From NCBI RefSeq assembly GCF_028473745.1, contig NZ_CP101137.1, positions 1,798,001-1,862,000 on the forward strand: DNA of 64,000 nucleotides, written 5' to 3'. Below the pieces are notes generated by a model. The model was not told the origin of the DNA, ran no database searches, and saw nothing but the letters and a program-made list of their open reading frames with translations. How positions within the stretch are numbered: position 1 is the stretch's first letter; each line of letters starts with the position of its first letter. The position numbers and the translations under genes are program-made. The DNA is from Streptomyces sp. M92. Lineage in GTDB: Bacteria > Actinomycetota > Actinomycetes > Streptomycetales > Streptomycetaceae. Shown here one piece after another: positions 1 to 64,000 of the stretch.

Positions 1-486
1 AACGTGACCACCGCCCAGCCACCGAGTGCCGCACTGCTCGAACTCGCCGGGACCGACGCACTGGCCGACTGGGCGGCCCATCCGGACCTGCTGGTGAGCG
101 GGGTGGAGGAAGCGCTGCGCTGGTCCTCGCCCGCGCAGCACTTCATGCGGTACGCCACGCGGGACGTCAGGATCCGTGACATCACGGTGCACGCGGGCGA
201 TGCCGTCGTCGCATGGCTGGGATCGGCCAACCGGGACGAGGCCGTGTTCGCGCGGCCCGACACGTTCGACGTCCGCAGGCGCCCCAACAGGCATGTCGCC
301 TTCGGCGTCGGCCCGCACTACTGCGTCGGTCACTCCGTCGCCAGGGTCGCGCTGCGGGTCATGTTCCAGGAGCTGCTGACCGGCTTCACCGACATCCGGG
401 TCGTCGGCGACCCCGTACGGCTGCGGTCGAACTTCATCGCGGGATACACCAGTCTGCCGGTGACGGCACGAGGAGTACGGCCATGA
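1..486 (+). CDS. Cytochrome P450, 5'-truncated by the window edge
   Basis: C-terminal part of a bacterial P450 monooxygenase; the reading frame is open to base 1, so the true start lies outside the window. Visible parts are the end of the I-helix (N-V-T-T at the first codons, with Val where most P450s have an acid before the Thr), the ExxR pair in EALR, and the heme loop FGVGPHYCVG with the Cys thiolate ligand. It ends in a 4-base overlap with the thioesterase gene and heads a tight operon with a threonine-specific A-PCP-TE protein. P450s next to small A-PCP proteins commonly beta-hydroxylate a carrier-bound amino acid (NovI and NikQ are precedents). Hydroxylation of threonyl-S-PCP is therefore the natural hypothesis, but the substrate is not visible in the sequence. 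Confidence 0.93.
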   Translation, partial: NVTTAQPPSAALLELAGTDALADWAAHPDLLVSGVEEALRWSSPAQHFMRYATRDVRIRDITVHAGDAVVAWLGSANRDEAVFARPDTFDVRRRPNRHVAFGVGPHYCVGHSVARVALRVMFQELLTGFTDIRVVGDPVRLRSNFIAGYTSLPVTARGVRP

Positions 487-1220
487 CGAGCGGATCGCCC
501 CTTCCGATGCGCAGGTGGCTGCCCCGGCCGCTGCCGGACACCCCGACGCGGGTCTTCTGCCTGCCCTACTCGGGCGCGGGTGCCTCCATGTTCGCCCGGT
601 GGCCGGACGCCGCGGACGGCACCGCACTGTGCCCGGTGCAGTTGCCGGGCCGGGAGAACCGGCTGCGGGAGCCGCACTTCGGGACGTACGAACAGCTCGC
701 GAGGGACGTGGTCGGGGCGCTTCTGCCCGCCATGGACCGGCCCTTCGGACTGTTCGGGCACTGCAGTTCCGCGCTGATCGTCTACGAGATCGCCGTCGCG
801 CTGCGCCGCGAAGGCCTGCCGATGCCGCGACGGCTGTTTCTCTCCTCCCAGGTCGCGCCCCACGAAGGCCCCTATGGCAGCTACTTGACGATGACGGACG
901 AGCAACTGCGGGCGGAGCTGGTCGCGCTGAGCGACAGCGAGCTCGACGACACGGTTCTGGACCTTGTCACGGAGACGCTGAGAGCGGATGTCGAGGCCAA
1001 CAAGGCCTACCGTCCGGCCGCGCCGGTGCTCCTCGACACGTCGATCACCACGATCGGCTGGACGGACGACCAGGAGGTCGCTCCCGAACTCATGAGCGGG
1101 TGGGACCAGTACGCCGAGAAGGTCCACAGGGTGGTGCTGCCGGGCGTGCACCACACGTTCCTCGGCGCGCCGGCCGCGCTGCTGCACCAGTTCGCCGAGG
1201 GAATGGCCGCTGATGACTGA
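483..1220 (+). CDS. Type II thioesterase with cysteine at the nucleophile position
   Basis: A 245-residue alpha/beta hydrolase of the GrsT/RifR type II thioesterase family, which removes wrong or stalled acyl groups from carrier proteins. Family marks are FCLPYSGAGASMFARW near residue 25, LPGRENR at 54-60, and the late Asp and His (WTDDQ, GVHHTFLG). The nucleophile elbow reads GHCSS at 92-96 instead of GHSxG, so Cys94 replaces the serine. The ATG at 483 overlaps the P450 stop (ATGA), and the 3' end overlaps the next gene by 8 bases, so translation is probably coupled. It may edit the adjacent A-PCP-TE protein or release a modified aminoacyl unit from it. Cys nucleophiles are known in a minority of NRPS thioesterases. 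Confidence 0.9.
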   Translation: MTSGSPLPMRRWLPRPLPDTPTRVFCLPYSGAGASMFARWPDAADGTALCPVQLPGRENRLREPHFGTYEQLARDVVGALLPAMDRPFGLFGHCSSALIVYEIAVALRREGLPMPRRLFLSSQVAPHEGPYGSYLTMTDEQLRAELVALSDSELDDTVLDLVTETLRADVEANKAYRPAAPVLLDTSITTIGWTDDQEVAPELMSGWDQYAEKVHRVVLPGVHHTFLGAPAALLHQFAEGMAADD

Positions 1221-1953
1221 GGTGCGGACCTGTCGGGTCGCCCGGACCCACAACGGCCCACCCGGCAGCGCGAACGGCGGATACGCGTGCGGGATGGTCG
1301 CCAGGGCCGCTGCCGACGTGGTCGGGCCGGCAGCTGTGGTCCAGTTGCACGCGGCCCTGCCGCTCGACACCGAGCTGACCGTCCACGCGCATCGCGGGCG
1401 GGCCCTCGTGCGGCACGGGGACGAGCTCGTCGCGACGGTTTCCGCCGCGAAGCACGGTCAGCGGGCGGTGGCGCCGTTCGTCAGCGTCGCCGCTGCGCGA
1501 CGGGCGAGCGCGTCCTTCGCGGGTGCGGTGGCGCACCCGTTCCCGGAGTGCCTGGTGTGCGGTACCGCCAGGACCGACTCGGCCGCGCTGCACCTGACCC
1601 CTGGGGGTGTGGACGGTCTTCCGGGTGTTGTCGCGTGCATCTGGACCCCTGATGACCCGGACCCCGACACCGTGTGGGCCGCGCTGGACTGTCCCGGCGG
1701 CTGGACTCTCGACCAGACCGGCTCTCCGCACGTGCTCGGCAGGATGTCCGCGCGCGTCCGCGCTGTCCCTCCGTCCGGCAAGCCCACGATCGTCGTGGCC
1801 CGGCGCATCGCGACCGTCGGACGGACCGCGCGGGTGGTCAGCGCGCTGTTCGGTCCTGACGGAACCGAGTTCGGCCGGGCAGAGGCCACCTGGGTCCGGC
1901 TCACTGGTTCTTCCGATCCGGCGCCGAGGAAAAAGGAGCGTCTTCCATCGTGA
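1213..1953 (+). CDS. Hotdog-fold-like thioesterase/dehydratase family protein
   Basis: A 246-residue protein that I do not recognise as a named enzyme. The N-terminal [11 protein letters not shown] stretch (about 17-27) resembles the NGGY helix entry of hotdog thioesterases. A second half follows a [10 protein letters not shown] segment near residue 110, whose two Cys could bind a metal or be structural. The layout suggests a double-hotdog fold acting on a thioester. It overlaps the thioesterase upstream and the NRPS gene downstream (GTGA), so it belongs to the P450/A-PCP-TE operon. Thioester hydrolysis or dehydration of a carrier-bound beta-hydroxy amino acid would fit the context, but neither is proven. 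Confidence 0.6.
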
Positions 1954-4448
1954 CTGCGAACCTGATCGACCTGTTCGAAGAGCAGGCGCGCCGACGACCG
2001 GACGCCGTGGCGGTGGTGTGCGGTGACCTGTCACTGTCCTATCGGGAGCTCGATGGCCGGGCGAACCGGATGGCCCGCCTGCTGGCCGGTTCCGGCGCCC
2101 GCCCCGGCACCTTCGTCGGGGTGTGCCTGCCGAGGTCCGTGGACCTGCCGGTGGTGCTGCTCGCCGTGCTGAAGACCGGCGCGGCCTATCTGCCGTTGGA
2201 CCCGAGCTATCCCGAGGAACGCGTCGCGTGGACGGTGCGGGACGCGGACCCGGTCGTGGTCGTCGGCACGTCGAAGACGCCCCGGCTCGGCGCCTCCGTG
2301 CTCCTGTTGGACGATCCGGCCGTGCCGGCCCGGCTGGCGGACACCCCTGACAGTGCTCCGCCGGTCGTGCGGGATCCCGGCGACGCCGCCTACATGATCT
2401 ACACCTCCGGGTCGACGGGACGGCCCAAGGGCGTCGTTGTCGCCCACGCCAACGTCCTGGCGCTCTTCGCCGCCGCCCGCGTACTGTTCGACTTCGGCGA
2501 GGACGACGTCTGGACGCTGTTCCATTCCTACGCGTTCGACTTCTCGGTCTGGGAGCTGTGGGGCGCGCTCCTGAACGGCGGCACGCTGGTGGTGGTTCCG
2601 GTCGCCGTCGCCCGGTCCGCGCCGGACCTCCTGCGGTTGCTGGCCGAGCGGCGGGTCACCGTCCTCAACCAGACCCCGTCGGCGTTCTACGAACTCGCAC
2701 GAGCCGATGCCGAAGACCCGGTCACCTCCGCTCGGCTGGCGCTGCGCTACGTGGTCTTCGGCGGCGAGGCGCTCGACCTGGCGAAGCTCGGGGAGTGGTA
2801 CGGGCGGCACGATCCGGGCAAGCCCGAGCTGGTGAACATGTACGGCATCACGGAGACCACCGTGCATGTCACGCACGCCGCCCTCGACCGCGACCGGACG
2901 GCCACGACCGGGCTGGTCGGACGGCCTCTCCCCGGCGTTCGCTGCTATGTCCTGGACGACGGGATGAACCTGGTGGCGCCAGGAGTGGTGGGCGAGCTGT
3001 ACGTGGGCGGCGTGGGCGTGGGATGGGGCTACTGGGGTCGCGGCGGGCTGACCGCCGACCGGTTTGTACCCGATCCGTTCGGTGCCGCCGGCGAGCGGCT
3101 GTACCGGACCGGCGACCTCGTGCGCTGGGGGCGCTGGGGTCTGGAGTACTCGGGGCGGCTGGACGACCAGGTGAAGATCCGGGGGTTCCGGATCGAACTG
3201 GGCGAGGTCGAGTCGGTGCTGTCCCGGTGCCCCGGCGTGGCGGACGCGGTGGTCGTCGCCGGCACGAACGGCCGGGGCGAGCCGTGCCTGGTCGGGCATG
3301 TCACGCCGGACAGATCGACGGGTTCGGCGCACTCGTCGCGACTGGGGGTGCATGCCAGGGAATTCGTCTCCCGGTATCTCCCCGCCCACGCGGTGCCGGC
3401 CGTGGTCATGGTCGCCGCGGAGTTCCCCCTGTCGCCCACCGGCAAGGTCGACCGGCGGGCGCTTCCCGCGCCGGCGTTCGACGCGTCGGCAAGCCGCCCG
3501 CGCTCTCCGGCGGAGGCGGCGCTGTGCACGTTGTTCGCCGATGTGCTCGGCGTCGACGAGGTCGGCCCGGACGACGGGTTCTTCGACCTCGGTGGGCACT
3601 CGCTGATGGCGACGACTCTGGTGAGCCGCGTGCGGACCGCGCTGGGAGCGGAGCTGGGGGTCAGCGCGTTGTTCGAGGCACCGACACCGGCCGCGCTCGC
3701 GCGGCTGATCGGGGGGCACACCACCGAGGGCGGAGCCCGTGACGTGCTGCTCGAGCTGCGGGGACACGGCAGTCGGCCGCCGCTGTTCTGCGTGCATCCG
3801 TCCACCGGGACGAGTTGGTCCTACGCCGGTCTGCTGCACCACCTCGATCCGGGGACGCCGCTGTACGGACTGCAGGCACCGAGCTTGAGCGGCGAATCCG
3901 TCATGCCGCAGACCGTCGAGCAGTTGGCGGCGGACTACGTGGGCCGCATCCGTACGGTGCAACCGCGTGGACCGTACCGGTTGCTCGGCTGGTCGTTCGG
4001 TGGTCTGGTCGCCCACGCGATCGCGGTACAACTCGAGCGGGACGGGCAGCAGGTGGAGCTGCTGGCCATTCTGGACGTGTCGCCGGTGGCCGGGGAGACC
4101 GACGGCAGGCAGACGGGGGACGGGGCCGACGGCCAGCTCGAACCCGAAGCAGCGGTAGCGGAGCTGATCGGCGACATCAGCCTGCCGGAGGAGACGATCG
4201 CCCGGATGACCGCCGCCGTCAGGCACAGCGGCCGGATGCGCGTCCGCTTCACCCCCGGCCGGTTCGGTGGCGATCTGCTGCTGTACACGGCCGGCCCGAA
4301 CGCACTGGCCGACGAGTGGCGCCCGCACATCGGCGGCCGCATTACGACTCACGAGATCGCCACCACGCATCTCCGGATGATGCGTCCCTCGGCGCTGAAC
4401 CAGATCGGCCCCGTCCTGGCGGCCGCGCTCGCCGACGGGGACCAGTAG
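1950..4448 (+). CDS. Single-module NRPS, A(Thr)-PCP-TE
   Basis: An 832-residue nonribosomal peptide synthetase. The adenylation domain (about 5-500) carries [26 protein letters not shown] and the A10 segment SPTGKVDR. Reading the specificity pocket by hand gives D-F-W-N-V-G-M-V-H-K, an established threonine code. The PCP follows with LGGHSL (phosphopantetheine Ser551), then a type I thioesterase with GWSFGG (Ser682) and a late His in ATTHLRMM. There is no condensation domain. It therefore loads threonine, offers it for modification on the carrier (P450, hotdog protein) and releases or transfers it through the TE. The GTG start at 1950 has AAGGAG about 12 bases upstream and overlaps the preceding stop. 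Confidence 0.93.
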
Positions 4449-4551
4449 ACGTCATACCGCCCCTCACACGGCCTCCGGCCTCCGAAGGGTCAACTGTCGC
4501 GCTCGAAATTCCCGAAAGAGTGACTCGATGGTCGTCGACGTCTGGCGCGCC

Positions 4552-4563
4552 TATGCTCGGCGG
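4552..4563 (+). promoter_or_regulatory. Possible leaderless promoter -10 box (TATGCT)
   Basis: TATGCT at 4552-4557 lies six bases before the chosen ATG at 4564, the usual distance from an actinomycete -10 box to a transcript that begins at the start codon. No convincing -35 box is visible. The divergent VOC gene has a similar arrangement. Confidence 0.35.
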
Positions 4564-4917
4564 ATGACCTTGGAATGGGAGCACGTAATCGTCCACTCGC
4601 AGGACCCGGAGGTTTTGGGTCAGTGGTGGGCGGAGGCGCTTGGCTGGGTTGTTGTCCACTCCACCGATGACGAATTCGGAATCCGCCCGGCGCCGGACCG
4701 TCTGCCGGGGGTGGAATTCGTCCGGCTCGCCGAGAGCAAACAGGCCAAGAGCCGACTGCATCTCGACTTCAGGCCCGATGACCAGGAGGCCGAGGTGGCC
4801 CGCCTGCTGGCCCACGGCGCACGGCAGGTGGACATCGGCCAGGGCGACCAGTCGTGGGTCGTGCTTGCCGACCCCGAAGGCAACGAGTTCTGCGTCCTCC
4901 GACCGCGGCGCCGGTAA
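4564..4917 (+). CDS. VOC-family (glyoxalase/dioxygenase fold) protein, single domain
   Basis: A 117-residue vicinal-oxygen-chelate fold protein of the type often annotated glyoxalase-like. It has an N-terminal beta-alpha unit (WEHVIVHSQDPEVLGQWWAEALGW), then RLHLDFRPDDQEAEVARL and the closing DPEGNEFCVL. I chose the ATG at 4564 over one at 4528 because the fold begins right there and a -10-like box sits just upstream. It stands alone, facing a two-domain relative at 5015-5755. Such proteins are common in Streptomyces chromosomes and often have no known substrate. A resistance role by binding the product is possible but unsupported. Confidence 0.8.
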   Translation: MTLEWEHVIVHSQDPEVLGQWWAEALGWVVVHSTDDEFGIRPAPDRLPGVEFVRLAESKQAKSRLHLDFRPDDQEAEVARLLAHGARQVDIGQGDQSWVVLADPEGNEFCVLRPRRR

Positions 4918-5014
4918 CGCTCCCGCGGCCCCGCGACGGCCGGCCGTCGCGGGACTCGGACCACCCGGGGCAGGGGCTGGGAACGCCTGATGGTGCGCGG
5001 TGCTCCGATCCGTG

Positions 5015-5755
5015 TCAGGACGGGGCGAGTACGCAGAACTCGTGATCCTCGGGGTCTGTCAGGCACGTCCACGGGACATCGCCCTGGCCGACGTCGAGGT
5101 CGTTGGCGCCGAGGGCTCGCAGCCTTGCCACCTCCGCCTCCTTGTCGTCGCCGTGGAACGGCAGCAGGTCAAGATGGACGCGGTCCGGTACTTTCTTCGC
5201 GTCGGGCGTGCGGAGGAACGTGAAGTACGGGCCGACATCCTTGGCCGAGCGCAGCACCGCCTGCTCGTCGGTGACCTCGTGCGAGGCCCAGTCCATCGCC
5301 TCGCCCCAGAACCGGGCCGTGGCCCGGGGATCCAGGCAGTCGACCACCACCGCGGCGATCGGTCCGGTGTCCTGGTGGGTCTCCCGGGGTTCACGCACAC
5401 AGAATTCGTTGCCCTCGGGGTCGGCGAGGACCGTCCAGGGCACATCGCCCTGACCCACGTCGGCGGGCGTCGCGCCGAGAGCCGTCAGCCGTGCGACCAG
5501 TTCCGCCTGATGTGCCGCGTCGCGGGTGGCGAGATCGAGGTGCACACGGTTCTTCTCCGGCGTCTTGGCTTCCGGGACGGGAACGAGATCGATGCCGACG
5601 ACCTCCGGGTGCGGCCAGACCAGGCCGCCCGCGGGTCCGACGTAGGTGGTCACCCCCGGGTGGTAGGCGTGCCAGTCGAGCGCCTCCGCCCAGAACCGGC
5701 CGACCGCCGCGGGGTCGAGTGCCTTGATGATCACGTGGGCAGGTCGCAGCGCCAT
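5015..5755 (-). CDS. VOC-family protein, two fused domains
   Basis: A 246-residue protein made of two tandem VOC half-domains. Each ends with the same signature (VGQGDVPWTVLADPEGNEFCV and VGQGDVPWTCLTDPEDHEFCV), and each has an RVHLDL strand. The two halves resemble each other and the 117-residue gene at 4564, which points to duplication and fusion within this locus. I chose the ATG at 5755 over 5776 because the fold starts at MALRPAHVIIKALDP and a TAGCAT box lies seven bases upstream. Function is unknown; metal binding is likely from the family. It is probably a chromosomal housekeeping gene rather than a pathway gene. Confidence 0.8.
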   Translation of the reverse strand: MALRPAHVIIKALDPAAVGRFWAEALDWHAYHPGVTTYVGPAGGLVWPHPEVVGIDLVPVPEAKTPEKNRVHLDLATRDAAHQAELVARLTALGATPADVGQGDVPWTVLADPEGNEFCVREPRETHQDTGPIAAVVVDCLDPRATARFWGEAMDWASHEVTDEQAVLRSAKDVGPYFTFLRTPDAKKVPDRVHLDLLPFHGDDKEAEVARLRALGANDLDVGQGDVPWTCLTDPEDHEFCVLAPS

Positions 5756-5762
5756 GTCGGCG

Positions 5763-5768
5763 ATGCTA
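5763..5768 (-). promoter_or_regulatory. Possible leaderless promoter -10 box (TAGCAT)
   Basis: On the minus strand TAGCAT lies seven bases before the ATG at 5755, matching leaderless-transcript spacing. No clear -35 box is present. It supports the shorter start of the two-domain VOC gene. Confidence 0.3.
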
Positions 5769-5828
5769 CCTACCACGCCGCGATGGCATCCAGCGTTTCG
5801 CGTCAGCCCGTTGACCGGCGACGAGAGC

Positions 5829-6377
5829 TCAGCGCTTGAGTGTGAAGGTGAAGTCGCCGGACAGCTTGCCGCTCAGCCGGACGGCCGAGACGAGCTTCCC
5901 ATCCGTGATGAGTTTCTCGACCTCGGCCCGCGAAAGGCCGCAGCCCTCGGCGATCAGCCGCGCCGGTCGTACGGGTATCCGCGCCGCGAAGCGGACCGAG
6001 ACGTCGACCACGTCACGGTCCAGGTGATCCGATCCGTCGGTGTCGAGGCGCCAGGCGTCGGCCCAGTCGAGATCGATGCGATTGCGGCGCCGCATGACTG
6101 GGTCCTGGAGCATTTCGGCCGCCAGGCCGGCGTCGTTGTCGTGCAGTCGGTCCAGCAGTTCCGGGCGTACGGACCGCACGTTCAGCCGTTCCATGACCGT
6201 CAGCTTCGTGGTCTCCCCGCAGGACGTGCAGAGCGCGAGGAGCCAGACGTCGACGAGTTTGTGGTTCGCGTTGATGCGGAATTTCCCGCTCGTCCGGAAA
6301 CTGTTGGACGGGCACACATGGCAACGACGGCGAACAAGCGGAAGACGGACAGGCTTGACCACCCAGTTTTTGAGCAC
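5829..6377 (-). CDS. DUF1062 family protein with zinc-type cysteine pairs
   Basis: A 182-residue protein matching the layout of the DUF1062 family. It has a CxxC pair at 19/22 (CHVC) and another at 50/53 (CTSC), which together look like a zinc ribbon. These flank a conserved GKFRINANHKLVDVWLL segment, and the C-terminal half (RPARLIAEGCGLSRAEVEKLI) looks like an S4-type helix pair. It could bind nucleic acid. The gene is transcribed away from the ATP-grasp-like gene at 6638. It is widespread in bacteria, so it is probably not part of the pathway. Confidence 0.75.
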   Translation of the reverse strand: MLKNWVVKPVRLPLVRRRCHVCPSNSFRTSGKFRINANHKLVDVWLLALCTSCGETTKLTVMERLNVRSVRPELLDRLHDNDAGLAAEMLQDPVMRRRNRIDLDWADAWRLDTDGSDHLDRDVVDVSVRFAARIPVRPARLIAEGCGLSRAEVEKLITDGKLVSAVRLSGKLSGDFTFTLKR

Positions 6378-6637
6378 AGAAGTACACCTGTTCCAGCGGA
6401 AGTCCGCAGCAGAAAAAGGGAGTCATCGGTCGGACTCGGGGCGACTTGCGTCGGCCGTGCGCCGGCAAGCACGACGGACGCTACGGACGCCCGGCGTTCC
6501 GCGCGTCCGCGACGGGATCACCCGTCGGTAAGCGGTGCGTTGACCTTTCCGCGCCGCGGTCGCGCGCGTCGCTCACCCCGGCCGGTGGGGAAGGAGAGGG
6601 GAACAGGACGGGAAGGCCGCACGGCACAGTCGCTCGT

Positions 6638-7654
6638 ATGTGTGCACACTCGCCAAGAAGCCCGCAGTTCAGACTGCTCCTGGTGATGCCGGGACACCAG
6701 CTCGTCCGAAAGGGGGCCGAGCTGGGGTTCCGCGTCTGGTCGGTATGGGATCCGACGCAGCTCGAGGCCGACTTCGCGCCGCGCGTCGAGGAGTTCTCCG
6801 AGCAGCTGCTGACCACCGACTTCGCCGATGAGACCGGGTTGCGCGAGACCATCTCGCGCACCGCGCAGAGCCATGGCATCGACGCCGTTCTGCACTGCGG
6901 GCATGGAGACTCCGTCCTGCCGGTGGCCCGGGAGGCGTGGCGGCTGGGCCTGTCGCCCAACCCCCCGGCGGTGTACGAGCGGCTACGGGTCGGCGAGGGC
7001 GACGGCTGGGTCCCCGCAGAGGCCCCCAGGGTGAGCGTGGAGACGCTGACCGTGCAAGGTGTCCATCACGTCCTGGGAATGACGGCTCAACGCACCACCG
7101 GCCCCCCGCACTTCCTCGTGACGGGATACCTTCACCCGGCGCCGCTGACCGACGACGAGCAGAAGATCATCGGGGCGGTGGTCGAGGAGCGGCTGACGGC
7201 GAGCGGGTACCGTTCCGGCCCGGCCCACACGCAGGTGGCGTTGCTGCCCCACGGGCCGCGAATCGTGTCCTGCCGAGCACATCTGGGGGCCGACCGTATC
7301 CCCCTGCTCTTCGAGATCGCGCGCGGGTTCGACCTGGAGGCGGCGGTCTTCAGTGGTCTCCTGGGCAGCCGCCCGGTCGTGCCCCAGGCTTCCCGGTACG
7401 CGGAGGTCGGGTTCTTCCTGCTGCCCGAGGGGCGGCTGGAGACGTACACCGGCACGGAGGACATCGCCGTGACCCCGTGGGTCCGTGGAGCCCGCTTCCC
7501 CTATACCGTCGGCGACCGGGTCGCGCCCGTCGGCGACCCGCACGCCCGGCGCGCCTATGTGGTCGTCGAGGGGGACACGCCGGAGGTCACCCGCGAACGT
7601 GTCGCCAGGGCGCGGCAGGACCTTGTGGCCGACATCCGGCCGGCCAACCGATGA
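6638..7654 (+). CDS. Reduced ATP-grasp-like protein (probably lacks full ATP site)
   Basis: A 338-residue protein related to biotin-carboxylase-like ATP-grasp ligases. The N-terminal pre-grasp domain is present (LLVMPGHQLVRKGAELGF, then AVLHCGHGDSV). After NPPAVYERL, where normal members have about 100 residues bearing the ATP-binding lysines, the sequence passes quickly to the C-terminal grasp part (HTQVALLPHGPRIVSCRAHL, GADRIPLLFEIARGFDL). The metal-binding ExNxR stretch normally found before GDRIP is replaced by SCRAH. It is therefore shorter than the usual 400 or so residues and probably not a working ligase. The ATG at 6638 is used because upstream in-frame sequence shows no family similarity. 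It lies directly before the SARP gene and may be a sensor or scaffold. Confidence 0.6.
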   Translation: MCAHSPRSPQFRLLLVMPGHQLVRKGAELGFRVWSVWDPTQLEADFAPRVEEFSEQLLTTDFADETGLRETISRTAQSHGIDAVLHCGHGDSVLPVAREAWRLGLSPNPPAVYERLRVGEGDGWVPAEAPRVSVETLTVQGVHHVLGMTAQRTTGPPHFLVTGYLHPAPLTDDEQKIIGAVVEERLTASGYRSGPAHTQVALLPHGPRIVSCRAHLGADRIPLLFEIARGFDLEAAVFSGLLGSRPVVPQASRYAEVGFFLLPEGRLETYTGTEDIAVTPWVRGARFPYTVGDRVAPVGDPHARRAYVVVEGDTPEVTRERVARARQDLVADIRPANR

Positions 7655-7804
7655 CGCGCGCGGGGTAGTCGTGTTTTCCTTCTGAACGTGGCGATGACTC
7701 GGGTCCGGAACGTGGCTCGGACATGCCCGGTGCATGTCATCGGCGAGATGATTTACGCTCGCGTTGACGTGTGTCCCATCTCATCGCTGACGGGGGAGGG
7801 CAAG

Positions 7805-10800
7805 GTGCGGGCCGCGACATCCAAGAATATTGAAAACGAGACAAGTCCAGAACCAGAATTCGCCGTTCTGGGGTCGCTGGAAGTCCGCAGCGGCAGCGAA
7901 CGCATAGCGATCAACGGGGCTCTGCAACGGCGCGTTCTCGTGATGCTGCTCCTGGAGGCCGGGCGCGTCGTGCCCGTCTCCCGTCTGATGGCGGCCGCGT
8001 GGGACGAAGAACCGCCGGACAGCGCCGAGCACCAGGTGCGCAAGACGGTTGCCAAACTGCGCAGCCGCATTCCGCACGGCCCCGAGATCGTCGTCACCGA
8101 CGGGCCCGGCTACCGCGCGGTCGTGGACACCGAACAACTCGATCTTCTGCGCCACCAGAGGCTGTTGCGACAGGCCAGGGAATCACTGGACGCGGGGGAG
8201 AGGGAGCGGGCCGCCGCACAGTTGCGTGAGGCGCTGGCGCTGTGGCGGGGACCGGTGCTGGCCGGGTCCGGCGGGCGTGTGGTCGACGCCGCCTCGACGG
8301 CTCTGGAGGAGCAACGGCTCACCGCCGCCGAGCAGCTCTACGATCTGGGCATCGACGCGGGCGAGGCCGCCGGGATCACGGGCGAGCTGCGGGCCCTCGT
8401 CGACGAGCATCCGCTGCGCGAGTCGCTCCGCAGCCGGCTGATGCTGGCCCTCTACCACTCCGGCCAACAGGCCGCCGCGCTGGACGAGTTCGCCCGAGCG
8501 CGAGGACACCTCTCGGACGAACTGGGCATCGACCCGAGCGCGGAGCTGACCGGTCTGCACGAACGCATCCTGCGCCAGGACCCGTCGCTCACCCGCCCGG
8601 AACGCGCCACGTCCCGTGTCCCGGACCAGGTGTCCGAGGCTCCGCACGCGCTTCCGTTCGACGTGCCCGACTTCTCGGGCCGCAGTGGCGAGTTGCAGTG
8701 GGTCTGCGATGCGGCCAGACGTGCCCCGGAGGGGGCGCCGACGGTCCTGGCCCTCGACGGCATGGGCGGAGGCGGCAAGACGGCACTGGCCATCCGCGCC
8801 ACCCATCAACTGGCCGAGCAGTACCCGGACGGCAGTCTCTTCATCGACCTGCACGGCTTCACACCGGGCCAGACGCCGGTCAGCGCGTTCCACGCCCAAG
8901 GAGACCTGCTCGCCGCCGCCGGCATCCCCAGCGAGGAGATACCCACGGTGCCGGCGGGACGTGCCGCGCGGTGGCAGTCCTACATGCGGGGCCGCCGCAT
9001 GCTGCTGGTCCTGGACAACGCCGCCGCGTCCGAGCAGGTGAGGGCGCTGATCCCCGCCTCCTCCGACAGCCTGGTCCTGATCACCAGCCGCCCGCGACTG
9101 ACTGGACTGGACGGAGCCGAATGGCTCTCCGTGGGTGCCCTGCCGGAGCCGGACAGCCACCAGATCCTTCGCAACACCCTCGGCGCCGAACGCGTCGAGA
9201 AGGAGCCGGACGCGGCCCGTGAGCTGCTACGGCTGTGCGGAGGTCTTCCGCTGGCGGTCAGGATCGCCGCCGCCCGGCTGGCGAACCGTCCGCACTGGAC
9301 CGTGGAGCGGCTCGTCGAGCGGCTGCGGGACCACGACCGGCGCCTGGACGAACTCACCAGTGAGGGCAGGGGGGTCGCCGGTGCGTTGCTGCTGTCGTAC
9401 CAGTCCATGCCCGACGACCAGCGAACGGCCTTCCGGCTTCTGGGACACCACCCCGGACGCTATCTGGACGCCGAAGAAGCCGCCGCACTGTTGGACACCG
9501 ATGCCCTGACGGCCGAGGACGCGCTGGAAGAACTGGTCGACGTGAGGCTGCTGGAGGCCAGGGAACCGGGGGTGTACGCCCTGCACGATCTGGTGCGCAG
9601 CTTCGTGCAACGGGTCGCGCAGGGGCAGAAGACGCCGGCGGACGGGCAGGCGGTGCGGCGACTGCTGGACCACTACTTGGACACGGCGGAACGCGCGTGC
9701 GACAGACTGTTCCCCGGACGGCGCCGCTTCGGGGACCGCGACGAAGAGGGCGGGACGCACCAGGACTTCGACCACAAGGAAAAGGCCCTCCAGTGGCTCG
9801 ACCAGCACCGCGACAGTCTGCTCGCGGCGGTGGACGCCGCGTACCACGAGGGACTCCTGTGGCACGCCGCGCGGCTCCCGCGCGAACTGGGCTTTCACTC
9901 CAGCATCCGCGGCTACGACGTCAGTGCGAACGCGGCGCTGGAGATGGGTGTCAGGGCGTCGCAACAGCTCGGGGACCGGCCGCTGACCAGGCTGAACCTG
10001 ATGAATCTGGCCATGGGCAAGTGGCGGCTGGGGCAGTTGCGCGACGCGGTCGCCCGGCTGGAGGAAGCCGTGGACCTGTCCCGGCAGATGGAGGATGTGC
10101 ACAGCGAGGCGGAGTGCCGGGCCCGGCTGGGTCAGGCCTGCACCAGCATGGGGGAACTGGAACGCGCCCTGCGGCTCTGCCAGGAGGCCAATGCCTGTGC
10201 GCAGGAGCTCGGCTTCATCCGGCTCGACGGCTCGTCGCTGAGCACCCTGAGCCTGGCCCAGGTGCGGCTCGGACGGTTCGAGGAGGCGGCGGAGTCGGCG
10301 GAGCGGGCGGTGGCCATCTTCGACTCGATCAAGGAGATACAGCTCTCCGTGGACGCGCTGAGCAATCTGTCCCAGGCGATCGAGCGCCTCGGCCGCTTCG
10401 AGGAGGCGCTGGCTTGCGCTGACGCGGCGCTGGAACGGTGCCAGCGTATGAGCATGCACTCCGTGCTGCCGCTCGTACTTGCCCGCAGGGCCGACGTGTT
10501 GGTGCGCATGGGAGAGCTGGACGAGGCGGCGCAGAGCGCCGACCACGCACTCGCCAAGGCCACCAGCAGCACCGACGACATCCACCGTGCCGCCGTGCAC
10601 CTCTCGGTCGGGCGCGTGCGGCACGCGCAGGGGGACCTGGACACGGCGCAGGCTCAGCAGCTTCTGGCTCACGAGATCGCCTGCCGCATGGAGTTGCGCT
10701 ACGACGAGGCGTGCGCGCTGTGGGGCCTCGCCCGTACCGCCGAGGCCCAGGGACACCCGCAGACGGCCCGGGAGCACCGCTCAGCGGCGGACCACCTCTT

Positions 10801-10834
10801 CTCGCTCATGAACGTGCCCGAGACCGCACGGTGA
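7805..10834 (+). CDS. AfsR/SARP-family transcriptional activator
   Basis: A large Streptomyces antibiotic regulatory protein of 1009 residues. Order of domains: OmpR-like winged helix (about 20-110, with VLGSLEVRSG and ALQRRVLVMLLLEAG), bacterial transcriptional activator domain (about 115-260), NB-ARC ATPase with P-loop GMGGGGKTA (Lys325), and a long C-terminal array of TPR-like helices (about 690-990). I chose the GTG at 7805 because GGGGGAGGG stands a few bases upstream; an in-frame start at 7688 would add 39 residues without family similarity. SARPs bind direct heptamer repeats upstream of -10 boxes and usually switch on the neighbouring cluster, so this is the leading candidate pathway activator. 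Confidence 0.93.
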   Translation: MRAATSKNIENETSPEPEFAVLGSLEVRSGSERIAINGALQRRVLVMLLLEAGRVVPVSRLMAAAWDEEPPDSAEHQVRKTVAKLRSRIPHGPEIVVTDGPGYRAVVDTEQLDLLRHQRLLRQARESLDAGERERAAAQLREALALWRGPVLAGSGGRVVDAASTALEEQRLTAAEQLYDLGIDAGEAAGITGELRALVDEHPLRESLRSRLMLALYHSGQQAAALDEFARARGHLSDELGIDPSAELTGLHERILRQDPSLTRPERATSRVPDQVSEAPHALPFDVPDFSGRSGELQWVCDAARRAPEGAPTVLALDGMGGGGKTALAIRATHQLAEQYPDGSLFIDLHGFTPGQTPVSAFHAQGDLLAAAGIPSEEIPTVPAGRAARWQSYMRGRRMLLVLDNAAASEQVRALIPASSDSLVLITSRPRLTGLDGAEWLSVGALPEPDSHQILRNTLGAERVEKEPDAARELLRLCGGLPLAVRIAAARLANRPHWTVERLVERLRDHDRRLDELTSEGRGVAGALLLSYQSMPDDQRTAFRLLGHHPGRYLDAEEAAALLDTDALTAEDALEELVDVRLLEAREPGVYALHDLVRSFVQRVAQGQKTPADGQAVRRLLDHYLDTAERACDRLFPGRRRFGDRDEEGGTHQDFDHKEKALQWLDQHRDSLLAAVDAAYHEGLLWHAARLPRELGFHSSIRGYDVSANAALEMGVRASQQLGDRPLTRLNLMNLAMGKWRLGQLRDAVARLEEAVDLSRQMEDVHSEAECRARLGQACTSMGELERALRLCQEANACAQELGFIRLDGSSLSTLSLAQVRLGRFEEAAESAERAVAIFDSIKEIQLSVDALSNLSQAIERLGRFEEALACADAALERCQRMSMHSVLPLVLARRADVLVRMGELDEAAQSADHALAKATSSTDDIHRAAVHLSVGRVRHAQGDLDTAQAQQLLAHEIACRMELRYDEACALWGLARTAEAQGHPQTAREHRSAADHLFSLMNVPETAR

Positions 10835-10958
10835 TTCCCGCACGTCGGGCGGCCGACGACACGGGGACCGAGCGGGTGTCCAGAGGGGAACGGGCCGGGA
10901 AGACGGACCGGGAATATCAGCGCAGTCGAAACAGCCGGCCTTCCGAAGGAGTTCGCTC

Positions 10959-11135
10959 ATGCGCTTCGCCCCTGCCGCCGCCGCCTCCGTCATCGCTCTC
11001 GGGGCACTTCTGGGTGGATTCACGGCCTCTTCCAGCCCCGCCGCGCCGGAGACGGCCCAGCAGCGGACCGCCGCCTTCGCCTCGTCGACGGGCGTGGTCG
11101 TCGCCGAGTCGGGTGACAACAACGGCAACGGCTGA
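10959..11135 (+). CDS. 58-residue secreted peptide of unknown function
   Basis: A small ORF with a strong ribosome binding site (GAAGGAG, eight bases before the ATG). It encodes an N-terminal signal-like segment: Arg2, then a hydrophobic Ala/Leu/Gly stretch to about residue 20, then TASSSPAAPE with a plausible cleavage near 28-29. The remaining tail of about 30 residues is polar and ends SGDNNGNG. The small size, good RBS and hairpin right after the stop make it a credible gene. It lies between the SARP and the LuxR-type regulator. It could be a signalling peptide, a small cell-wall protein or a peptide precursor. There is no Cys, and I recognise no RiPP core. Confidence 0.6.
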   Translation: MRFAPAAAASVIALGALLGGFTASSSPAAPETAQQRTAAFASSTGVVVAESGDNNGNG

Positions 11136-11141
11136 GCCGTT

Positions 11142-11166
11142 GGGCCGCGGCCACCGGTTGCGGCCC
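11142..11166 (+). terminator. Hairpin after the small peptide gene
   Basis: GGGCCGC at 11142-11148 pairs with GCGGCCC at 11160-11166 across an 11-base loop, starting seven bases after the stop of the 58-residue ORF. There is no T-run, as is common for actinomycete terminators. Confidence 0.45.
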
Positions 11167-11384
11167 GCCAGCGCGGCCACCCGGAAGAGCCGCTGCTGAG
11201 AATCGACACCGCATTGGGCGGTGGACCCGCGTCCGGTCTCCCCTCGCGTCACACGCGTTGCCGCTCGTCACGTCGATGAGGCCGAACAAAAATGCCCTTC
11301 CGGGGCGAGCCCCGCGCCGTCGCGCGCCGCGATTCCGTTCGGGACAACGAGGCTTTCTTCGTCATCCTTATCGAGGGGAACACA

Positions 11385-12098
11385 ATGACCATTCGGGTGC
11401 TCATCTGTGACCAGTTGCCTGTGATCGCGGACGGTCTCAAGACCCTCCTCGATGCGGTGCCGGACATCGAAGTGATCGGTACGACCGACAACGGCATGGA
11501 GGCCATTGTCTCCGTGCGCACCACGCGGCCGGACGTCGTGGTCACGGATCTGAACCTCCAGACCATCTCCGGCCTCGAGTTGATCCGCAGACTCGCCAAG
11601 GAGGACGAGCCGCCCACCGTCGTGGTGTTCACCGCGTCCGACGCCGACAAGACGGTGAGCGACGTGCTGCACGCCGGCGCGAGCTGCCTGCTCGGCAAGG
11701 ACACGAGTCCTCAGGAGTTGATCACTGCGGTCCGGGCGGCGGCCGCCGGGCAGACCATACTCGCGCCGAGCATTGCGCAGCGCCTGGTCACCTGGTTCCG
11801 CGCGCAGCCGGAGCCTCAGGAAGCCGCGACGTGCCCGGAGGTGATCGAGCTGACCCCGCGGGAACGGGAGGTGACCCGGATGATGGCGCGGGGAATGTCC
11901 ACGGAGGAGGTGGCCCGCGAGCTGATCATCGGCGAGGCCACGGTCCGTACGCATCTCTATCGGGTGCGCAACAAACTCGGCGTCCGCGACCGCGCGGAGC
12001 TCGTCTCACTGGTCTACCGGACCGGACTCATCCACACGACCGGACAGTCCCTCGGTGACCAGGGCGTCCTGTCGCCGGGGGGCCTGCCCGCGAGGTGA
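11385..12098 (+). CDS. LuxR/NarL-family response regulator
   Basis: A 237-residue two-component-type regulator. The receiver domain (1-120) has Asp9 followed by Gln where a second acid is usual, phospho-acceptor Asp55 in VVVTDLNL, Thr83 and Lys105 (CLLGKD). The C-terminal LuxR helix-turn-helix (about 155-220) reads LTPREREV, GMSTEEVARELIIGEATV and RNKLGV. No histidine kinase is encoded nearby, and the single-acid pocket suggests it may work without classic phosphorylation, as atypical regulators in antibiotic clusters do. I chose the ATG at 11385, preceded by GAGGGGAA. It converges with the minus-strand operon four bases downstream. Confidence 0.9.
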   Translation: MTIRVLICDQLPVIADGLKTLLDAVPDIEVIGTTDNGMEAIVSVRTTRPDVVVTDLNLQTISGLELIRRLAKEDEPPTVVVFTASDADKTVSDVLHAGASCLLGKDTSPQELITAVRAAAAGQTILAPSIAQRLVTWFRAQPEPQEAATCPEVIELTPREREVTRMMARGMSTEEVARELIIGEATVRTHLYRVRNKLGVRDRAELVSLVYRTGLIHTTGQSLGDQGVLSPGGLPAR

Positions 12099-12102
12099 CC
12101 CC

Positions 12103-13176
12103 CTAGGGCCGGCCCGGCGCCATGACCCCAGGCTCCGTGCCGGCCGCGGCGTACCGGGCCGCGCGGATGCGGTCGGCGCCGACGATCCGCCATAGCGCGG
12201 CGGGATCGCCATACCGGGCGGACTCGGCCGCGGCCAGTCGGAAGTACCGGTGCAGACCGAGTTCTGCCGTCATCGCGCGCACCCCGCAGCTCTGCATGCT
12301 CAGCCGCACCACGTCGCGCGCGGTCTCGGCGGCCATCGCCAGGGCCATGACCGGCGCGGTGCCGACGGCGTCCGGCTCCGAATCGACCAACCAGGCGCCC
12401 CGGTACACCGCAGCCCTGGTCGCGCGCAACGCCACCATGGCCCGCGCCAGCGGGAACGACACCGCCGGCAGATCACGCAGCGTGGTGTCGAACTGCCGCC
12501 GGACACCGGCGTGACGCACCGCGACCCGGTGCGCGCCGTCGGCGATGCCCAGGAGGTAGGCGGCCTGCCGCAGCCGCGCCCGGGTGAGGGGGCCGGTGGG
12601 CGAGTCGTCCAGGGGCCCCACCACGTTCGCCGCGGTGACCGGTGTGGCATCGAACTGTACGACCGGGGGCCAGCACCCGCTCTCCGTGGTGCGGCCGGCC
12701 GCTCGGTGCTCCACGGCGACGAGCACCGGCTCGCCGCCCGTCCTGGTGGCCACCAGAACCGGCCCGGGTTCCGCGGCGTCGACCGTGACCATGCCGGTCA
12801 GCTCCCAGCCACCCGCTCGCGGGGCCGCGGTGATCCCACTGCCGACCGGCAGGGTCTCCAGCCCGGCCAGTGCCGCGCCCGCCGGAGCACCCATGTCGGC
12901 TGCCATCGCGTCGGCCCGGTAGGAGTTGCCGCGTGCCGCGCGGCCGAGTTCCTCACTGACGAGCACCCCGGCCGTCAGACCGAGGCCGAGGCCGCCGACG
13001 GAGGCTGACCGTTCGAAATCGGCAGCGTCCAGTTCGTCGAGCACCGCCCTGGTGGGGCCGACGGCTCCGTCGGCCACCGGCGCGCCGTGCAGCTCCATCC
13101 GGGCGGGGACGCCGGAAAGGCCCGTACGCAACGCCTTGCGCACCTGGATGCTGAGCGGATCGGGGGTGAGGTCCAT
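12103..13176 (-). CDS. Acyl-CoA dehydrogenase-like protein, small partner
   Basis: A 357-residue member of the acyl-CoA dehydrogenase superfamily, more divergent than its neighbour. The three-part fold is recognisable: an N-terminal helical part with ELGRAARGNS, a short middle beta domain (GWELTGMVTVD), and a C-terminal helical bundle (RQAAYLLGIADGAHRVAV, QSCGVRAMTAELGLHRYFR). The usual FAD-binding TEPxAGSD stretch is absent. It starts one base after the stop of the larger dehydrogenase, an arrangement seen where two unlike subunits form one enzyme. It is last in the minus-strand operon headed by LysX. The pair probably oxidises a thioester-bound or CoA-bound amino acid or acid, but the substrate is not evident. 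Confidence 0.8.
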   Translation of the reverse strand: MDLTPDPLSIQVRKALRTGLSGVPARMELHGAPVADGAVGPTRAVLDELDAADFERSASVGGLGLGLTAGVLVSEELGRAARGNSYRADAMAADMGAPAGAALAGLETLPVGSGITAAPRAGGWELTGMVTVDAAEPGPVLVATRTGGEPVLVAVEHRAAGRTTESGCWPPVVQFDATPVTAANVVGPLDDSPTGPLTRARLRQAAYLLGIADGAHRVAVRHAGVRRQFDTTLRDLPAVSFPLARAMVALRATRAAVYRGAWLVDSEPDAVGTAPVMALAMAAETARDVVRLSMQSCGVRAMTAELGLHRYFRLAAAESARYGDPAALWRIVGADRIRAARYAAAGTEPGVMAPGRP

Positions 13177-13177
13177 G

Positions 13178-14332
13178 TCAGTGCTCTTCCTGTCCGATGG
13201 AGTCGAACGCGGCGGCCATGATCTGGAGCATCACCTCGGAGGTCCCTGCCGACAGTGTGAGCCCCGGCGCCTCCCGGTAGGCGGAGTCCAGGGTCAGAGC
13301 CGCCCTGGTGCGGTTCGCCCGCTGCTGGGGGCTGGGGATGTTGGCGGCCCACACCGCGATGCTCTGGGCGAGTTCGCTGCTGTGGTACTTGGCGACGGCC
13401 GTCGAGACGTGATCGACCTGGTCCGACGCGAGGCCGGTAAGTGCCTCCCAGGCGAGGACGTGGTCCGCCGCGAGCGCGCCATGCCATCGGCCGATCTGCT
13501 CGACGCGGTCGTCGTGCGGGGAGTCAGGGGCGTCGTCGACCAGTGCGTCCAGCGCGGCCTCGAGCCAGTGCTCCGCCTTGAGGTAGTAGTCGAGACCGGT
13601 GCGTTCGATGGCCAGAGCCTCGTTGAGCAGCGGCCACCCCTGGTCGCGCGGACCGAGGAGGCCGTCACCCGGGACCGGGACCGAGTCGAGGTCCACCCGG
13701 TGAAAGTGCTCGTCGCCGACGCCGGGGACAACCGACACCGTCACACCCGATGCGCCCAGGTCGACCAGGAACAGACTGATTCCCTGGTACTTCCCGGCAC
13801 CCGGCGTCGTACGGGCCGCGCACAGGGCGAGGTCGACGAACCGGGTCTTGAGGCTGAACACCTTCGTGCCGGTGATCCGGTAGCCGCCGCCGTCCGGTTC
13901 GGCAATGGTCCGCAGCGCGGCGAGGTCCGACCCGGCGTCCGGTTCGGTGTAGAGCACTGAGGCGAAACTCTCCCCGCGGGCCAGCGCGGGCAGGTACCGC
14001 CGCTTCTGCTCGTCGCTGCCCGCCATCAGCAGGAACTGGCCGACGATCTGGATGGTGTTGACGTGGAACGTGTCCGGCACTCCCGCGCGCACCAGTTCCT
14101 CCGCGACGATCGCGGCGTCGGTGAGGGGGCGGCCCTCTCCGCCGAACTCGACGGGCCAGTGCACGGCGAGCAGGCCCAGCTTTCCGAGCAGACGGTAGAG
14201 CGGACGCGCGTCCGGCTCGACACCGTCCGCGCCGGTGGCGTCCGCCGCCGCGGCACGCACCTCGGCGGAGCGCAGCGCCTTCCGCACGTCCGCCCGGAAC
14301 CGCTGTTGATCCTCAGTGAACCCGAACCGCAT
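13178..14332 (-). CDS. Acyl-CoA dehydrogenase family flavoprotein
   Basis: A 384-residue protein with the classic acyl-CoA dehydrogenase layout: N-terminal helices (FGFTEDQQRFRADVRKAL), the flavin-contact loop YTEPDAGSDLAALRT (about 129-143), a middle domain with GYRITGTKVF, and a C-terminal bundle ending LSAGTSEVMLQIMAA. It would remove two hydrogens alpha/beta to a thioester. It sits ten bases downstream of the C-A-PCP-TE gene and one base before a second dehydrogenase-like gene, so the carrier-bound aminoacyl group of that NRPS is a plausible substrate. Dehydro amino acids formed this way are known for prolyl-PCP oxidation in pyrrole pathways. Confidence 0.9.
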   Translation of the reverse strand: MRFGFTEDQQRFRADVRKALRSAEVRAAAADATGADGVEPDARPLYRLLGKLGLLAVHWPVEFGGEGRPLTDAAIVAEELVRAGVPDTFHVNTIQIVGQFLLMAGSDEQKRRYLPALARGESFASVLYTEPDAGSDLAALRTIAEPDGGGYRITGTKVFSLKTRFVDLALCAARTTPGAGKYQGISLFLVDLGASGVTVSVVPGVGDEHFHRVDLDSVPVPGDGLLGPRDQGWPLLNEALAIERTGLDYYLKAEHWLEAALDALVDDAPDSPHDDRVEQIGRWHGALAADHVLAWEALTGLASDQVDHVSTAVAKYHSSELAQSIAVWAANIPSPQQRANRTRAALTLDSAYREAPGLTLSAGTSEVMLQIMAAAFDSIGQEEH

Positions 14333-14342
14333 GTACGTCTCC

Positions 14343-17300
14343 TCAAAGGGCGAGCGTCTCTTCGATCGCCGCGACGACCCGGCTCAACGCCGTTTCCGTG
14401 AAAAGGGTGTAGTGGTCGCCAGGCACGCTCTCGGCCCGGAACGGACCCGTGCACACTGCCCGCCACTGCTCTTCCACGGCGATGTGAGATGACGCGGTGA
14501 GCACGGTGACCGGTCCGCCGTACGGCCCCGGCGGGCGGTATGCCTGCATGGACAGGGCACAGGACCGGTACGTCTCGAACCGGGAGGTCAGCTCGGCCTC
14601 GGTGAGTTCGATGCCGAAGCCGGTCAGCGTCCTTCCGACGTCGGCCACGCCGGCGGCGGGGTCGAGGACCGCGCGCACCCGAGGGCCGTCGCGCCCCGTC
14701 AGCCTCACGACGTCGTGCACGAACCGTTGCCGCACCGTCTCCTCGTCGAGGCGGACGGAGTCCTCGTCGTAGGCGGCGTCCAGCAGAACCACCGGAGGCC
14801 GTTCTCCGGTCTTCTGCTCGATCTGCCGGGCGACCTCGAAGGCGAGCACACCGCCGTAGGACCAGCCGGCCAGGCAGCACGACCGGGGCAGGCCGGTCTC
14901 GACCAGGTACCGCGCGATCCTGGAGGCGGTCGTCGCCAGTCCGTCCCGCGGGGCCACAGAGGCGTCGCGTGGATCGGCGGCGAATCCGGTCACACCGACG
15001 TCCTCGCGCAGTGCCCTGACCAGCGGCACGTAGCAGAAGAGCGCACCGCCCGACGGGTGCAGCAGAATCGCCTGCGCCGGACCCGACGCACGCATCACCA
15101 CGGGTGCCCGGTCCTCTCCCGGCCCGGCGGTCCGGGCGACCTCCTGCCTGGACAGGCTCTCCCACGCGTCGAGCGGATCGCCGTCGTCATCACCTCGTGC
15201 GGCGCGCACGGCGTCGATGGTGGCGGCCAGGTGCGCGACGGTGGGCGAGGCGAAGAAGTCGCCGAGCGCGATCTCCACTCCGAACCTGCGGTTGATCGCC
15301 GACATCAGCTGAACGGCCTGCAGACTGTTGCCGCCCGCGAGGAAGAAGTCGTCGCGCACGCCGATCCGGTCGTCGCGCAGCAGGGGAGCGAGCACCTCGC
15401 GCAGCAGCCCGCGTTCCGTCGCGGTGAGCGACTCGTCGCTGTGCTCCTCGCCCGCGCGGCTCAGGTCCGGCGCGGGCAGCCTGCGCCAGTCGACCTTGCC
15501 GCTGCTGGTGAGCGGAAGCTCGTCGAGGACCACGAAGTACGACGGGATCATGTATGACGGAAGGTGTGCGCCCAGATACTCGCGAACCGCCGGCGCCTGG
15601 TGCTCGGTGATCCCGGTCAGATAACCGACCAGGTGCTTGGCTCCCTTGTCGTCGGTCCACGCCCGCACGCTGACCGGGCCGATCCCGTCGAACCCGGTCA
15701 GCGCCGACTCCACCTCACCCAGTTCGATCCGCAGCCCGCGAATCTTGACCTGTTGGTCGATCCGGCCGAGGAAGACCAGGCGTCCGTCCGCCAACCGCTT
15801 CACCAGGTCCCCTGTCCGGTACAGCCGCCCACCGGGCGCGGTGCCGAAGGGATCGGCGATGAACTTCTGGGCGGTCAGCTCGTCCCGGTTGAGGTAGCCA
15901 CGCGCCAGACCACCGCCCCCGATGACGAGTTCGCCCGGTACGCCGATCGGCACCTGGCGCAGATCGCGGTCGAGTACGTGCGCCACATGGTTGGTCATGG
16001 GCAGGCCGATCGGAGGCGAGACGTCCCAGGTACCCGGGCACTCCTCGACGATCATCGTCACCGTGCACTCGGTCGGCCCGTAGCCGTTGAACAGCCGCCT
16101 GCCGGGGTTCCACCGGTTGACCAGTTCACCGCTGAACGCCTCGCCGCCGACGAACGCGATCCGCAGGTCGGTGAACCGTTCCGGCTCCAGCAGCGGCATC
16201 ACGGTCGGGGGCAGGTCGACGACGGTGACGCCGGCCTGCTCCATCAGCGACTGGAGCCGGTCGACGGACAGCCGTTCCTCGTCGGTGGCCAGGCAGACAC
16301 GGGCTCCGGTCAGCAGCGCCGAGAACGTCTCGAACACGGAGACGTCGAAGGTGATCGAAGCGAACCCGAGCACCCGGTCGGCCGGTGTCAGGTCGAACAG
16401 CTCCCGCGTGGAGTCGACGAAGTTGACCAGGCCGCGGTGCTCGAGGAGTACCCCCTTCGGTTTGCCGGTGCTGCCGGAGGTGTAGATGACGTACGCGACG
16501 TCTGAGGACCGCGCCGCGAGCGGGGGGTTGTGATCGGGCAGCGCCGCCAGTGCCCCACGGACGTCGTCCAGCGTCAGGACGGGCACGTGGACCTCGCTCA
16601 GGGCCCGGTCGGCCCCGGCGTGCGCGATCACCACCCCCAGGTCCGCGTCGGCGGCGATCTCCGCCACCCGCCCGGGGGGATGCGCCGGGTCGAGCGGCAC
16701 GTAGGCCGCGCCGGTCTTGAGCACCGCGAGCATCGCGGTCGGCACGTCCACGTTCCTGCCCAGACAGAGGCCGACCCGTGCGCCCGGCTCGACACCGTGC
16801 CGGCGCAGCAGGGCGGCGAGCCGGTTCGCTCCGGCGTTGAGGTCGGCGTAGCTGGTGCCGACGCCGTCGACGACGACCGCCACGCTGTCCGGGGCCTCCT
16901 GGACACGCGCCTCGAACTCGGCCACCACGGTGGACTCGCGTATCGGGCGCACCGGGCCCTGGGCGGCGCGGGCCAGGAACTCCTTGTCCGCCGGGCTCAG
17001 CATCTCGACGGCGGACAGGGGAGCGTCGGGGGTCGCGGTCAGGGTGTGCAGCAGTCCGTCGTAGTGCCGGGCGAACCTGGCGATGCTCTCGGCGTCGAAC
17101 AGGTCCGTGTCGAAATCGATGGCGAGGTGTGGATCGGCGCCGGAGTCCGGCTGCTCCACCAGGGTCCAGGTCATGTCGAACGGGGTGGTGCCGGTCCGGA
17201 CGTCCTCGGGCGATACGGACAAGTCGGATAGGCCCGCCGGGGGGGCCGCGTGCTCCACGCCGAACACGATCTGGAAGATCGGTGAGCACGACGGACCGAC

Positions 17301-18428
17301 GACCGGGTCGACCGCGGCGACCAGCTCGCCGAACGGCAGACCACCGTGCTCGGACGCGTCGCGCGTCACACGCCCGATCCGTTGGACCAGCGCGCGGAAG
17401 GTCGGGTCACCGGAGAGGTCCGCGCGCAGCACCCGCAGGTCCGTGAAGAGTCCGATCACCGAGGACACCTCGTCGTGCTGCCGGGTCGTCTCGGGCGAGC
17501 CGATCACCAGGTCGTCCAGGCCGGTGTAGCGGTGCAGCAGGGTGAAGAAGGCGGCGACGAGGACGTCGAACGGACTCGCGCCCTCCTGCCGGGCCAGCTC
17601 CTGCGCCCGTTCCAGCGCCTCGTGCCCGAGGGCGAAGCCGGCTCTGCCGCCCGCGCGGGTCCGCGTCTCGCCCCGGGGCCGGTCGGCCGGGAACTCCAGC
17701 ACCTCGGCACCCGCGAGCTTGTCGCGCCAGTACGCGGCGAGTCGGCCCCGGTCGCCGCCGAGGCGGTCGCGCTGCCATACGGCGTAGTCCGGGTACTGCA
17801 CGGGCAGGTCGGGCAGTCGCGGTGCGCCACCCTCGCGCGACGACCGGTAGGTTTCGGCGAGTTCGCGCAGCAGCAGGTCACGCGACGAGGCGTCGCAGAC
17901 GACGGCGGGCACGTCGAAGAGGAACAGGTGGTCGTCCGGGGCCACCTTGACCAGCATCGCGCGCCACATCGGCGTGCGGTTCACGTCGAACGGGCTCGCG
18001 ACCTGTCGCTCGACCAGTGCCCGGGCCGCGGCCAGCCTCTGCCCGTGGTCCTCGCCCTCCGCTTCGAGGACCGGCATCTCGACCGGGACCGTGGCCACGA
18101 CGACCTGCATCGGGCCGCCCTCGCGCTGCGCGATCGAGGTCCGCAGCGCCTCATGCCTCGCCACGGTCGCGGACAGCGCAGAGTGCAACGCCTCCGCGTT
18201 CAGCTCACCCCGCAGACGCAGGCACAGCGGGGTGCCGGGGACGCCCGGTGCCGGGTGGTGGAGGAACCGGAGCGACTCCTGCTCGTACGACAGGGGCGTC
18301 GGGCCCGTGTCACCGCGTGACGTCGGGCCACGCCTCGTCGCGGCCTTCGCATGCTCCCTGAGCCGGGCGAGGAACCGTGCGCGGCGCTGAACGGGCAACG
18401 CGGCGAGGCGCTGGGCCATGTCTGTCAC
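14343..18428 (-). CDS. NRPS module C*-A-PCP-TE with degenerate condensation motif
   Basis: A 1361-residue synthetase. The condensation domain spans about 45-470, but its HHxxxDG site reads PAVVCDA (residues 174-180), so the catalytic His is replaced. The adenylation domain (about 490-990) has YTSGSTGKPKG and YRTGDLV, and its last lysine lies in SSGKVDWRR. The pocket read by hand is D-V-F-D-F-G-G-V-T-K, which I cannot match to a known amino acid. The PCP has LAGGNSLQ, and the C-terminal thioesterase has GWSYGG and a late His in GDHYTLF. The start overlaps the LysK-like gene by four bases. It may load, carry and release the azabicyclic or another unusual amino acid, with the condensation domain perhaps structural. 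Confidence 0.93.
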   Translation of the reverse strand: MTDMAQRLAALPVQRRARFLARLREHAKAATRRGPTSRGDTGPTPLSYEQESLRFLHHPAPGVPGTPLCLRLRGELNAEALHSALSATVARHEALRTSIAQREGGPMQVVVATVPVEMPVLEAEGEDHGQRLAAARALVERQVASPFDVNRTPMWRAMLVKVAPDDHLFLFDVPAVVCDASSRDLLLRELAETYRSSREGGAPRLPDLPVQYPDYAVWQRDRLGGDRGRLAAYWRDKLAGAEVLEFPADRPRGETRTRAGGRAGFALGHEALERAQELARQEGASPFDVLVAAFFTLLHRYTGLDDLVIGSPETTRQHDEVSSVIGLFTDLRVLRADLSGDPTFRALVQRIGRVTRDASEHGGLPFGELVAAVDPVVGPSCSPIFQIVFGVEHAAPPAGLSDLSVSPEDVRTGTTPFDMTWTLVEQPDSGADPHLAIDFDTDLFDAESIARFARHYDGLLHTLTATPDAPLSAVEMLSPADKEFLARAAQGPVRPIRESTVVAEFEARVQEAPDSVAVVVDGVGTSYADLNAGANRLAALLRRHGVEPGARVGLCLGRNVDVPTAMLAVLKTGAAYVPLDPAHPPGRVAEIAADADLGVVIAHAGADRALSEVHVPVLTLDDVRGALAALPDHNPPLAARSSDVAYVIYTSGSTGKPKGVLLEHRGLVNFVDSTRELFDLTPADRVLGFASITFDVSVFETFSALLTGARVCLATDEERLSVDRLQSLMEQAGVTVVDLPPTVMPLLEPERFTDLRIAFVGGEAFSGELVNRWNPGRRLFNGYGPTECTVTMIVEECPGTWDVSPPIGLPMTNHVAHVLDRDLRQVPIGVPGELVIGGGGLARGYLNRDELTAQKFIADPFGTAPGGRLYRTGDLVKRLADGRLVFLGRIDQQVKIRGLRIELGEVESALTGFDGIGPVSVRAWTDDKGAKHLVGYLTGITEHQAPAVREYLGAHLPSYMIPSYFVVLDELPLTSSGKVDWRRLPAPDLSRAGEEHSDESLTATERGLLREVLAPLLRDDRIGVRDDFFLAGGNSLQAVQLMSAINRRFGVEIALGDFFASPTVAHLAATIDAVRAARGDDDGDPLDAWESLSRQEVARTAGPGEDRAPVVMRASGPAQAILLHPSGGALFCYVPLVRALREDVGVTGFAADPRDASVAPRDGLATTASRIARYLVETGLPRSCCLAGWSYGGVLAFEVARQIEQKTGERPPVVLLDAAYDEDSVRLDEETVRQRFVHDVVRLTGRDGPRVRAVLDPAAGVADVGRTLTGFGIELTEAELTSRFETYRSCALSMQAYRPPGPYGGPVTVLTASSHIAVEEQWRAVCTGPFRAESVPGDHYTLFTETALSRVVAAIEETLAL

Positions 18429-19549
18429 CTGAGACTCCTCACGCGCGGTGGTGCGTCGTCCACCCGGCCGCCCGGGCGAACGGGCAGGTGTGCCAGCTCC
18501 GAGATGGCGGTGGTCAGCACGTCGATGCCGCGCTGGTAGTCCGAGAGCACGATGTGCTCGTCGTCGGCGTGATCGAGACTGCTGTCGCCCGGTCCGTAGG
18601 TCGCCATCGGGACGTCCCAGGCCTCCGCGAGCGTGTTCATGTCCGAGGTGGCCGTTTTCACCACCAGGCGCGGTCGGGCGTGCAGCCGCCGGATCCCGGA
18701 CACCAGCGCGCGGACAGCCGGGTCGGCCCGCCCCACTCGGCAGGCCGCGACCGAGTTCAGCACCTCGAGATCACCGGCCGACAGACGCGCACGCAGCTCG
18801 CTCACGAACCCGTCGACGTCGAACTCCGGTGGAGTGCGGACGCTGAGGTCCGCCGTCGCCGTGGTCAGGTCGCCGTTGAGCCGGCACAGGGTCGCGCCGG
18901 GCTGGTCGAACACGCCGTGGTCCATGTCCGGCCCGAGCAGCTCGACCAGCGCCTGCCAGCACGCGGCGGCCAGTTCGGACGCCTTGGGCGCCGGGTTGCT
19001 CGGGTGCGTGGCGGGACGCTTCACGGTGTAGCGCAGGTCGAGCTTGCCCTTGTAGCCGAGTACCACGCTGGACCAGCCGCTCGGTTCGCCGATGATCAGC
19101 GCGTCCGGCCGGTCGTGCGTGGCCCGGATCGCCATCGCTCCACGGGACTGCGGGGTTTCCTCCTCGACGACGCCGACCACCACGATCCGGCCGGGGAAGT
19201 CCACCGCCCCGGCCGCCGCGCAGATCATCGCCGCGAGCGGTCCCTTCGCGTCCACCGCGCCTCGGCCATAGAGACGTCCGTCCTCGGAACGGACCAGGAC
19301 ATGGCCCGGGACGGTGTCCATGTGCCCGAGGAGCATCAGGGTCGGGCCGGCACCGCGCTCGATCGTGCCGATCACGTTGCCCACGCCGTCGATGTGGGCC
19401 TCGAACCCCAGGGCCGACATCGCCTCGGCCAAGTAGTCGGCCAGCGCGCGCTCCTGGTAGGAGGAGGAGGGGATCTCCAGCATGTTGCGCAGCAGTCCGG
19501 CGGCGTACGTCTCGGTGACGGTGCCGGACGAAGTGAACGCCCAGTTCAT
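18425..19549 (-). CDS. lysK: LysK-like M20 hydrolase (releases product from the LysW carrier)
   Basis: A 374-residue zinc peptidase of the ArgE/DapE/LysK family. Zinc ligands are visible in order: His in LLGHMDTVPG, Asp in GRGAVDAKGP, the Glu pair in VVEEETPQSRGA, an acid in IIGEPSGW, and a late His in SSLDHADDEH. In carrier-protein pathways LysK cuts the isopeptide bond between the carrier's C-terminal Glu and the finished amino acid. It follows LysX with an ATGA overlap and precedes the NRPS with another overlap, so release and NRPS loading are translated together. The ATG at 19549 was chosen from that overlap and from family length. Confidence 0.9.
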   Translation of the reverse strand: MNWAFTSSGTVTETYAAGLLRNMLEIPSSSYQERALADYLAEAMSALGFEAHIDGVGNVIGTIERGAGPTLMLLGHMDTVPGHVLVRSEDGRLYGRGAVDAKGPLAAMICAAAGAVDFPGRIVVVGVVEEETPQSRGAMAIRATHDRPDALIIGEPSGWSSVVLGYKGKLDLRYTVKRPATHPSNPAPKASELAAACWQALVELLGPDMDHGVFDQPGATLCRLNGDLTTATADLSVRTPPEFDVDGFVSELRARLSAGDLEVLNSVAACRVGRADPAVRALVSGIRRLHARPRLVVKTATSDMNTLAEAWDVPMATYGPGDSSLDHADDEHIVLSDYQRGIDVLTTAISELAHLPVRPGGRVDDAPPRVRSLR

Positions 19550-20424
19550 CGTTGCGCCCGTTCCAGTAGGTGGTCGACGACGAGGTCCGCGACATCGACC
19601 CGATCGCCGAGTGCGGATTGGAAACCGGTGAACTCGACCCGGTGGTTGACCTCCAGGACCAGCAGCCGACCGTCCTGGTCCTCGATCAGATCGACACCGG
19701 CGATCTCGGCGCCGACGGCCGTGGCCGCGTCGAGGGAGAGTTTGGCGATCTCCGGTGTCACCTCGCACGGCCTGGCCTGTCCGCCGAGTGCCACATTGGT
19801 CCGCAGGGACTCGCTGGTCCGGTAGACGGCGCCCAGCACCTGACCACCGACCACGATCACCCTGATGTCCCTGTCCGGCTTGTCGATGAGCTCCTGCACG
19901 TACCCGAGATGCGACTGCGGTCCGGGCAGCGCGGCGACGTACTCGAGCACACCTTCGGCACTGGCGCGGTCGGGCAGCCGGGCCACCAGCCGGCCCCACG
20001 AGCCGACCAGCGGTTTGATCAGTGCCGGGTAGCCGATGGAGTCAAGGGCGTCCAGCGCCGCCTGCGGAGTGAGGCCGAGCGCGGTGCGCGGTGTCGGCAC
20101 CCGAGAGGCCTCCAGGGCCATGGTGGTGCGCCACTTGTCCCCGCACACCTCGGTCGCCTCCGCGCTGTTGACCACCTCGACTCCGGCCGCGGCGAGGCTG
20201 CGGGCGGCGTAGGCCGCGCGGACCTGGCCTATCTCGCGGTTCAGCGCGCAAGTCCACGGCACGTCGCACCGGCCGGCCAGGAACCACTGTCGGCGCGTGT
20301 CGACGTGGTCGACGGGCACACCGCGCCGGTCGAATGCGTCGAACAGTCTCTTCTCGTCCGCGCCGACCCGGCTGGCGAGTATGGCGATCTTGCGGCCACT
20401 TGGGCGCTCTGATGCCGCTGACAC
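19546..20424 (-). CDS. lysX: LysX-like ATP-grasp ligase (attaches amino acid to LysW carrier)
   Basis: A 292-residue ATP-grasp ligase of the RimK/LysX family. Recognisable parts are the pre-grasp N-terminus (KIAILASRVGADEKRLFDAF), an ATP lysine in YPALIKPLVGSWGR, VQELIDKPDRDIRVIVVGG, and the metal-binding LEVNHRVEFTGF, which is characteristic of LysX/ArgX. These enzymes join the alpha-amino group of glutamate or aminoadipate to the gamma-carboxyl of the carrier's C-terminal Glu. The matching LysW, with an EDWGE tail, is at 35927. It heads the minus-strand operon, facing the sulfotransferase operon across a 248-base spacer. Confidence 0.92.
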   Translation of the reverse strand: MSAASERPSGRKIAILASRVGADEKRLFDAFDRRGVPVDHVDTRRQWFLAGRCDVPWTCALNREIGQVRAAYAARSLAAAGVEVVNSAEATEVCGDKWRTTMALEASRVPTPRTALGLTPQAALDALDSIGYPALIKPLVGSWGRLVARLPDRASAEGVLEYVAALPGPQSHLGYVQELIDKPDRDIRVIVVGGQVLGAVYRTSESLRTNVALGGQARPCEVTPEIAKLSLDAATAVGAEIAGVDLIEDQDGRLLVLEVNHRVEFTGFQSALGDRVDVADLVVDHLLERAQR

Positions 20425-20672
20425 ATGACCTCCGTATTAGGGCCCCCGGTTCACAGGGCGGCACACCGGCTTACCGCGTGGAAAGAAAACTACGAGTGCG
20501 CCGGCACCGTATGCGTCCGCGTCAAGAGTATTCGCGGGGGCGTGTTTCGTTGACTTCTCGTCCCTTGGTTTGCGAATTCTGGTTACCTCGCCCGGGCCGC
20601 CATCGTGTCACTCTCGAATTGATTCGAACGCCGCCGCAATGGTTTACGGCCAGCAGGGAAGAGGGGGAAAAC
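20425..20672 (+). other. Divergent promoter region between lysX and sulfotransferase operons
   Basis: A 248-base spacer, more AT-rich than its flanks, from which two long operons diverge. TTGACT at 20550-20555 is a possible -35 box for the rightward operon, but no clear -10 follows at 17-18 bases. It should contain promoters in both directions; I cannot place them confidently. Confidence 0.5.
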
Positions 20673-21404
20673 GTGGTACATCAACCGGAGCGGATCCCGG
20701 TGCTCGCTCTGTGGAGCGCACCACGCTGCCGCTCAACCGCCTTCGCGCGGATGATGGCCGAGCGGGGCGACTGTGCCGTCGTGCACGAGCCGTTCTCCCG
20801 GGTCGTCGACTTCGGTGAGGTGGAGGTCGACGACACGGTCGCGCACAACGAGCGGGACGTGCTCGCGGCGTTGCGGGCCATGGCGGCCAGGAAGCCGGTG
20901 TTCTTCAAGGACACCACGGACTTCCACTACCCGGCGCTTCTCGCCGACGGGTCCTTCCTCTCGGCGGCGACCCACACCTTCATCATCCGGGACCCGGCCG
21001 AGGCCATCGCGTCGCACCATGCGCTCCACCCGGGCCTCGGTCGCGACGAGATCGGCTTCGCCCGGCTGTACGAGATCTTCACGGCCGTGCAGGCCGCCAC
21101 CGGCAGCACGCCAGTCGTGATCGACTCCGACGATCTGCTCGACCGGCCGGAGGACACCGTGCGGGCCTACTGCGCGGCGGTGGGCATCGACTTCCGTCCG
21201 GACGCGCTGAGCTGGGCGCCGGGCATGCGGCCGGAATGGCAGTCGACCAGCAAGTGGCACAGGTCGACCAGCGAGACGACGGCCTTCACGCGGGTCAGGA
21301 GCGGCGGAGCGGAGGCGGTCGAGGCGGACCCTGTGCTGCGCGCCTACCGCGATCACCACCAGCCGTACTACGAGAAACTGCGCGCCGCCGCGCTCCAGCC
21401 GTGA
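20673..21404 (+). CDS. PAPS-dependent sulfotransferase (candidate aziridine-forming step)
   Basis: A 243-residue sulfotransferase. The 5'-phosphosulfate loop is seen in LWSAPRCRSTAFARMM (about 10-25), the 3'-phosphate segment in FIIRDPAEAIASHH, and a possible catalytic His in VVHEPFSR. The GTG at 20673 follows GAGGGGG. PAPS supply genes (cysC, cysD, cysN) are in the same window. In vazabitide and ficellomycin pathways a sulfotransferase sulfates a hydroxyl of the LysW-derived amino acid, and loss of sulfate closes the aziridine of the azabicyclohexane. The co-occurrence here with LysW and transketolase supports the same role. A simple sulfated final product is the alternative. Confidence 0.85.
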   Translation: MVHQPERIPVLALWSAPRCRSTAFARMMAERGDCAVVHEPFSRVVDFGEVEVDDTVAHNERDVLAALRAMAARKPVFFKDTTDFHYPALLADGSFLSAATHTFIIRDPAEAIASHHALHPGLGRDEIGFARLYEIFTAVQAATGSTPVVIDSDDLLDRPEDTVRAYCAAVGIDFRPDALSWAPGMRPEWQSTSKWHRSTSETTAFTRVRSGGAEAVEADPVLRAYRDHHQPYYEKLRAAALQP

Positions 21405-21501
21405 GCCCGCCGGCCGAGATCGTCGGCTGGTGGGGCGGGCAGCGCCCGCCCCACACCGCGTATCGACAGGTACGCGGCAATCGAGGCAGGAGGAGCGTGA
21501 C

Positions 21502-22548
21502 ATGCCAGCAGTCGTGAGCGCCGTCGACCGGCCCGCCGAGGCGGCGGTGGACGTCGCAGTCGTGGGCGCGGGACCCGCCGGGCTGTACGCCGCGTACTAC
21601 GCCGGATTCCGGGGCCTGTCGGCCGCGGTGGTCGACGCGCTCGACGAGCCCGGCGGCCAGGTGTCCGCTCTCTACCCGGAGAAGCTGCTGTACGACGTGG
21701 CCGGTTACCCCGCCGTCAAGGGGCGGCAGCTGATCGACAACCTGCTGGAGCAGGCCGCCCCGTTCGATACGCGGTACCTGCTCGGCCGGACGGTGGTCGG
21801 CCTCGCCCGCCGAACCGGAGGCTGGACCCTGAGCACCGACGACGGCGGCACAGTGGACGCCGGAGCCGTGGTGATCGCCGCCGGGCTGGGCAGGTTCGCG
21901 CCTCGCAGGCTGCCCTGCTCGGTGCCGTACGAGGGCAGGGGCGTCGCCTACCACGTCCCGCGTCTGGAGGCGCACGCGGGACGGGACGTAGTCGTGGTCG
22001 GCGGCGGCGACAGTGCCGTGGACTGGGCGCTGGCCCTGGCCCCGCTGGCCCGCAGCACGACCCTCGTCCACCGGCGGGGCACCTTCCGCGCCCACGAGTA
22101 CAGCGTCCGGCAGCTGTACGCCTCCGCCGTCCGGGTCGTCACCGACGCCGAGGTGGTCGCCTGCCACGGTGCCCAACGGCTCGAGCAGGTCGAGATCCGA
22201 CGAGGCGAGGAGGTGTTCACCCTGCCGTCGCAGGCGCTGGTCGCCGCCCTCGGCTTCACCTCCGGCCTCGGTCCCGTCGCCGAGTGGGGAATCGACCTGG
22301 AGCACCGCAGGATCCGGGTCGACCGGTCCATGAGCACCAACCTGCCCGGCGTCCACGCGGTCGGCGACGTGTGCACCTACCCGGGCCGCGTCCCGCTGAT
22401 CACCGTCGGCTTCGGCGAGGCCGGCACCGCTGTGAACCACGCGGCCGTGACCCTGCGCCCCGGCGAACGGCTCGCGCCCGAGCACTCCTCCGACACGTTC
22501 CCCGGTGCACGCGACCGCGCGGCCGTCCCGTCCGCGTCGGCCGCGTGA
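21502..22548 (+). CDS. Ferredoxin-NAD(P)+ reductase, thioredoxin-reductase-like
   Basis: A 348-residue FAD enzyme of the type 2 ferredoxin reductase group. It has the FAD-binding VVGAGPAGLYAAYYAG at the N-terminus, the NAD(P) loop VVVVGGGDSAVDWAL in the middle with an HRR nearby, and a C-terminal VGDVCTYPG. It lacks the CxxC of true thioredoxin reductases. GGAGGAG sits just before the ATG at 21502; a longer frame begins at 21430 without family similarity. It precedes a 2Fe-2S ferredoxin and a membrane desaturase and so probably supplies electrons to the desaturase. Confidence 0.88.
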   Translation: MPAVVSAVDRPAEAAVDVAVVGAGPAGLYAAYYAGFRGLSAAVVDALDEPGGQVSALYPEKLLYDVAGYPAVKGRQLIDNLLEQAAPFDTRYLLGRTVVGLARRTGGWTLSTDDGGTVDAGAVVIAAGLGRFAPRRLPCSVPYEGRGVAYHVPRLEAHAGRDVVVVGGGDSAVDWALALAPLARSTTLVHRRGTFRAHEYSVRQLYASAVRVVTDAEVVACHGAQRLEQVEIRRGEEVFTLPSQALVAALGFTSGLGPVAEWGIDLEHRRIRVDRSMSTNLPGVHAVGDVCTYPGRVPLITVGFGEAGTAVNHAAVTLRPGERLAPEHSSDTFPGARDRAAVPSASAA

Positions 22549-22622
22549 CACCGGCGCCTCGGTCACCGCATCGTGTCCCGCGCGCCGGGATGCCCGACCC
22601 GCCTCAAGGGGGCTGCACAGCA

Positions 22623-22919
22623 ATGCCGCTCAACAAACTCACCCTTATGCCCGACAGGGTGGAGATCCTGCTGCCCGACGGCTCCTGCCTCACCGACATC
22701 GAGTACGAGAGGCCGGAACAGCTGATCCCGTTCGGGTGCCGCTCAGGCGCGTGCGGCGCCTGCGTCATCGAGGTCCTCGACGGCTCCGCGTCGCTCGGGG
22801 AGGCCGATCCCGACGAGAGGGACTTCCTCGAGGACCTCGGCCGGGCCGACGGGAACCACCGGCTCGCCTGCCAGTGCCGCCTCCTGGGCGCTGCGACCGT
22901 TCGCGTCGTGCAGCAGTGA
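22623..22919 (+). CDS. 2Fe-2S ferredoxin
   Basis: A 98-residue plant-type ferredoxin fold. Cluster ligands are the Cys in FGCRSGACGAC (Cx4CxxC) and the later Cys in LACQC. It is preceded by its reductase and followed by the desaturase, which indicates a dedicated electron chain NAD(P)H to reductase to ferredoxin to di-iron enzyme. The ATG at 22623 begins the fold (MPLNKLTLMPDRVEIL); the longer upstream frame is a shadow of the reductase gene. Confidence 0.9.
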   Translation: MPLNKLTLMPDRVEILLPDGSCLTDIEYERPEQLIPFGCRSGACGACVIEVLDGSASLGEADPDERDFLEDLGRADGNHRLACQCRLLGAATVRVVQQ

Positions 22920-22971
22920 GCGCAAGCCGGCACGGCTCCGCCTGCCCCCACCACCACCGTGGAGGAACACC

Positions 22972-23229
22972 GTGCGACAGCACACCGTGATCCCCGGCGT
23001 CGTGGACGGCACCGTCACGTCCTGCGTGGACGCCGACGGCCATGTCTCGCTCCGCATCACGATCCGCGACAGCGGCCTGCGGCCCGAGGAGGCCGACCAC
23101 ATCGAGGTCGTCCTCACCCAGCAGGACGCCCGTGCTCTCCTGCCGGCCCCCGAGCGGTCCGCGCCCGTGGCCTGCTCCGTCGGCGTCCGGCTGAACAGCG
23201 CGCCCTTCTCCGCCCTCTCCTCCCTCTAG
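22972..23229 (+). CDS. Small protein of unknown function in the desaturase block
   Basis: An 85-residue protein that I do not recognise. GGAGGAAC stands just before the GTG start at 22972. The sequence is mostly alternating polar and nonpolar (VDGTVTSCVDADGHVSLRITI), suggesting beta strands, with no membrane segment and no cofactor motif. It lies between ferredoxin and desaturase with short spacers, so it may be an accessory or stabilising subunit of that redox system. Confidence 0.55.
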   Translation: MRQHTVIPGVVDGTVTSCVDADGHVSLRITIRDSGLRPEEADHIEVVLTQQDARALLPAPERSAPVACSVGVRLNSAPFSALSSL

Positions 23230-23237
23230 GAGCCCCG

Positions 23238-24449
23238 ATGGCACTGCTCGACCAGCAAGGCTTCTCCGCCCCTGCCGCCGCGGTCCGTGACCCGCGCGAG
23301 TCCATGACCGTGCTGCCGGGATTCCTCCAGTTCCCGCTGACGGTCCTCACCGGCAAGGCGCTGCCCGGCCAGCGGTCGCCGGGCTGGACACCCACCTTCC
23401 ATCTGGTGACCGCCACCGCGTCCATGGCCGCCGGTGTCCTGCTCAGCACGCTGGCCTACGTCATGGGCGGGCCGTTCCTGCTGCTGCTCGCGGCCGGCTG
23501 GGCGGTGACCCTGCACGGAATGCGCAACCTGCGGATGATGATCTACCACCAGTGCTCGCACCGGAACATGTACCGCCGCCGCGGGCCGGACCGGGCCATA
23601 GGCCACGCCGTGTCCAGCCTCCTGGTCATCCAGAACTTCCAGCGCTACAGCCGCGAGCACGTCAGCGACCACCACGCGCTCGAGCACATGACCCTGAAGG
23701 ACCCCACGGTCCAGGCCTTCCTGGTCAGTCTGGGCCTGCACCCGGGCATGACCCGCCGCCACATGTGGCGCCGGCTCCTCGGCAAGCTGCTCTCCCCGCG
23801 CTTCCACTTCGCATTCGCCGTCTCCCGGGTGCGCTCCTTCTGGAGCGAGTCGGCGCGCACCGAGAAGGTGGCGGCCGTCACCCTCTACGGCACGCTCGCC
23901 CTGGTCACGGCGGTGACCGGCACCTGGCCGGCGCTGCTCGTCGTGTGGTTCGTGCCACTCGTCCCGCTCTTCCAGGTCAGCAACACCCTGCGGCTGTGCG
24001 TCAAGCACACCTTCCCCGAGCCCGGCCTGGAGGACCGGCGCAGCCGGGCGTACTTCGCCTCGCTGACCAACGCCATCTTTCTCGGCGACCCGGTCCCCGC
24101 GCCGCAGCTGCCCGTCGGGCGCCGCGCCCTGGCGTGGACGCGCTGGACCCTGCGGTTGCTGTTCGTGCACGCCCCGTCCCGCTACCTCGTGCTGACCGGC
24201 GACACCGTGGTCCACGACTTCCACCACCGCCACCCGCGCGCCGAGGACTGGCCGAACTACGTTTTCGCCCGCCAGGAGGACTCCGGCCGCCTCGCGCCGG
24301 GGCAGCCGCCCTACCACGAGGTATGGGGCCTGGTGCCCGCGATCAGCCACGTCTTCGACTCACTGGCCGCCGCCGACCCCGGCGAGTTCGACGTCGACCG
24401 GCTGAGGTCCGTGAGCAAGCGGGAGCTCTTCGCCGCGTTCGACGACTGA
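23238..24449 (+). CDS. Membrane fatty-acid-desaturase-like di-iron enzyme
   Basis: A 403-residue integral membrane protein with the histidine boxes of the desaturase/hydroxylase superfamily: HQCSH (104-108), HVSDHHALEH (141-150) and HDFHH (326-330). Hydrophobic stretches near 60-95 and 220-245 are membrane segments. The enzyme would use O2 and two electrons from the adjacent ferredoxin to desaturate or hydroxylate a hydrophobic or amino acid chain. The substrate is not evident; there is no fatty-acid synthase or PKS in the window, so an amino-acid-derived or carrier-bound substrate is possible. The start at 23238 lies eight bases after the stop of the 85-residue gene. Confidence 0.88.
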   Translation: MALLDQQGFSAPAAAVRDPRESMTVLPGFLQFPLTVLTGKALPGQRSPGWTPTFHLVTATASMAAGVLLSTLAYVMGGPFLLLLAAGWAVTLHGMRNLRMMIYHQCSHRNMYRRRGPDRAIGHAVSSLLVIQNFQRYSREHVSDHHALEHMTLKDPTVQAFLVSLGLHPGMTRRHMWRRLLGKLLSPRFHFAFAVSRVRSFWSESARTEKVAAVTLYGTLALVTAVTGTWPALLVVWFVPLVPLFQVSNTLRLCVKHTFPEPGLEDRRSRAYFASLTNAIFLGDPVPAPQLPVGRRALAWTRWTLRLLFVHAPSRYLVLTGDTVVHDFHHRHPRAEDWPNYVFARQEDSGRLAPGQPPYHEVWGLVPAISHVFDSLAAADPGEFDVDRLRSVSKRELFAAFDD

Positions 24450-24501
24450 CCGCACAGCCACCGGCACCCCACCAACGACCGCCCCCGAACCAGGAAGCTC
24501 G

Positions 24502-24963
24502 ATGCGTACTCTGCCGACCCAGCACCCCGCACCTCCCACCGTCGTCCTCGGCGTGGCGGCCAGCGACAGCCACGCGGTCGCCAACCACCTCATCGCCCAC
24601 TCCCTGCGCGGCCTCGGCTACCACGTCGTCAATCTCGGCACCTGCACGAGTGTCGAGGAGTTCGCCGAGGCCTGCGAGAAGCACCCGCAAGCCGAGGCCG
24701 TGGTCATCGGCAGTCTCAACGGACATGTCCACGAGGATCTGCGCGGTCTCGACCAGGCCAAGCGGTCGGGCCGGATCGCCTGCCCGGTCGTCGTCGGCGG
24801 CAACCTCTCCGTGGGCAGCCGCAAGGACGGCTCGGCCCACGACCGCCTGTACGCCGCCGGAGTGGACCACATCCTGGCCGACGCGGCCGAACTGCCCGGC
24901 CTGCTCGACCGGTTGCGGCTCGACCGCCGCGGTCCCAGGCTCACCGACCTGGCGGCGTCATGA
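24502..24963 (+). CDS. glmS: Glutamate mutase sigma subunit (cobalamin-binding)
   Basis: A 153-residue B12-binding domain of methylaspartate mutase. The cobalamin loop reads DSHAVA at 22-27: the Asp and axial His24 of DxHxxG are kept, but the Gly is Ala. Further family segments are VIGSLNGHVHEDLRGL and CPVVVGGNLSVG. With the epsilon subunit it would convert L-glutamate to (2S,3S)-3-methylaspartate by an adenosylcobalamin radical carbon shift. Its stop overlaps the start of the epsilon gene (ATGA). Confidence 0.9.
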   Translation: MRTLPTQHPAPPTVVLGVAASDSHAVANHLIAHSLRGLGYHVVNLGTCTSVEEFAEACEKHPQAEAVVIGSLNGHVHEDLRGLDQAKRSGRIACPVVVGGNLSVGSRKDGSAHDRLYAAGVDHILADAAELPGLLDRLRLDRRGPRLTDLAAS

Positions 24964-26441
24964 GCGTCACGTCCGTCCCGTCCGCCGACGGCTCCGCCAC
25001 CGTCCCACTGGCCTGCGCCACATCACTGCCCACGCCGTCCCAGTCCGCCGCGTACATCGCCTCGCTCGGCAAGCCCACCGCCGCCCAGGTCCTCCAGGAC
25101 TGCAAGGACCGGGGACGGGTGGCCCTGCAGCCGCGGTGCGGCGTGGGCGGGCACGAGGAGATGAAGCGGCTTCTGACGACCCTGGAAGAGGAGGCCCGCC
25201 CCGACATCCTGACACTGACCATCGACTCCCACACCCGGCTCAAGCGGTTCGGCGAGGCCCGGCGCACCCTGCACCTGCGGCCGGCCGACCTCAACGGCTA
25301 CCCGCTGGTCGCCCACGGCTGGCAGCGCGGTCGTGAACTGAACGAACTGGTCGACGCGCCACTGGAGATCCGGCACGGTTCCCCCGACGCCCGCCTCCTC
25401 TTCGACGTTTCCGTCGCCTGCGGCATCACCTCCTTCGAGGGCGGCGGCATCTCGTACAACCTGCCCTACTCCAAGGCCGTGCCGCTGGCCGAGTCCCTGA
25501 CGGCATGGCGGGACGTGGACCGCGCCTGCGGCGAACTGGCCGACCACGGGGTGATCGTCGACCGGGAGCTGTTCGGCACTCTGACCGCGGTGCTCGTGCC
25601 GCCGTCGATCAGCCTCGCCGTCAGCGTGCTGGAGGCGGTGCTCGCCACCCGGGCCGGTGTCCGCTGTGTTTCCGTGGCCTATCCGCAGGGCGGGCACCTG
25701 GTCCAGGACGTCGCGGCCCTGCGCAGCATTCCGGTCCTCGCCGAGCGCTACCTCCCCGCCGGTGTCCAGGTCCACGCGGTGCTGCACGAGTTCATGGGCG
25801 TCTTCCCCCGCGAGCGCGACAACGCCGAGGACCTCATCCTCTACGGGGCGCTGGCGGCCCGGCTCGGCGGGGCCTCCAAACTGATCACCAAGACGTACCA
25901 GGAGGCGTACGGCATCCCCGACACCGCGGCCAACGTGGCCGGTCTGCGACTGGCGAACCGGGCCAACTCGCCGCTGCTGGACTTCGTCACCATCGACGAC
26001 GACCGGGTCACCGAGGAGCAGAGGTGGATCCTCGACGAGGTCGCCGATCTCGTCGAGCCACTGCTGCGGCGCCCCGACCTGATCGAGGCGATCGTCGAGG
26101 CGTTCACCGAGGGGCGGCTGGACATACCGTTCAGCGCCAGCCGTTCCGCCCGGTCCGACATCATCCCGCGGCGCGACGCCACCGGCGCGATCCGCTACCA
26201 GACCGCGGGCGCCCTGCCCTTCGCCCCGGCCCGGCTGCGCCGCAACGAGGAACTGCTGCACGGCGTGGACGGCCTCGGGGAACCGGGCATCGACACCCTG
26301 ATGGCGGGCCTCACCGGCGACATCAACTACTTCCGCGGGCTTTTTCGCGAGTCCGAGCCGCACACCGGGGCCCACGGACCTGGGCGGTCCCGCAATGCGA
26401 CGGCCGCCACCCCCATCGCACCCGCCGAATCGAGGAACTGA
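24960..26441 (+). CDS. glmE: Glutamate mutase epsilon (catalytic) subunit
   Basis: A 493-residue catalytic subunit of methylaspartate mutase, the usual size. Recognisable segments include [68 protein letters not shown] and [13 protein letters not shown]. It makes 3-methylaspartate from glutamate together with the sigma subunit. The same gene pair supplies starter units in vicenistatin-type clusters and methylaspartate in friulimicin-type peptides. Its stop overlaps the following oxidoreductase start (TGATG). A PLP decarboxylase 2 kb downstream in the same operon may process its product. Confidence 0.92.
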
Positions 26442-27403
26442 TGCGTGCCCTGCAAGTGACCCGCCCCGGCCGACCCGAGGTCCTGGCCGTCACCGACCTG
26501 CCCCGCCCCGAGGCCGCGCCCGGCCAGGTCGTGGTCCGCAACGAGGCCGTCGGCCTCAACTTCATCGACGTCTACTTCCGCGACGGCACCTACCCCACGG
26601 CCTACCCGTTCGTCCCCGGCCAGGAGGCCGCCGGAGTGGTCACCGCCGTGGGCGACGGCGTCACGGATTTCGCCCCGGGCGACCGGGTCGCGTACGCCAC
26701 CCAGCTCGGTGCCTACGCCGAGTACACCGCTGTCCCCCAGACCAAGCTGGTGCCCGTTCCCGACGGCGTCGCGCTGTCCGACGCGGCAGCGGTCCTGCTC
26801 CAGGGGCTCGCCGCGCTGTACCTCAGCGGTACCACGCACCCCGTGGCGGCCGGCGAGACCGTGGTGGTGCTGGCGGCCGCCGGGGGGCTGGGTCAGCTCC
26901 TGGTACGGCTGGCCGCACACCGCGGCGCGCAGGTCGTCGCCGTGGCTTCCACCAAGGAGAAGCGAGAGGCCGCCCTGGCCGCGGGCGCCCACCACGCCCT
27001 GCCGTACGCGGACTTCGCGGCCGGCGTGCGCGAACTCACCGGCGGCCAGGGCGCGCACGCGGTCTACGACTCGGTGGGCGCGGCCACGTTCGAGGAGAGC
27101 GTCAAGGCACTGCGCCGCCGGGGCACCCTCGCCGTGTGCGGGCTGTCCAGCGGCCCGGTCCCGCCGGTCGACGTCGAACTGCTGCGCACGGCGGGCTCCC
27201 TGTACCTGACCCGGCCCACCCTCGCCGACCACGTACCGGACGCGGCCTCGCTCAGGGCGGCGGCCGCCGAGCTCTTCACGCACGTCGCCGACGGCGTGGT
27301 CCGTCCCGGCGTCGGTGAACGGCTGCCGCTGGCCGAGGCGGCACGGGCCCACGTCCTGCTGGAGAGCCGGGCCACCACCGGCAAGGTCCTCCTCACGCCA
27401 TGA
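26441..27403 (+). CDS. Quinone oxidoreductase-like MDR family enzyme
   Basis: A 320-residue medium-chain dehydrogenase/reductase of the zinc-free quinone oxidoreductase group. It has GLNFIDVYFRDGTYP and FVPGQEAAGVV in the N-terminal domain, a nucleotide-binding AAAGGLGQLLVRLAA in the Rossmann part, and TTGKVLLTP at the end. No zinc-binding Cys or His set is present. It would reduce an enone or quinone with NADPH. Tight overlap with the mutase gene puts it in the operon. Its pathway role is unknown; reduction of a desaturated intermediate is one option. Confidence 0.85.
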   Translation: MRALQVTRPGRPEVLAVTDLPRPEAAPGQVVVRNEAVGLNFIDVYFRDGTYPTAYPFVPGQEAAGVVTAVGDGVTDFAPGDRVAYATQLGAYAEYTAVPQTKLVPVPDGVALSDAAAVLLQGLAALYLSGTTHPVAAGETVVVLAAAGGLGQLLVRLAAHRGAQVVAVASTKEKREAALAAGAHHALPYADFAAGVRELTGGQGAHAVYDSVGAATFEESVKALRRRGTLAVCGLSSGPVPPVDVELLRTAGSLYLTRPTLADHVPDAASLRAAAAELFTHVADGVVRPGVGERLPLAEAARAHVLLESRATTGKVLLTP

Positions 27404-27482
27404 CGCACCGGCCGGGCCCCGCCGCCGACCGCACCCCGAGCCGTACCCGCAGCCGCTGTGGAGGCGGAGGAAGGACGACATC

Positions 27483-28439
27483 ATGAGCGCCGACGTAGCC
27501 ACCGAGGGGACCGCGGTCCCGGCCGGCGGTACCGCCCCCCGCGGCATCGGTGCCGTCCCGGCACCGGTGCTGATGCTGGTCGGGATGGTGAGCACCCAAC
27601 TCGGGGCGGCCTTCGCCAAGCAGTTGTTCGGCACCGTGGGACCCGCCGCGATGACCGTGCTGCGGCTCGGTTTCGCCGCGGCGGTGCTCCTGCTGTTCTG
27701 GCGGCCGTCGCTGCGACTGGACCGGCGCACGACGGGTGCGGTCGCCGTCCTCGGCATCGCCATCGCAGGCATGAATCTGTGCTTCTACCTGGCCATGGCC
27801 CGGATGCCCGTCGGTGTCGCGCTGACCGTCGGGATGGCGGGGCCGCTCACCGTCGCGGCCCTGTCCTCACGTCGGGCCCGCGACCGGCTGTGGGCGGTGC
27901 TCGCCGGGTGCGGCATCGCCCTCCTCGGCTGGCAGGGTGGCGCCGCCGGGATCACCGGGCTGCTCATCGCCCTGGCGTGCGCGGTGTTCTGGGGCGCGTA
28001 CGTGCCGCTGTCGGCCAGGGTCGGCGCGCTGCTGCCCGGCGGGGGCGGACTGGCGCTCGCGATGGCCTTCGGCACGCTGTGCGCGCTGCCGGCCGGGCTG
28101 TGGGAGGGCGGCTCCGCGCTGGCGGACCCGGCGGTGCTCGCCTTCGGGTTCGGCGTCGCGATGCTGTCGTCCCTGGTGCCGTACACCTGCGAGATGGAGA
28201 CGCTGCGCCGGGTTTCCGCGCTCGTCTTCGGGGTGCTGCTCAGCCTGGAACCGGCGATCGGCGCCCTGGTGGCCCTGCTCGTCCTGCACGAGACCATCTC
28301 GCCGTTGCAGACGCTGGGCCTCGCGGCCGTCGTCGTCGCGTCGATCGGCGTCATCCGCGGCACACGCGGCGCCCCCGTCGAGCGGGACGCCGCTTCACGA
28401 GACATACCGGACTCACGAGAGCAAGGACTCCGCCAATGA
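27483..28439 (+). CDS. EamA/RhtA-family transporter
   Basis: A 318-residue drug/metabolite transporter superfamily permease with about ten hydrophobic helices in two repeated halves. The first half begins at PAPVLMLVGMVSTQLGAAFAK and the second near GLLIALACAVFWGAYVPLS, with LEPAIGALVALLVLHE near the end as in RhtA. RhtA-type proteins export amino acids such as threonine and homoserine. Within this operon it may export the product, a nonprotein amino acid intermediate, or excess amino acid. The ATG at 27483 follows GGAGGAAGG by about nine bases. Confidence 0.88.
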   Translation: MSADVATEGTAVPAGGTAPRGIGAVPAPVLMLVGMVSTQLGAAFAKQLFGTVGPAAMTVLRLGFAAAVLLLFWRPSLRLDRRTTGAVAVLGIAIAGMNLCFYLAMARMPVGVALTVGMAGPLTVAALSSRRARDRLWAVLAGCGIALLGWQGGAAGITGLLIALACAVFWGAYVPLSARVGALLPGGGGLALAMAFGTLCALPAGLWEGGSALADPAVLAFGFGVAMLSSLVPYTCEMETLRRVSALVFGVLLSLEPAIGALVALLVLHETISPLQTLGLAAVVVASIGVIRGTRGAPVERDAASRDIPDSREQGLRQ

Positions 28440-29968
28440 TCGACACGGGCAGGAACGCGGCGCTGGTCGGCCGGCCGGAAGCCTTCGAACAGCTGAGGAC
28501 ACTGGTGGACTCCGCGCTCGGCGCGCTCCACGACGCCTCGCTGAAGCGGGGTGGACCGGTCGCGGCCGGCGGCCCCCAGGCGGCGGCCGCCGCGATGGAC
28601 CGGTTCCTCGAAGGGGGAGCGTTCCTCGCCGAGAGCCCCGACCCCCGGCGGGTGACCGCGCTGTTCGAGGCGTACGCCGCCGGTGCGGCCGACCTCGCGC
28701 ACCCGGCCGCCGTGTCCCGCATGCAGTGCGCGCCCACGGCCGCCTCCGTCGCCGCCGAGCTGCTCGCCGCCGCCCTCAACCAGTCCCTGCACTCTTGGGA
28801 GAGCGGTCCCTTCGCCCTGCAGCTGGAGCGGCGGCTGATCGCGGAGATGGCGTCGTGGGCCGGCTTCGGCGCCGGGGCGTCGGGCACCCTCACACCGGGG
28901 GGCAGCATCTCCAACCTGATGGGTCTGCTGGTCGCCAGGGAACACGCGCTGCGGGAGAGCGGCGAGGTGTCCCGCTCGGGCCTGACCGGTCTGCGGGTCG
29001 GGCCGAGGATCCTGTGCTCGGCGGCCGCACACTTCTCCGTGGCCCGCGCGGCCGGTTTCCTCGGCCTCGGCCAGGACGCCGTGGTGTGTGTGCCGGTGGA
29101 CGACCTCGGCCGGATGCGGGTGGACGAAGCACGCCGCATCCTCGACCGGTTCGGTCCCGACGAGCTCCCCCTGGCGCTGGTCGCGACGGCGGGCACGACG
29201 GACCGCGGTGCCTTCGACCCGCTGCCCGAGCTGGCCGACCTGGCCGCCGAGCGGGACATGTGGCTGCACGTCGACGCGGCGTACGGCATCGGGGCGCTGT
29301 TCTCCCGCACGCTCGCCCCGCTCCTGACCGGGCTGGACCGCGCCGACTCCGTCGCCTTCGACCTGCACAAGTTCGGCTGGACGCCGGCCTCGTCGAGCGT
29401 GCTCCTGGTCCGCGACGAGCGGCACCTGCGGTGCCTGGACCAGCAGGCTGTGTACCTCAACCCGGCGGACGACGAGGCGGCCGGGTTCACCGCGCTGCTG
29501 GGCACCTCGATGCAGACGACGCGTCGCTCGGACGCCTTCAAGATGACCGCGTCCCTGCTGACGCTGGGTCGGGAGGGCATGGGCGCCTGGATGGACCGGT
29601 GCCATGGTCTGGCCCGGTACGCCGCGGCCCGCATCACGGCCGGCACGGACCTGGACCTGCTGGCGGAGCCGCTGCTCAGCACGGTGATCTTCCGCTGCCG
29701 GCCGCCCGCGTGGGGCGTGACCGACGAGAACGCCTGGAACGCCGCGGTCCGGCGCACGCTCATGGCGCGCGGACGCGCGCTCGTGGCCCGCACCAAGGTG
29801 GCCGGCCCGGATGGTGAGCCCCGGGTCCACCTCAAGCTCGTCTTCCTCAACCCGGCGACGACCGAGGCGGACGTCGACGAACTGCTGGCGGACATCGCCG
29901 CCGTCGCCCGGGAACTGGCCGAGGCAGGCCTCGGCGAGGGCAGCGACGGAAGCACGTACGGCGACTGA
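28436..29968 (+). CDS. PLP-dependent group II amino acid decarboxylase
   Basis: A 510-residue fold-type I decarboxylase of the glutamate/diaminobutyrate/aromatic amino acid group. The signature includes SGTLTPGGSISNLMGL, WLHVDAAYG and AFDLHKFGW with the PLP-binding Lys312. The start overlaps the EamA gene stop (ATGA). The same operon makes 3-methylaspartate; in vicenistatin biosynthesis glutamate mutase is paired with a PLP decarboxylase that yields 3-aminoisobutyrate. That is the most economical reading here. Decarboxylation of glutamate, aspartate or diaminobutyrate cannot be excluded from sequence alone. Confidence 0.87.
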   Translation: MIDTGRNAALVGRPEAFEQLRTLVDSALGALHDASLKRGGPVAAGGPQAAAAAMDRFLEGGAFLAESPDPRRVTALFEAYAAGAADLAHPAAVSRMQCAPTAASVAAELLAAALNQSLHSWESGPFALQLERRLIAEMASWAGFGAGASGTLTPGGSISNLMGLLVAREHALRESGEVSRSGLTGLRVGPRILCSAAAHFSVARAAGFLGLGQDAVVCVPVDDLGRMRVDEARRILDRFGPDELPLALVATAGTTDRGAFDPLPELADLAAERDMWLHVDAAYGIGALFSRTLAPLLTGLDRADSVAFDLHKFGWTPASSSVLLVRDERHLRCLDQQAVYLNPADDEAAGFTALLGTSMQTTRRSDAFKMTASLLTLGREGMGAWMDRCHGLARYAAARITAGTDLDLLAEPLLSTVIFRCRPPAWGVTDENAWNAAVRRTLMARGRALVARTKVAGPDGEPRVHLKLVFLNPATTEADVDELLADIAAVARELAEAGLGEGSDGSTYGD

Positions 29969-30002
29969 CCGGCAAGCGGCGCGACAACCCCCGGAGGACC
30001 AC

Positions 30003-30908
30003 GTGGACATCCGCCAGCTCACGACCTTTCAGAAGGCCGCCACCCTGCTCAGCTTCAGCCGGGCGGCAGCGGAGCTCAACTACGCCCAGTCCAGCGTCAC
30101 CGGCCAGATCAGGGGCCTGGAGAACGCCCTCGGCATCGAGTTGTTCGAGCGGGTCTCGGGCCGCAGCGTCCGGCTCACCCAGGCCGGGGAACGGTTCCTG
30201 CCGTACGCCGAGCAGTTGCTCTGCCTGGCCGACGAGGCCCGCAGCGCGGCCCGGGGCGGCAGTGAGCCGGTCGGCCGGGTCCTCGTCGGAACCATGGAGA
30301 GCATCGCGACCTACCACATGCCCCCGGTGCTGGAGTTCTTCCATCACCGCCACCCGGGGCTGCAAGTGGTACTGCGGCCGGGTTCCGGCGAGGACACCCT
30401 CCAGGCGCTCGGACGGGGCGCCCTCGACCTCGGTCTGGTGATGGACGTGGAGACCCGGCACGCCGGCATGGAGGGCGTCGTGCTGCGCACCGAGCCGCTG
30501 GTCGCCGTCGTCTGTCCGGACCACCTGCTGGCCGCACGCCGGCGGGTGACCTCGGACCAGTTGCGGGAAACGCCCCTTCTGGTGCCCGAGGCGGGGCCGC
30601 GCTGCCGCAGGCTGCTGGAACGGGAGCTGTGGAGCGGGCGGGAGCCCGCGCCGCTGCTGGAATCCGGGACTGTGGAGTCCGCGAAGCGCTGGGCGGCAGC
30701 CGGGCTCGGGATCGCCCTGCTGCCCGCCGTGGCCGTGGCGGACGACATCGACACCGGTGTCCTCGCCCCGCTCGCCTGGCGGCCACCCTTCGAGGTCAGC
30801 ACCCAGCTCCTGTGGCGCCGCGGCACACGATTGACCACGGGCATGCGGGCCTGCGCGGAAAAGGTCAGTGAATTCCTGGCCGAAGAAACTGATCGAATAG
30901 CCGCCTGA
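30003..30908 (+). CDS. LysR-family transcriptional regulator
   Basis: A 301-residue LysR-type regulator. The N-terminal helix-turn-helix (LTTFQKAATLLSFSRAAAEL, SSVTGQIRGLENALG) covers about 1-65, followed by a periplasmic-binding-protein-like effector domain. The GTG at 30003 follows GGAGGACC. It closes the sulfotransferase-to-decarboxylase operon and faces a 255-base spacer before the next operon. Such regulators respond to small molecules, often pathway intermediates. The spacer downstream and the divergent region at 20425 are reasonable targets, but this is not visible in sequence. Confidence 0.9.
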   Translation: MDIRQLTTFQKAATLLSFSRAAAELNYAQSSVTGQIRGLENALGIELFERVSGRSVRLTQAGERFLPYAEQLLCLADEARSAARGGSEPVGRVLVGTMESIATYHMPPVLEFFHHRHPGLQVVLRPGSGEDTLQALGRGALDLGLVMDVETRHAGMEGVVLRTEPLVAVVCPDHLLAARRRVTSDQLRETPLLVPEAGPRCRRLLERELWSGREPAPLLESGTVESAKRWAAAGLGIALLPAVAVADDIDTGVLAPLAWRPPFEVSTQLLWRRGTRLTTGMRACAEKVSEFLAEETDRIAA

Positions 30909-31163
30909 ATTCTCGACCGGCCGCCGCTGCCGACCCGATACCGCGACCCATCAGAATGTCCGAACCCCGCGATTCCCTAAGTCGATCGAGAATTCATTGA
31001 CCGAACGCCCCGGGGTTGGTGAAATTAATACATCAGCACGGGGGCGCAGCACGTAAATCGCTTTTCAAGCCAGGTGCGGCCCTGACGAAAGACTTAATGA
31101 CCGGGCTAGGTTCGGGACTTAAGACGGTGCTTCAGTGAGGTGGATCACTTGAGGGGTAATCCG
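30909..31163 (+). promoter_or_regulatory. Intergenic region upstream of the BtrH/transketolase/lysW operon
   Basis: A 255-base spacer with unusually low GC for this window, including AATTAATAC and CTTAATGACC stretches. TTGACC near 31000 is a possible -35 box, but the spacing to the nearest AT-rich hexamer is not canonical. It should carry the promoter of the 31164-36947 operon and perhaps a binding site for a regulator. Confidence 0.45.
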
Positions 31164-31736
31164 GTGTTCTCCGCCAGGACAGGCCGGTGCGAACCGGTGG
31201 ACATTTCCGGCCATCGCAACAATGCAGCCGTCTCCGCTGCCACGGAGACCAAGGCGGGAGAGTTCAACGTATGGGGAAACTCGTTCTCTGCCGATTATCT
31301 GCCGGCGGGCAAGAGTCTTGTGCACGTGGACGGCGTTCCCTTCGAGTTCCCTCCGGTCTGTGAGGGGCCGGACAATGTCCGCTGCGCCGGACAGTTCATT
31401 CGTGTGCCCGAAGGCCGTTACGACTGGATCCACGTCCTGGCGGCGTCCGAACGGCGCTGCGAGGACACCGTCGAGCTGAGCTTCGCCGACGGATTCGTCG
31501 ACGCGGAAGCGCTGCGGGTCTCCGACTTCTGGGCGGCGCCGGCGTGGTTCGGCGAGGTCAAGGCGTTCGAGAGTCTGGTCATGCACTACCCGCACCACGT
31601 GCAACGAGGCATTCCCGCCGTCATGTGGGCACAACGGGTGCCGGTCACCCGGCGGGCCGGGCTGACCGGCATCCTGCTGCCCCGCAACGTGGCGATCCAT
31701 CTCTTCGCGGTCACCCTCCAGCGGACGGAGCTCTGA
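31164..31736 (+). CDS. Conserved actinobacterial protein, unknown function
   Basis: A 190-residue protein with a predicted beta-sandwich character (GEFNVWGNSFSADYLPAG, VHVDGVPFEFPP, QFIRVPEGRYDWIHVLAA). I recognise it as a conserved hypothetical type rather than a named enzyme; the pattern recalls carbohydrate- or ligand-binding modules without catalytic residues. The GTG at 31164 is preferred because GAGGGG lies seven bases upstream; a GTG at 31140 lacks a comparable site. It ends next to the BtrH-like gene (stop in GAGATG) and so is co-translated with it. A binding or chaperone role for an intermediate is possible. Confidence 0.65.
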   Translation: MFSARTGRCEPVDISGHRNNAAVSAATETKAGEFNVWGNSFSADYLPAGKSLVHVDGVPFEFPPVCEGPDNVRCAGQFIRVPEGRYDWIHVLAASERRCEDTVELSFADGFVDAEALRVSDFWAAPAWFGEVKAFESLVMHYPHHVQRGIPAVMWAQRVPVTRRAGLTGILLPRNVAIHLFAVTLQRTEL

Positions 31737-31737
31737 G

Positions 31738-32787
31738 ATGACCGTCGACACGACGGCACGCACTTACATGATCACCGGACCGGAACCCGAGTTGTGGTAC
31801 CGCGATCTCATCAGCTGCCTGCAGTCCACCATCGGCTCGGTGCTGGCACGGGCGGGCGCCGATCCGCTGGCCGTGCTCGGCGCGGGCTGGCGATTCCTGC
31901 ACCTGCCGGGCGACGTCAGGTCCGAGGAGTTCTACTACCCCTGCCTCGCGGACGGGTCCGGCGTCACTGACCTCGGTGCCGCGCTGGCGCCCCACCACGA
32001 GCTGCACGCGCGCTGGTGGCAGCCTGCCGACGACGACGTCTGGCGGGAGGTGCGCGAGTCGCTGGCCGACGACCGGTTGGTCATCGCCGCCGTGGACAAC
32101 TTCCACCTGCCGTTCCGGCCCGCGTACGGAGACGTGCACGCCGCACACCTGGTGGTCGTCCACGGACTGGACGAGACGCGCGGGGTGGTGCACGTCTCGG
32201 ACGCGATGCCGCCCGCGTTCCGCGGTGCCGTCCCGATCGAGGACTTCCTGCGGAGCTGGGGCTCGGCGAACCCGTCCGACGTCCAGGACGCCTTCTTCAG
32301 CGACTCGCGGATCGGCCGGCGCTGTCTCGACGTCCGCCTCGACACCCCGCCCGAGCCCTTGACGCCCGAACGGCTCGGCGAGTTCCTGCGCACCGACGTC
32401 GACGGCTTCACCATGGCCACCTCGGCCCGTACCGGTCTCGCCGGATACGACGAGTTCGCCGCGGAACTCCTCGACCGGTGCCGGGGCGCAGACGCCGGCG
32501 CACTGCGCGAGCTGTACCCCTTCGGCTGGGGCATGCAGGCGCAGGCGGCACTGCACGGTGAGCTCCTGCGCCGCTGCGGCGGCCGATGGGACGACCCGGT
32601 GCTCGCCGCAGCCGGACGGGCGGTCGAGTCCGTCGCGCACGCCTGGACCGGCCTGCGCTTCACCGGCGCGCACGGGCTCGCGGACCCGCGCGCCGCCGCA
32701 CCCGACATCGCGCGCCACGTCACGCGACTGCGCGGCGCGTACGCCCTCGCGGTCGATGCCGTCGGCGCGGCGGCCGTCCGGCTGTGA
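31738..32787 (+). CDS. BtrH-like acyltransferase
   Basis: A 349-residue protein resembling the BtrH family, which has a papain-like N-terminal domain. In butirosin biosynthesis BtrH moves an acyl group from a carrier protein to an amine. Cys27 (LISCLQSTI) is the likely nucleophile, with His134 or His137 ([13 protein letters not shown]) and an Asp in VSDAMPP as partners; GWRFLHLP is another family segment. The C-terminal half is helical. Here it could acylate the LysW-derived amino acid with a residue held on one of the PCPs, or make an amide without a condensation domain. It is followed by the DegT aminotransferase 43 bases downstream. Confidence 0.75.
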
Positions 32788-32830
32788 CCGCGTACGCATC
32801 GACCACCGTGAACCTGTGGAGTGGAGAGTG

Positions 32831-34126
32831 ATGAGCAAGCTGGCAGCGCTCGGCGGCACCGCGACCGTGCCGACGGACCGGCGCCACGTGCCGTGGCCCC
32901 TGGTGCAGGACGAGGACCGCAAGGCGGTTCTGGACGCGCTCGACGGGGCGAGACTGGTGTCCGACACGGACGGCGTGAACCCGGTGTCCGCGCTGGAGGA
33001 GGCGTGGGCCCGCCGCTTCGGTTTCGAGCACTGCGTCGCGGTCTCCAACGGCACCGCGGCGCTGTCCCTCGCGCTGGCCGCGCTCGGTGTCGGACCGGGT
33101 GACGAGGTGATCGTGCCCGCACTCAGTTTCATCGCCACCGGGCTCGCACCCGTGCACCAGATGGCCGTTCCCGTGTTCGCCGACATCGACCCGGTCACCT
33201 TCAACATCGACCCGGACGACGTGGAGCGCCGGATCACGGCTCGGACCAAGGCGATCATCCCCGTGCACCTGCACGGCGCGCCCGCCGACATGGACCGAAT
33301 CACCGGGATCGCGCGCAAGCACGGCATCGCGGTGATCGAGGACGCCGCACAGGCCCCCGGCGCGACCCACCGCGGTCGGCCGGTCGGCGGGATCGGTGCC
33401 GCCGGCGCCTTCAGCCTCCAGGTCAGCAAGAACATACCGACCTGCGGTGAAGGCGGCCTGCTGGTGACCCGCGACGCGGAACTGGCCGAGGCGATGCGCC
33501 GCGGCAGGCAGTTCGGCGAGATGATCGAAGCCGGTCGGGAGCGCGACTACGTCTCGTACGGCCTGGGCTGGAATCACAAGATGAACGCTCTCCAGGCCGC
33601 GTTCACCACCGCGCAGCTCGACCGGTACGAAGAGTACGAGCGCGCGCGGCAGCACAATGTCACCGAGTTCCTCGCCCGGCTCGGACAGCTGCCCGGTCTG
33701 CGCGTGCCGACCGCGCTGCCGGACAGCACCCACGCCTGGCACATCCTGCGGTTCCGGTTCGACCCGGCCGCGTTCGGCCTGGACGGGGTGCGGCCCGAGG
33801 CACTGCGCGGGGCTCTGCGGCGGCTGCTGCGCGCCGAGGGCGTACCGATGTCGCAGTACCAGCTCATGCCGCTGCCCGACCAGAAGGTGTTCGTGGACCG
33901 CGCCGGCTTCGGCTCGGGCTACCCGTGGTCCGTGACCGGCGCGCCCGCAACGGTCGTCGGTGAGGACTACCCGGTCACCCGCGCGGTCATCGCCGACTCC
34001 CTGACCCTCCAGAAGCGCCACCTTCATCCCGGAGCGGGCGAACTGCTCGGCCTGTACGCGGACGCCTTCGACAAGGTGTGGGCGAACCGCGACATGGTGG
34101 CCACGTTCGCGAAGGCGGCCTCATGA
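32831..34126 (+). CDS. DegT/DnrJ/EryC1/StrS-family aminotransferase
   Basis: A 431-residue PLP enzyme of the sugar aminotransferase family. Signs are [36 protein letters not shown] and the PLP lysine in [15 protein letters not shown] (Lys200). It is directly followed, with an ATGA overlap, by the split transketolase and LysW. A hydroxy-ketone made by transketolase on a LysW-bound semialdehyde looks like a keto-sugar, which is what this family aminates. It is therefore a strong candidate for installing the second amino group of the diamino-dihydroxy acid. The class III enzyme at 54145 is the alternative. Confidence 0.9.
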
Positions 34127-34965
34127 ACGCGACCCCGGTCCTGGAGCGGACCTCTTTGGCCTCGGCCGCCGCACGCATCCGCTCGCACGTCGTCGACATG
34201 TGCGCGGGACCCGAAGGCGGGCATCTCGGCGGTGCTCTCTCCTGCGCTGACGTTCTCGCCGCGCTGTACTTCTCGGTGCTGAACGTGGACCCGCGGCGTC
34301 CGGACGACCCGGATCGCGACCGCTTTCTGCTCAGCAAGGGCCACGCCGCCGTCGGCCTCTACGCGGCGCTCGCCGAACGCGGCTTCTTCCCGGTCGGGGA
34401 GCTCGCCGGCTATGGACGCCCAGGCAGCAGGCTGATGGGCCATCCGGTGCGCGCGGTGCCCGGCGTGGAGCTGCCGACCGGATCGCTCGGCCACGGACTC
34501 GCGCTGGGCTGCGGGTTCGCGCTGGCCGCCCGGTACGCGGGCCGCTCCGCGCGCAGCTTCGTCCTGCTCGGCGACGGCGAGCTCCAGGAAGGTTCGGTGT
34601 GGGAGGCGGCCATCGCGGCCGTGTCGCTGCGCCTCGACCGACTGGTCGCCGTGGTGGACCGCAATGGACTGCAGTTGACCGGCCCCACCGACGCGATCGC
34701 GCCGATGGAACCACTGGCCGACCGCTGGCGCGGTTTCGGCTGGGCGGTCCGCGAGGTGGGCGGGCACGATCCGGACGAGCTGGCGGCGCATCTCGACTGC
34801 GCACCCTGGGAGCCGGGCAAGCCGAGTGTGCTGATCGCCCGTACGGTCAAGGGCCAGGGGCTGCCGTTCCTCGCCGGCCGCAGTGCCAGCCACTACGTGA
34901 CGCTGTCGCCGCGCAACCACGCACGGGCGGTCCGTGGGCTGCGAGCAGCGGAGGACGCCGCATGA
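34123..34965 (+). CDS. Transketolase, N-terminal (TPP-binding) subunit
   Basis: A 280-residue protein matching the thiamine-diphosphate-binding half of transketolase: [45 protein letters not shown] and the TPP/Mg segment [15 protein letters not shown]. Split transketolases are common in secondary metabolism. With the next gene it would transfer a two-carbon ketol unit to an aldehyde. In the LysW pathway the acceptor is glutamate-gamma-semialdehyde held on the carrier, giving a seven-carbon hydroxyketo acid. The start overlaps the DegT stop, and the stop overlaps the C-terminal subunit start. Confidence 0.93.
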
Positions 34966-35930
34966 GCCGCGCGACCCGGGAGGCGTACCGGGACAGCCTG
35001 CTTCCGCTCCTGAAGCGGCATTCCGATCTGATGTGCCTGGACTCCGACACCGGTCTGTTCAACGCCGACCACGCCACGGCGGCCGGCGACCAGTACCTCA
35101 ATCTCGGCATCGCCGAACAGAACCTGCTGGGCGTGGCCGCGGGGATGGCCGCGTGCGGGCGGGTCCCGTTCGTCAACACGATGGCGGCCTTCGCGACCTC
35201 CCGGGCTCTGGAAACGATCAAGGTCGACATCGCCTACAACCGGTTGCCGGTCCGCATCATGGCCACCCACGGCGGCCTCGCCGCGGGTCATCTCGGTCCG
35301 ACGCACCAGGCACTGGAAGATCTCGCGGTGATGCGGGTACTGCCCTCGATGACCGTGGTGGTGCCCGCCGACGCCGCCGCCACGGAGGCGTTCGTCGACC
35401 AGAGCCTGAACCTGCCCGGACCGCTCTACGTCCGGCTCGGTCGCAAACCCACCCCCGAACTGCCGGCCGCCCCGCCACCGGTCATCGGGCAGGCGCAGAC
35501 GTTGCGGGAGGGCGGCGACGTGGTGTTCGCCTGCTGCGGCCCGTATCCGGTGCTCGCCTGTCTGGCCGCGGCGGACGTGCTCGCCCAGCAGGGGATCGGG
35601 GCCACGGTCCTCAACATGCACACCCTGCGGCCGTTCGACACGCAGACGCTGGTGGCCGCGGCCCGGCCGGCGGCGCTCGTCGTGACGCTGGAGGAGCACT
35701 GGCGCGGCGGCGGTCTCGGCGGCGCGGTGGCGGAGACCCTGGCGGAGGCGGCGCCCACTCGGGTGCTGAGGCTGGGCATGCCGGATCAGTTCGTCGACGA
35801 GGTGGGCAACCAGGAGCATCTCGTCGCGCATTACGACCTCACCGCGGAGCGGGTCGTGAGGGCGGTCCGAACCGCTCTCGACACCGAGGCCCGCCCCGGG
35901 AAGACCGATCGGAAGGAACTCATCTCATGA
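34962..35930 (+). CDS. Transketolase, C-terminal subunit
   Basis: A 322-residue protein covering the pyrimidine-binding and C-terminal domains of transketolase. The key segment LNLGIAEQNLLGVAAGMAACG contains the Glu that activates thiamine diphosphate. THGGLAAGHLGPTHQALED, DQSLNLPGPLYVRLGRKP and the last domain (TVLNMHTLRPFD, LVVTLEEHW) follow. It pairs with the gene at 34123. Its stop overlaps the ATG of the LysW-like carrier gene, tying ketol transfer to the carrier protein in one translational unit. Confidence 0.93.
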   Translation: MSRATREAYRDSLLPLLKRHSDLMCLDSDTGLFNADHATAAGDQYLNLGIAEQNLLGVAAGMAACGRVPFVNTMAAFATSRALETIKVDIAYNRLPVRIMATHGGLAAGHLGPTHQALEDLAVMRVLPSMTVVVPADAAATEAFVDQSLNLPGPLYVRLGRKPTPELPAAPPPVIGQAQTLREGGDVVFACCGPYPVLACLAAADVLAQQGIGATVLNMHTLRPFDTQTLVAAARPAALVVTLEEHWRGGGLGGAVAETLAEAAPTRVLRLGMPDQFVDEVGNQEHLVAHYDLTAERVVRAVRTALDTEARPGKTDRKELIS

Positions 35931-36106
35931 CCACGACCACTGCACAGGCCTGCCCGGGCTGCGAGGAGCCGGTACAGATCGGCGACTCCGTGCGGCTCAA
36001 CGAAATTCTGGAGTGCGTGGGCTGCCGTATCGAACTGGAAATCATAGCGCTGAGCCCTCTCGTCCTCGCCCTTGCGCCCGATGTCGAAGAGGACTGGGGG
36101 GAGTGA
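35927..36106 (+). CDS. lysW: LysW-type amino-group carrier protein
   Basis: A 59-residue carrier protein. Four Cys in two pairs (CPGC at 9-12, CVGC at 30-33) form the zinc site, and the C-terminus is VEEDWGE, the hallmark tail whose final Glu receives the amino acid through an isopeptide bond. This protein masks the alpha-amino group and presents intermediates electrostatically to LysX, LysZ, LysY and LysK-like enzymes, all present in this window. Primary lysine pathways of this kind belong to Thermus and archaea, so in an actinomycete it indicates secondary metabolism. The start overlaps the transketolase stop (ATGA). Confidence 0.95.
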   Translation: MTTTTAQACPGCEEPVQIGDSVRLNEILECVGCRIELEIIALSPLVLALAPDVEEDWGE

Positions 36107-36215
36107 CGGCCGAAGACGGGTTCGGGCCCATCAGGCGCACCTCTCCCGCGGCCGGGCGATGGCCACCTGGAACCGCGCCGGTCACGCTTCGTCCTGACGT
36201 ACCCATGGAGTACCG

Positions 36216-36947
36216 ATGATCACTGCACGGCCGACCAGCGGCGTCACGCTCACCGCAATCAAGGATCTGTCCGACTCCGGTGCCCATCTCGTCCGGCACG
36301 ACGACTTCTCGGCCCTGACAGGCGTCCGTCCCGCCGACTGGGCGCGTTTCGCCGAGAACTGGGAGGTTCTCCAGCGCGACCCCTACATGGCCGACGGCGG
36401 CACCTATCGCTATCGCCGGTACGGCCAGTTCGAGCTCGACATGGAAACCGGGGACCTCACCCGACTTCCGCACGGCCCGTACCGCCAGGAGGCCGACGTC
36501 AACAAGCTGCACGGCGGCGTCGACAGGGTGTACGAACCACTGACCGAGGCGTTCGTGGGCGACCCCGTCCTGCGCAACGTACTGGTGAGGTCGGCCGAGA
36601 TCTTCACCGGTGTCGACGGCACCAAGAAGTGGAACGTCAAGGTCACCCCCGTCCGTACCACCACCACGAAGGACCAGGTCGGCGAGCCCACCCCGGAGGG
36701 CCGGCACAGGGACGGCGTCACCTTCATCACGTCATTGATGATCGATCGCAACAACGTGACCGGCGGGGAGAGTTCGGTCCACACGGAAGACGGCGAGCTC
36801 CTCGTCACCACAACGCTCCGTGAACCCGGCGACATCCTGCTGGGTGACGACCGCCGCACCTTCCACGGAGTCACGGCGGTGCGTCCCGATGACGACGGTG
36901 AACCGGGTCACCGCGACGTCCTGATCATGGCCTTCACCTCGCTGTGA
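36216..36947 (+). CDS. 2-oxoglutarate/Fe(II) dioxygenase, isoleucine-dioxygenase-like
   Basis: A 243-residue protein of the 2OG-Fe_Oxy_2 family, which includes free-amino-acid hydroxylases such as L-isoleucine dioxygenase. It has YRYRRYGQFELD, the iron motif HRD (His164, Asp166) in GRHRDGVTFI, distal His217 in RRTFHGVTAV and Arg233 as a candidate 2OG anchor. All expected ligands are present, so it should be active. It would hydroxylate a free aliphatic amino acid or the LysW-derived amino acid. It is last in the transketolase/lysW operon, 109 bases after lysW. Confidence 0.88.
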   Translation: MITARPTSGVTLTAIKDLSDSGAHLVRHDDFSALTGVRPADWARFAENWEVLQRDPYMADGGTYRYRRYGQFELDMETGDLTRLPHGPYRQEADVNKLHGGVDRVYEPLTEAFVGDPVLRNVLVRSAEIFTGVDGTKKWNVKVTPVRTTTTKDQVGEPTPEGRHRDGVTFITSLMIDRNNVTGGESSVHTEDGELLVTTTLREPGDILLGDDRRTFHGVTAVRPDDDGEPGHRDVLIMAFTSL

Positions 36948-37162
36948 TCTCCGTCGCGCACGCGGCAGGCCGCCAGGACCCGGTCCTTTCGGGCCAGGTC
37001 CGACGGTCTGCCCGTGCGGACCGGGTCCGCGTCGCCGGCCCACGCGGAAGAAGCTCACTGCGGCACACAAGCGAAGGCGACCGAGCGTTTCACCGCGTCG
37101 CGGCCGACGAGTAAGTGAAATACGCAGCGGCAGGGGCCCGAAGTCGACGCAACGCGTCCCCT

Positions 37163-37271
37163 CGAATGAACTTGCCGCAGACGCACCTGGTGGCGACCCG
37201 CTCGTAGCGTGCTTCGGCGGGGGACCGGACGTAGTCGTCCGGTCGATCAGTGGTCCCACTACGGAGGTCAC
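37163..37271 (+). promoter_or_regulatory. Duplicated promoter/leader element, copy A
   Basis: The 324-base spacer 36948-37271 holds no gene. Its last 109 bases closely match the region before the AurF-like gene (copy B, 47621-47731). The first 53 bases (37163-37215 against 47621-47673) agree at 43 positions by my count without gaps, including CGTAGCGT. The last 13 bases through the start codon, CGGAGGTCACGTG, are identical. TAGCGT at 37205-37210 is a possible -10 box; imperfect heptamers lie at 37174-37180 and 37192-37198. The strong RBS precedes a GTG at 37272. Most likely a shared promoter under one regulator. Confidence 0.75.
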
Positions 37272-37423
37272 GTGCCAACGACACCAGGGCGTTCGGATGA
37301 CGTCAGGCACGCCGGGCAGCTGACCCGCCCCGCAGTGCGGACGGCCCGCCGCCTCCGAGCTCGTCACCACAGTGAACCGCCGACTGGAGAACCGCCGGAA
37401 AAAGCAACGAGCCAAGGGGATTC

Positions 37424-37427
<4 letters not shown>
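37272..37427 (+). CDS. Short leader ORF (51 residues) coupled to the IPMS-like gene
   Basis: A GTG start follows the near-perfect RBS CGGAGGTCAC of the duplicated element. The ORF runs 51 codons and ends TCATGA, with its stop overlapping the ATG of the next gene. The product is rich in Arg, Pro and Thr, has no recognisable domain and may have no role as a protein. It may instead load ribosomes for the downstream gene, which has no strong RBS of its own beyond AAGGGG. Alternatively it is a remnant of a gene replaced by the present one. Confidence 0.45.
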
Positions 37428-39150
<1,723 letters not shown>

Positions 39151-39154
<4 letters not shown>

Positions 39155-39702
39155 ACGACCCGATACCCGCGCCGTACGTCGAAGTCGAACCCGGGCGCTT
39201 CCGTGAGGACTCCGGCCTGAGTTACGAGGACTACGTCGTCGGCCATGTCTTCGAGCACCGGCCCGGACGCACCATCTCCGCGACCGACAACATCTGGAGC
39301 TCGCTGATCTGCCTCAATCAGCACCCCCTCCACATCGATGAGGTGTACGCGTCGAAGACCCCGTTCAAGAGGCTGCTGGTGTCGAGCCTGGTCACGTTCG
39401 GGATCGTGAACGGGATGACGGTCAAGACCATCAGCCAGAAGGCGGTCGCCAACCTCGGCTGGGACAAGGTCCGGCTCAGCGCCCCGGTGTTCGTCGGGGA
39501 CACGCTCTACGCCGAGACCACGATCGTCTCCAAGCGCCCCTCCGCCACTCGGCCGGGCGAGGGCATCGTCACGGTCCACACGGTGGGCCGCAACCAGGAC
39601 GGAGTGCGGGTCATCGACTTCGACCGCACTCTCCTCGCCACCATGCGGGCCCCGGGGGATCCCGCCGTCGGCCCCTCGTTCCGAGACAGGAAACGCCCAT
39701 GA
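39151..39702 (+). CDS. MaoC-family hydratase/dehydratase
   Basis: A 183-residue hotdog-fold protein of the MaoC type. The catalytic-type segment is NQHPLHIDEVYA, preceded by DNIWSSLICL; the rest (LVSSLVTFGIVNGMTV, GDTLYAETTIVSKRPS) fits the mesaconyl-CoA hydratase-like branch. It would add or remove water at the alpha/beta position of a CoA or carrier thioester. In Chloroflexus-type and ethylmalonyl-CoA routes this branch works next to CitE-like lyases, as here. The GTG at 39151 overlaps the preceding stop. Confidence 0.87.
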
Positions 39703-40463
39703 CCGACATTCCCGTCATCAGCCTGGCCCAGGTCGAGCAGCAGGACGAGGCGAGGATCTGTGCCGAGATCTTCCGGGCCTGCACCGAGACCGGATTCCTC
39801 GTCGTGCGCGACCACGGCATCGACCGGAAGGTCTTCGACGACGCCTACGAACTGGCCCACGATTTCTTCCGGCAGGCGCCGGAGAACGCCTGCGTGTACG
39901 CCGGCGGCAAGGGCGGGCCGGCCGGGTGCACCGACAAGGCCGGCGTGGGACGGCTCGTGCTCGACGGCTCCGAGCCCCTTCCCTTTCCGGCCGACAAGCG
40001 GGGAATCGCACTGCGTGACGCGCTCAAGACCTATTTCGCCGCATGCCGGACCGTCGCCGACCGAGTGACCGGGATGCTGACCGTGGCGCTGGGACTGGGC
40101 GAGTTCGTCGACGACGCGTTGCTCACGCTGTTCACCAAGGACGGCCCGGGGCTGCAGCTGTGCGATCCGGCCGGCGACTGGATCGACGTGGACGTCCCCG
40201 AAAGGGACTGGTTCGTCGTCAGCACCGGCCAATTCGAGATGCGCTGGTCGCACGAGGCGCGTGTCTCGCCGCGCTGGGCGGGCGAGGGCAACCGGTCAGG
40301 GCAGTCGATCGCGCTGTTCAAGCCGGCCCACGACGCCGCCGTCATCGAGTGGTTCCCGAAGTACACCCAGGTGCGACCGGCCGCGTACGAGCCGGCCCGC
40401 CACGACGATTTCTCGCCGGAGAGGCTGAACGCCTTCTTCGGGAGTGAGGAGGTCCGGTCGTGA
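39699..40463 (+). CDS. IPNS-like oxygenase homologue lacking the iron-binding triad
   Basis: A 254-residue protein with the N-terminal domain of isopenicillin N synthase-like oxygenases (IPVISLAQVEQQDEARIC, ETGFLVVRDHGID, YELAHDFFRQ). In the core, family members have an HTD motif just before the LLTLL strand. Here the sequence jumps from LGLGEFVDD straight to ALLTLFTKDGPGLQL, so about 20-25 residues including HxD are missing. Where the distal His of PHRV is expected, it reads SPRW. An RSGQS stretch may preserve the 2OG-anchor position. At 254 residues it is clearly shorter than the 310-350 usual. It is probably a non-iron protein: scaffold, binding protein or repurposed enzyme. Confidence 0.75.
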   Translation: MTDIPVISLAQVEQQDEARICAEIFRACTETGFLVVRDHGIDRKVFDDAYELAHDFFRQAPENACVYAGGKGGPAGCTDKAGVGRLVLDGSEPLPFPADKRGIALRDALKTYFAACRTVADRVTGMLTVALGLGEFVDDALLTLFTKDGPGLQLCDPAGDWIDVDVPERDWFVVSTGQFEMRWSHEARVSPRWAGEGNRSGQSIALFKPAHDAAVIEWFPKYTQVRPAAYEPARHDDFSPERLNAFFGSEEVRS

Positions 40464-41308
40464 AGGTTCATCCCTGCCTGTTCTACGTCCCCGCGTCGCG
40501 CGTCGACAAGCTGCTGAAGCACGTGCCGCGCGAGTCGGTCGCGCTCGTGCTCGACCTGGAGGACTCCGTCCCGAAGCAGGCGAAGCCCGCCGCCCGCGAG
40601 CGGCTCGGCGCGGTCGATCTGACGGGTACGGGCCATGCCGGTGTCTGGGTGCGGATCAACAGCATCGAGACACCGGACGGCCTGCTCGACATACAAACGC
40701 TCCTCGCGCTCGACGGGCAGGTCGGCGGTCTGCCCGTGGAGACGGTGCTGGTGCCGAAGGTCTGCGACGCCCGCGATGTCGCCATCTACCGGTCGCTCCT
40801 GTCCGGCCTTTCCGACCCGCCGGAGATCTGCAGCTTCATCGAGACGGTGGACGCCGTCGAGAACGCCTTCGAGATAGCGGCGGTCAGCGACGGACTGTGC
40901 TTCGGACAAGCCGACCTGGTGGCCGAGATGTGGGCGCCGGACGAGTCCTATCTGGCCCATGCGCGAGCCCGGATGTGTGTGGCGGCATCGCGCTACGGCC
41001 TGCCAGTGATCGACACGAACTCCTTCGAGCTGTGGGACATGGACATCGTCCTGGCCCAGAGCAAGGCGGCGAAGCAGTGCGGCTACACCGGCAAGGCGGC
41101 CATCCACCCGAAGCAGGTCGACGTCATCGTCGAGACGTTCGGCACCTCACCCGGAGAAATCGACCGTCACTACCAGACGATCAAGGACTACGAGGCCGAC
41201 GAGGCCGGCTTCGCCGTCAGCAAGGACCAGGTGCTCGCTCCGCCCTTCGTCCTGAAGGCCCGGCGCACGATCGCGCTGCACAGCGGCATCGCACATCCCG
41301 TCCGCTGA
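40460..41308 (+). CDS. CitE/HpcH-family C-C lyase
   Basis: A 282-residue TIM-barrel protein of the citrate lyase beta-subunit/HpcH aldolase family. Metal and substrate marks are VLDLEDSVPK, SFIETVDAVENAFEIA and GYTGKAAIHPKQ. Members cleave or form malyl-, citramalyl- or similar CoA thioesters. With the MaoC hydratase it suggests a hydroxyacyl-CoA formed and split, or the reverse, and in this cluster it may deliver an acyl-CoA for the oxoamine synthase at 42472. The GTG at 40460 follows GGAGTGAGGAGG and overlaps the upstream stop. Confidence 0.88.
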   Translation: MKVHPCLFYVPASRVDKLLKHVPRESVALVLDLEDSVPKQAKPAARERLGAVDLTGTGHAGVWVRINSIETPDGLLDIQTLLALDGQVGGLPVETVLVPKVCDARDVAIYRSLLSGLSDPPEICSFIETVDAVENAFEIAAVSDGLCFGQADLVAEMWAPDESYLAHARARMCVAASRYGLPVIDTNSFELWDMDIVLAQSKAAKQCGYTGKAAIHPKQVDVIVETFGTSPGEIDRHYQTIKDYEADEAGFAVSKDQVLAPPFVLKARRTIALHSGIAHPVR

Positions 41309-41340
41309 AACCGAACACCCCTCACCCGAGGAGAAGCACA

Positions 41341-42270
41341 GTGAGCATCCCGATGAAAGACCTCGTACAGCAGGCGATGGTCGACATCTCCGACTACGAG
41401 GTCGAGCTGACCGACGGCCGGTTCGGCCCCGTGCCCGCCGACCTCACGGCCCGGCTGGAGAAGCTGGTCGCGCGGAAGGCCGGACTTGCGGTGTGCCACG
41501 GCCTCAGCACGCTGCTGGCCAAGCACGGCAAGGACATCCACGACGAGACCGACGCCGCGGCGGCGCGCGACTACCTCAAGGCGATATTCCGCTCCTTCAC
41601 CGACCAGACCGACCTCGCGAAGCACACCCCGGTCGTCATGGACTACGACCAGGTGGCGAGCATGGACGTGGACGGGTTCAACAAGAACACCAGCTTCACG
41701 CCCAATTCGGACCACACCGAGTCACGCGAGTTCCTCACCACCAAGTGCATCCACTTCGATGCCGCGACGACGTTCATCGCCAACGTCTACGGCCCCAACA
41801 CCAACATCGACGGCGGCCGGCCCATCGTGTGCAACACCCGCGAGTACTGCGACCGGACGGGCGTGGACCCGGCGGATCTCATCGAGCTGATGCCGCACAG
41901 CTACAACGTCGCGGTCAGGCCTGAGCATGTCGAGGCGCTTCTCGCCGACCACGCGGTCGTCGTGGACAGCGACCTCCTCGATGACATGATCATGGTTGTC
42001 CTCAACAACGAGGTCGACGGCGGGCTCGCGCACGCGGGCTCCGCGCCGTGGCTGATCGACCCCGACAAGCCCGGCAAGCGCCCGCTGCGCCACATGGAGC
42101 TGCAGTTCGCGGACGGACAGAACCTCAGCAACTGGTACCGCCACTACCGCCTCGGCATGCCCGAGGTCAACGTCAAGGTGCCTGAGGTGAACACTTCGGA
42201 CCACGACCGCTACCACCGGGGCGTGGACGCCGTACTCGCGGCCCAGGGACCGTCCGCCCGAGGCAACTGA
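41341..42270 (+). CDS. Unrecognised protein with an HxD motif
   Basis: A 309-residue protein that I do not recognise. It has HFD at 138-140 followed by AATTFIANVYGPNTN and GGRP, and a later His251 in RHMELQFADGQNLSNWYRHY. HxD followed by a distal His about 110 residues later is the iron-ligand pattern of Fe(II)/2OG or cupin-like oxygenases, but the surrounding sequence is not a family I can name. GAGGAGAAG stands just before the GTG start. It sits between the CitE-like lyase and the oxoamine synthase, so an oxidative step on the acid or amino-ketone intermediate is possible. A 201-base spacer without features follows. Confidence 0.6.
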   Translation: MSIPMKDLVQQAMVDISDYEVELTDGRFGPVPADLTARLEKLVARKAGLAVCHGLSTLLAKHGKDIHDETDAAAARDYLKAIFRSFTDQTDLAKHTPVVMDYDQVASMDVDGFNKNTSFTPNSDHTESREFLTTKCIHFDAATTFIANVYGPNTNIDGGRPIVCNTREYCDRTGVDPADLIELMPHSYNVAVRPEHVEALLADHAVVVDSDLLDDMIMVVLNNEVDGGLAHAGSAPWLIDPDKPGKRPLRHMELQFADGQNLSNWYRHYRLGMPEVNVKVPEVNTSDHDRYHRGVDAVLAAQGPSARGN

Positions 42271-42471
42271 CGGTGACGGCGGGGCGAACCGGGATCAAGC
42301 CGGCCGGCGCCGGGCATCGGCCGCCGCCGCGGTCCGGCCGGGGACGATCCACGCCTGGTGCCGTCGTCCCTCAGTTTCGAGACACGTCAGGCGGCCACGC
42401 CACTTCGCACCTCGCCGTGAGCGCCCGCGTCCGCCGTCCCCTCCCTCCCAACCGCCCCGACGAGGAGACGC

Positions 42472-43722
42472 ATGCACACCACCGTGATCGACCCCCTGTA
42501 CGACACCACGATGGGACCGCACCGGTTCCGCAACAACCAGCGCATGGTCCCGGCGGGCGAGGCAGCCTGGAACCTGGCCGCGGAGCACGGCATGCTCGAC
42601 ATCCGCGTCGACGCCAGTGGTGGCCAGAACCGGCTGCGCGACGTACGCACAGGGCATGAGTTCCTGAACCTCGCCTCCTGTTCCTACCTCGGCCTCAACA
42701 GCCATCCGACCGTCGTCGAAAGCGGCGTCGAGGCCTTGCGGAGCGAGAACGTCACCGGACTGGCCATGGCCGAGTTCCGGATCCGGCTGGAGGCCGCCCA
42801 CCGCCTCGAGGAGGAGCTCTCGGCGCTGTTCGACACGCCCGTGCTGCCTTCGATCTCGTGTGGGGTGATCAGCGCGGCGGTGCTGCCGCTGCTGGCGTCC
42901 GGGCACATCACCGGGACCGATCCCCTGGTCGTCGTCTTCGACCGGTTCGCGCACTTCTCGATGAACTTCCTCAAGCCGGTCGTGGCCGACGAGACGCTCG
43001 TGCTCACCGCCCCGCACAACGACATGAACTTCCTGGAAGAGGTGTGCCGCAAGTACCCGCGCGTCGCCTATGTCTGTGAGGGCGCCTACTCCACCGGCGG
43101 CCTGGCCGACCTGGAGGCCATCAGGGCCCTCCAGGAGAAGTACGGCATGTACGTCTACATGGACGACTCCCACGCCCTGTCCACCCAGGGGCCGAACGGC
43201 GAGGGCTACGCCCGGTCGGTCTTTAGTGATCTCGACGAACGCACCATGATCGTCGCCTCCACGGCCAAGGCGTTCGGCTCCACCGGCGGGATCGCGATGC
43301 TCGGCTCGTCCAGCGTCTTCGACTTCCTGTACCGCTCCGGCCCGATGGGCTGGTCCCAGGGACTGCGTACCGCCGCCATCGGGACGACCCTGGGCAGCAT
43401 CGCCGTCCACCGGTCTCCGGAGCTGGGTGCGCGCCAGCGACAGCTGGCCGAGAACATCGCGCTGTTCGACCGGAGGATGGAGAACCGGTCGATCCGCGGC
43501 GTCGGATCGCACATCAAGTTCGTCACCGTGGGCGAGAACGACTGGGCCGTGGAACTGGCCACCGAGCTCTACCGGCGCGGTTACTACTGCTCGGCGATGT
43601 TCTTCCCGGTGGTGCCTCGTGGACAGGCCGGCATCCGGCTGATGCTGCGCGGCGACATGACCACGGCCATGACCGAGAAGTTCGTCGACACCCTCCAGGA
43701 CGTGCTGGACGGATTCCTGTGA
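42472..43722 (+). CDS. Alpha-oxoamine synthase-like PLP enzyme
   Basis: A 416-residue fold-type I enzyme near the 2-amino-3-ketobutyrate CoA ligase / serine palmitoyltransferase / KAPA synthase group. Signs are NLASCSYLGLNSHP, the cofactor-binding DDSHALS and the PLP lysine in ASTAKAFGSTGG (Lys266). Members condense an acyl thioester with a small amino acid, losing CO2, to give an amino ketone. With the IPMS, MaoC and CitE-like genes upstream, an acyl-CoA could be joined to glycine, alanine or serine. A transaminase or ligase variant role cannot be excluded. Its stop overlaps the next start (GTGA). Confidence 0.85.
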   Translation: MHTTVIDPLYDTTMGPHRFRNNQRMVPAGEAAWNLAAEHGMLDIRVDASGGQNRLRDVRTGHEFLNLASCSYLGLNSHPTVVESGVEALRSENVTGLAMAEFRIRLEAAHRLEEELSALFDTPVLPSISCGVISAAVLPLLASGHITGTDPLVVVFDRFAHFSMNFLKPVVADETLVLTAPHNDMNFLEEVCRKYPRVAYVCEGAYSTGGLADLEAIRALQEKYGMYVYMDDSHALSTQGPNGEGYARSVFSDLDERTMIVASTAKAFGSTGGIAMLGSSSVFDFLYRSGPMGWSQGLRTAAIGTTLGSIAVHRSPELGARQRQLAENIALFDRRMENRSIRGVGSHIKFVTVGENDWAVELATELYRRGYYCSAMFFPVVPRGQAGIRLMLRGDMTTAMTEKFVDTLQDVLDGFL

Positions 43723-44657
43723 CGGCAACGGCGATCGAGCGCACGTCGTCCGCGAGGTTCGTCCGCTCACTGGCCGGGGCGATGGGCGAGGCCCTGCGCA
43801 GCGGGGCCGTGGCGCGGATGCTTGTCCCGCCGCGCGAGACCGTCGAGGACGGGACTGGGGCGAAGTTCATCTCCATGCCCGCCGTGTCACCCGACCACGA
43901 CCTCTACATCAACAAGGTCGCCACGATCGTGGCGCCGGACGTGGCGGGCCGGGGGGCGACCGTCACCGCGCGGGTCCCGGCGTTCTCCGTCTCCACCGGC
44001 CGGCACCTCGGCACGCTGGACGGAGAGACCGTCACCAACGCGAAGTGTGCGGCCGTGACGGCCCTGGTGACCGATCGGTGCGCCGTACGGGACAGCCGGG
44101 TACTGGGGATCATCGGGTCCGGAGTCCAGGCCCGGCAGCAGTTCCTCGGGGTGTCGGCGGTGCGTGACCTCTGTGAGGTCCGGGTCTTCTCCCGTGACGC
44201 ACGCCGGGCAGCGGCGTTCGCTCGTGACATCGCCACCATGGCGAGCGTCGCCGGGTCCGCGGTCGATGTCGTGGTGTGCGACTCGGCCGAGGAGGCGAGC
44301 CGGGGGGTCGACATCCTGTCGACCGCGACCACGTCCACGGCACCGCTGCCGATCTCGTCGGACCTGCCCGCCAACATCCACATCAACTGCATGGGCGCGC
44401 ACACCGCCGAATCCCGCGAGTTGCCCGCCGAACTCCTGCGTACCAGCGTCGTGATCGTCGAAGACCTGGCCACAGCGATCGCCGAAGCAGGCGAGAGCCA
44501 CGCGGCGGCCGCGGAACTCGACGTCCTGACCGGACCCGGCTCGGCCGGTTTCGCGCAACGGCGGACGGTCTTCGCGTCCACCGGGTGCGCCTACCTCGAC
44601 CTGATCACCTGCGCCCACGTGATCGACCACGACGCATCACCGGCCACACACGGATAG
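43719..44657 (+). CDS. Ornithine cyclodeaminase/mu-crystallin family protein
   Basis: A 312-residue NAD(P)-binding protein of the OCD family. The N-terminal dimer domain has MLVPPRETVEDGTGAKFISMP, and the Rossmann part has VLGIIGSGVQARQQF and RVFSRDARRAAAFA, then INCMGAHTAESRELP. Members act as ornithine or lysine cyclodeaminases, imine reductases or alanine-type dehydrogenases. Directly after an oxoamine synthase, reduction of an imine or cyclisation of an amino ketone would be sensible. OCD homologues also serve in siderophore diaminopropionate synthesis (SbnB type). Confidence 0.87.
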   Translation: MTATAIERTSSARFVRSLAGAMGEALRSGAVARMLVPPRETVEDGTGAKFISMPAVSPDHDLYINKVATIVAPDVAGRGATVTARVPAFSVSTGRHLGTLDGETVTNAKCAAVTALVTDRCAVRDSRVLGIIGSGVQARQQFLGVSAVRDLCEVRVFSRDARRAAAFARDIATMASVAGSAVDVVVCDSAEEASRGVDILSTATTSTAPLPISSDLPANIHINCMGAHTAESRELPAELLRTSVVIVEDLATAIAEAGESHAAAAELDVLTGPGSAGFAQRRTVFASTGCAYLDLITCAHVIDHDASPATHG

Positions 44658-44666
44658 GACAAGAGC

Positions 44667-46187
44667 TTGGCCAACATCGGACGGGAAGAGCGCTCGGGCG
44701 GCCACGACCGGGCGCTTCCCCAGCGATTCCTGGACTTCATGACGACCGGCTGGCGCGACGGGGAGGCGGATCTCGCCCCCGTTCCCCAGGTGAAGCACCT
44801 CGCCCGGCGCCGGGACCTGCTCTCGGCGGCGTTCCCGGGCGACACCCTGGTGATCCCCACGGGCACCATCCACTCACGCACGTTCGGCTCCCCCTACCCC
44901 TTCCGGGCGGGCAGCGACTTCCTGTGGCTCACCGGCGACCAGGAGCCCGATTCGGTGCTCGTGATGTACCCGACGGCCGGCACACACGACGCCGTCCTCT
45001 ACACGCGGCCGCGTTCGAACGCGGAGTCCGGTGCTCAGTACCTCGACCGGATGGACGGCGAGATCTGGGTCGGCCGGCGCAAGTCCCCGGAGGAGAAGGC
45101 CGCCACCCTGGCGATCGACACGCGCCCGCTGCACCGACTGCGCCCGGCGCTGCGCGCGATGGCCTCCTCGGACCGGCTGCGCGTCCTGCGCGGCTACGAC
45201 GCCGGCATCGACGGCGGCCTCGATCACGGCATGCTGCCCGTGACACCCGACAACACCGGCCGCGACGCCATGCTGGCCAGTGTGCTGAGCGAGCTGCGGA
45301 TGGAGAAGGACGAGTGGGAACTCGCCCAGATCCAGGACGCGGTGGACGCCACGGTCCGTGGTTTCGAGGACGTCGCCCGGCGGCTGCGGCCCGACGCCCC
45401 GACGCCCGAGCGCTACATCGAGGGGGTGTTCTCCTGGCGTGCCCGCGTCGACGGCAACGCCCTCGGTTACAGCTCCGTCGTGGCGGGCGGCCCCCGCTCC
45501 ACGATCCTGCACTGGGCACGCAACGACGGCAGCGTCGAACCCGGACAGATCCTGCTCATGGACATGGGCATCGAGAACAACAACTGCTACACCGCGGACG
45601 TCACCCGGGTACTGCCGGTCTCGGGCACGTTCAGTCCGGCCCAGCGCGATGTGTACGACATCGTGCACGCCTCGCGGAACGCGGGGCTGGCGGTGCTGGC
45701 TCCGGGCGCGGCCTTCGCGGAGATCCACGACGTCTGCATGCGCGTGCTGGCCGAGGGGCTGAGGTCGCTCGGCCTCCTGAAAGGCAGCGTGGACGAGGCG
45801 ATGGACCCGTCCTCCCTCACCTACCGCCGCTGGTCGCTGCACGGCTTCGGGCACATGCTCGGCCTGGACGTCCACGACTGCGGACATGCCCGGCCGAAGA
45901 CCTACGGCAGCGGTGTGCTGCGGGAGAACCACGTACTGACCATGGAACCCGGCCTCTATCTGCAGCCGCACGACGAGCTCGTACCCGAGGAGCTGCGCGG
46001 TATCGGGGTGCGGATCGAAGACGACGTCCTGGTCACGGCCCATGGCCACCGTCTGCTGACCGAGGCGCTCCCCACGGAGTCGCACGAGGTCGAGGCATGG
46101 CTCGCCGCCCAGCGGGAGGCCGGCCCGCGGGAACCGGGCATCGACGACGTGCGACCGGCGGCTCACCGCGGTCCCACCGGATATTGA
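44667..46187 (+). CDS. M24-family metallopeptidase (aminopeptidase P-like)
   Basis: A 506-residue protein with the pita-bread fold of Xaa-Pro aminopeptidase. An N-terminal domain (about 30-200) is followed by the metal site: Asp pair in LLMDMGIENNNCYTADVTRV, His in LHGFGHMLGLDVHD, Glu in MEPGLYL and Glu in GIGVRIEDDVL. All five ligands are present. It could trim an N-terminal residue from a peptide precursor, a possible prodrug or self-resistance step, or be an ordinary housekeeping enzyme captured in the operon. The TTG start at 44667 is assumed, with AGGAC upstream; an ATG 24 codons in is the alternative. Confidence 0.87.
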   Translation: MANIGREERSGGHDRALPQRFLDFMTTGWRDGEADLAPVPQVKHLARRRDLLSAAFPGDTLVIPTGTIHSRTFGSPYPFRAGSDFLWLTGDQEPDSVLVMYPTAGTHDAVLYTRPRSNAESGAQYLDRMDGEIWVGRRKSPEEKAATLAIDTRPLHRLRPALRAMASSDRLRVLRGYDAGIDGGLDHGMLPVTPDNTGRDAMLASVLSELRMEKDEWELAQIQDAVDATVRGFEDVARRLRPDAPTPERYIEGVFSWRARVDGNALGYSSVVAGGPRSTILHWARNDGSVEPGQILLMDMGIENNNCYTADVTRVLPVSGTFSPAQRDVYDIVHASRNAGLAVLAPGAAFAEIHDVCMRVLAEGLRSLGLLKGSVDEAMDPSSLTYRRWSLHGFGHMLGLDVHDCGHARPKTYGSGVLRENHVLTMEPGLYLQPHDELVPEELRGIGVRIEDDVLVTAHGHRLLTEALPTESHEVEAWLAAQREAGPREPGIDDVRPAAHRGPTGY

Positions 46188-46201
46188 GGAGTGCCAGGAA
46201 G

Positions 46202-47557
46202 ATGTCACGTGACCACGCACTGACCGAGAGGTACCTGGAGCGGATAGGGGGGCGACTCCTCGGACCGGTCCACAGGAGCGAGGCCGGCCGTGCCTCCTAC
46301 GGAGACGCGTACGCGCCGCGCCCGGTGTTTCTCTCGGCGGCGAAGACCGAAGCGCTGAACCGGGACCTGGAAGTGCTGCGCGACGCGCTCTTCCGCCTTC
46401 CGCGTCTTCTGTTCGACGGAGATGTCGCCGCGTTCGCCCGTGCCAGCGGAATGGAGGACGTGCAGGTACGCGCCATCGAGCGCTCCTTTGCCGGTCTGCC
46501 GAACCCTCCCACGAGCATGGGGCGGGCGGATCTCTACCACGACCGGACGGGTTTTCGCCTCATGGAATTCAACATGGGCGGCACGATCGGCTTCGAGCTG
46601 GACATCTGCAGCGGATTCCTGGCGGACCCCGAATTCAGCCGGTTCGCCGCGGAGGAGGGACTCCAGCACGTCCACACGCTGACGGAGCAGGTCCGCACGG
46701 TCCGGGCCGAGATGGAGCTGGCGCCCGATGCCCGCCCGTTCATCGCGCACGTGGAGTGGCCCCGGCACTTCGCGATGAACGAGCCGTACATGAGTGCCAT
46801 GTGCGAGCGGTGGGGCGATCACGGACTGGAAGCCCGTCCGTGCCATGTCGGGCAGCTCGAGCGGCGGGACGGAAGGCTGTGGCTCGACGACCGCCCCATT
46901 GACATCGTCTACCGGCAGTTCCTCATGGAGGACCTCCTCTCGGACGACGCCGAGGCGCTGATGGAGCCCCTGCTCGGGGCGCTGGAAGGGGGCGAGGTGC
47001 GCATGTTCACCTCGCTGGAGTCGGAGCTGTACGGCAGCAAGGCCGCTTTGGCCATGCTCTCCAACCGGGCACACCGCCATCTGTTCTCGGCGCGGGAGCT
47101 GGATGTCATCGACCGGTTGCTTCCTTGGACCTCACCGGTGACCTCGGGACCCGTCCTCCTCGAGGACGGCACGGAGGCCTCGCTGCTCGATCACGCGATG
47201 GCCGACCAGCACGAGCTGATCCTCAAGCCCACCCTGCTGCATGGTGGTCAGGGTGTCGTTCCGGGCTGGTCGTCCGACGTCACCTCGGACCAGTGGCGCA
47301 AGCTGCTGCTCGACGCCATGGATGGCCCCTACGTGCTGCAGCGGCGCATCCATCCGGTTCCCGAGCCTTTCCCGGAGCCGGGCGTCGGATCCCGGCCCTG
47401 GATCGTGAGCTGGGGGGTGGTCATGATGGCCCGCGGGCACGGTGGGTTCTTCACCCGCTGCGCCCCTGCCGAGGCGGGCAAGGACGTGCTCAACCACTTT
47501 CAGGGAGCCCTGGTCGGGTCCGGATTCCAGGCCGGCCCGAGTCCCCGCCGGCAGTAG
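46202..47557 (+). CDS. Circularly permuted ATP-grasp-type ligase
   Basis: A 451-residue protein resembling the circularly permuted ATP-grasp/glutathionylspermidine-synthase-like group. The metal-binding part comes early (FRLMEFNMGGTIGFELDICS, about 117-136), and the nucleotide-binding lysine segment comes late (LILKPTLLHGGQGVVPGW), the reverse of normal ATP-grasp order. Members form amide bonds between a carboxylate and an amine using ATP. It is last in the IPMS-to-peptidase operon. It may join two amino-acid-like pieces of the product, since the NRPS proteins in the window cannot account for ordinary condensation. Confidence 0.7.
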   Translation: MSRDHALTERYLERIGGRLLGPVHRSEAGRASYGDAYAPRPVFLSAAKTEALNRDLEVLRDALFRLPRLLFDGDVAAFARASGMEDVQVRAIERSFAGLPNPPTSMGRADLYHDRTGFRLMEFNMGGTIGFELDICSGFLADPEFSRFAAEEGLQHVHTLTEQVRTVRAEMELAPDARPFIAHVEWPRHFAMNEPYMSAMCERWGDHGLEARPCHVGQLERRDGRLWLDDRPIDIVYRQFLMEDLLSDDAEALMEPLLGALEGGEVRMFTSLESELYGSKAALAMLSNRAHRHLFSARELDVIDRLLPWTSPVTSGPVLLEDGTEASLLDHAMADQHELILKPTLLHGGQGVVPGWSSDVTSDQWRKLLLDAMDGPYVLQRRIHPVPEPFPEPGVGSRPWIVSWGVVMMARGHGGFFTRCAPAEAGKDVLNHFQGALVGSGFQAGPSPRRQ

Positions 47558-47620
47558 CCGCCGACGGGGTAAGCGGGAGGTCTAGCGGCGGGGAAGAAAG
47601 GTCAACGCACTGGGTCTCCG

Positions 47621-47731
47621 CGAATGAAATCGTCGCGGACGCTCCTGCCGTCGACCCGGTCGTAGCGTTCTTCCAGGCGCGGCAACCGGTGGTGTCGGCC
47701 GGTCAACCAATGGTCCTATTGCGGAGGTCAC
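47621..47731 (+). promoter_or_regulatory. Duplicated promoter/leader element, copy B
   Basis: The spacer 47558-47731 ends with 111 bases matching copy A (37163-37271). Shared parts include CGAATGAA at the start, TAGCGT at 47663-47668 as a possible -10, and identical CGGAGGTCACGTG at the RBS and start codon. Imperfect heptamers GTCGCGG (47632-47638) and GTCGACC (47650-47656) are offset by 18 bases, as in copy A. A SARP would normally use offsets of 11 or 22, so the binding protein is uncertain. It drives the AurF-like/aaRS-like/carrier/PPTase operon. Confidence 0.75.
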
Positions 47732-48607
47732 GTGTCAGCCCCGACGACAATCGAGTGGACGGAAGAGTTCTCCCGAGCCGTGCACCGGCTGATCGACGTT
47801 TCCGTCGATGACTACTACAATCCGTACCGCACCTTCCAGTGGCCCGAATCGATCGAGCCCAAAGACCTGTGGATGAGCCGGGATCTGCTGTCCGTTCACG
47901 GCACGAGCGCAGAACAGGAACTGAGCCGGGAGCAGCTCGTCGAGCTCTCTCGATGGGAGAGCGTCAACCTCTACAGCCTGATTGCTCATGGCATCAGGGA
48001 GCTGCTCATCGAGGTGATGCGTCGCATCCACACGCCCGGCTACGAAATACCGACGCCGTACTTCCACCACTTCATCGGTGAAGAGAACGAGCACATGTGG
48101 TTCTTCGCCGAGTTCTGTCTGCGGTATGCCGGCCGCATCTATCCCGATCGGCGCATGGTGTTCCCGACCGATGACCGCTCGCCGGAGATGAACAACTTCA
48201 TCGTCTTCAGCCAGATACTCATCTTCGAGCAGATCGGTGACTACTTCAACGCCAAGATGGCGGCCGACGAGAACCTGCCGGAAACGGTGCGCGAAGTCAA
48301 CCGCATTCACCACCGTGACGAGTCCCGGCATATCGCCTTCGGCGGCAAGCTGGTTTCGGCACTCTTCGACGAGGTCCGGCGGAAGCACTCAGCCGAGGAA
48401 GTCGAAGAGGTCGGCCGGTACCTGCGCGGGTACATCGATTTGATCATTCAGATGCTCTACAGCCGCGAGGCCTACCAGGACGCCGGTATCCCCGATCCGG
48501 CACGGTTCCGGGCCACTGTCATCGCCGATCCTGCGAGGGCGGCCATCACGGCTCGCATCACCAGGCGAACCAACAACTTCTACCGACACATCGGCCTGTT
48601 CCGCTGA
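47732..48607 (+). CDS. AurF-like non-heme di-iron oxygenase
   Basis: A 291-residue helical-bundle oxygenase of the p-aminobenzoate N-oxygenase (AurF) family. All metal ligands have plausible counterparts: Glu90, Glu118 and His121 (GEENEHMWFF), Glu166, and His193/Glu197/His200 (HHRDESRH), whose HxxxExxH spacing matches AurF. AurF relatives oxidise amines to hydroxylamine, nitroso or nitro groups or hydroxylate carbon. Here the next two genes load an amino acid onto a carrier, which suggests oxidation of an aminoacyl thioester. The GTG at 47732 is fixed by CGGAGGTCAC upstream. Confidence 0.9.
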   Translation: MSAPTTIEWTEEFSRAVHRLIDVSVDDYYNPYRTFQWPESIEPKDLWMSRDLLSVHGTSAEQELSREQLVELSRWESVNLYSLIAHGIRELLIEVMRRIHTPGYEIPTPYFHHFIGEENEHMWFFAEFCLRYAGRIYPDRRMVFPTDDRSPEMNNFIVFSQILIFEQIGDYFNAKMAADENLPETVREVNRIHHRDESRHIAFGGKLVSALFDEVRRKHSAEEVEEVGRYLRGYIDLIIQMLYSREAYQDAGIPDPARFRATVIADPARAAITARITRRTNNFYRHIGLFR

Positions 48608-48619
48608 CGGGAGATCCTC

Positions 48620-49444
48620 ATGCCGGCGTTCGTCGCCCCTGGAATCACGGTTCTTGAATCAGAAGAGGCCGCCCTGTTCGACGCTTTGGAGGCCCGCTTC
48701 CGGGAGATCGCTGTCGCCTTGGGTGCGCGGCCGGTGGCCGGCCCGGCACTGCTCCCCGTGGAGGACCTGGCGCGCCTCGACTTCTTCCGCAACTTCCCAC
48801 ACCTCGCGCTGCCCGTGGCCACGCTCACGGACGAGACCCGCCAAGTGCTGGCGCGCGGGGAGGAATCGGCACCGTCCGGCGACCACGACCTCGTGCCGAC
48901 CGGCAACTGTCTCCCGACCGCGACCTGTTACGGCCTGCTCCTGAGTTTCGGGGGGCGCCACCTCGAGGCGCCGGAGGTCATCACTTCGGTCGGCCGCTGT
49001 TACCGGAACGAGGACCACTACGACGGTCTGCGTCGGCTGCGTTCCTTCCACATGCGTGAAGCGCTCTATCTCGGCAGCAGGGAAGGCGTGGCGGACCATC
49101 TGACCCGGTCGACCGAGCTCGTGCTGGGCCTGGCCGACCGACTGGGCATCAAGGTACGTCATGAACCCGCGACGGATCCGTTCTACCTCGGAAGCGGATC
49201 GAGGGCGCTCCTCAATCAAATGGATCCCGTGAAGTTCGAGTTCGTGTCGGACGACGGGACGGCCATCGCATCGGTCAATCGGCACCGCAATTTCTTCGGT
49301 GAGCGTCTCGGTATCTCCTTCGGGGAGGAGGACGCCTACAGCGGTTGCCTGGCTTTCGGTGTGGAGCGCTGGGTTCACGCCGTACTGCAGGCGCACGGCA
49401 ATCCTCAGCGGGCGCTTGCCGCGCTCAATGAGTCCGTAGATTAG
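48620..49444 (+). CDS. Class II aaRS-like amino acid:carrier protein ligase
   Basis: A 274-residue protein resembling the catalytic core of seryl-tRNA synthetases without a tRNA-binding arm, like the amino acid:[carrier protein] ligases known from Bradyrhizobium (Bll0957 type). Motif 2 is seen in RSFHMREALYLG, and motif 3 in CLAFGVERWVHAVL with its Arg. Cys103, Glu147 and Cys243 correspond in spacing to the zinc ligands of that group. Such enzymes activate glycine or alanine and attach it to the phosphopantetheine arm of a small carrier, which is encoded next at 49456. This loads the probable substrate of the AurF-like oxygenase. Confidence 0.88.
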   Translation: MPAFVAPGITVLESEEAALFDALEARFREIAVALGARPVAGPALLPVEDLARLDFFRNFPHLALPVATLTDETRQVLARGEESAPSGDHDLVPTGNCLPTATCYGLLLSFGGRHLEAPEVITSVGRCYRNEDHYDGLRRLRSFHMREALYLGSREGVADHLTRSTELVLGLADRLGIKVRHEPATDPFYLGSGSRALLNQMDPVKFEFVSDDGTAIASVNRHRNFFGERLGISFGEEDAYSGCLAFGVERWVHAVLQAHGNPQRALAALNESVD

Positions 49445-49455
49445 GAGGGAAGGGC

Positions 49456-49686
49456 ATGGAGGAAATCATCAAGTGGATCCGGTCTAAGAACCCGGATCTG
49501 CAGACGGAGATCACAGGGGACACCGATCTCATCGAGTCCCGACTCATCGCGTCGGTCTCGTTCCTCGAGTTCGTCGCTCTGCTGGAAGAGCTGTCCGGAG
49601 AGCCCATCGACGTCGGCTCACTGGACGTCAACGATTTCCGTACGCTCGACCGGATCAGCGCGAAGTTCCTCGTGCCGGTGGGCTGA
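49456..49686 (+). CDS. Small acyl/aminoacyl carrier protein
   Basis: A 76-residue carrier protein of acyl-carrier fold. The phosphopantetheine site is probably Ser33 in LIASVSFLEF; the usual Asp before the Ser is Ala here (LIDS to LIAS). It starts 11 bases after the stop of the aaRS-like ligase, preceded by AGGAGGGAAGG, and is followed by a phosphopantetheinyl transferase. This is the expected partner of the ligase and would hold the amino acid for the AurF-like oxygenase. Confidence 0.87.
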   Translation: MEEIIKWIRSKNPDLQTEITGDTDLIESRLIASVSFLEFVALLEELSGEPIDVGSLDVNDFRTLDRISAKFLVPVG

Positions 49687-49720
49687 CCGAACGACTCGAC
49701 GACGGAAACGCTGGAGCGTC

Positions 49721-50596
49721 GTGGACACCGTACTCATGTCCACTGCGCTCCATGCGGCGTTGGCCACGCGGTCTCGCGGCGGCCACCGAGCGAGCCACCC
49801 GAACCGGAGGCCGAGAAGAATGGCAGCACCACCGCCGACAGGGCCGGCCGCGGAGCCGGCGGCCCGGGCCGCGGGCAGGAGTGCGGTGTCCGCGGCCGAC
49901 GTCTGGTACATCGGCGTGCACCAGGTGCCCGAGTCACTCGCCGTGCTCCTCGACGGCCGCGACCGCGCCCGCCGCCGGCGGATCCTGGGCGAGGCGGACC
50001 GGCAACGCTTCCTCGCCGCGTGGGCTCTGACGCGACTCGTTCTCGGCGAGAGGCTGGGCGTGGATCCGGCGATGCTGAGCTTCGACCGCACCTGCGCCCA
50101 CTGCGGTGATCGCAGCCATGGGAAACCGGTCGTGGAGACCGCGGGGGTCCGTTGCGACTTCTCGCTCTCCCACGTCGGAGGCCTCGCCGTGGTGGCCGTA
50201 TCGGACCGGGCTGTCGGCGTCGACATCGAGGACGCCACGGCGGGCGAGCAGCCGTTGGTGTCGGCGTTGACGGAACGGGAGCGCGCGACCTGCTTGAGCT
50301 ACGCGGACTTCGCACGGCTGTGGACACGCAAGGAAGCACTGCTGAAGGCCGTGGGCGAAGGCCTTGGGATCCACCCGAGGCGCATCGAGATGAGCGGCTC
50401 GACGCCGGTCGCGCTCCCCGAGGAACTCGGCAGCCCGCAGGACTTCGCTCTGTGCGACCTGCCGCTGCCCGCCCCGTACGTGGGATCGCTCGCGGTACGT
50501 GGGCCCCGACCGTCCCTGTCCGTGCGCGGCGGCGCGGAACTGGTCGCCGGCGCGGCGCGGCCGGTCCCCTGCCGGTGGCCGTCGGCACGGGCCTGA
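49721..50596 (+). CDS. 4'-Phosphopantetheinyl transferase (Sfp type)
   Basis: A 291-residue PPTase that converts apo carrier proteins to the holo form using CoA. The core has CDFSLSHVGGLAVVAVS, the Mg-binding GVDIEDA and WTRKEALLKAVGEGLG, all typical of the Sfp group. The first 50 or so residues are Arg/Pro/Ala-rich and lack family similarity; an ATG at 49820 is a possible true start, but the GTG at 49721 has a GGAG seven bases upstream. It should activate the carrier at 49456 and the PCPs of both NRPS proteins. Confidence 0.9.
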   Translation: MDTVLMSTALHAALATRSRGGHRASHPNRRPRRMAAPPPTGPAAEPAARAAGRSAVSAADVWYIGVHQVPESLAVLLDGRDRARRRRILGEADRQRFLAAWALTRLVLGERLGVDPAMLSFDRTCAHCGDRSHGKPVVETAGVRCDFSLSHVGGLAVVAVSDRAVGVDIEDATAGEQPLVSALTERERATCLSYADFARLWTRKEALLKAVGEGLGIHPRRIEMSGSTPVALPEELGSPQDFALCDLPLPAPYVGSLAVRGPRPSLSVRGGAELVAGAARPVPCRWPSARA

Positions 50597-50606
50597 CACG
50601 GCGCCC

Positions 50607-50666
50607 GGGCCTGCCGACCCCGCGGGCGGGACGGAGGGCCGTCTCGCCGGGCGGGCCGGCAGGCCC
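50607..50666. terminator. Inverted repeat between convergent genes
   Basis: GGGCCTGCCG at 50607-50616 pairs with CGGCAGGCCC at 50657-50666 across a 40-base, itself GC-rich loop. It lies between the convergent PPTase and MFS genes and may end transcription from both sides. Confidence 0.35.
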
Positions 50667-50734
50667 CTCCCTTCACCCCGAGCCGTTCGCCGCCTGGTCG
50701 GCGGTCGCTGTCCCGGACGGCCTGGCGGCCCGCA

Positions 50735-52003
50735 TCAGCGCGGTTCCAGTGCCGAGGGGGTGATGTTCCTGAAGAAGGGCAGCAGGGTCGCCAGCGTCGC
50801 CAGGGCGAACACCCCGAAGGCCGCCCGCACGTCGATGAGCTCGGCCAGTACGCCCACCAGGCCGGCGCCCACGGGCAGGGCCCCGAAGGCGAAGAAGCGG
50901 AAGGTGGCGCTGAACCTGCCGAGCATCTCGTCGGGCACCAACCGCTGGGTGACGGTGCGGGAGTTGACGGTCCACAGAGTGCCTCCCATGCCACCGAGGA
51001 AGGCCCCGACGATCACCGCCCACAGACTGGTGGTCACGGCGGGCAGAGCGACCAGGGTGGTGGTGCCGAGGGGAGCCGCGAACATGGCCCAGCGCGGGCC
51101 CAGGAGCAGGTTCACCCGGGCCACCACCAGCGCGCCGGTCAATCCGCCGATGCCGAGAGCGCTGAGCGCGAGGCCGTATCGCTGCGGGCTCAACTCCAGT
51201 GTGTGCGTGGCGTACAGCGGAAACAGCGCCAGCCACGCGCCCCACGTGGCGTTCAGCATGGCCACGACCAGCATGAGGGTGCGCAGCACCCGGTCGCGCC
51301 AGATGAAGCGCAGCCCTTCCGCGATCCGGCTGCCGACCGAGGCGGGAGCCGCCCCGAGGGCGGCGCGCCCGGCTGCCTGGAACCGGCCCACCAGCAAAAG
51401 CAACGCGAGCGCCGCCACGGTGTACGAGATGCCGATGGCCCCCAGCGCCATAGCGGTCCCCGCGGCCAGCAGCAGGCCACCGGTGAACGGCCCGACGAAC
51501 TCGAATCCCACGGTCTCGGCCCCGAGCATCCAGGCGTTGACCCGTTCCCGGCCGGCCTCCGGGACCGCCGCCGGTACCAGGGCGGAGGCGGAGATCGACG
51601 CGAGTACGTCGGCGACGCCGAGGACCGCGCCGGCAACGAAGAGCTGGGCCAGGTCGACGCCGCCGCCCACGGCGGAGAGGGTGAGCCAGCCCATCGCCGC
51701 CATCCGCATCCCGTTCGCCACCCACAGCAGCCGCCGCCGGTCGAAGCGGTCGACGAGCACACCGATGTGCAGCGCGATCAGCAGCCAGGGCAGCGTGAGC
51801 GTCATCGAGACCGCGGTGATCTGGGTGGGGGAGTCGGTGAGTTGTGCCGCGAGGAACGGCAGGGCCGTCTTCATGACGCCGTCGGCGAGGCTCGTCACGG
51901 CGGTGAAGCCGACCAGGACCGCTGTGTTGCGGCCACCGGTGGATTGCCGGGCGGGAGGGGCCGGGGCTGCTTCCGGCTGCTGCAGGATGTCCGAGTCGCT
52001 CAC
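50735..52003 (-). CDS. MFS transporter (12-helix exporter type)
   Basis: A 422-residue membrane protein with about twelve hydrophobic helices and the MFS loop motif GVLVDRFDRRRLLW between helices 2 and 3. It belongs to the enterobactin-exporter (EntS)/MefA-like branch judging by LADGVMKTALPFLAAQLT and NSRTVTQRLVPDEMLGR. It probably exports the finished compound and so contributes self-resistance. It is transcribed with the esterase gene 49 bases upstream of it, away from the AurF operon. Confidence 0.88.
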   Translation of the reverse strand: MSDSDILQQPEAAPAPPARQSTGGRNTAVLVGFTAVTSLADGVMKTALPFLAAQLTDSPTQITAVSMTLTLPWLLIALHIGVLVDRFDRRRLLWVANGMRMAAMGWLTLSAVGGGVDLAQLFVAGAVLGVADVLASISASALVPAAVPEAGRERVNAWMLGAETVGFEFVGPFTGGLLLAAGTAMALGAIGISYTVAALALLLLVGRFQAAGRAALGAAPASVGSRIAEGLRFIWRDRVLRTLMLVVAMLNATWGAWLALFPLYATHTLELSPQRYGLALSALGIGGLTGALVVARVNLLLGPRWAMFAAPLGTTTLVALPAVTTSLWAVIVGAFLGGMGGTLWTVNSRTVTQRLVPDEMLGRFSATFRFFAFGALPVGAGLVGVLAELIDVRAAFGVFALATLATLLPFFRNITPSALEPR

Positions 52004-52052
52004 CTTGCACCTCGCTTCATGGTCGGTTCACACACGTCGATCAGTACTCCGA

Positions 52053-53024
52053 TCAGCCCTCGAGACGGCTTTGCTCCACGTCGTCCGGGGCCAGCCGCCG
52101 GCGCAGGAACGCGACGATCCCGTCCAGTGCCTCCCTTGCGGTTTCGAGTACGGAGGCCATGGCCAAGAACCCGTGCGGCAGGTCCTTGTACCGGTGGTAC
52201 TCCACCGGCACGTCCGCGATCGAGAGCGCATCCGCGTAGGCCTCGCCCTCGTCGCGCAGTGGACAGTATTCGGCGGTGATCATCAGCATCGCGGGCAGTC
52301 CGCTGTGGTCGGTCGCATTAAGCGGTGAGGCGTAGGGCGAGGCGCCGTCCGCGGGATCGGCCAGGTAGTGGTTCCAGAACCAGGGGACCGAGTGGCCGTT
52401 GAAAAACATCGGGTCTTTGTTGTCGCGCATGGAGGCCGTGACCCATCCATGACGCATCGCCGGGTAGATGAGCACCTGGGCGGAGATCCGAGGTCCGTCG
52501 GAATCCCTTGCCATCAGCGACACCGCCGCGGCCAGGGTTCCGCCGTTGCTGTCCCCCGCGACGGCGATGCGCCCGCCGTCCGCACCGATCTTGGAGGCGT
52601 TGTCCGCCACCCATCGCACGGCGGCGTAGCAGTCTTCGGGAGCGGCCGGGAAGGGGTGCTCGGGCGCAAGCCGATAGCCTACGGAAACGACCACGCAGGG
52701 AACCATGCTTGACAGTGCGCGACAGATCGCCTCCGAGGTGTCAAGCGAGCCGACGACAAAGCCGCCGCCGAAGAAGTACACCAGGACGGGCAGCGGCTCG
52801 TCGCTTTCCTGCTGCGGGCGGTACACCCTGAGTGTCAGGGGCCCTGCCGGTCCTTCGATGTCCAGGTCGAAGATTTCCTGGGGTTTCTCGATCCACTCCC
52901 AGATTTCGGCTTCGGTTTCACTGTCCGCCTTCCTGGCCTCCGCCACCGACATCTCATAGAGCGGGGTGAACTTGGTTGCCATGCGAAATTTTCTGATTCC
53001 CTCAACGACGGGGTGAAGCGGCAT
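52053..53024 (-). CDS. Alpha/beta hydrolase, hormone-sensitive-lipase family, FGGG variant
   Basis: A 323-residue esterase of the HSL family. The nucleophile is Ser159 in GDSNGG, with an acid in the late TAEYCPLRDEG segment and His in LPHGFLAM. The oxyanion motif HGGG is FGGG here (Phe85), which keeps the glycines but loses the His. YRLAPEHPFPAAPED is a strong family mark. It could deacylate a protected intermediate or open the strained ring as a resistance step, but the substrate is unknown. GGGGGATCG stands right before the ATG at 53024. Confidence 0.87.
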   Translation of the reverse strand: MPLHPVVEGIRKFRMATKFTPLYEMSVAEARKADSETEAEIWEWIEKPQEIFDLDIEGPAGPLTLRVYRPQQESDEPLPVLVYFFGGGFVVGSLDTSEAICRALSSMVPCVVVSVGYRLAPEHPFPAAPEDCYAAVRWVADNASKIGADGGRIAVAGDSNGGTLAAAVSLMARDSDGPRISAQVLIYPAMRHGWVTASMRDNKDPMFFNGHSVPWFWNHYLADPADGASPYASPLNATDHSGLPAMLMITAEYCPLRDEGEAYADALSIADVPVEYHRYKDLPHGFLAMASVLETAREALDGIVAFLRRRLAPDDVEQSRLEG

Positions 53025-53254
53025 CGATCCCCCAGCATTTCGATTTCAATGGTGCGCCTCAATGGTTCCATGCTGAGGCCGGATGCGCGTCTGTGGCAGG
53101 TTCGTTCACGAGGACACGGTACGTTGAATTTTGTCCGCTGTTGATAAGCCTCTCGCTTACCCCGGTGTTCCCGCGGTCCGTGCCACTCTTTTCCTGCCAG
53201 GCGACCTGCCACGGGTCGACAGAAGTGGATCGTCGAGGGGAAGCACGTCGAGCC

Positions 53255-54046
53255 ATGACCATCGAGAATGTGACTCAGCGGCCGGCCGGGGGCAGTGACC
53301 CCGCACGCGTCTACGACTACTTCATAGGTGGCGACAGCGGTCTCGAAGCCGACCGGTCGGCCGGTGCCTGGATTCGACTGCAGGCGCCCGATCTGCTTGC
53401 GGCCATGCAGGAGAACCGGTCCTTCCTTTCGCGGGCGGTGCGTTGGCTGAGCCGGCAGGGTGTCGATCAGTTCATCGATATCGGCTCCGGATTTCCCGTT
53501 TCTCCGAATACGCACGAGATCGCCTTGTCGATGGCACCTTCGGGTTCCGTCGTCTACTGCGACGTCGATCCCGAGGTGGGGCAGCGCACGCGCGCGCTTA
53601 TCGCCGGCACGAAGGGGACGGACTTCGTTCAGGGCGACATTCGAAGCCCCGAGGAGCTGGTGGCCCAGCCGGCCATCCAGAAGTTGATCCATTCAGGCCG
53701 CCCGGTGGCCTGTGTGCTTGCCGCGGTGCTGCACTTCGTGCCGGAGGACGCGGATCCCGAGAGAATCACCGCGGTTCTGCGTGAATCCCTGCCCCCGGGG
53801 AGCTATCTGGTGGTCTCCCACGTCGCTGGCGACATTCCCTGGACGGAACGTAACAATGTAGAGACGCTGAGGCGCGCCTTCGAGGACATGTATCCCCGCA
53901 CCCGAGCGCAGGTCGCCGAATTCTTCGGTGATTTCGAACTGGTCGCGCCCGGTGTGGTGCCCGCGGCCAAGTGGCATCCGGCCGAGGGAACGTCCGGAGA
54001 AAAGGCCGACCTTGCCATCTATGCCGGAGTCGGTCACAAGGCGTAG
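53255..54046 (+). CDS. SAM-dependent methyltransferase, DUF574 family
   Basis: A 263-residue protein of the actinobacterial S-adenosyl methyltransferase family once called DUF574. Marks are ARVYDYFIGGDSGLEADR, motif I in FIDIGSGFPVSPNTHE, VVYCDVDPEVG and LHFVPEDADPERI. These are very numerous in Streptomyces, and few have known substrates. The ATG at 53255 starts the family pattern; an in-frame ATG at 53093 would add an unrelated 54 residues. It is divergent from the esterase across a 230-base spacer. A methylation step in the pathway is possible. Confidence 0.87.
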   Translation: MTIENVTQRPAGGSDPARVYDYFIGGDSGLEADRSAGAWIRLQAPDLLAAMQENRSFLSRAVRWLSRQGVDQFIDIGSGFPVSPNTHEIALSMAPSGSVVYCDVDPEVGQRTRALIAGTKGTDFVQGDIRSPEELVAQPAIQKLIHSGRPVACVLAAVLHFVPEDADPERITAVLRESLPPGSYLVVSHVAGDIPWTERNNVETLRRAFEDMYPRTRAQVAEFFGDFELVAPGVVPAAKWHPAEGTSGEKADLAIYAGVGHKA

Positions 54047-54144
54047 TGGCGGCGAGCTGACTCACGCGTGGGAAACGCGGCAGACCCAGCAGGACCATCT
54101 TTACGACGACGGCTCCGACGGGAGCACGCAGGAGGAGTTTCGCC

Positions 54145-55347
54145 ATGACTGTGGACGTTCTCTCCGCCCAGGGCCACATCGGCCTTTCCGAGCGCTGGGG
54201 AGCACATGACTCCGTGCCGTTCCCGGTGGTGCTCGCCCAGGGGGAGGGCGCCTGGGTGACCGACGTGGAAGGCCGGCGTTATCTCGACTTCCACGGTGGG
54301 TATTCCGCGATGAACTTCGGCCACGGGCACCCCGAACTCATCGCCGCGGCAAAGGCGCAGCTCGACCGGATGACGCTGAGCACGCGGGCATTCCACCACG
54401 ATCAGTACGGGCCGTTCTGCCGTGAGCTTGCCGAGCTGACGGGCACCGAGACGGTGCTGTTCTCCAACTCCGGCGGTGAGGCCGTCGACACGGCCGTGAA
54501 GATCGCCAGGAAGTGGGCCTACCAGGTCAAGGGCGTGCCGGACGGATGCGCCGAGATCATTGTCGCGGGCGCGAACTTCCACGGCCGGACCACGACCATC
54601 GTGTCGTTCTCCACGCAGGCCAACCACCGTGCCGGCTTCGGCCCGTTCACGCCCGGCTTCAAGGTGGTGCCGTTCGGCGACATCGACGCGCTGCGCTCGG
54701 CGATCACCGAGCACACGGCGGCGGTCCTGCTGGAACCGATCCAGGGCGAGGCCGGTGTGATCACCCCGCCGAAGGGTTACCTCGGCGAGGTCCGAGAACT
54801 GTGCGACGACACCAACACGTTGCTCGTCGCCGACGAGGTCCAGTGTGGACTGGCCCGCGCCGGCTCGACCCTGGCGCTGGACCACGAAGGCGTCCGAGCG
54901 GACATGTACACCCTGGGCAAGAGCCTCAGCGGCGGGCTGCTGCCGGTGTCCGCGGTGATCGGCCGCGCCGAGGTGCTCGGCGTGATCACGCCCGGCGACC
55001 ACGGCTCGACCTTCGGTGGCAACCCGCTGGCGTGCGCGGTCGGCCGAGCGGCGGTGCGGCTCCTGGCGACCGGGGAATTCCAGGCCCGCTCCCGCGAACT
55101 GGGTGCGCATCTGCACGCCCGCCTCGTCGAGCTCGACGGTGTGACCGAGGTCCGGGGCCGTGGCCTGTGGGCCGGTGTGCAGCTCGCACAAGAGCGGGTG
55201 GCCGGCCGCCGGGTGACCGAGGAGCTGGCCGAGCGCGGTCTGCTGTGCAAGGAGGCCAAGGGCCATCTGCGGGTGGCGCCTCCGCTGGTGATCACGCGCG
55301 AGGAGATCGATCTGGGCGTCGACATCATCGCCGACGTACTGGGGTGA
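54145..55347 (+). CDS. Class III aminotransferase, LysJ/ornithine aminotransferase-like
   Basis: A 400-residue PLP aminotransferase close to ornithine aminotransferase and LysJ/ArgD. Marks are NSGGEAVDTAVKIARKWAY, EPIQGEAGVI, LVADEVQCGL and the PLP lysine in YTLGKSLSGG (Lys259). In the LysW pathways an enzyme of this class converts a carrier-bound aldehyde or ketone into an amine with glutamate as donor. With the DegT enzyme at 32831 there are thus two candidates for the amination step; one may act after release. GGAGGAG stands eight bases before the ATG. Confidence 0.88.
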   Translation: MTVDVLSAQGHIGLSERWGAHDSVPFPVVLAQGEGAWVTDVEGRRYLDFHGGYSAMNFGHGHPELIAAAKAQLDRMTLSTRAFHHDQYGPFCRELAELTGTETVLFSNSGGEAVDTAVKIARKWAYQVKGVPDGCAEIIVAGANFHGRTTTIVSFSTQANHRAGFGPFTPGFKVVPFGDIDALRSAITEHTAAVLLEPIQGEAGVITPPKGYLGEVRELCDDTNTLLVADEVQCGLARAGSTLALDHEGVRADMYTLGKSLSGGLLPVSAVIGRAEVLGVITPGDHGSTFGGNPLACAVGRAAVRLLATGEFQARSRELGAHLHARLVELDGVTEVRGRGLWAGVQLAQERVAGRRVTEELAERGLLCKEAKGHLRVAPPLVITREEIDLGVDIIADVLG

Positions 55348-55415
55348 GCCGGGCCCACCAGCGCACGCGCCGGGACGAAGGCGCCTTGGCCACCGAGTGG
55401 ACGGGAGAGGGATTC

Positions 55416-56174
55416 ATGAGTGACTTCGCAGGTCTGGCCGCCCTTGTCACGGGCGGTGCGTCGGGAATCGGTCTGGCCACGGCGAAGCTGCTGAGCAGCA
55501 GGGGAGCCAGGGTCGCCGCTCTCGATCTGAAACCGGAGGGGCTCCCGGATGGCATCGTGGGCGTCCAGGCCGACGTCACCGACGACATCGAGGTCAAAGC
55601 CGCCGTCGACGCGGTGGCCGAGCGGTTCGGCAGGCTGGACATCGTGGTGAACAACGCCGGGATCGGCGCTGTCGGGGACGTCACCGCGAACGACGACGAC
55701 GAGTGGTCGCGCGTGCTGGACGTCAACGTGGTCGGGATGGCCAGGGTTGCCCGGCACGCGATACCGCATCTGCGGCGCTCACCCGCCGCATCGATCGTCA
55801 ACACCTGCTCGGTCGTGGCCTGGGCGGGGGTGGAGCAGAGGGTGCTGTACTCGGCCAGCAAGGGGGCGGTGTACGCGCTGACGCTGGCCATGGCGGCCGA
55901 TCACGTCCGCGAGGGCATCCGGGTCAACTGCGTGGCCCCCGGCTCCGCTGACACCGCCTGGATCGACAGGTCGCTCCGACAGGCGGCGGACCCGGTGGCT
56001 GCCCGGGCCGCGCTCGACGCCTTCCAGCCGACGGGCCGCCTGGTGACGGCTGACGAGGTCGCCGGTGCGATCGCCTACCTGGCCAGTCCCTTGTCCGGCG
56101 CTTCGGTGGGCACGGTGCTCGCCGTGGACAACGGCATGCACGGTCTACGGCTGCGGCCCGGGGGCCAGGCGTAG
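55416..56174 (+). CDS. Short-chain dehydrogenase/reductase
   Basis: A 252-residue classical SDR: cofactor loop TGGASGIGLATA, NNAG at the end of strand 4, catalytic Ser in NTCSVVAWAG and YSASK (Tyr/Lys). Asp in AALDLKP after strand 2 points to NAD(H) preference. It sits 68 bases after the aminotransferase gene and before an ATP-grasp ligase. It probably interconverts a hydroxyl and a ketone on the carrier-derived chain or another fragment. The ATG at 55416 follows GGGAGAGGG. Confidence 0.9.
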   Translation: MSDFAGLAALVTGGASGIGLATAKLLSSRGARVAALDLKPEGLPDGIVGVQADVTDDIEVKAAVDAVAERFGRLDIVVNNAGIGAVGDVTANDDDEWSRVLDVNVVGMARVARHAIPHLRRSPAASIVNTCSVVAWAGVEQRVLYSASKGAVYALTLAMAADHVREGIRVNCVAPGSADTAWIDRSLRQAADPVAARAALDAFQPTGRLVTADEVAGAIAYLASPLSGASVGTVLAVDNGMHGLRLRPGGQA

Positions 56175-56264
56175 CCAGCGGGCCCTCACCGCGCGGCGCC
56201 GGCCGGCCTGTCACCGAACTCATTCCGACCACGACACAAGCCCCTTGCCCGGAGGTAGCTGACG

Positions 56265-57566
56265 ATGGCAACCGATTTGCGCTCCCCCACGACACGAGTG
56301 GCTCTGGTCGACGCCTACTCGGCAGGGAATCTGCTGGTTCCCGCGCTGAACCGGGAGGGTGTGGAGTGTGTGCATGTTCGGTCACCCGAACCCGACGTCA
56401 ACATGGTGAAACTGAAGTTCCCCGACGGCTTCCTCGACGACATCAGACACGAGGGCGACCTGACGGCCACGGCCGCCGCGCTGCGTGAGTGGGGGATCGG
56501 TTGCGTGATCGCCGGTGGCGAGTCGGGCGTGGAACTGGCCGATCAACTGAACGCGGAACTCGGCACCCCGGGCAACGGGATGAGCCGGCCGACCTGCCGA
56601 CGCAACAAATACGAGATGGTCCTCGCGGTACGCGACGGCGGACTTCCGCACGCGGCCACCATCGTCTCGCCCGACGCCGACGAGATCATCGCGTGGGCCG
56701 AGACGACCGCGGGCTACCCGGTCGTTCTGAAGCCGGTTTCCAGCGCCGGGCAGGACAACGTCATGGCCTGTGCGTCAGCGGAGGAGGTACGCGCCGCCCA
56801 CGACAAGATCAGGAGCAGCACCAACCGCCAGGGGCAGAGCAACACAGTGGTTCTCGCCCAGGAATTCCTGGCCGGTACCGAATACTTCGTGAATACGGTC
56901 AGCCGTGACGGTCGGCATCACACGGCTGAGATCTGGCGATACTGCAAACGCCGAATCCCCGGCGGCCACATCATCCACGACTACGTAGAGCCGCTTTCGC
57001 CGGACGATCCGGACGCCCAAGAACTGGAGTCCTACAGTCACCGGATACTCGACGCGCTGGAAATCCACAACGGCGCCGCACATGTCGAGATCATGATGAC
57101 CGCCGACGGTCCCGTGCTGGTCGAGTGCGCCGGCCGGCTCGGCGGTGGCGCGGCCCCGCAGATCCTCAGCCGGAGCATGGCCAGCAACCAGATCGATCTC
57201 ATCGCCCTCTCGGTGGCCAGACCCGACGAATTCAACCGACTGCCCGCCAGCCTGCACCGGTTGCTGCGGCACACCCTTTACGTACATCTCATCAACCCGA
57301 ACGACCACGGCATCGCACCCTCCCATGAGGACATGGGAGTCGTCCGCGCGCTGCCGTCCTGGGCCCACACCGTTCTGATGCACCCGGAAGGCGCACCGCT
57401 GACGCGAACGGTCGACTTCCCCTCGCAGCCGGGTTACGTGATTCTGATCTCCGACGACCCGGTGCAGCTCCGCGCGGATTATGAAAAGTTGCGCGAGATC
57501 GAACGTGTCCTTTATGCGGGGAACCCGGTTCCGGAACAACGCCGGCCGATCCGACCGGATCGGTGA
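56265..57566 (+). CDS. ATP-grasp carboxylate-amine ligase
   Basis: A 433-residue full-length ATP-grasp enzyme of the L-amino acid ligase/carnosine synthase-like group. It has a pre-grasp domain (RVALVDAYSAGNLLVPALNREG), ATP-binding YPVVLKPVSSAGQDNV, VLAQEFLAGTEYFVN, and the metal/ATP segment VEIMMTADGPVLVECAGRLGG. Unlike the protein at 6638, every core segment is present. Such enzymes join two free amino acids, as in bacilysin. It is a good candidate for forming the peptide bond between the azabicyclic amino acid and a second residue. GGAGG stands a few bases before the ATG. Confidence 0.88.
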   Translation: MATDLRSPTTRVALVDAYSAGNLLVPALNREGVECVHVRSPEPDVNMVKLKFPDGFLDDIRHEGDLTATAAALREWGIGCVIAGGESGVELADQLNAELGTPGNGMSRPTCRRNKYEMVLAVRDGGLPHAATIVSPDADEIIAWAETTAGYPVVLKPVSSAGQDNVMACASAEEVRAAHDKIRSSTNRQGQSNTVVLAQEFLAGTEYFVNTVSRDGRHHTAEIWRYCKRRIPGGHIIHDYVEPLSPDDPDAQELESYSHRILDALEIHNGAAHVEIMMTADGPVLVECAGRLGGGAAPQILSRSMASNQIDLIALSVARPDEFNRLPASLHRLLRHTLYVHLINPNDHGIAPSHEDMGVVRALPSWAHTVLMHPEGAPLTRTVDFPSQPGYVILISDDPVQLRADYEKLREIERVLYAGNPVPEQRRPIRPDR

Positions 57567-57697
57567 CCGAAGAAGTAAGCGCAGTACGGACGCGAATGAT
57601 GCGGGTGAGTTCCTAGAGTCCCTGCATATCGATGTCGGTTTCTACGAAAGAGAATCCTGGTGGGGAATCGGAACATGCCGACGAGGGAGGTCTGGTC

Positions 57698-58729
57698 GTG
57701 ACCCGGGTGGTGGTAGTCGGTGCGGCGGGATACATCGGCGGGGAATTGCTGCGACTGCTGATCGGCCATTCCGAGGTGGAGGTGGTGGGCGCGGTCTCCT
57801 CGCGTTTCCCGGGCAAACGGGTCGACGGGGTGCATCCGAATCTGCGGTCCGCCACGGATCTGCTGTTCTGCTCGGCCGACCAAGTGGACGAGTGCGATGT
57901 GGTATTCCTGGCCCTGCCGCACCGCGTCGCGATGACACAGGCCGAGCAGTGGGCCCGGCGCGCGAAACTCGTCGTCGATCTGACGGGGGACTTCCGACTC
58001 GACGACGCCGAGGTCTTCCGGCGCTACTACGGCGAGGACCACCAAGCACCCCATCTCCTCGACGCTTTCGTACCCGGCCTTCCCGAGCTGCACCGCGAGA
58101 GCATGCGCACCGCAGACCTGATCAGTGTTCCCGGCTGCATGGCGACGGCCGGCGTGCTCGCCCTGTACCCGCTGGTGACTCGGGGTCTGATCGATCTCGA
58201 GCGAGGGGCGCAGTTCGACGCCCGTACCGGGTCCAGCGGCTCGGGTGCCACCGCGGGCCCGGCCAACCTGCACGCCGAACGCAGCGGTGCCATGCGGGTG
58301 TTCGCGCCCACCGGCCACCGGCACGAGGCCGAGATCTCCCGGCATCTGGGCCTGCCGGCCGCGATGACCGCCACCGGCGTCGAAGCGGTGCGCGGGGTCC
58401 AGACCGTCTGCCATGCCACCTTGCGCACCGGCGTGGACACGCAGGCCTTGCGCCGCGCCTACCGCGAGCAGTACGCGGCGGAGCCCTTCGTCCGTGTCGT
58501 CGCGCACCGACGCGGCATCTTCCGCTACCCCGACCCGAAGATCCTCCTCGGATCCAACTACTGCGACGTCGGCTACGCCCTCGACGAGGACACCGGCCGC
58601 CTGACCACGATCGCCGCCCTGGACAACCTCGTCAAAGGCGGCGCGGGCAACGCCGTGCAGTGCCTCAACATCCGCATGGGGTGGCCCGAGACTCTCGGCC
58701 TGACCTTCCCCGGCCTCCACCCCTTGTAA
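57698..58729 (+). CDS. lysY: LysY-like [LysW]-acyl phosphate reductase (ArgC family)
   Basis: A 343-residue NADPH-dependent reductase of the ArgC/LysY family. It has the Rossmann start VVVVGAAGYIGGELLRLL, catalytic Cys147 in SVPGCMATAG, GSSGSGATAGP, the later His in FAPTGHRHEAEI and GGAGNAVQCLN at the end. It would reduce the gamma-glutamyl phosphate held on LysW to the semialdehyde that transketolase then extends. The GTG at 57698 is chosen because GAGGGAGG lies seven bases upstream and the fold starts there; an ATG at 57632 adds 22 unrelated residues. Confidence 0.92.
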   Translation: MTRVVVVGAAGYIGGELLRLLIGHSEVEVVGAVSSRFPGKRVDGVHPNLRSATDLLFCSADQVDECDVVFLALPHRVAMTQAEQWARRAKLVVDLTGDFRLDDAEVFRRYYGEDHQAPHLLDAFVPGLPELHRESMRTADLISVPGCMATAGVLALYPLVTRGLIDLERGAQFDARTGSSGSGATAGPANLHAERSGAMRVFAPTGHRHEAEISRHLGLPAAMTATGVEAVRGVQTVCHATLRTGVDTQALRRAYREQYAAEPFVRVVAHRRGIFRYPDPKILLGSNYCDVGYALDEDTGRLTTIAALDNLVKGGAGNAVQCLNIRMGWPETLGLTFPGLHPL

Positions 58730-58751
58730 ATCCCGGCCCACCGGAGAGAGC

Positions 58752-59666
58752 GTGACCACCAAACCGCTGACAGTCGTGAAATGCGGCGGCAATCCGGCCG
58801 TGGACGCCGTGGGCATCTGCGCCGACGTCGCCCGTCTCGTCCACGAAGGACACTCCATCCTCCTGGTGCACGGAGGTTCCGGCGAGATCGGGCGTCTCGC
58901 CGGCAGACTCGGCGTCGCCCAGCGCACCCTCGTCGCCCCGGACAACGTGACCACGCGCTACACCGACCCGGACACCCTCGAAGTGGTCGTCCTCGCCCTG
59001 GCCGGCGCGGTCAAGCCCGCGCTGGTGGCGGAACTCTCTCGCCACAAGGTGCCCTCGGTCGGCCTGACCGGCATGGACGGCGACATGCTCCGCGCCCGCC
59101 GGAAGTCCGCCGTCCGAGCCGTTGTCGACGGCCGCACCGTCCTCATCCGCGACAACCACAGCGGCCGCATCGCCACGGTACGCACCGAGCTTCCCGAGAC
59201 GCTCCTGCGCGCCGGATACGTACCCGTGGTCTCACCGCCCGCCATCGACGAAGAGGGCCGCCCCGTCAACGTCGACGCCGATCGCGCCGCGGCGGCGCTG
59301 GCGGCGGCACTCGGCGCCGACCGACTCCTCCTTCTCACCGGCGCGCCCGGCGTACTCGCCGACCCCGACGACCCCGCCAGCGTGCGCAGCACCTGCCGCA
59401 TAGCTCCCACCGGCCCACCCGACCCGTCCGCCACGGGCGGCATGGCGCTCAAACTGATCGCCGCACGCGAAGCCCTCGCCGGCGGAGTGACCACCGTACG
59501 CATCGCGGACGGACGCACGCCGGAACCCGTCAGCCGAGCGCTCGCCGGTGCCGGCACCACAGTGCGCGTCTCCGGCGCGGGCACCGGTGTGCCCGTTCCC
59601 GCGCAGGCCGCAAGCGTCCCGCAGACCTCCGCCCGACACGACCGCGGTGAGGAGAGGGGCTCATGA
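58752..59666 (+). CDS. lysZ: LysZ-like [LysW]-amino acid kinase (ArgB family)
   Basis: A 304-residue amino acid kinase of the acetylglutamate kinase/LysZ type. It has VVKCGGNPAVDA at the start, LLVHGGSGEI, PSVGLTGMDGDML, PVVSPPAIDEEGRPVNVDAD and a C-terminal LLLLTGAPGVLAD and TGGMALKL. It would phosphorylate the side-chain carboxylate of the LysW-bound amino acid. The gene order lysY-lysZ followed directly by cysC-cysD-cysN links carrier chemistry to PAPS supply in one operon. The last 30 or so residues are low-complexity. Confidence 0.92.
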   Translation: MTTKPLTVVKCGGNPAVDAVGICADVARLVHEGHSILLVHGGSGEIGRLAGRLGVAQRTLVAPDNVTTRYTDPDTLEVVVLALAGAVKPALVAELSRHKVPSVGLTGMDGDMLRARRKSAVRAVVDGRTVLIRDNHSGRIATVRTELPETLLRAGYVPVVSPPAIDEEGRPVNVDADRAAAALAAALGADRLLLLTGAPGVLADPDDPASVRSTCRIAPTGPPDPSATGGMALKLIAAREALAGGVTTVRIADGRTPEPVSRALAGAGTTVRVSGAGTGVPVPAQAASVPQTSARHDRGEERGS

Positions 59667-60223
59667 CCTCGCAGAAGTTCTGTACGTGTCGGCCCGGTGC
59701 GACGGTTTGGCTGACCGGACTGCCGAGCGCGGGCAAGACCACGATCGCCCGTGAACTCGCCGGGCGACTGCGCGCCGAGGGCAGCCGCGTCGAGGTGCTG
59801 GACGGCGACGAGATGCGCTCCTGCCTGTCCGCCGGACTCGGCTTCGGCCGGGCGGAGCGGGAGACCCATGTCCAGCGCGTCGGCCTGGTCGCCGAGGTCC
59901 TGGCCCGCAACGGCGTCATCGCGCTCGTGCCGGTGATCGCTCCGTACGCGGCCAGCCGCGCGGCCGTACGCGAACGCCACGCGAACAGCGCGACCGCGTA
60001 CGTCGAAGTGCATGTCGCGACCCCCGTCGACGTGTGCCGCACGCGCGATGTGAAGGGGCTGTACGCCCGGCAGGCGGCCGGTGAGATCTCCGGCCTCACC
60101 GGCGTGGACGACCCCTACCAGATTCCAAAGGCCCCGGACCTGCGCATCGAGACGCACCGGCAGACCGCCGCGCAGTCCGCGACGGCGCTGCACACAGCGC
60201 TCAAAGAGAGAGGACTGGCATGA
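59663..60223 (+). CDS. cysC: Adenylylsulfate (APS) kinase
   Basis: A 186-residue kinase that phosphorylates APS to PAPS. It has the P-loop GLPSAGKTT, EVLDGDEMR, ALVPVIAPYAASRAAVRE, and KGLYARQAAGEISGLTGVDDPY near the end. PAPS is the donor for the sulfotransferase at 20673. The ATG overlaps the lysZ stop, and its stop overlaps cysD. A free CysC in a cluster together with CysD and CysN is a clear sign that sulfo transfer is part of the pathway. Confidence 0.95.
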   Translation: MTSQKFCTCRPGATVWLTGLPSAGKTTIARELAGRLRAEGSRVEVLDGDEMRSCLSAGLGFGRAERETHVQRVGLVAEVLARNGVIALVPVIAPYAASRAAVRERHANSATAYVEVHVATPVDVCRTRDVKGLYARQAAGEISGLTGVDDPYQIPKAPDLRIETHRQTAAQSATALHTALKERGLA

Positions 60224-61155
60224 CCGCAGTCGTGGCGGACCGCCCGCATACCGACAACCCGTACGCCCTCTCCCACCTGGACACGCTGGAGTCCGAGGCC
60301 GTCCACATCCTCAGGGAAGTGGCGGGCGAATTCGAACGCCCGGTGATTCTCTTTTCGGGCGGCAAGGACTCCATCGTCATGCTGCACCTGGCGCTGAAGG
60401 CGTTCGCCCCCGCGCCGATCCCCTTCTCGCTGCTGCACGTGGACACCGGGCACAACTTCCCCGAGATCATCGAGTTCCGCGACCGTACGGTGGAGAAGCA
60501 CGGGCTGCGGCTGCACATCGCCTCGGTGCAGGAGTACATCGACGCCGGCGCACTGCGCGAGCGCCCCGACGGAACGCGCAACCCGCTGCAGACGGTACCG
60601 CTGACCGAGAAGATCCAGGCGGAGAAGTTCGACGCGGTCTTCGGGGGCGGGCGCCGGGACGAGGAGAAGGCCCGCGCCAAGGAGCGGGTGTTCTCGCTGC
60701 GCGACGAGTTCTCGCAGTGGGATCCGCGCCGGCAGCGCCCCGAGCTGTGGAACCTGTACAACGGCCGGCACGCCCCCGGCGAGCACGTACGCGTCTTCCC
60801 GCTCTCGAACTGGACCGAGCTGGACGTCTGGCAGTACATCGCCCGCGAGCACATCGAGCTCCCCGAGATCTACTTCGCGCACGAGCGCGAGGTGTTCGCG
60901 CGCGACGGCGTGTGGCTGGCCGTCGGTGACTGGGGCGGACCGGAGGACGGTGAGACCGTCGAGACCCGGCTGGTCAGATACCGCACGGTCGGCGACATGT
61001 CCTGCACCGGCGCCGTCGACTCCGATGCCACCACACTGGACGCCGTGATCGCCGAGATCGCCGCCTCCCGGCTCACCGAGCGCGGCGCGACCCGCGCCGA
61101 CGACAGGCTTTCCGAAGCCGCCATGGAAGACCGCAAGCGCGAGGGGTACTTCTGA
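60220..61155 (+). CDS. cysD: Sulfate adenylyltransferase small subunit
   Basis: A 311-residue PP-loop ATP sulfurylase subunit. The PP-loop is seen in ILFSGGKDSIVMLHLALKAF, followed by LHVDTGHNFPEIIEFRD, FGGGRRDEEKARAKER, FPLSNWTELDVWQYI and the C-terminal AAMEDRKREGYF. It forms APS from sulfate and ATP together with CysN two bases downstream. Confidence 0.96.
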   Translation: MTAVVADRPHTDNPYALSHLDTLESEAVHILREVAGEFERPVILFSGGKDSIVMLHLALKAFAPAPIPFSLLHVDTGHNFPEIIEFRDRTVEKHGLRLHIASVQEYIDAGALRERPDGTRNPLQTVPLTEKIQAEKFDAVFGGGRRDEEKARAKERVFSLRDEFSQWDPRRQRPELWNLYNGRHAPGEHVRVFPLSNWTELDVWQYIAREHIELPEIYFAHEREVFARDGVWLAVGDWGGPEDGETVETRLVRYRTVGDMSCTGAVDSDATTLDAVIAEIAASRLTERGATRADDRLSEAAMEDRKREGYF

Positions 61156-61157
61156 CG

Positions 61158-62438
61158 ATGGTCATCGACACGCTGCGCTTCGCCACCGCCGGATCGGTGG
61201 ACGACGGGAAGTCCACCCTGGTCGGCCGGCTGCTGCACGACTCCAAGTCGGTCCTCGCCGATCAGCTCCAGGCAGTGGAACGCGTCTCCCGCTCACGCGG
61301 CCAGGGGGCGCCGGACCTGGCGCTGCTCACCGATGGTCTGCGGGCCGAACGCGAGCAGGGCATCACCATCGACGTCGCCTACCGGTACTTCGTCACGCCG
61401 CGGCGGCGGTTCATCCTCGCCGATACGCCGGGGCACGTCCAGTACACGCGGAACATGGTCACCGGAGCGTCCACGGCCGACCTGGCCGTGGTCCTCGTCG
61501 ACGCCCGCAACGGGGTGGTCGAGCAGACCCGGCGCCATGTCGCCGTGGCGGCCCTGCTCCGCGTCCCCCATGTGGTCCTGGCCGTCAACAAGATGGATCT
61601 CGTGGCGTACGAGGAGTCCGTCTTCGCCGCCATCGCCCACGAGTTCAGCGCGTACGCGCGCGGGCTCGGCGTCCCCGAGGTCACCGCGATCCCGGTCTCG
61701 GCGCTCGCCGGGGACAACGTGGTCGAGCCGTCGAGGAGGATGGACTGGTACGGGGGCCCCACTGTGCTCGAGCACCTGGAATCCGTGCCGGTCGGCCACC
61801 GCCCGGACGAGGAGCCGACCCGGGTCCCCGTCCAGTACGTCATCCGTCCGCAGACCGCCGAATACCCCGACTACCGCGGGTACGCGGGCCAGATCGCCTC
61901 GGGCGCGCTGCGCGTCGGCGAGCCGGTGACCGTGCTTCCGTCCGGCCGCACCAGCACCATCGAGACCATCGAGCTGCTCGGCCGGGCCGTGGACTCCGCA
62001 TGGGCTCCGCAGTCGGTGACCGTGCGGTTGCGCGACGGCATCGACGTCTCGCGTGGCGATCTCATCGCGCCGACAGCCGTCGCGCCCACCCCCACGCGCG
62101 AGGTCGAGGCGACCGTGTGCCATCTCTCCGACCGGCCGCTGACAGTCAGCCAGAGGGTGCTGCTGAAGCACACCACCCGCACGGTCAAGGCGATCGTCGA
62201 GGAGATCTCGTCGCGGCTCACCCTGGAAGATCTCTCGCAACAGCCGGCGCCCGGCGAGCTGCTCGCCAACGACATCGGCCGGGTTCGGGTGCGTACGACC
62301 GAGCCGTTGGCGCTGGATCCGTACGCACGATCACGGCGCACGGGCTCCTTCCTGCTCATCGACCCGGTGGACGGTACGACGCTGGCGGCCGGCATGGCAG
62401 AGGGCGTGCCGGACGACAGTGTGGACGGCGTTGGGTGA
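61158..62438 (+). CDS. cysN: Sulfate adenylyltransferase large (GTPase) subunit
   Basis: A 426-residue EF-Tu-like GTPase that drives ATP sulfurylase. It has the P-loop AGSVDDGKSTLVGRLLHD, switch segment LTDGLRAEREQGITIDVAYR, DTPGHVQYTRNM and NKMD. There is no fused APS kinase domain, consistent with the separate cysC. It is the last gene of the lysY-to-cysN operon and the probable right end of the cluster. Confidence 0.96.
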   Translation: MVIDTLRFATAGSVDDGKSTLVGRLLHDSKSVLADQLQAVERVSRSRGQGAPDLALLTDGLRAEREQGITIDVAYRYFVTPRRRFILADTPGHVQYTRNMVTGASTADLAVVLVDARNGVVEQTRRHVAVAALLRVPHVVLAVNKMDLVAYEESVFAAIAHEFSAYARGLGVPEVTAIPVSALAGDNVVEPSRRMDWYGGPTVLEHLESVPVGHRPDEEPTRVPVQYVIRPQTAEYPDYRGYAGQIASGALRVGEPVTVLPSGRTSTIETIELLGRAVDSAWAPQSVTVRLRDGIDVSRGDLIAPTAVAPTPTREVEATVCHLSDRPLTVSQRVLLKHTTRTVKAIVEEISSRLTLEDLSQQPAPGELLANDIGRVRVRTTEPLALDPYARSRRTGSFLLIDPVDGTTLAAGMAEGVPDDSVDGVG

Positions 62439-63059
62439 GCCACGTCTGGCGGGATGCGACACGTCCTGATGGCCGGGTCCGAGGCAATGGTCACGGGGGC
62501 CGCAGCCCGGCGCCGGTATGGCCGTGACATTGCTGGTGGTGCGTCAGGCCCGCTGGTGATGTGGCTTGACGGTGCCGTTCCGGTCGGGCGTGGGCCGGTG
62601 TTCAGGAAGCCGGCTTCCTTGCGGAGGCTGAAGACGACCGCTCGCCTTCGGTGTCCGCCCGGGCCCGGGCCGTTGGAGGACTACGAGATCCGACGACCGC
62701 GTGTACCACCCGCTGCACACGACTCCGTGCGCCCCTGCCCATCACTTCGCCCGCGTTCGGTCCGATCCGGAATTCTGTACGAAGCCGCAGCCGGCCAGGC
62801 CGGCTGTCCGGCCCCCCCATGGCTACGAACATGGCCGCGGTGCGCTGTGCTCAGACGGGCTCGGCCATGGCGTCCACCGCGATGTCGGGAGTAGGCACCC
62901 AGACCTACGAGACCCCGACCCCTCGCCGTGGCGAGCTTCGGCGAACTCGCGGGGTATGGCATCGCCGACTCCTGGAGCCCGATACGGCGCCGACCGGGGC
63001 GGCGGGAAATGATCTCCGTGGGCGCGGGACAACTGCATCGTCGGTGCCCCACCGGCCGG
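62439..63059. other. Non-coding stretch at the probable cluster border
   Basis: About 620 bases with several overlapping frames but none with a ribosome site and recognisable protein. It separates cysN from an unrelated dioxygenase gene. It may contain decayed coding sequence; I see no RNA gene, repeat or insertion sequence in it. Confidence 0.5.
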
Positions 63060-63090
63060 AAGCCCCTCAGGTCTCGGCCCTGAGGGGCTT
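63060..63090. terminator. Strong hairpin terminator
   Basis: AGCCCCTCAG (63061-63070) pairs with CTGAGGGGCT (63080-63089) over a nine-base loop, with one more A-T pair outside. Short pyrimidine tails follow on both sides (TTTCGC rightward, TTCCGG leftward). It lies about 50 bases past the stop of the minus-strand dioxygenase gene and can also stop readthrough from cysN. Confidence 0.75.
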
Positions 63091-63141
63091 TCGCGTGTTC
63101 GGGTGCCGGGCCGTGGGGTGCCGGGTGCTGTGGGGAAGGTC

Positions 63142-64000
63142 TCAGGGCTCGCGGCGCCACAGGGCGGGCACGTTGGGCGGCTCCCAGCCGGTCATCGAGG
63201 TGTGCGCCTGGAGACAGCGGTAGCCGCCCCCGCCGTACGTCACCCGGTCCCCGGCCGCGTAGGAACGGCCGGCCGCCCAGGTGCCGCCCGGGGGGTCGGT
63301 GGGCGGGTCGGTGGGGTCCGGGCCCGGGCCGCCGTCCACGTTCAGGACGAAGTCGAAGGTGGCCTCCTTGCCGCCGCCGGCGTCGCGGACGTTCATCAGC
63401 AGCGCCGGGTCGAAGATCGCGTCCGTGCTGTTGCGGGGCTCGCCGGGGAAGTAGAGCTGGGTGGTCAGCACGGGCTCCCCGGGCGCCTGCGCCTTGACGT
63501 GGATGTGCCGGGTGCGGCCCGGGTAGAGGCCGGGGACGATCGTGCGCAGGGTGAAGGCCCCGGAGGCGTCGGTGAACTGGTGGCCGCGGAAGCGGTACCC
63601 GGCCATGTCGTACGCGCCGGCGTTGTCGGCCTGCCAGAAGTCCAGGAGCACGCCGGACAGCGGGACGCAGTTGCGGCCGAAGACGTAGCCGCTGACGGTC
63701 AGCGGGGTGCCCGGGGCGCCGGGTGTCACCAGGTCGGTGCGGAGCGGGGAGTTCGGTTTGAAGTAGGGGCCCTCCATCTGGTCGGGCGTCGGGTCGTCGC
63801 CGTCGTCGCAGTAGGGGGTCGGCGGCAGGGTCCGGCCGGTGGAGCCGCGGGCGGCGTCCCGGGCCAGTGCGATCGAGCCGGTGGCGATCAGCGGGACGGC
63901 GGCGCCGGCGGCCACGGCCGCCCTGAGCAGCGTCTTGCGGCTGACGCCGCGGTCGGGGGCTGCGGCGGGCCCGGGCTCGTGGGGGCCGGTGGGGGAGATG
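63142..64000 (-). CDS. Secreted intradiol ring-cleavage dioxygenase with chitin-binding-type C-terminus, 5'-truncated
   Basis: The frame is open to the window edge, so the start lies beyond 64000. The first visible residues include GVSRKTLLRAAVAAGAAVPLI, a Tat-like signal. The catalytic domain has MEGPYFKPNSPLRTD, LDFWQADNAGAYD, YRFRGHQFTDASG and LYPGRTRHIHVKAQ, giving the Tyr and His ligands of non-heme Fe(III) intradiol enzymes. After a Pro/Asp-rich linker the last 50 residues (WAAGRSYAAGDRVTYGGGGYRCLQAHTS) form a CBM5/12-type module. It would cleave catechols outside the cell, perhaps near plant or fungal polymers. No link with the cluster is visible. Confidence 0.9.
   Translation of the reverse strand, partial: ISPTGPHEPGPAAAPDRGVSRKTLLRAAVAAGAAVPLIATGSIALARDAARGSTGRTLPPTPYCDDGDDPTPDQMEGPYFKPNSPLRTDLVTPGAPGTPLTVSGYVFGRNCVPLSGVLLDFWQADNAGAYDMAGYRFRGHQFTDASGAFTLRTIVPGLYPGRTRHIHVKAQAPGEPVLTTQLYFPGEPRNSTDAIFDPALLMNVRDAGGGKEATFDFVLNVDGGPGPDPTDPPTDPPGGTWAAGRSYAAGDRVTYGGGGYRCLQAHTSMTGWEPPNVPALWRREP

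Follow-up and report, generated by a model that had tools for sequence, protein, structure and literature searches.

The window, by which we mean the whole stretch of 64,000 nucleotides of Streptomyces sp. M92 analysed here, carries a cassette which, with an estimated probability of about two in three, builds an N-oxidised glycyl unit on a carrier protein; this unit is probably kept, perhaps O-methylated, and attached to an aziridine-type amino acid. The cassette (47732-50596) encodes, in this order on the forward strand, an AurF-fold di-iron oxygenase, an amino acid:[carrier protein] ligase, a carrier and a 4'-phosphopantetheinyl transferase (PPTase), the first three being referred to below as the trio. 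The analysis shows which genes are present and in what order, their folds and conserved residues, the linkage across the family and the pattern of presence and absence. N-oxidation is likely to occur while the amino acid is on the carrier, and we infer glycine as the substrate, as well as the oxidation level, the methylation and the attachment to the scaffold. In the clade of the window, the trio is an add-on without nitronate monooxygenase (NMO) in an amino-group-carrier-protein (AmCP) "azabicycle" cluster.

The initial annotation had described a unit of four genes, for an oxygenase, a truncated seryl-tRNA-synthetase-like ligase, a carrier of 76 residues and a PPTase, and this unit is real. 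The genes are separated by 12, 11 and then 34 or 133 bases, depending on the start of the PPTase, and their GC3 of 0.80-0.87 is of the coding type. According to the proposed mechanism, the ligase would adenylate glycine and load it onto the 76-residue carrier, which the adjacent PPTase would convert to the holo form, and the oxygenase would oxidise the nitrogen of this glycyl thioester as far as nitro or nitronate. The N-oxidised acyl group would probably be retained, because the unit of the window, unlike those of the sister lineages, has no NMO. A PF04672 methyltransferase may then O-methylate it, and a condensation domain of the non-ribosomal peptide synthetase (NRPS) or an ATP-grasp ligase would transfer it to the azabicycle (aziridine-type) amino acid, which the rest of the cluster would make on an amino-group carrier protein.

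The wider AmCP/azabicycle context was absent from the initial annotation. Within the AmCP gene set (Table 1), LysX, the LysZ-type kinase and ArgC exceed their cut-offs, and LysW is over the Pfam cut-off and under that of NCBIfam; the scaffold is predicted to be azabicyclic/aziridine-type, a type predicted to alkylate DNA. The NRPS is present in 8/11 of the regions tabulated, including all five without the trio, the other three being only partly covered, and its C domain could use an acyl group delivered in trans by a carrier. Matches to the DegT aminotransferase with at least 82% identity were found in 11 of 392 genomes, this one included. Eight genus genomes have such a match with no trio found linked to it, and five of them supplied the trio-less regions compared here; G278, G346 and G135 were left out, and in G278 and G135, both draft assemblies, distant homologues of the oxygenase sit on separate contigs. 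None of the five regions, at 60 kb each, has a match to the oxygenase, the ligase or the carrier (E 1e-6). As these regions hold much of the core without the trio, a requirement of the trio for the aziridine/azabicycle itself was rejected.

Table 1. Features of the window that bear on the proposed pathway.
Feature	Coordinates	Strand	Evidence
NRPS (C-A-T-TE), core azabicycle gene	14343..18428	-	Pfam domains
LysK-type hydrolase	18425..19549	-	NF003367 356.7, slightly below cut-off 363
LysX-type ATP-grasp ligase for amino-group carrier	19546..20424	-	TIGR02144 280.9, above cut-off 275.6
Sulfotransferase	20673..21404	+	Sulfotransfer_5 59.1 bits
DegT-type aminotransferase, azabicycle core	32831..34126	+	Pfam 283 bits
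Two-part transketolase	34078..35930 (34078-34965, 34962-35930)	+	Pfam
Amino-group carrier protein (LysW-like)	35927..36106	+	Zn_ribbon_LysW 38.7 bits, above cut-off 27; TIGR01206 42.8, below cut-off 53.2
Ferritin-like di-iron oxygenase of AurF type, predicted to N-oxygenate glycyl-carrier	47732..48607	+	GTG start, 291 aa; Pfam AurF
Amino acid:[carrier protein] ligase reduced to a class II aaRS-like catalytic core	48620..49444	+	274 aa; NF005479, Bll0957 profile, fold
Free-standing carrier protein	49456..49686	+	76 aa, phosphopantetheine Ser33; PCP profile match
PPTase	49721 (GTG) or 49820 (ATG) to 50596	+	Pfam ACPS 42.4-42.8 bits
SAM methyltransferase PF04672 (Methyltransf_19), candidate trio partner	53255..54046	+	251.7 bits
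ArgC/LysY-type reductase	57632..58729	+	TIGR01850 353.9, above cut-off 233.6
LysZ/ArgB-type kinase	58752..59666	+	NF010659 244.3, above cut-off 223
CysC, CysD, CysN sulfate activation	59663..62438	+	CysC, CysD above curated cut-off; CysN by eye from translation

The PF04672 methyltransferase co-occurs with the trio in the azabicycle loci compared, being present in 5/5 with it and 0/5 without it, where a gene was scored as present if 40% of the window protein was matched with an identity of 45% or more. The clusters counted are related to one another and do not represent independent events, coverage is incomplete for two of the five loci with the trio, and the 60 kb regions may not span each whole trio-less cluster. 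The gene is absent from the 40 kb examined of the Nonomuraea cluster, which also has the trio. Its classification as a plain MT3 homologue is not supported (BLASTP E 0.008 over 53 residues). The AONS gene at 42472 was discarded as a general consumer of oxidised glycine: at E 1e-20 there was no match in S. niger or Nonomuraea and only distant ones (32%) in S. adustus, and all three genomes have the trio.

The nature of the oxidised unit was approached through 81 loci, consisting of the window and 80 of its 181 relatives. A PF03060 NMO lies inside the cassette at 11/81 loci, and among the eight rows which share a 15-row clade with the window clade (support 100/99 in a tree built without outgroup rows) seven have it, the eighth, L045, stopping at a contig edge. 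These eight are the rows nearest to the window clade, and the NMO in seven of them points to a carrier-bound nitronate. MT3 or MT53, the two commoner linked methyltransferase families, occur within 6.5 kb of the oxygenase in 63/81 loci. Within the same distance the window oxygenase has no NMO, MT3 or MT53, and the nitronate reading therefore comes from the relatives. A tentative extension, possible but not one we would favour, is a double-warhead metabolite in which an azabicyclic aziridine amino acid is capped by an O-methyl nitronate or nitroacetyl group built on the dedicated carrier. PF04672 would in that case be a nitronate O-methyltransferase of a new kind, and the trio a plug-in module swapped among lineages onto various peptide scaffolds. 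On the same substrate and carrier, the oxygenase could also halt at the hydroxylamine/oxime and give an oximinoacetyl unit as in akazaoxime, whose aldoxime is proposed, in the available text of PMC9967187, to derive from glycine via a diiron oxygenase. The missing MT3, MT53 and NMO neighbours would suit such an outcome; the nearest lineages, however, couple the same oxygenase type with NMO, and we regard it as unlikely.

The choice of glycine depends in part on the ligase, which is a class II aaRS core without tRNA-binding domain (Pfam tRNA-synt_2b, 38.5 bits). It matches Bll0957 (3mey) with E 1e-18 as a single sequence and 2.5e-41 as a profile, and its nearest fold is 3pzc/4h2s (Bll0957; Z 28.9 over 270 residues), followed by SerRS (Z 24.8). 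With 104.5 bits, far under the cut-off of 357, its sequence places it as a divergent relative of NF005479, outside that narrow model. The metal-site residues C103 (80/80 rows), E147 and C243 (each 79/80, with a gap in the truncated L045) align with positions of Bll0957 which we take to be its zinc ligands. The enzyme is thus predicted to be a Bll0957-type amino acid:[carrier protein] ligase loading a small amino acid, with glycine as the best guess. The carrier had no match in the Pfam scan, and its profile, built from 29 sequences, matches peptidyl carrier proteins (2my5, E 5e-8), with Ser33 invariant (75/75). Bll0957-type ligases may take more than one substrate (Gly or Ala according to the initial annotation), so that another small amino acid, e.g. 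alanine or serine, could be loaded and oxidised instead; the nearest solved relative, 4h2s, is nonetheless titled glycine:[carrier protein] ligase and the linked chemistry found in the available parts of the literature is glycine-derived, against which this substitution seems improbable.

As to the oxygenase, Pfam AurF was matched with 95.2 bits (cut-off 29.6), and the AF2 model (pLDDT 89.6) is closest to CmlI (Z 21.5, 3.3 Å, 264 aligned) and AurF (Z 20.9, 3.6 Å, 276 aligned), the next fold family being RNR R2-like (Z 17.8). The statement that all AurF-type ligands are present holds for seven residues, E76, E118, H121, E166, H193, E197 and H200, each found in 81/81 rows, window included; H193-E197-H200 align with AurF H223-E227-H230, and the other four were placed by motif and position only. 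The seventh histidine, additional to six metal ligands (AurF H223, here H193), is described, in the part of the literature available, as a marker of FDO N-oxygenases. By modelled fold, Pfam and ligands this is an AurF/CmlI-type ferritin-like diiron enzyme, for which amine N-oxidation is predicted. Similarity to AurF in sequence is very low (12% identity, profile E 0.8), and C-H chemistry also occurs within the ferritin-like oxygenase family, as far as the available sources describe it. That a carbon is attacked instead, by hydroxylation or desaturation, either in the amino acid on the carrier or in a larger intermediate already assembled, is nevertheless very unlikely in view of the invariant seventh histidine and the NMO linkage in relatives.

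Breakdown of the nitronate, leaving a glyoxylyl group on the carrier and losing the nitrogen as nitrite, would be consistent with the NMO-bearing sister cassettes and with the title of He & Ryan 2021, the part of that paper from which denitrification is known to us as one of two fates. We consider it a poor candidate, of very low probability: the NMO of L047, used as sole query at E 1e-5, had no match elsewhere in the cluster, on which ground denitrification in this strain was rejected, and across the host genome it has a single match (50 bits, 36%), about 1 Mb from the cluster.

The pairing of oxygenase and ligase is not due to chance, since the two genes are adjacent and on one strand in 80/80 rows having both; in the sole other row, L050, the 12.6 kb covered contain no ligase. 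The genome search for the same trio, advised in the initial annotation, revealed a widespread module: with ligase matches taken among those listed, a ligase lies at most 1 kb downstream at 85/88 oxygenase places in 75/392 Streptomyces genomes, the remaining places being G181, G102 and G047, where the ligase lies on the opposite side. Around the two AurF-family genes of the window's genome that score higher, the 3.8 kb covered contain no homologue of the ligase. For the ligase, 127 places among the matches listed were compared, without 23 weaker matches of that list (E above 4e-29), and 41/127 have no oxygenase within 3 kb. AurF itself acts on free aminobenzoate, and together with these 41 places this would fit an oxygenase working on a free small molecule while ligase and carrier serve a separate step, an arrangement we hold to be extremely improbable given how seldom the oxygenase occurs without the ligase. 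Two further trio loci, L156 and L161, could not be tied to any known product; L094 and L161 belong to S. albireticuli, an enteromycin producer.

The earlier reading, of a small amino acid held as a carrier thioester and oxidised, possibly at nitrogen, by what may be a new route, is supported in its first part, which agrees with the AurF/CmlI fold and seventh histidine, the Bll0957-type ligase, the invariant carrier serine and the NMO of sister cassettes. Its second part is not, as glycine-derived nitronates made via a diiron oxygenase are published (He & Ryan 2021, known here through citing papers) and HamC oxidises NRPS-bound valine (PMC11659414, available text); no evidence was found for the N-N bond formation also suggested. 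Glycine-nitronate chemistry is already known, and what is new is its setting in an AmCP azabicycle cluster. If the preferred reading of a carrier-bound N-oxidised glycyl unit holds, the trio becomes a marker by which N-oxidation of glycine on a carrier can be recognised in roughly one in five of the Streptomyces genomes sampled, from which a reactive N-oxidised unit could be assigned to many orphan clusters. The window clade would pair the trio with a predicted DNA-alkylating scaffold type, with PF04672 as candidate methyltransferase, and a fresh look at the glycine-loading enzyme in akazaoxime-type pathways is suggested.

Among known systems, the enteromycin carboxamide pathway of He & Ryan 2021 (Nat Chem, as cited in PMC9967187 and PMC12154687) is similar in its glycine, diiron oxygenase and nitronate intermediate, and the two fates it reports, O-methylation and denitrification, match the methyltransferase and NMO genes beside the relatives of the window. 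As in a glycine-nitronate cassette, diiron oxygenase, carrier and loading enzyme lie together in the window, which differs in the absence of NMO and MT3/MT53 and in its azabicycle-type cluster. For akazaoxime/A-76356 from Micromonospora, a diiron oxygenase and a nitronate O-methyltransferase are proposed to act on carrier-bound glycine (PMC9967187, available text); in that proposal an NRPS A-PCP loads the glycine, whereas the window has an aaRS-like ligase, a difference which counts against the preferred reading. An O-methyltransferase used as query matched 2/151 Micromonospora genomes, a result with no bearing on this architecture. PvfB is AurF-like and oxidises a carrier-tethered amino acid. 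HamC, another AurF-like diiron enzyme, oxidises valine on an NRPS-like protein, and both systems differ from the window in their use of valine and in their products (valdiazen, fragin, pyrazine N-oxides), no aaRS-like ligase being named in the available text (PMC11659414). Bll0957 of Bradyrhizobium (3mey, 4h2s) resembles the ligase in fold, core, metal-site positions and dedicated carrier; unlike in the window, no AurF-like enzyme is named among the gene neighbours of its family in the available part of PMC2922099. No description of the aaRS-ligase/AurF/carrier trio was found in the literature as available to the search, which covered He & Ryan 2021 via citing papers only. Finally, the pathways to vazabitide A, the azinomycins and ficellomycin employ transketolase, aminotransferase, sulfation and an amino-group carrier protein (PMC9570651, available text); the window shares with them its transketolase, aminotransferase, sulfation and LysW/LysX-type genes, to which the trio, not found in any of the five trio-less regions, is an add-on.

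The initial annotation had placed and called a four-gene unit correctly (table). It encodes an AurF-like oxygenase of 291 residues (Pfam AurF 95.2 bits, cut-off 29.6), a class II aaRS-like ligase of 274 residues, which amounts to the catalytic core alone (Pfam class II core 38.5 bits), a carrier of 76 residues and a PPTase.

Window features discussed in the text, with their occurrence among the cluster regions compared
Feature	Coordinates	Strand	Content	Occurrence
Four-gene unit	47732-50596	+	AurF-like protein, ligase, carrier, PPTase, in that order
Core-gene C-A-T-TE NRPS	14343-18428		just outside the cluster
AmCP/azabicycle-type cluster	18425-62438		large cluster around the trio
Glutamate mutase/desaturase block	21502-27403		glutamate mutase pair (24502, 24960), fatty-acid-desaturase/GntB-like oxidase (23238), ferredoxin, reductase	common to S. 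niger and S. adustus, partly Nonomuraea; not found in the S. purpureus regions compared
IPMS-to-OCD block	37424-44657		IPMS, mesaconyl-CoA-hydratase-like MaoC, DIOX_N-type oxygenase, RipC/CitE-like lyase, orphan protein (41353), BioF/Kbl-type synthase, OCD	common to S. purpureus and S. bambusae; not found in the S. niger regions compared
Orphan protein	41353-42270		no Pfam or NCBIfam match	conserved in the S. purpureus type of cluster
M24 protein	44667-46187		Xaa-Pro-aminopeptidase-like	1 of 11 regions compared (genome G157)
Second protein	46202-47557		no Pfam or NCBIfam match	conserved in the S. purpureus type of cluster
PF04672 methyltransferase	53255-54046

The nearest folds to an AlphaFold2 model of the oxygenase, built from a 38-sequence alignment (mean pLDDT 89.6), were CmlI (Z 21.5, 3.3 A, 264 residues) and AurF (Z 20.9, 3.6 A, 276 residues), followed below the CmlI and AurF entries by a ribonucleotide reductase R2-like protein (Z 17.8); sequence identity to CmlI and AurF is merely 11-12%. 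Residues E76, E118, H121, E166, H193, E197 and H200 do not vary across the 81 rows of a locus set made up of the window and 80 of 181 relatives, and H193, E197 and H200 correspond to H223, E227 and H230 of AurF in a HMMER alignment. An excerpt of the Dob3 paper (PMC13061610) describes the seventh His as characteristic of N-oxygenases in the AurF-type family.

The nearest solved relative of the ligase by fold is Bll0957 (Z 28.9, versus 24.8 for seryl-tRNA synthetase), which together with its engineered version is also the nearest by sequence (E 1e-18; 2.5e-41 as a profile). The Cys, Glu and Cys of Bll0957, which we take to be its zinc ligands, align with C103, E147 and C243, kept in 80/80, 79/80 and 79/80 ligase rows, the single gap at the latter two being a ligase interrupted by a contig end. 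The title of PDB entry 4h2s names a glycine:[carrier protein] ligase with its cognate carrier. With an NCBIfam NF005479 score of 104.5, well under the cut-off of 357, the window ligase is thus a divergent branch. The carrier by itself matched no Pfam family; a profile of 29 carrier sequences retrieved peptidyl carrier proteins (E 5e-8), and Ser33 is invariant (75/75).

The ligase is present at 80 of the 81 oxygenase loci, adjoining the oxygenase on the same strand in 80/80, and the carrier was detected by tblastn at 75. A search of genomes for the trio and its neighbours, proposed in the initial annotation, bore out this linkage: in an even sample of 392 Streptomyces genomes, the genus to which the window belongs, the oxygenase occurs in 75, at 88 places, and among the matches listed the ligase lies no more than 1 kb downstream at 85 of these. 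The host genome has two further AurF-family genes that score higher (331 and 305 bits; G000:C1:5420685-5421500 and 3177507-3178331), and the 3.8 kb of DNA covered around each contained no ligase homologue. In the reverse direction the ligase is not tied to the oxygenase, since of 127 ligase places compared (among the matches listed), 41 have no oxygenase within 3 kb. The four oxygenase-less loci examined closely each have ligase, carrier and PPTase, and three adjoin one conserved protein type, PhyH-like in both scanned.

A second Streptomyces locus type, without an AurF-like enzyme, carries ligase, carrier and PPTase next to a PhyH-type dioxygenase (loci L115:5574-8837, L117:5808-9312 and L118:5517-8842; scanned in L115 and L118). 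Contigs with the labels Blastocatellia, Melainabacteria and uncultured Actinomycetes (loci L056, L074, L093) also carry the trio, as does Verrucosispora sediminis (genome G401, L156:7436-10348), where the oxygenase is followed by the carrier, then the ligase and then a nitronate monooxygenase.

Nitronate monooxygenase (PF03060; representative 146 bits) occurs at 11 of the 81 loci, where its centre is 2.15-2.5 kb away from the start of the oxygenase gene, a distance that places it inside the cassette. Within 6.5 kb, an LCM/TIGR00027 methyltransferase (MT3) is found at 57/81 loci and a Methyltransf_2-type O-methyltransferase (MT53) at 6/81, so that one or the other is present at 63. In the tree, the window groups with six relatives in one clade (100/100), which is nested in a clade of 15 rows (100/99); seven of the remaining eight rows carry the monooxygenase, and the eighth, L045, stops at a contig edge. 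Given these seven sister rows, the simplest reading would be a common ancestor that produced a nitronate on the carrier, followed by loss of the monooxygenase in the window clade; parsimony over the whole tree counts three changes of this trait. The monooxygenase of locus L047, queried against the host genome, hit it just once, weakly and at a distance of about 1 Mb from the cluster. For the window trio, a nitronate oxidation level would be read across from its relatives.

The surrounding cluster encodes a LysW-like carrier, LysX, LysK, a LysZ-type kinase, an ArgC-type reductase, a split transketolase, a DegT aminotransferase, a sulfotransferase and CysC/D/N (CysN by eye). Its core, judged by DegT matches of at least 82%, recurs in 11/392 genus genomes, and the trio is linked in three of the 11 (the host G000, G157 and G188), in G188 on the same contig as the AmCP gene and on another contig than DegT. 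In 40 kb of a 79 kb contig, a Nonomuraea locus shows the trio but no azabicycle core. Gene content was compared for 50 window genes across 11 regions, and much of the azabicycle core is common to trio-bearing and trio-less loci; the presence of the glutamate mutase/desaturase and IPMS-to-OCD blocks varies independently of the trio. Besides the trio, the PF04672 methyltransferase is the sole gene of the 50 present at 5/5 trio-bearing azabicycle loci (two only partly covered) and 0/5 trio-less regions, in a comparison which covers related clusters and in which 60 kb may fall short of each whole cluster. It was not found in the Nonomuraea region (40 kb). A role in self-protection or maturation is conceivable for the M24 protein.

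From the gene set, folds, conserved catalytic residues, linkage and presence/absence patterns observed for the unit, we infer a route in which confidence falls stepwise. Most confidently, the ligase would charge the adjacent carrier; glycine would probably be its substrate, whose nitrogen the oxygenase would attack while carrier-bound, with oxidation presumably going to the nitronate level. The N-oxidised unit may then be kept, not denitrified, may be methylated by the PF04672 enzyme and, least confidently, could be attached to the azabicycle amino acid, with the core-gene NRPS or the ATP-grasp ligases as candidate acceptors. The carrier gene is followed in S. niger by an NRPS of C-A-methyltransferase-T layout and in Nonomuraea by an A-T-C-A-T NRPS. 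A motif-based reading of the A-domain codes gave DFWNVGMVHK, presumably a threonine-like code, for the NRPS at 1950 and DVFDFGGVTK for that at 14343. Rival readings overlap one another as well as the best reading, whose nitronate could for example be denitrified at a later stage, and the odds of the readings therefore do not sum to one.

In the study of glycine-derived nitronates by He & Ryan, glycine is reportedly held on a peptidyl carrier. PMC12154687 cites He & Ryan 2021 for amine-to-nitronate oxidation by this diiron oxygenase family, and NRPS-bound valine is oxidised by the AurF-like HamC according to an excerpt of PMC11659414. With these precedents the basic chemistry is already known, and the proposal that the trio may represent a new route is not supported. 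As for its surroundings, the window gene set resembles the azinomycin / vazabitide A azabicycle route via DADH and sulfation, as outlined in an excerpt of PMC9570651.
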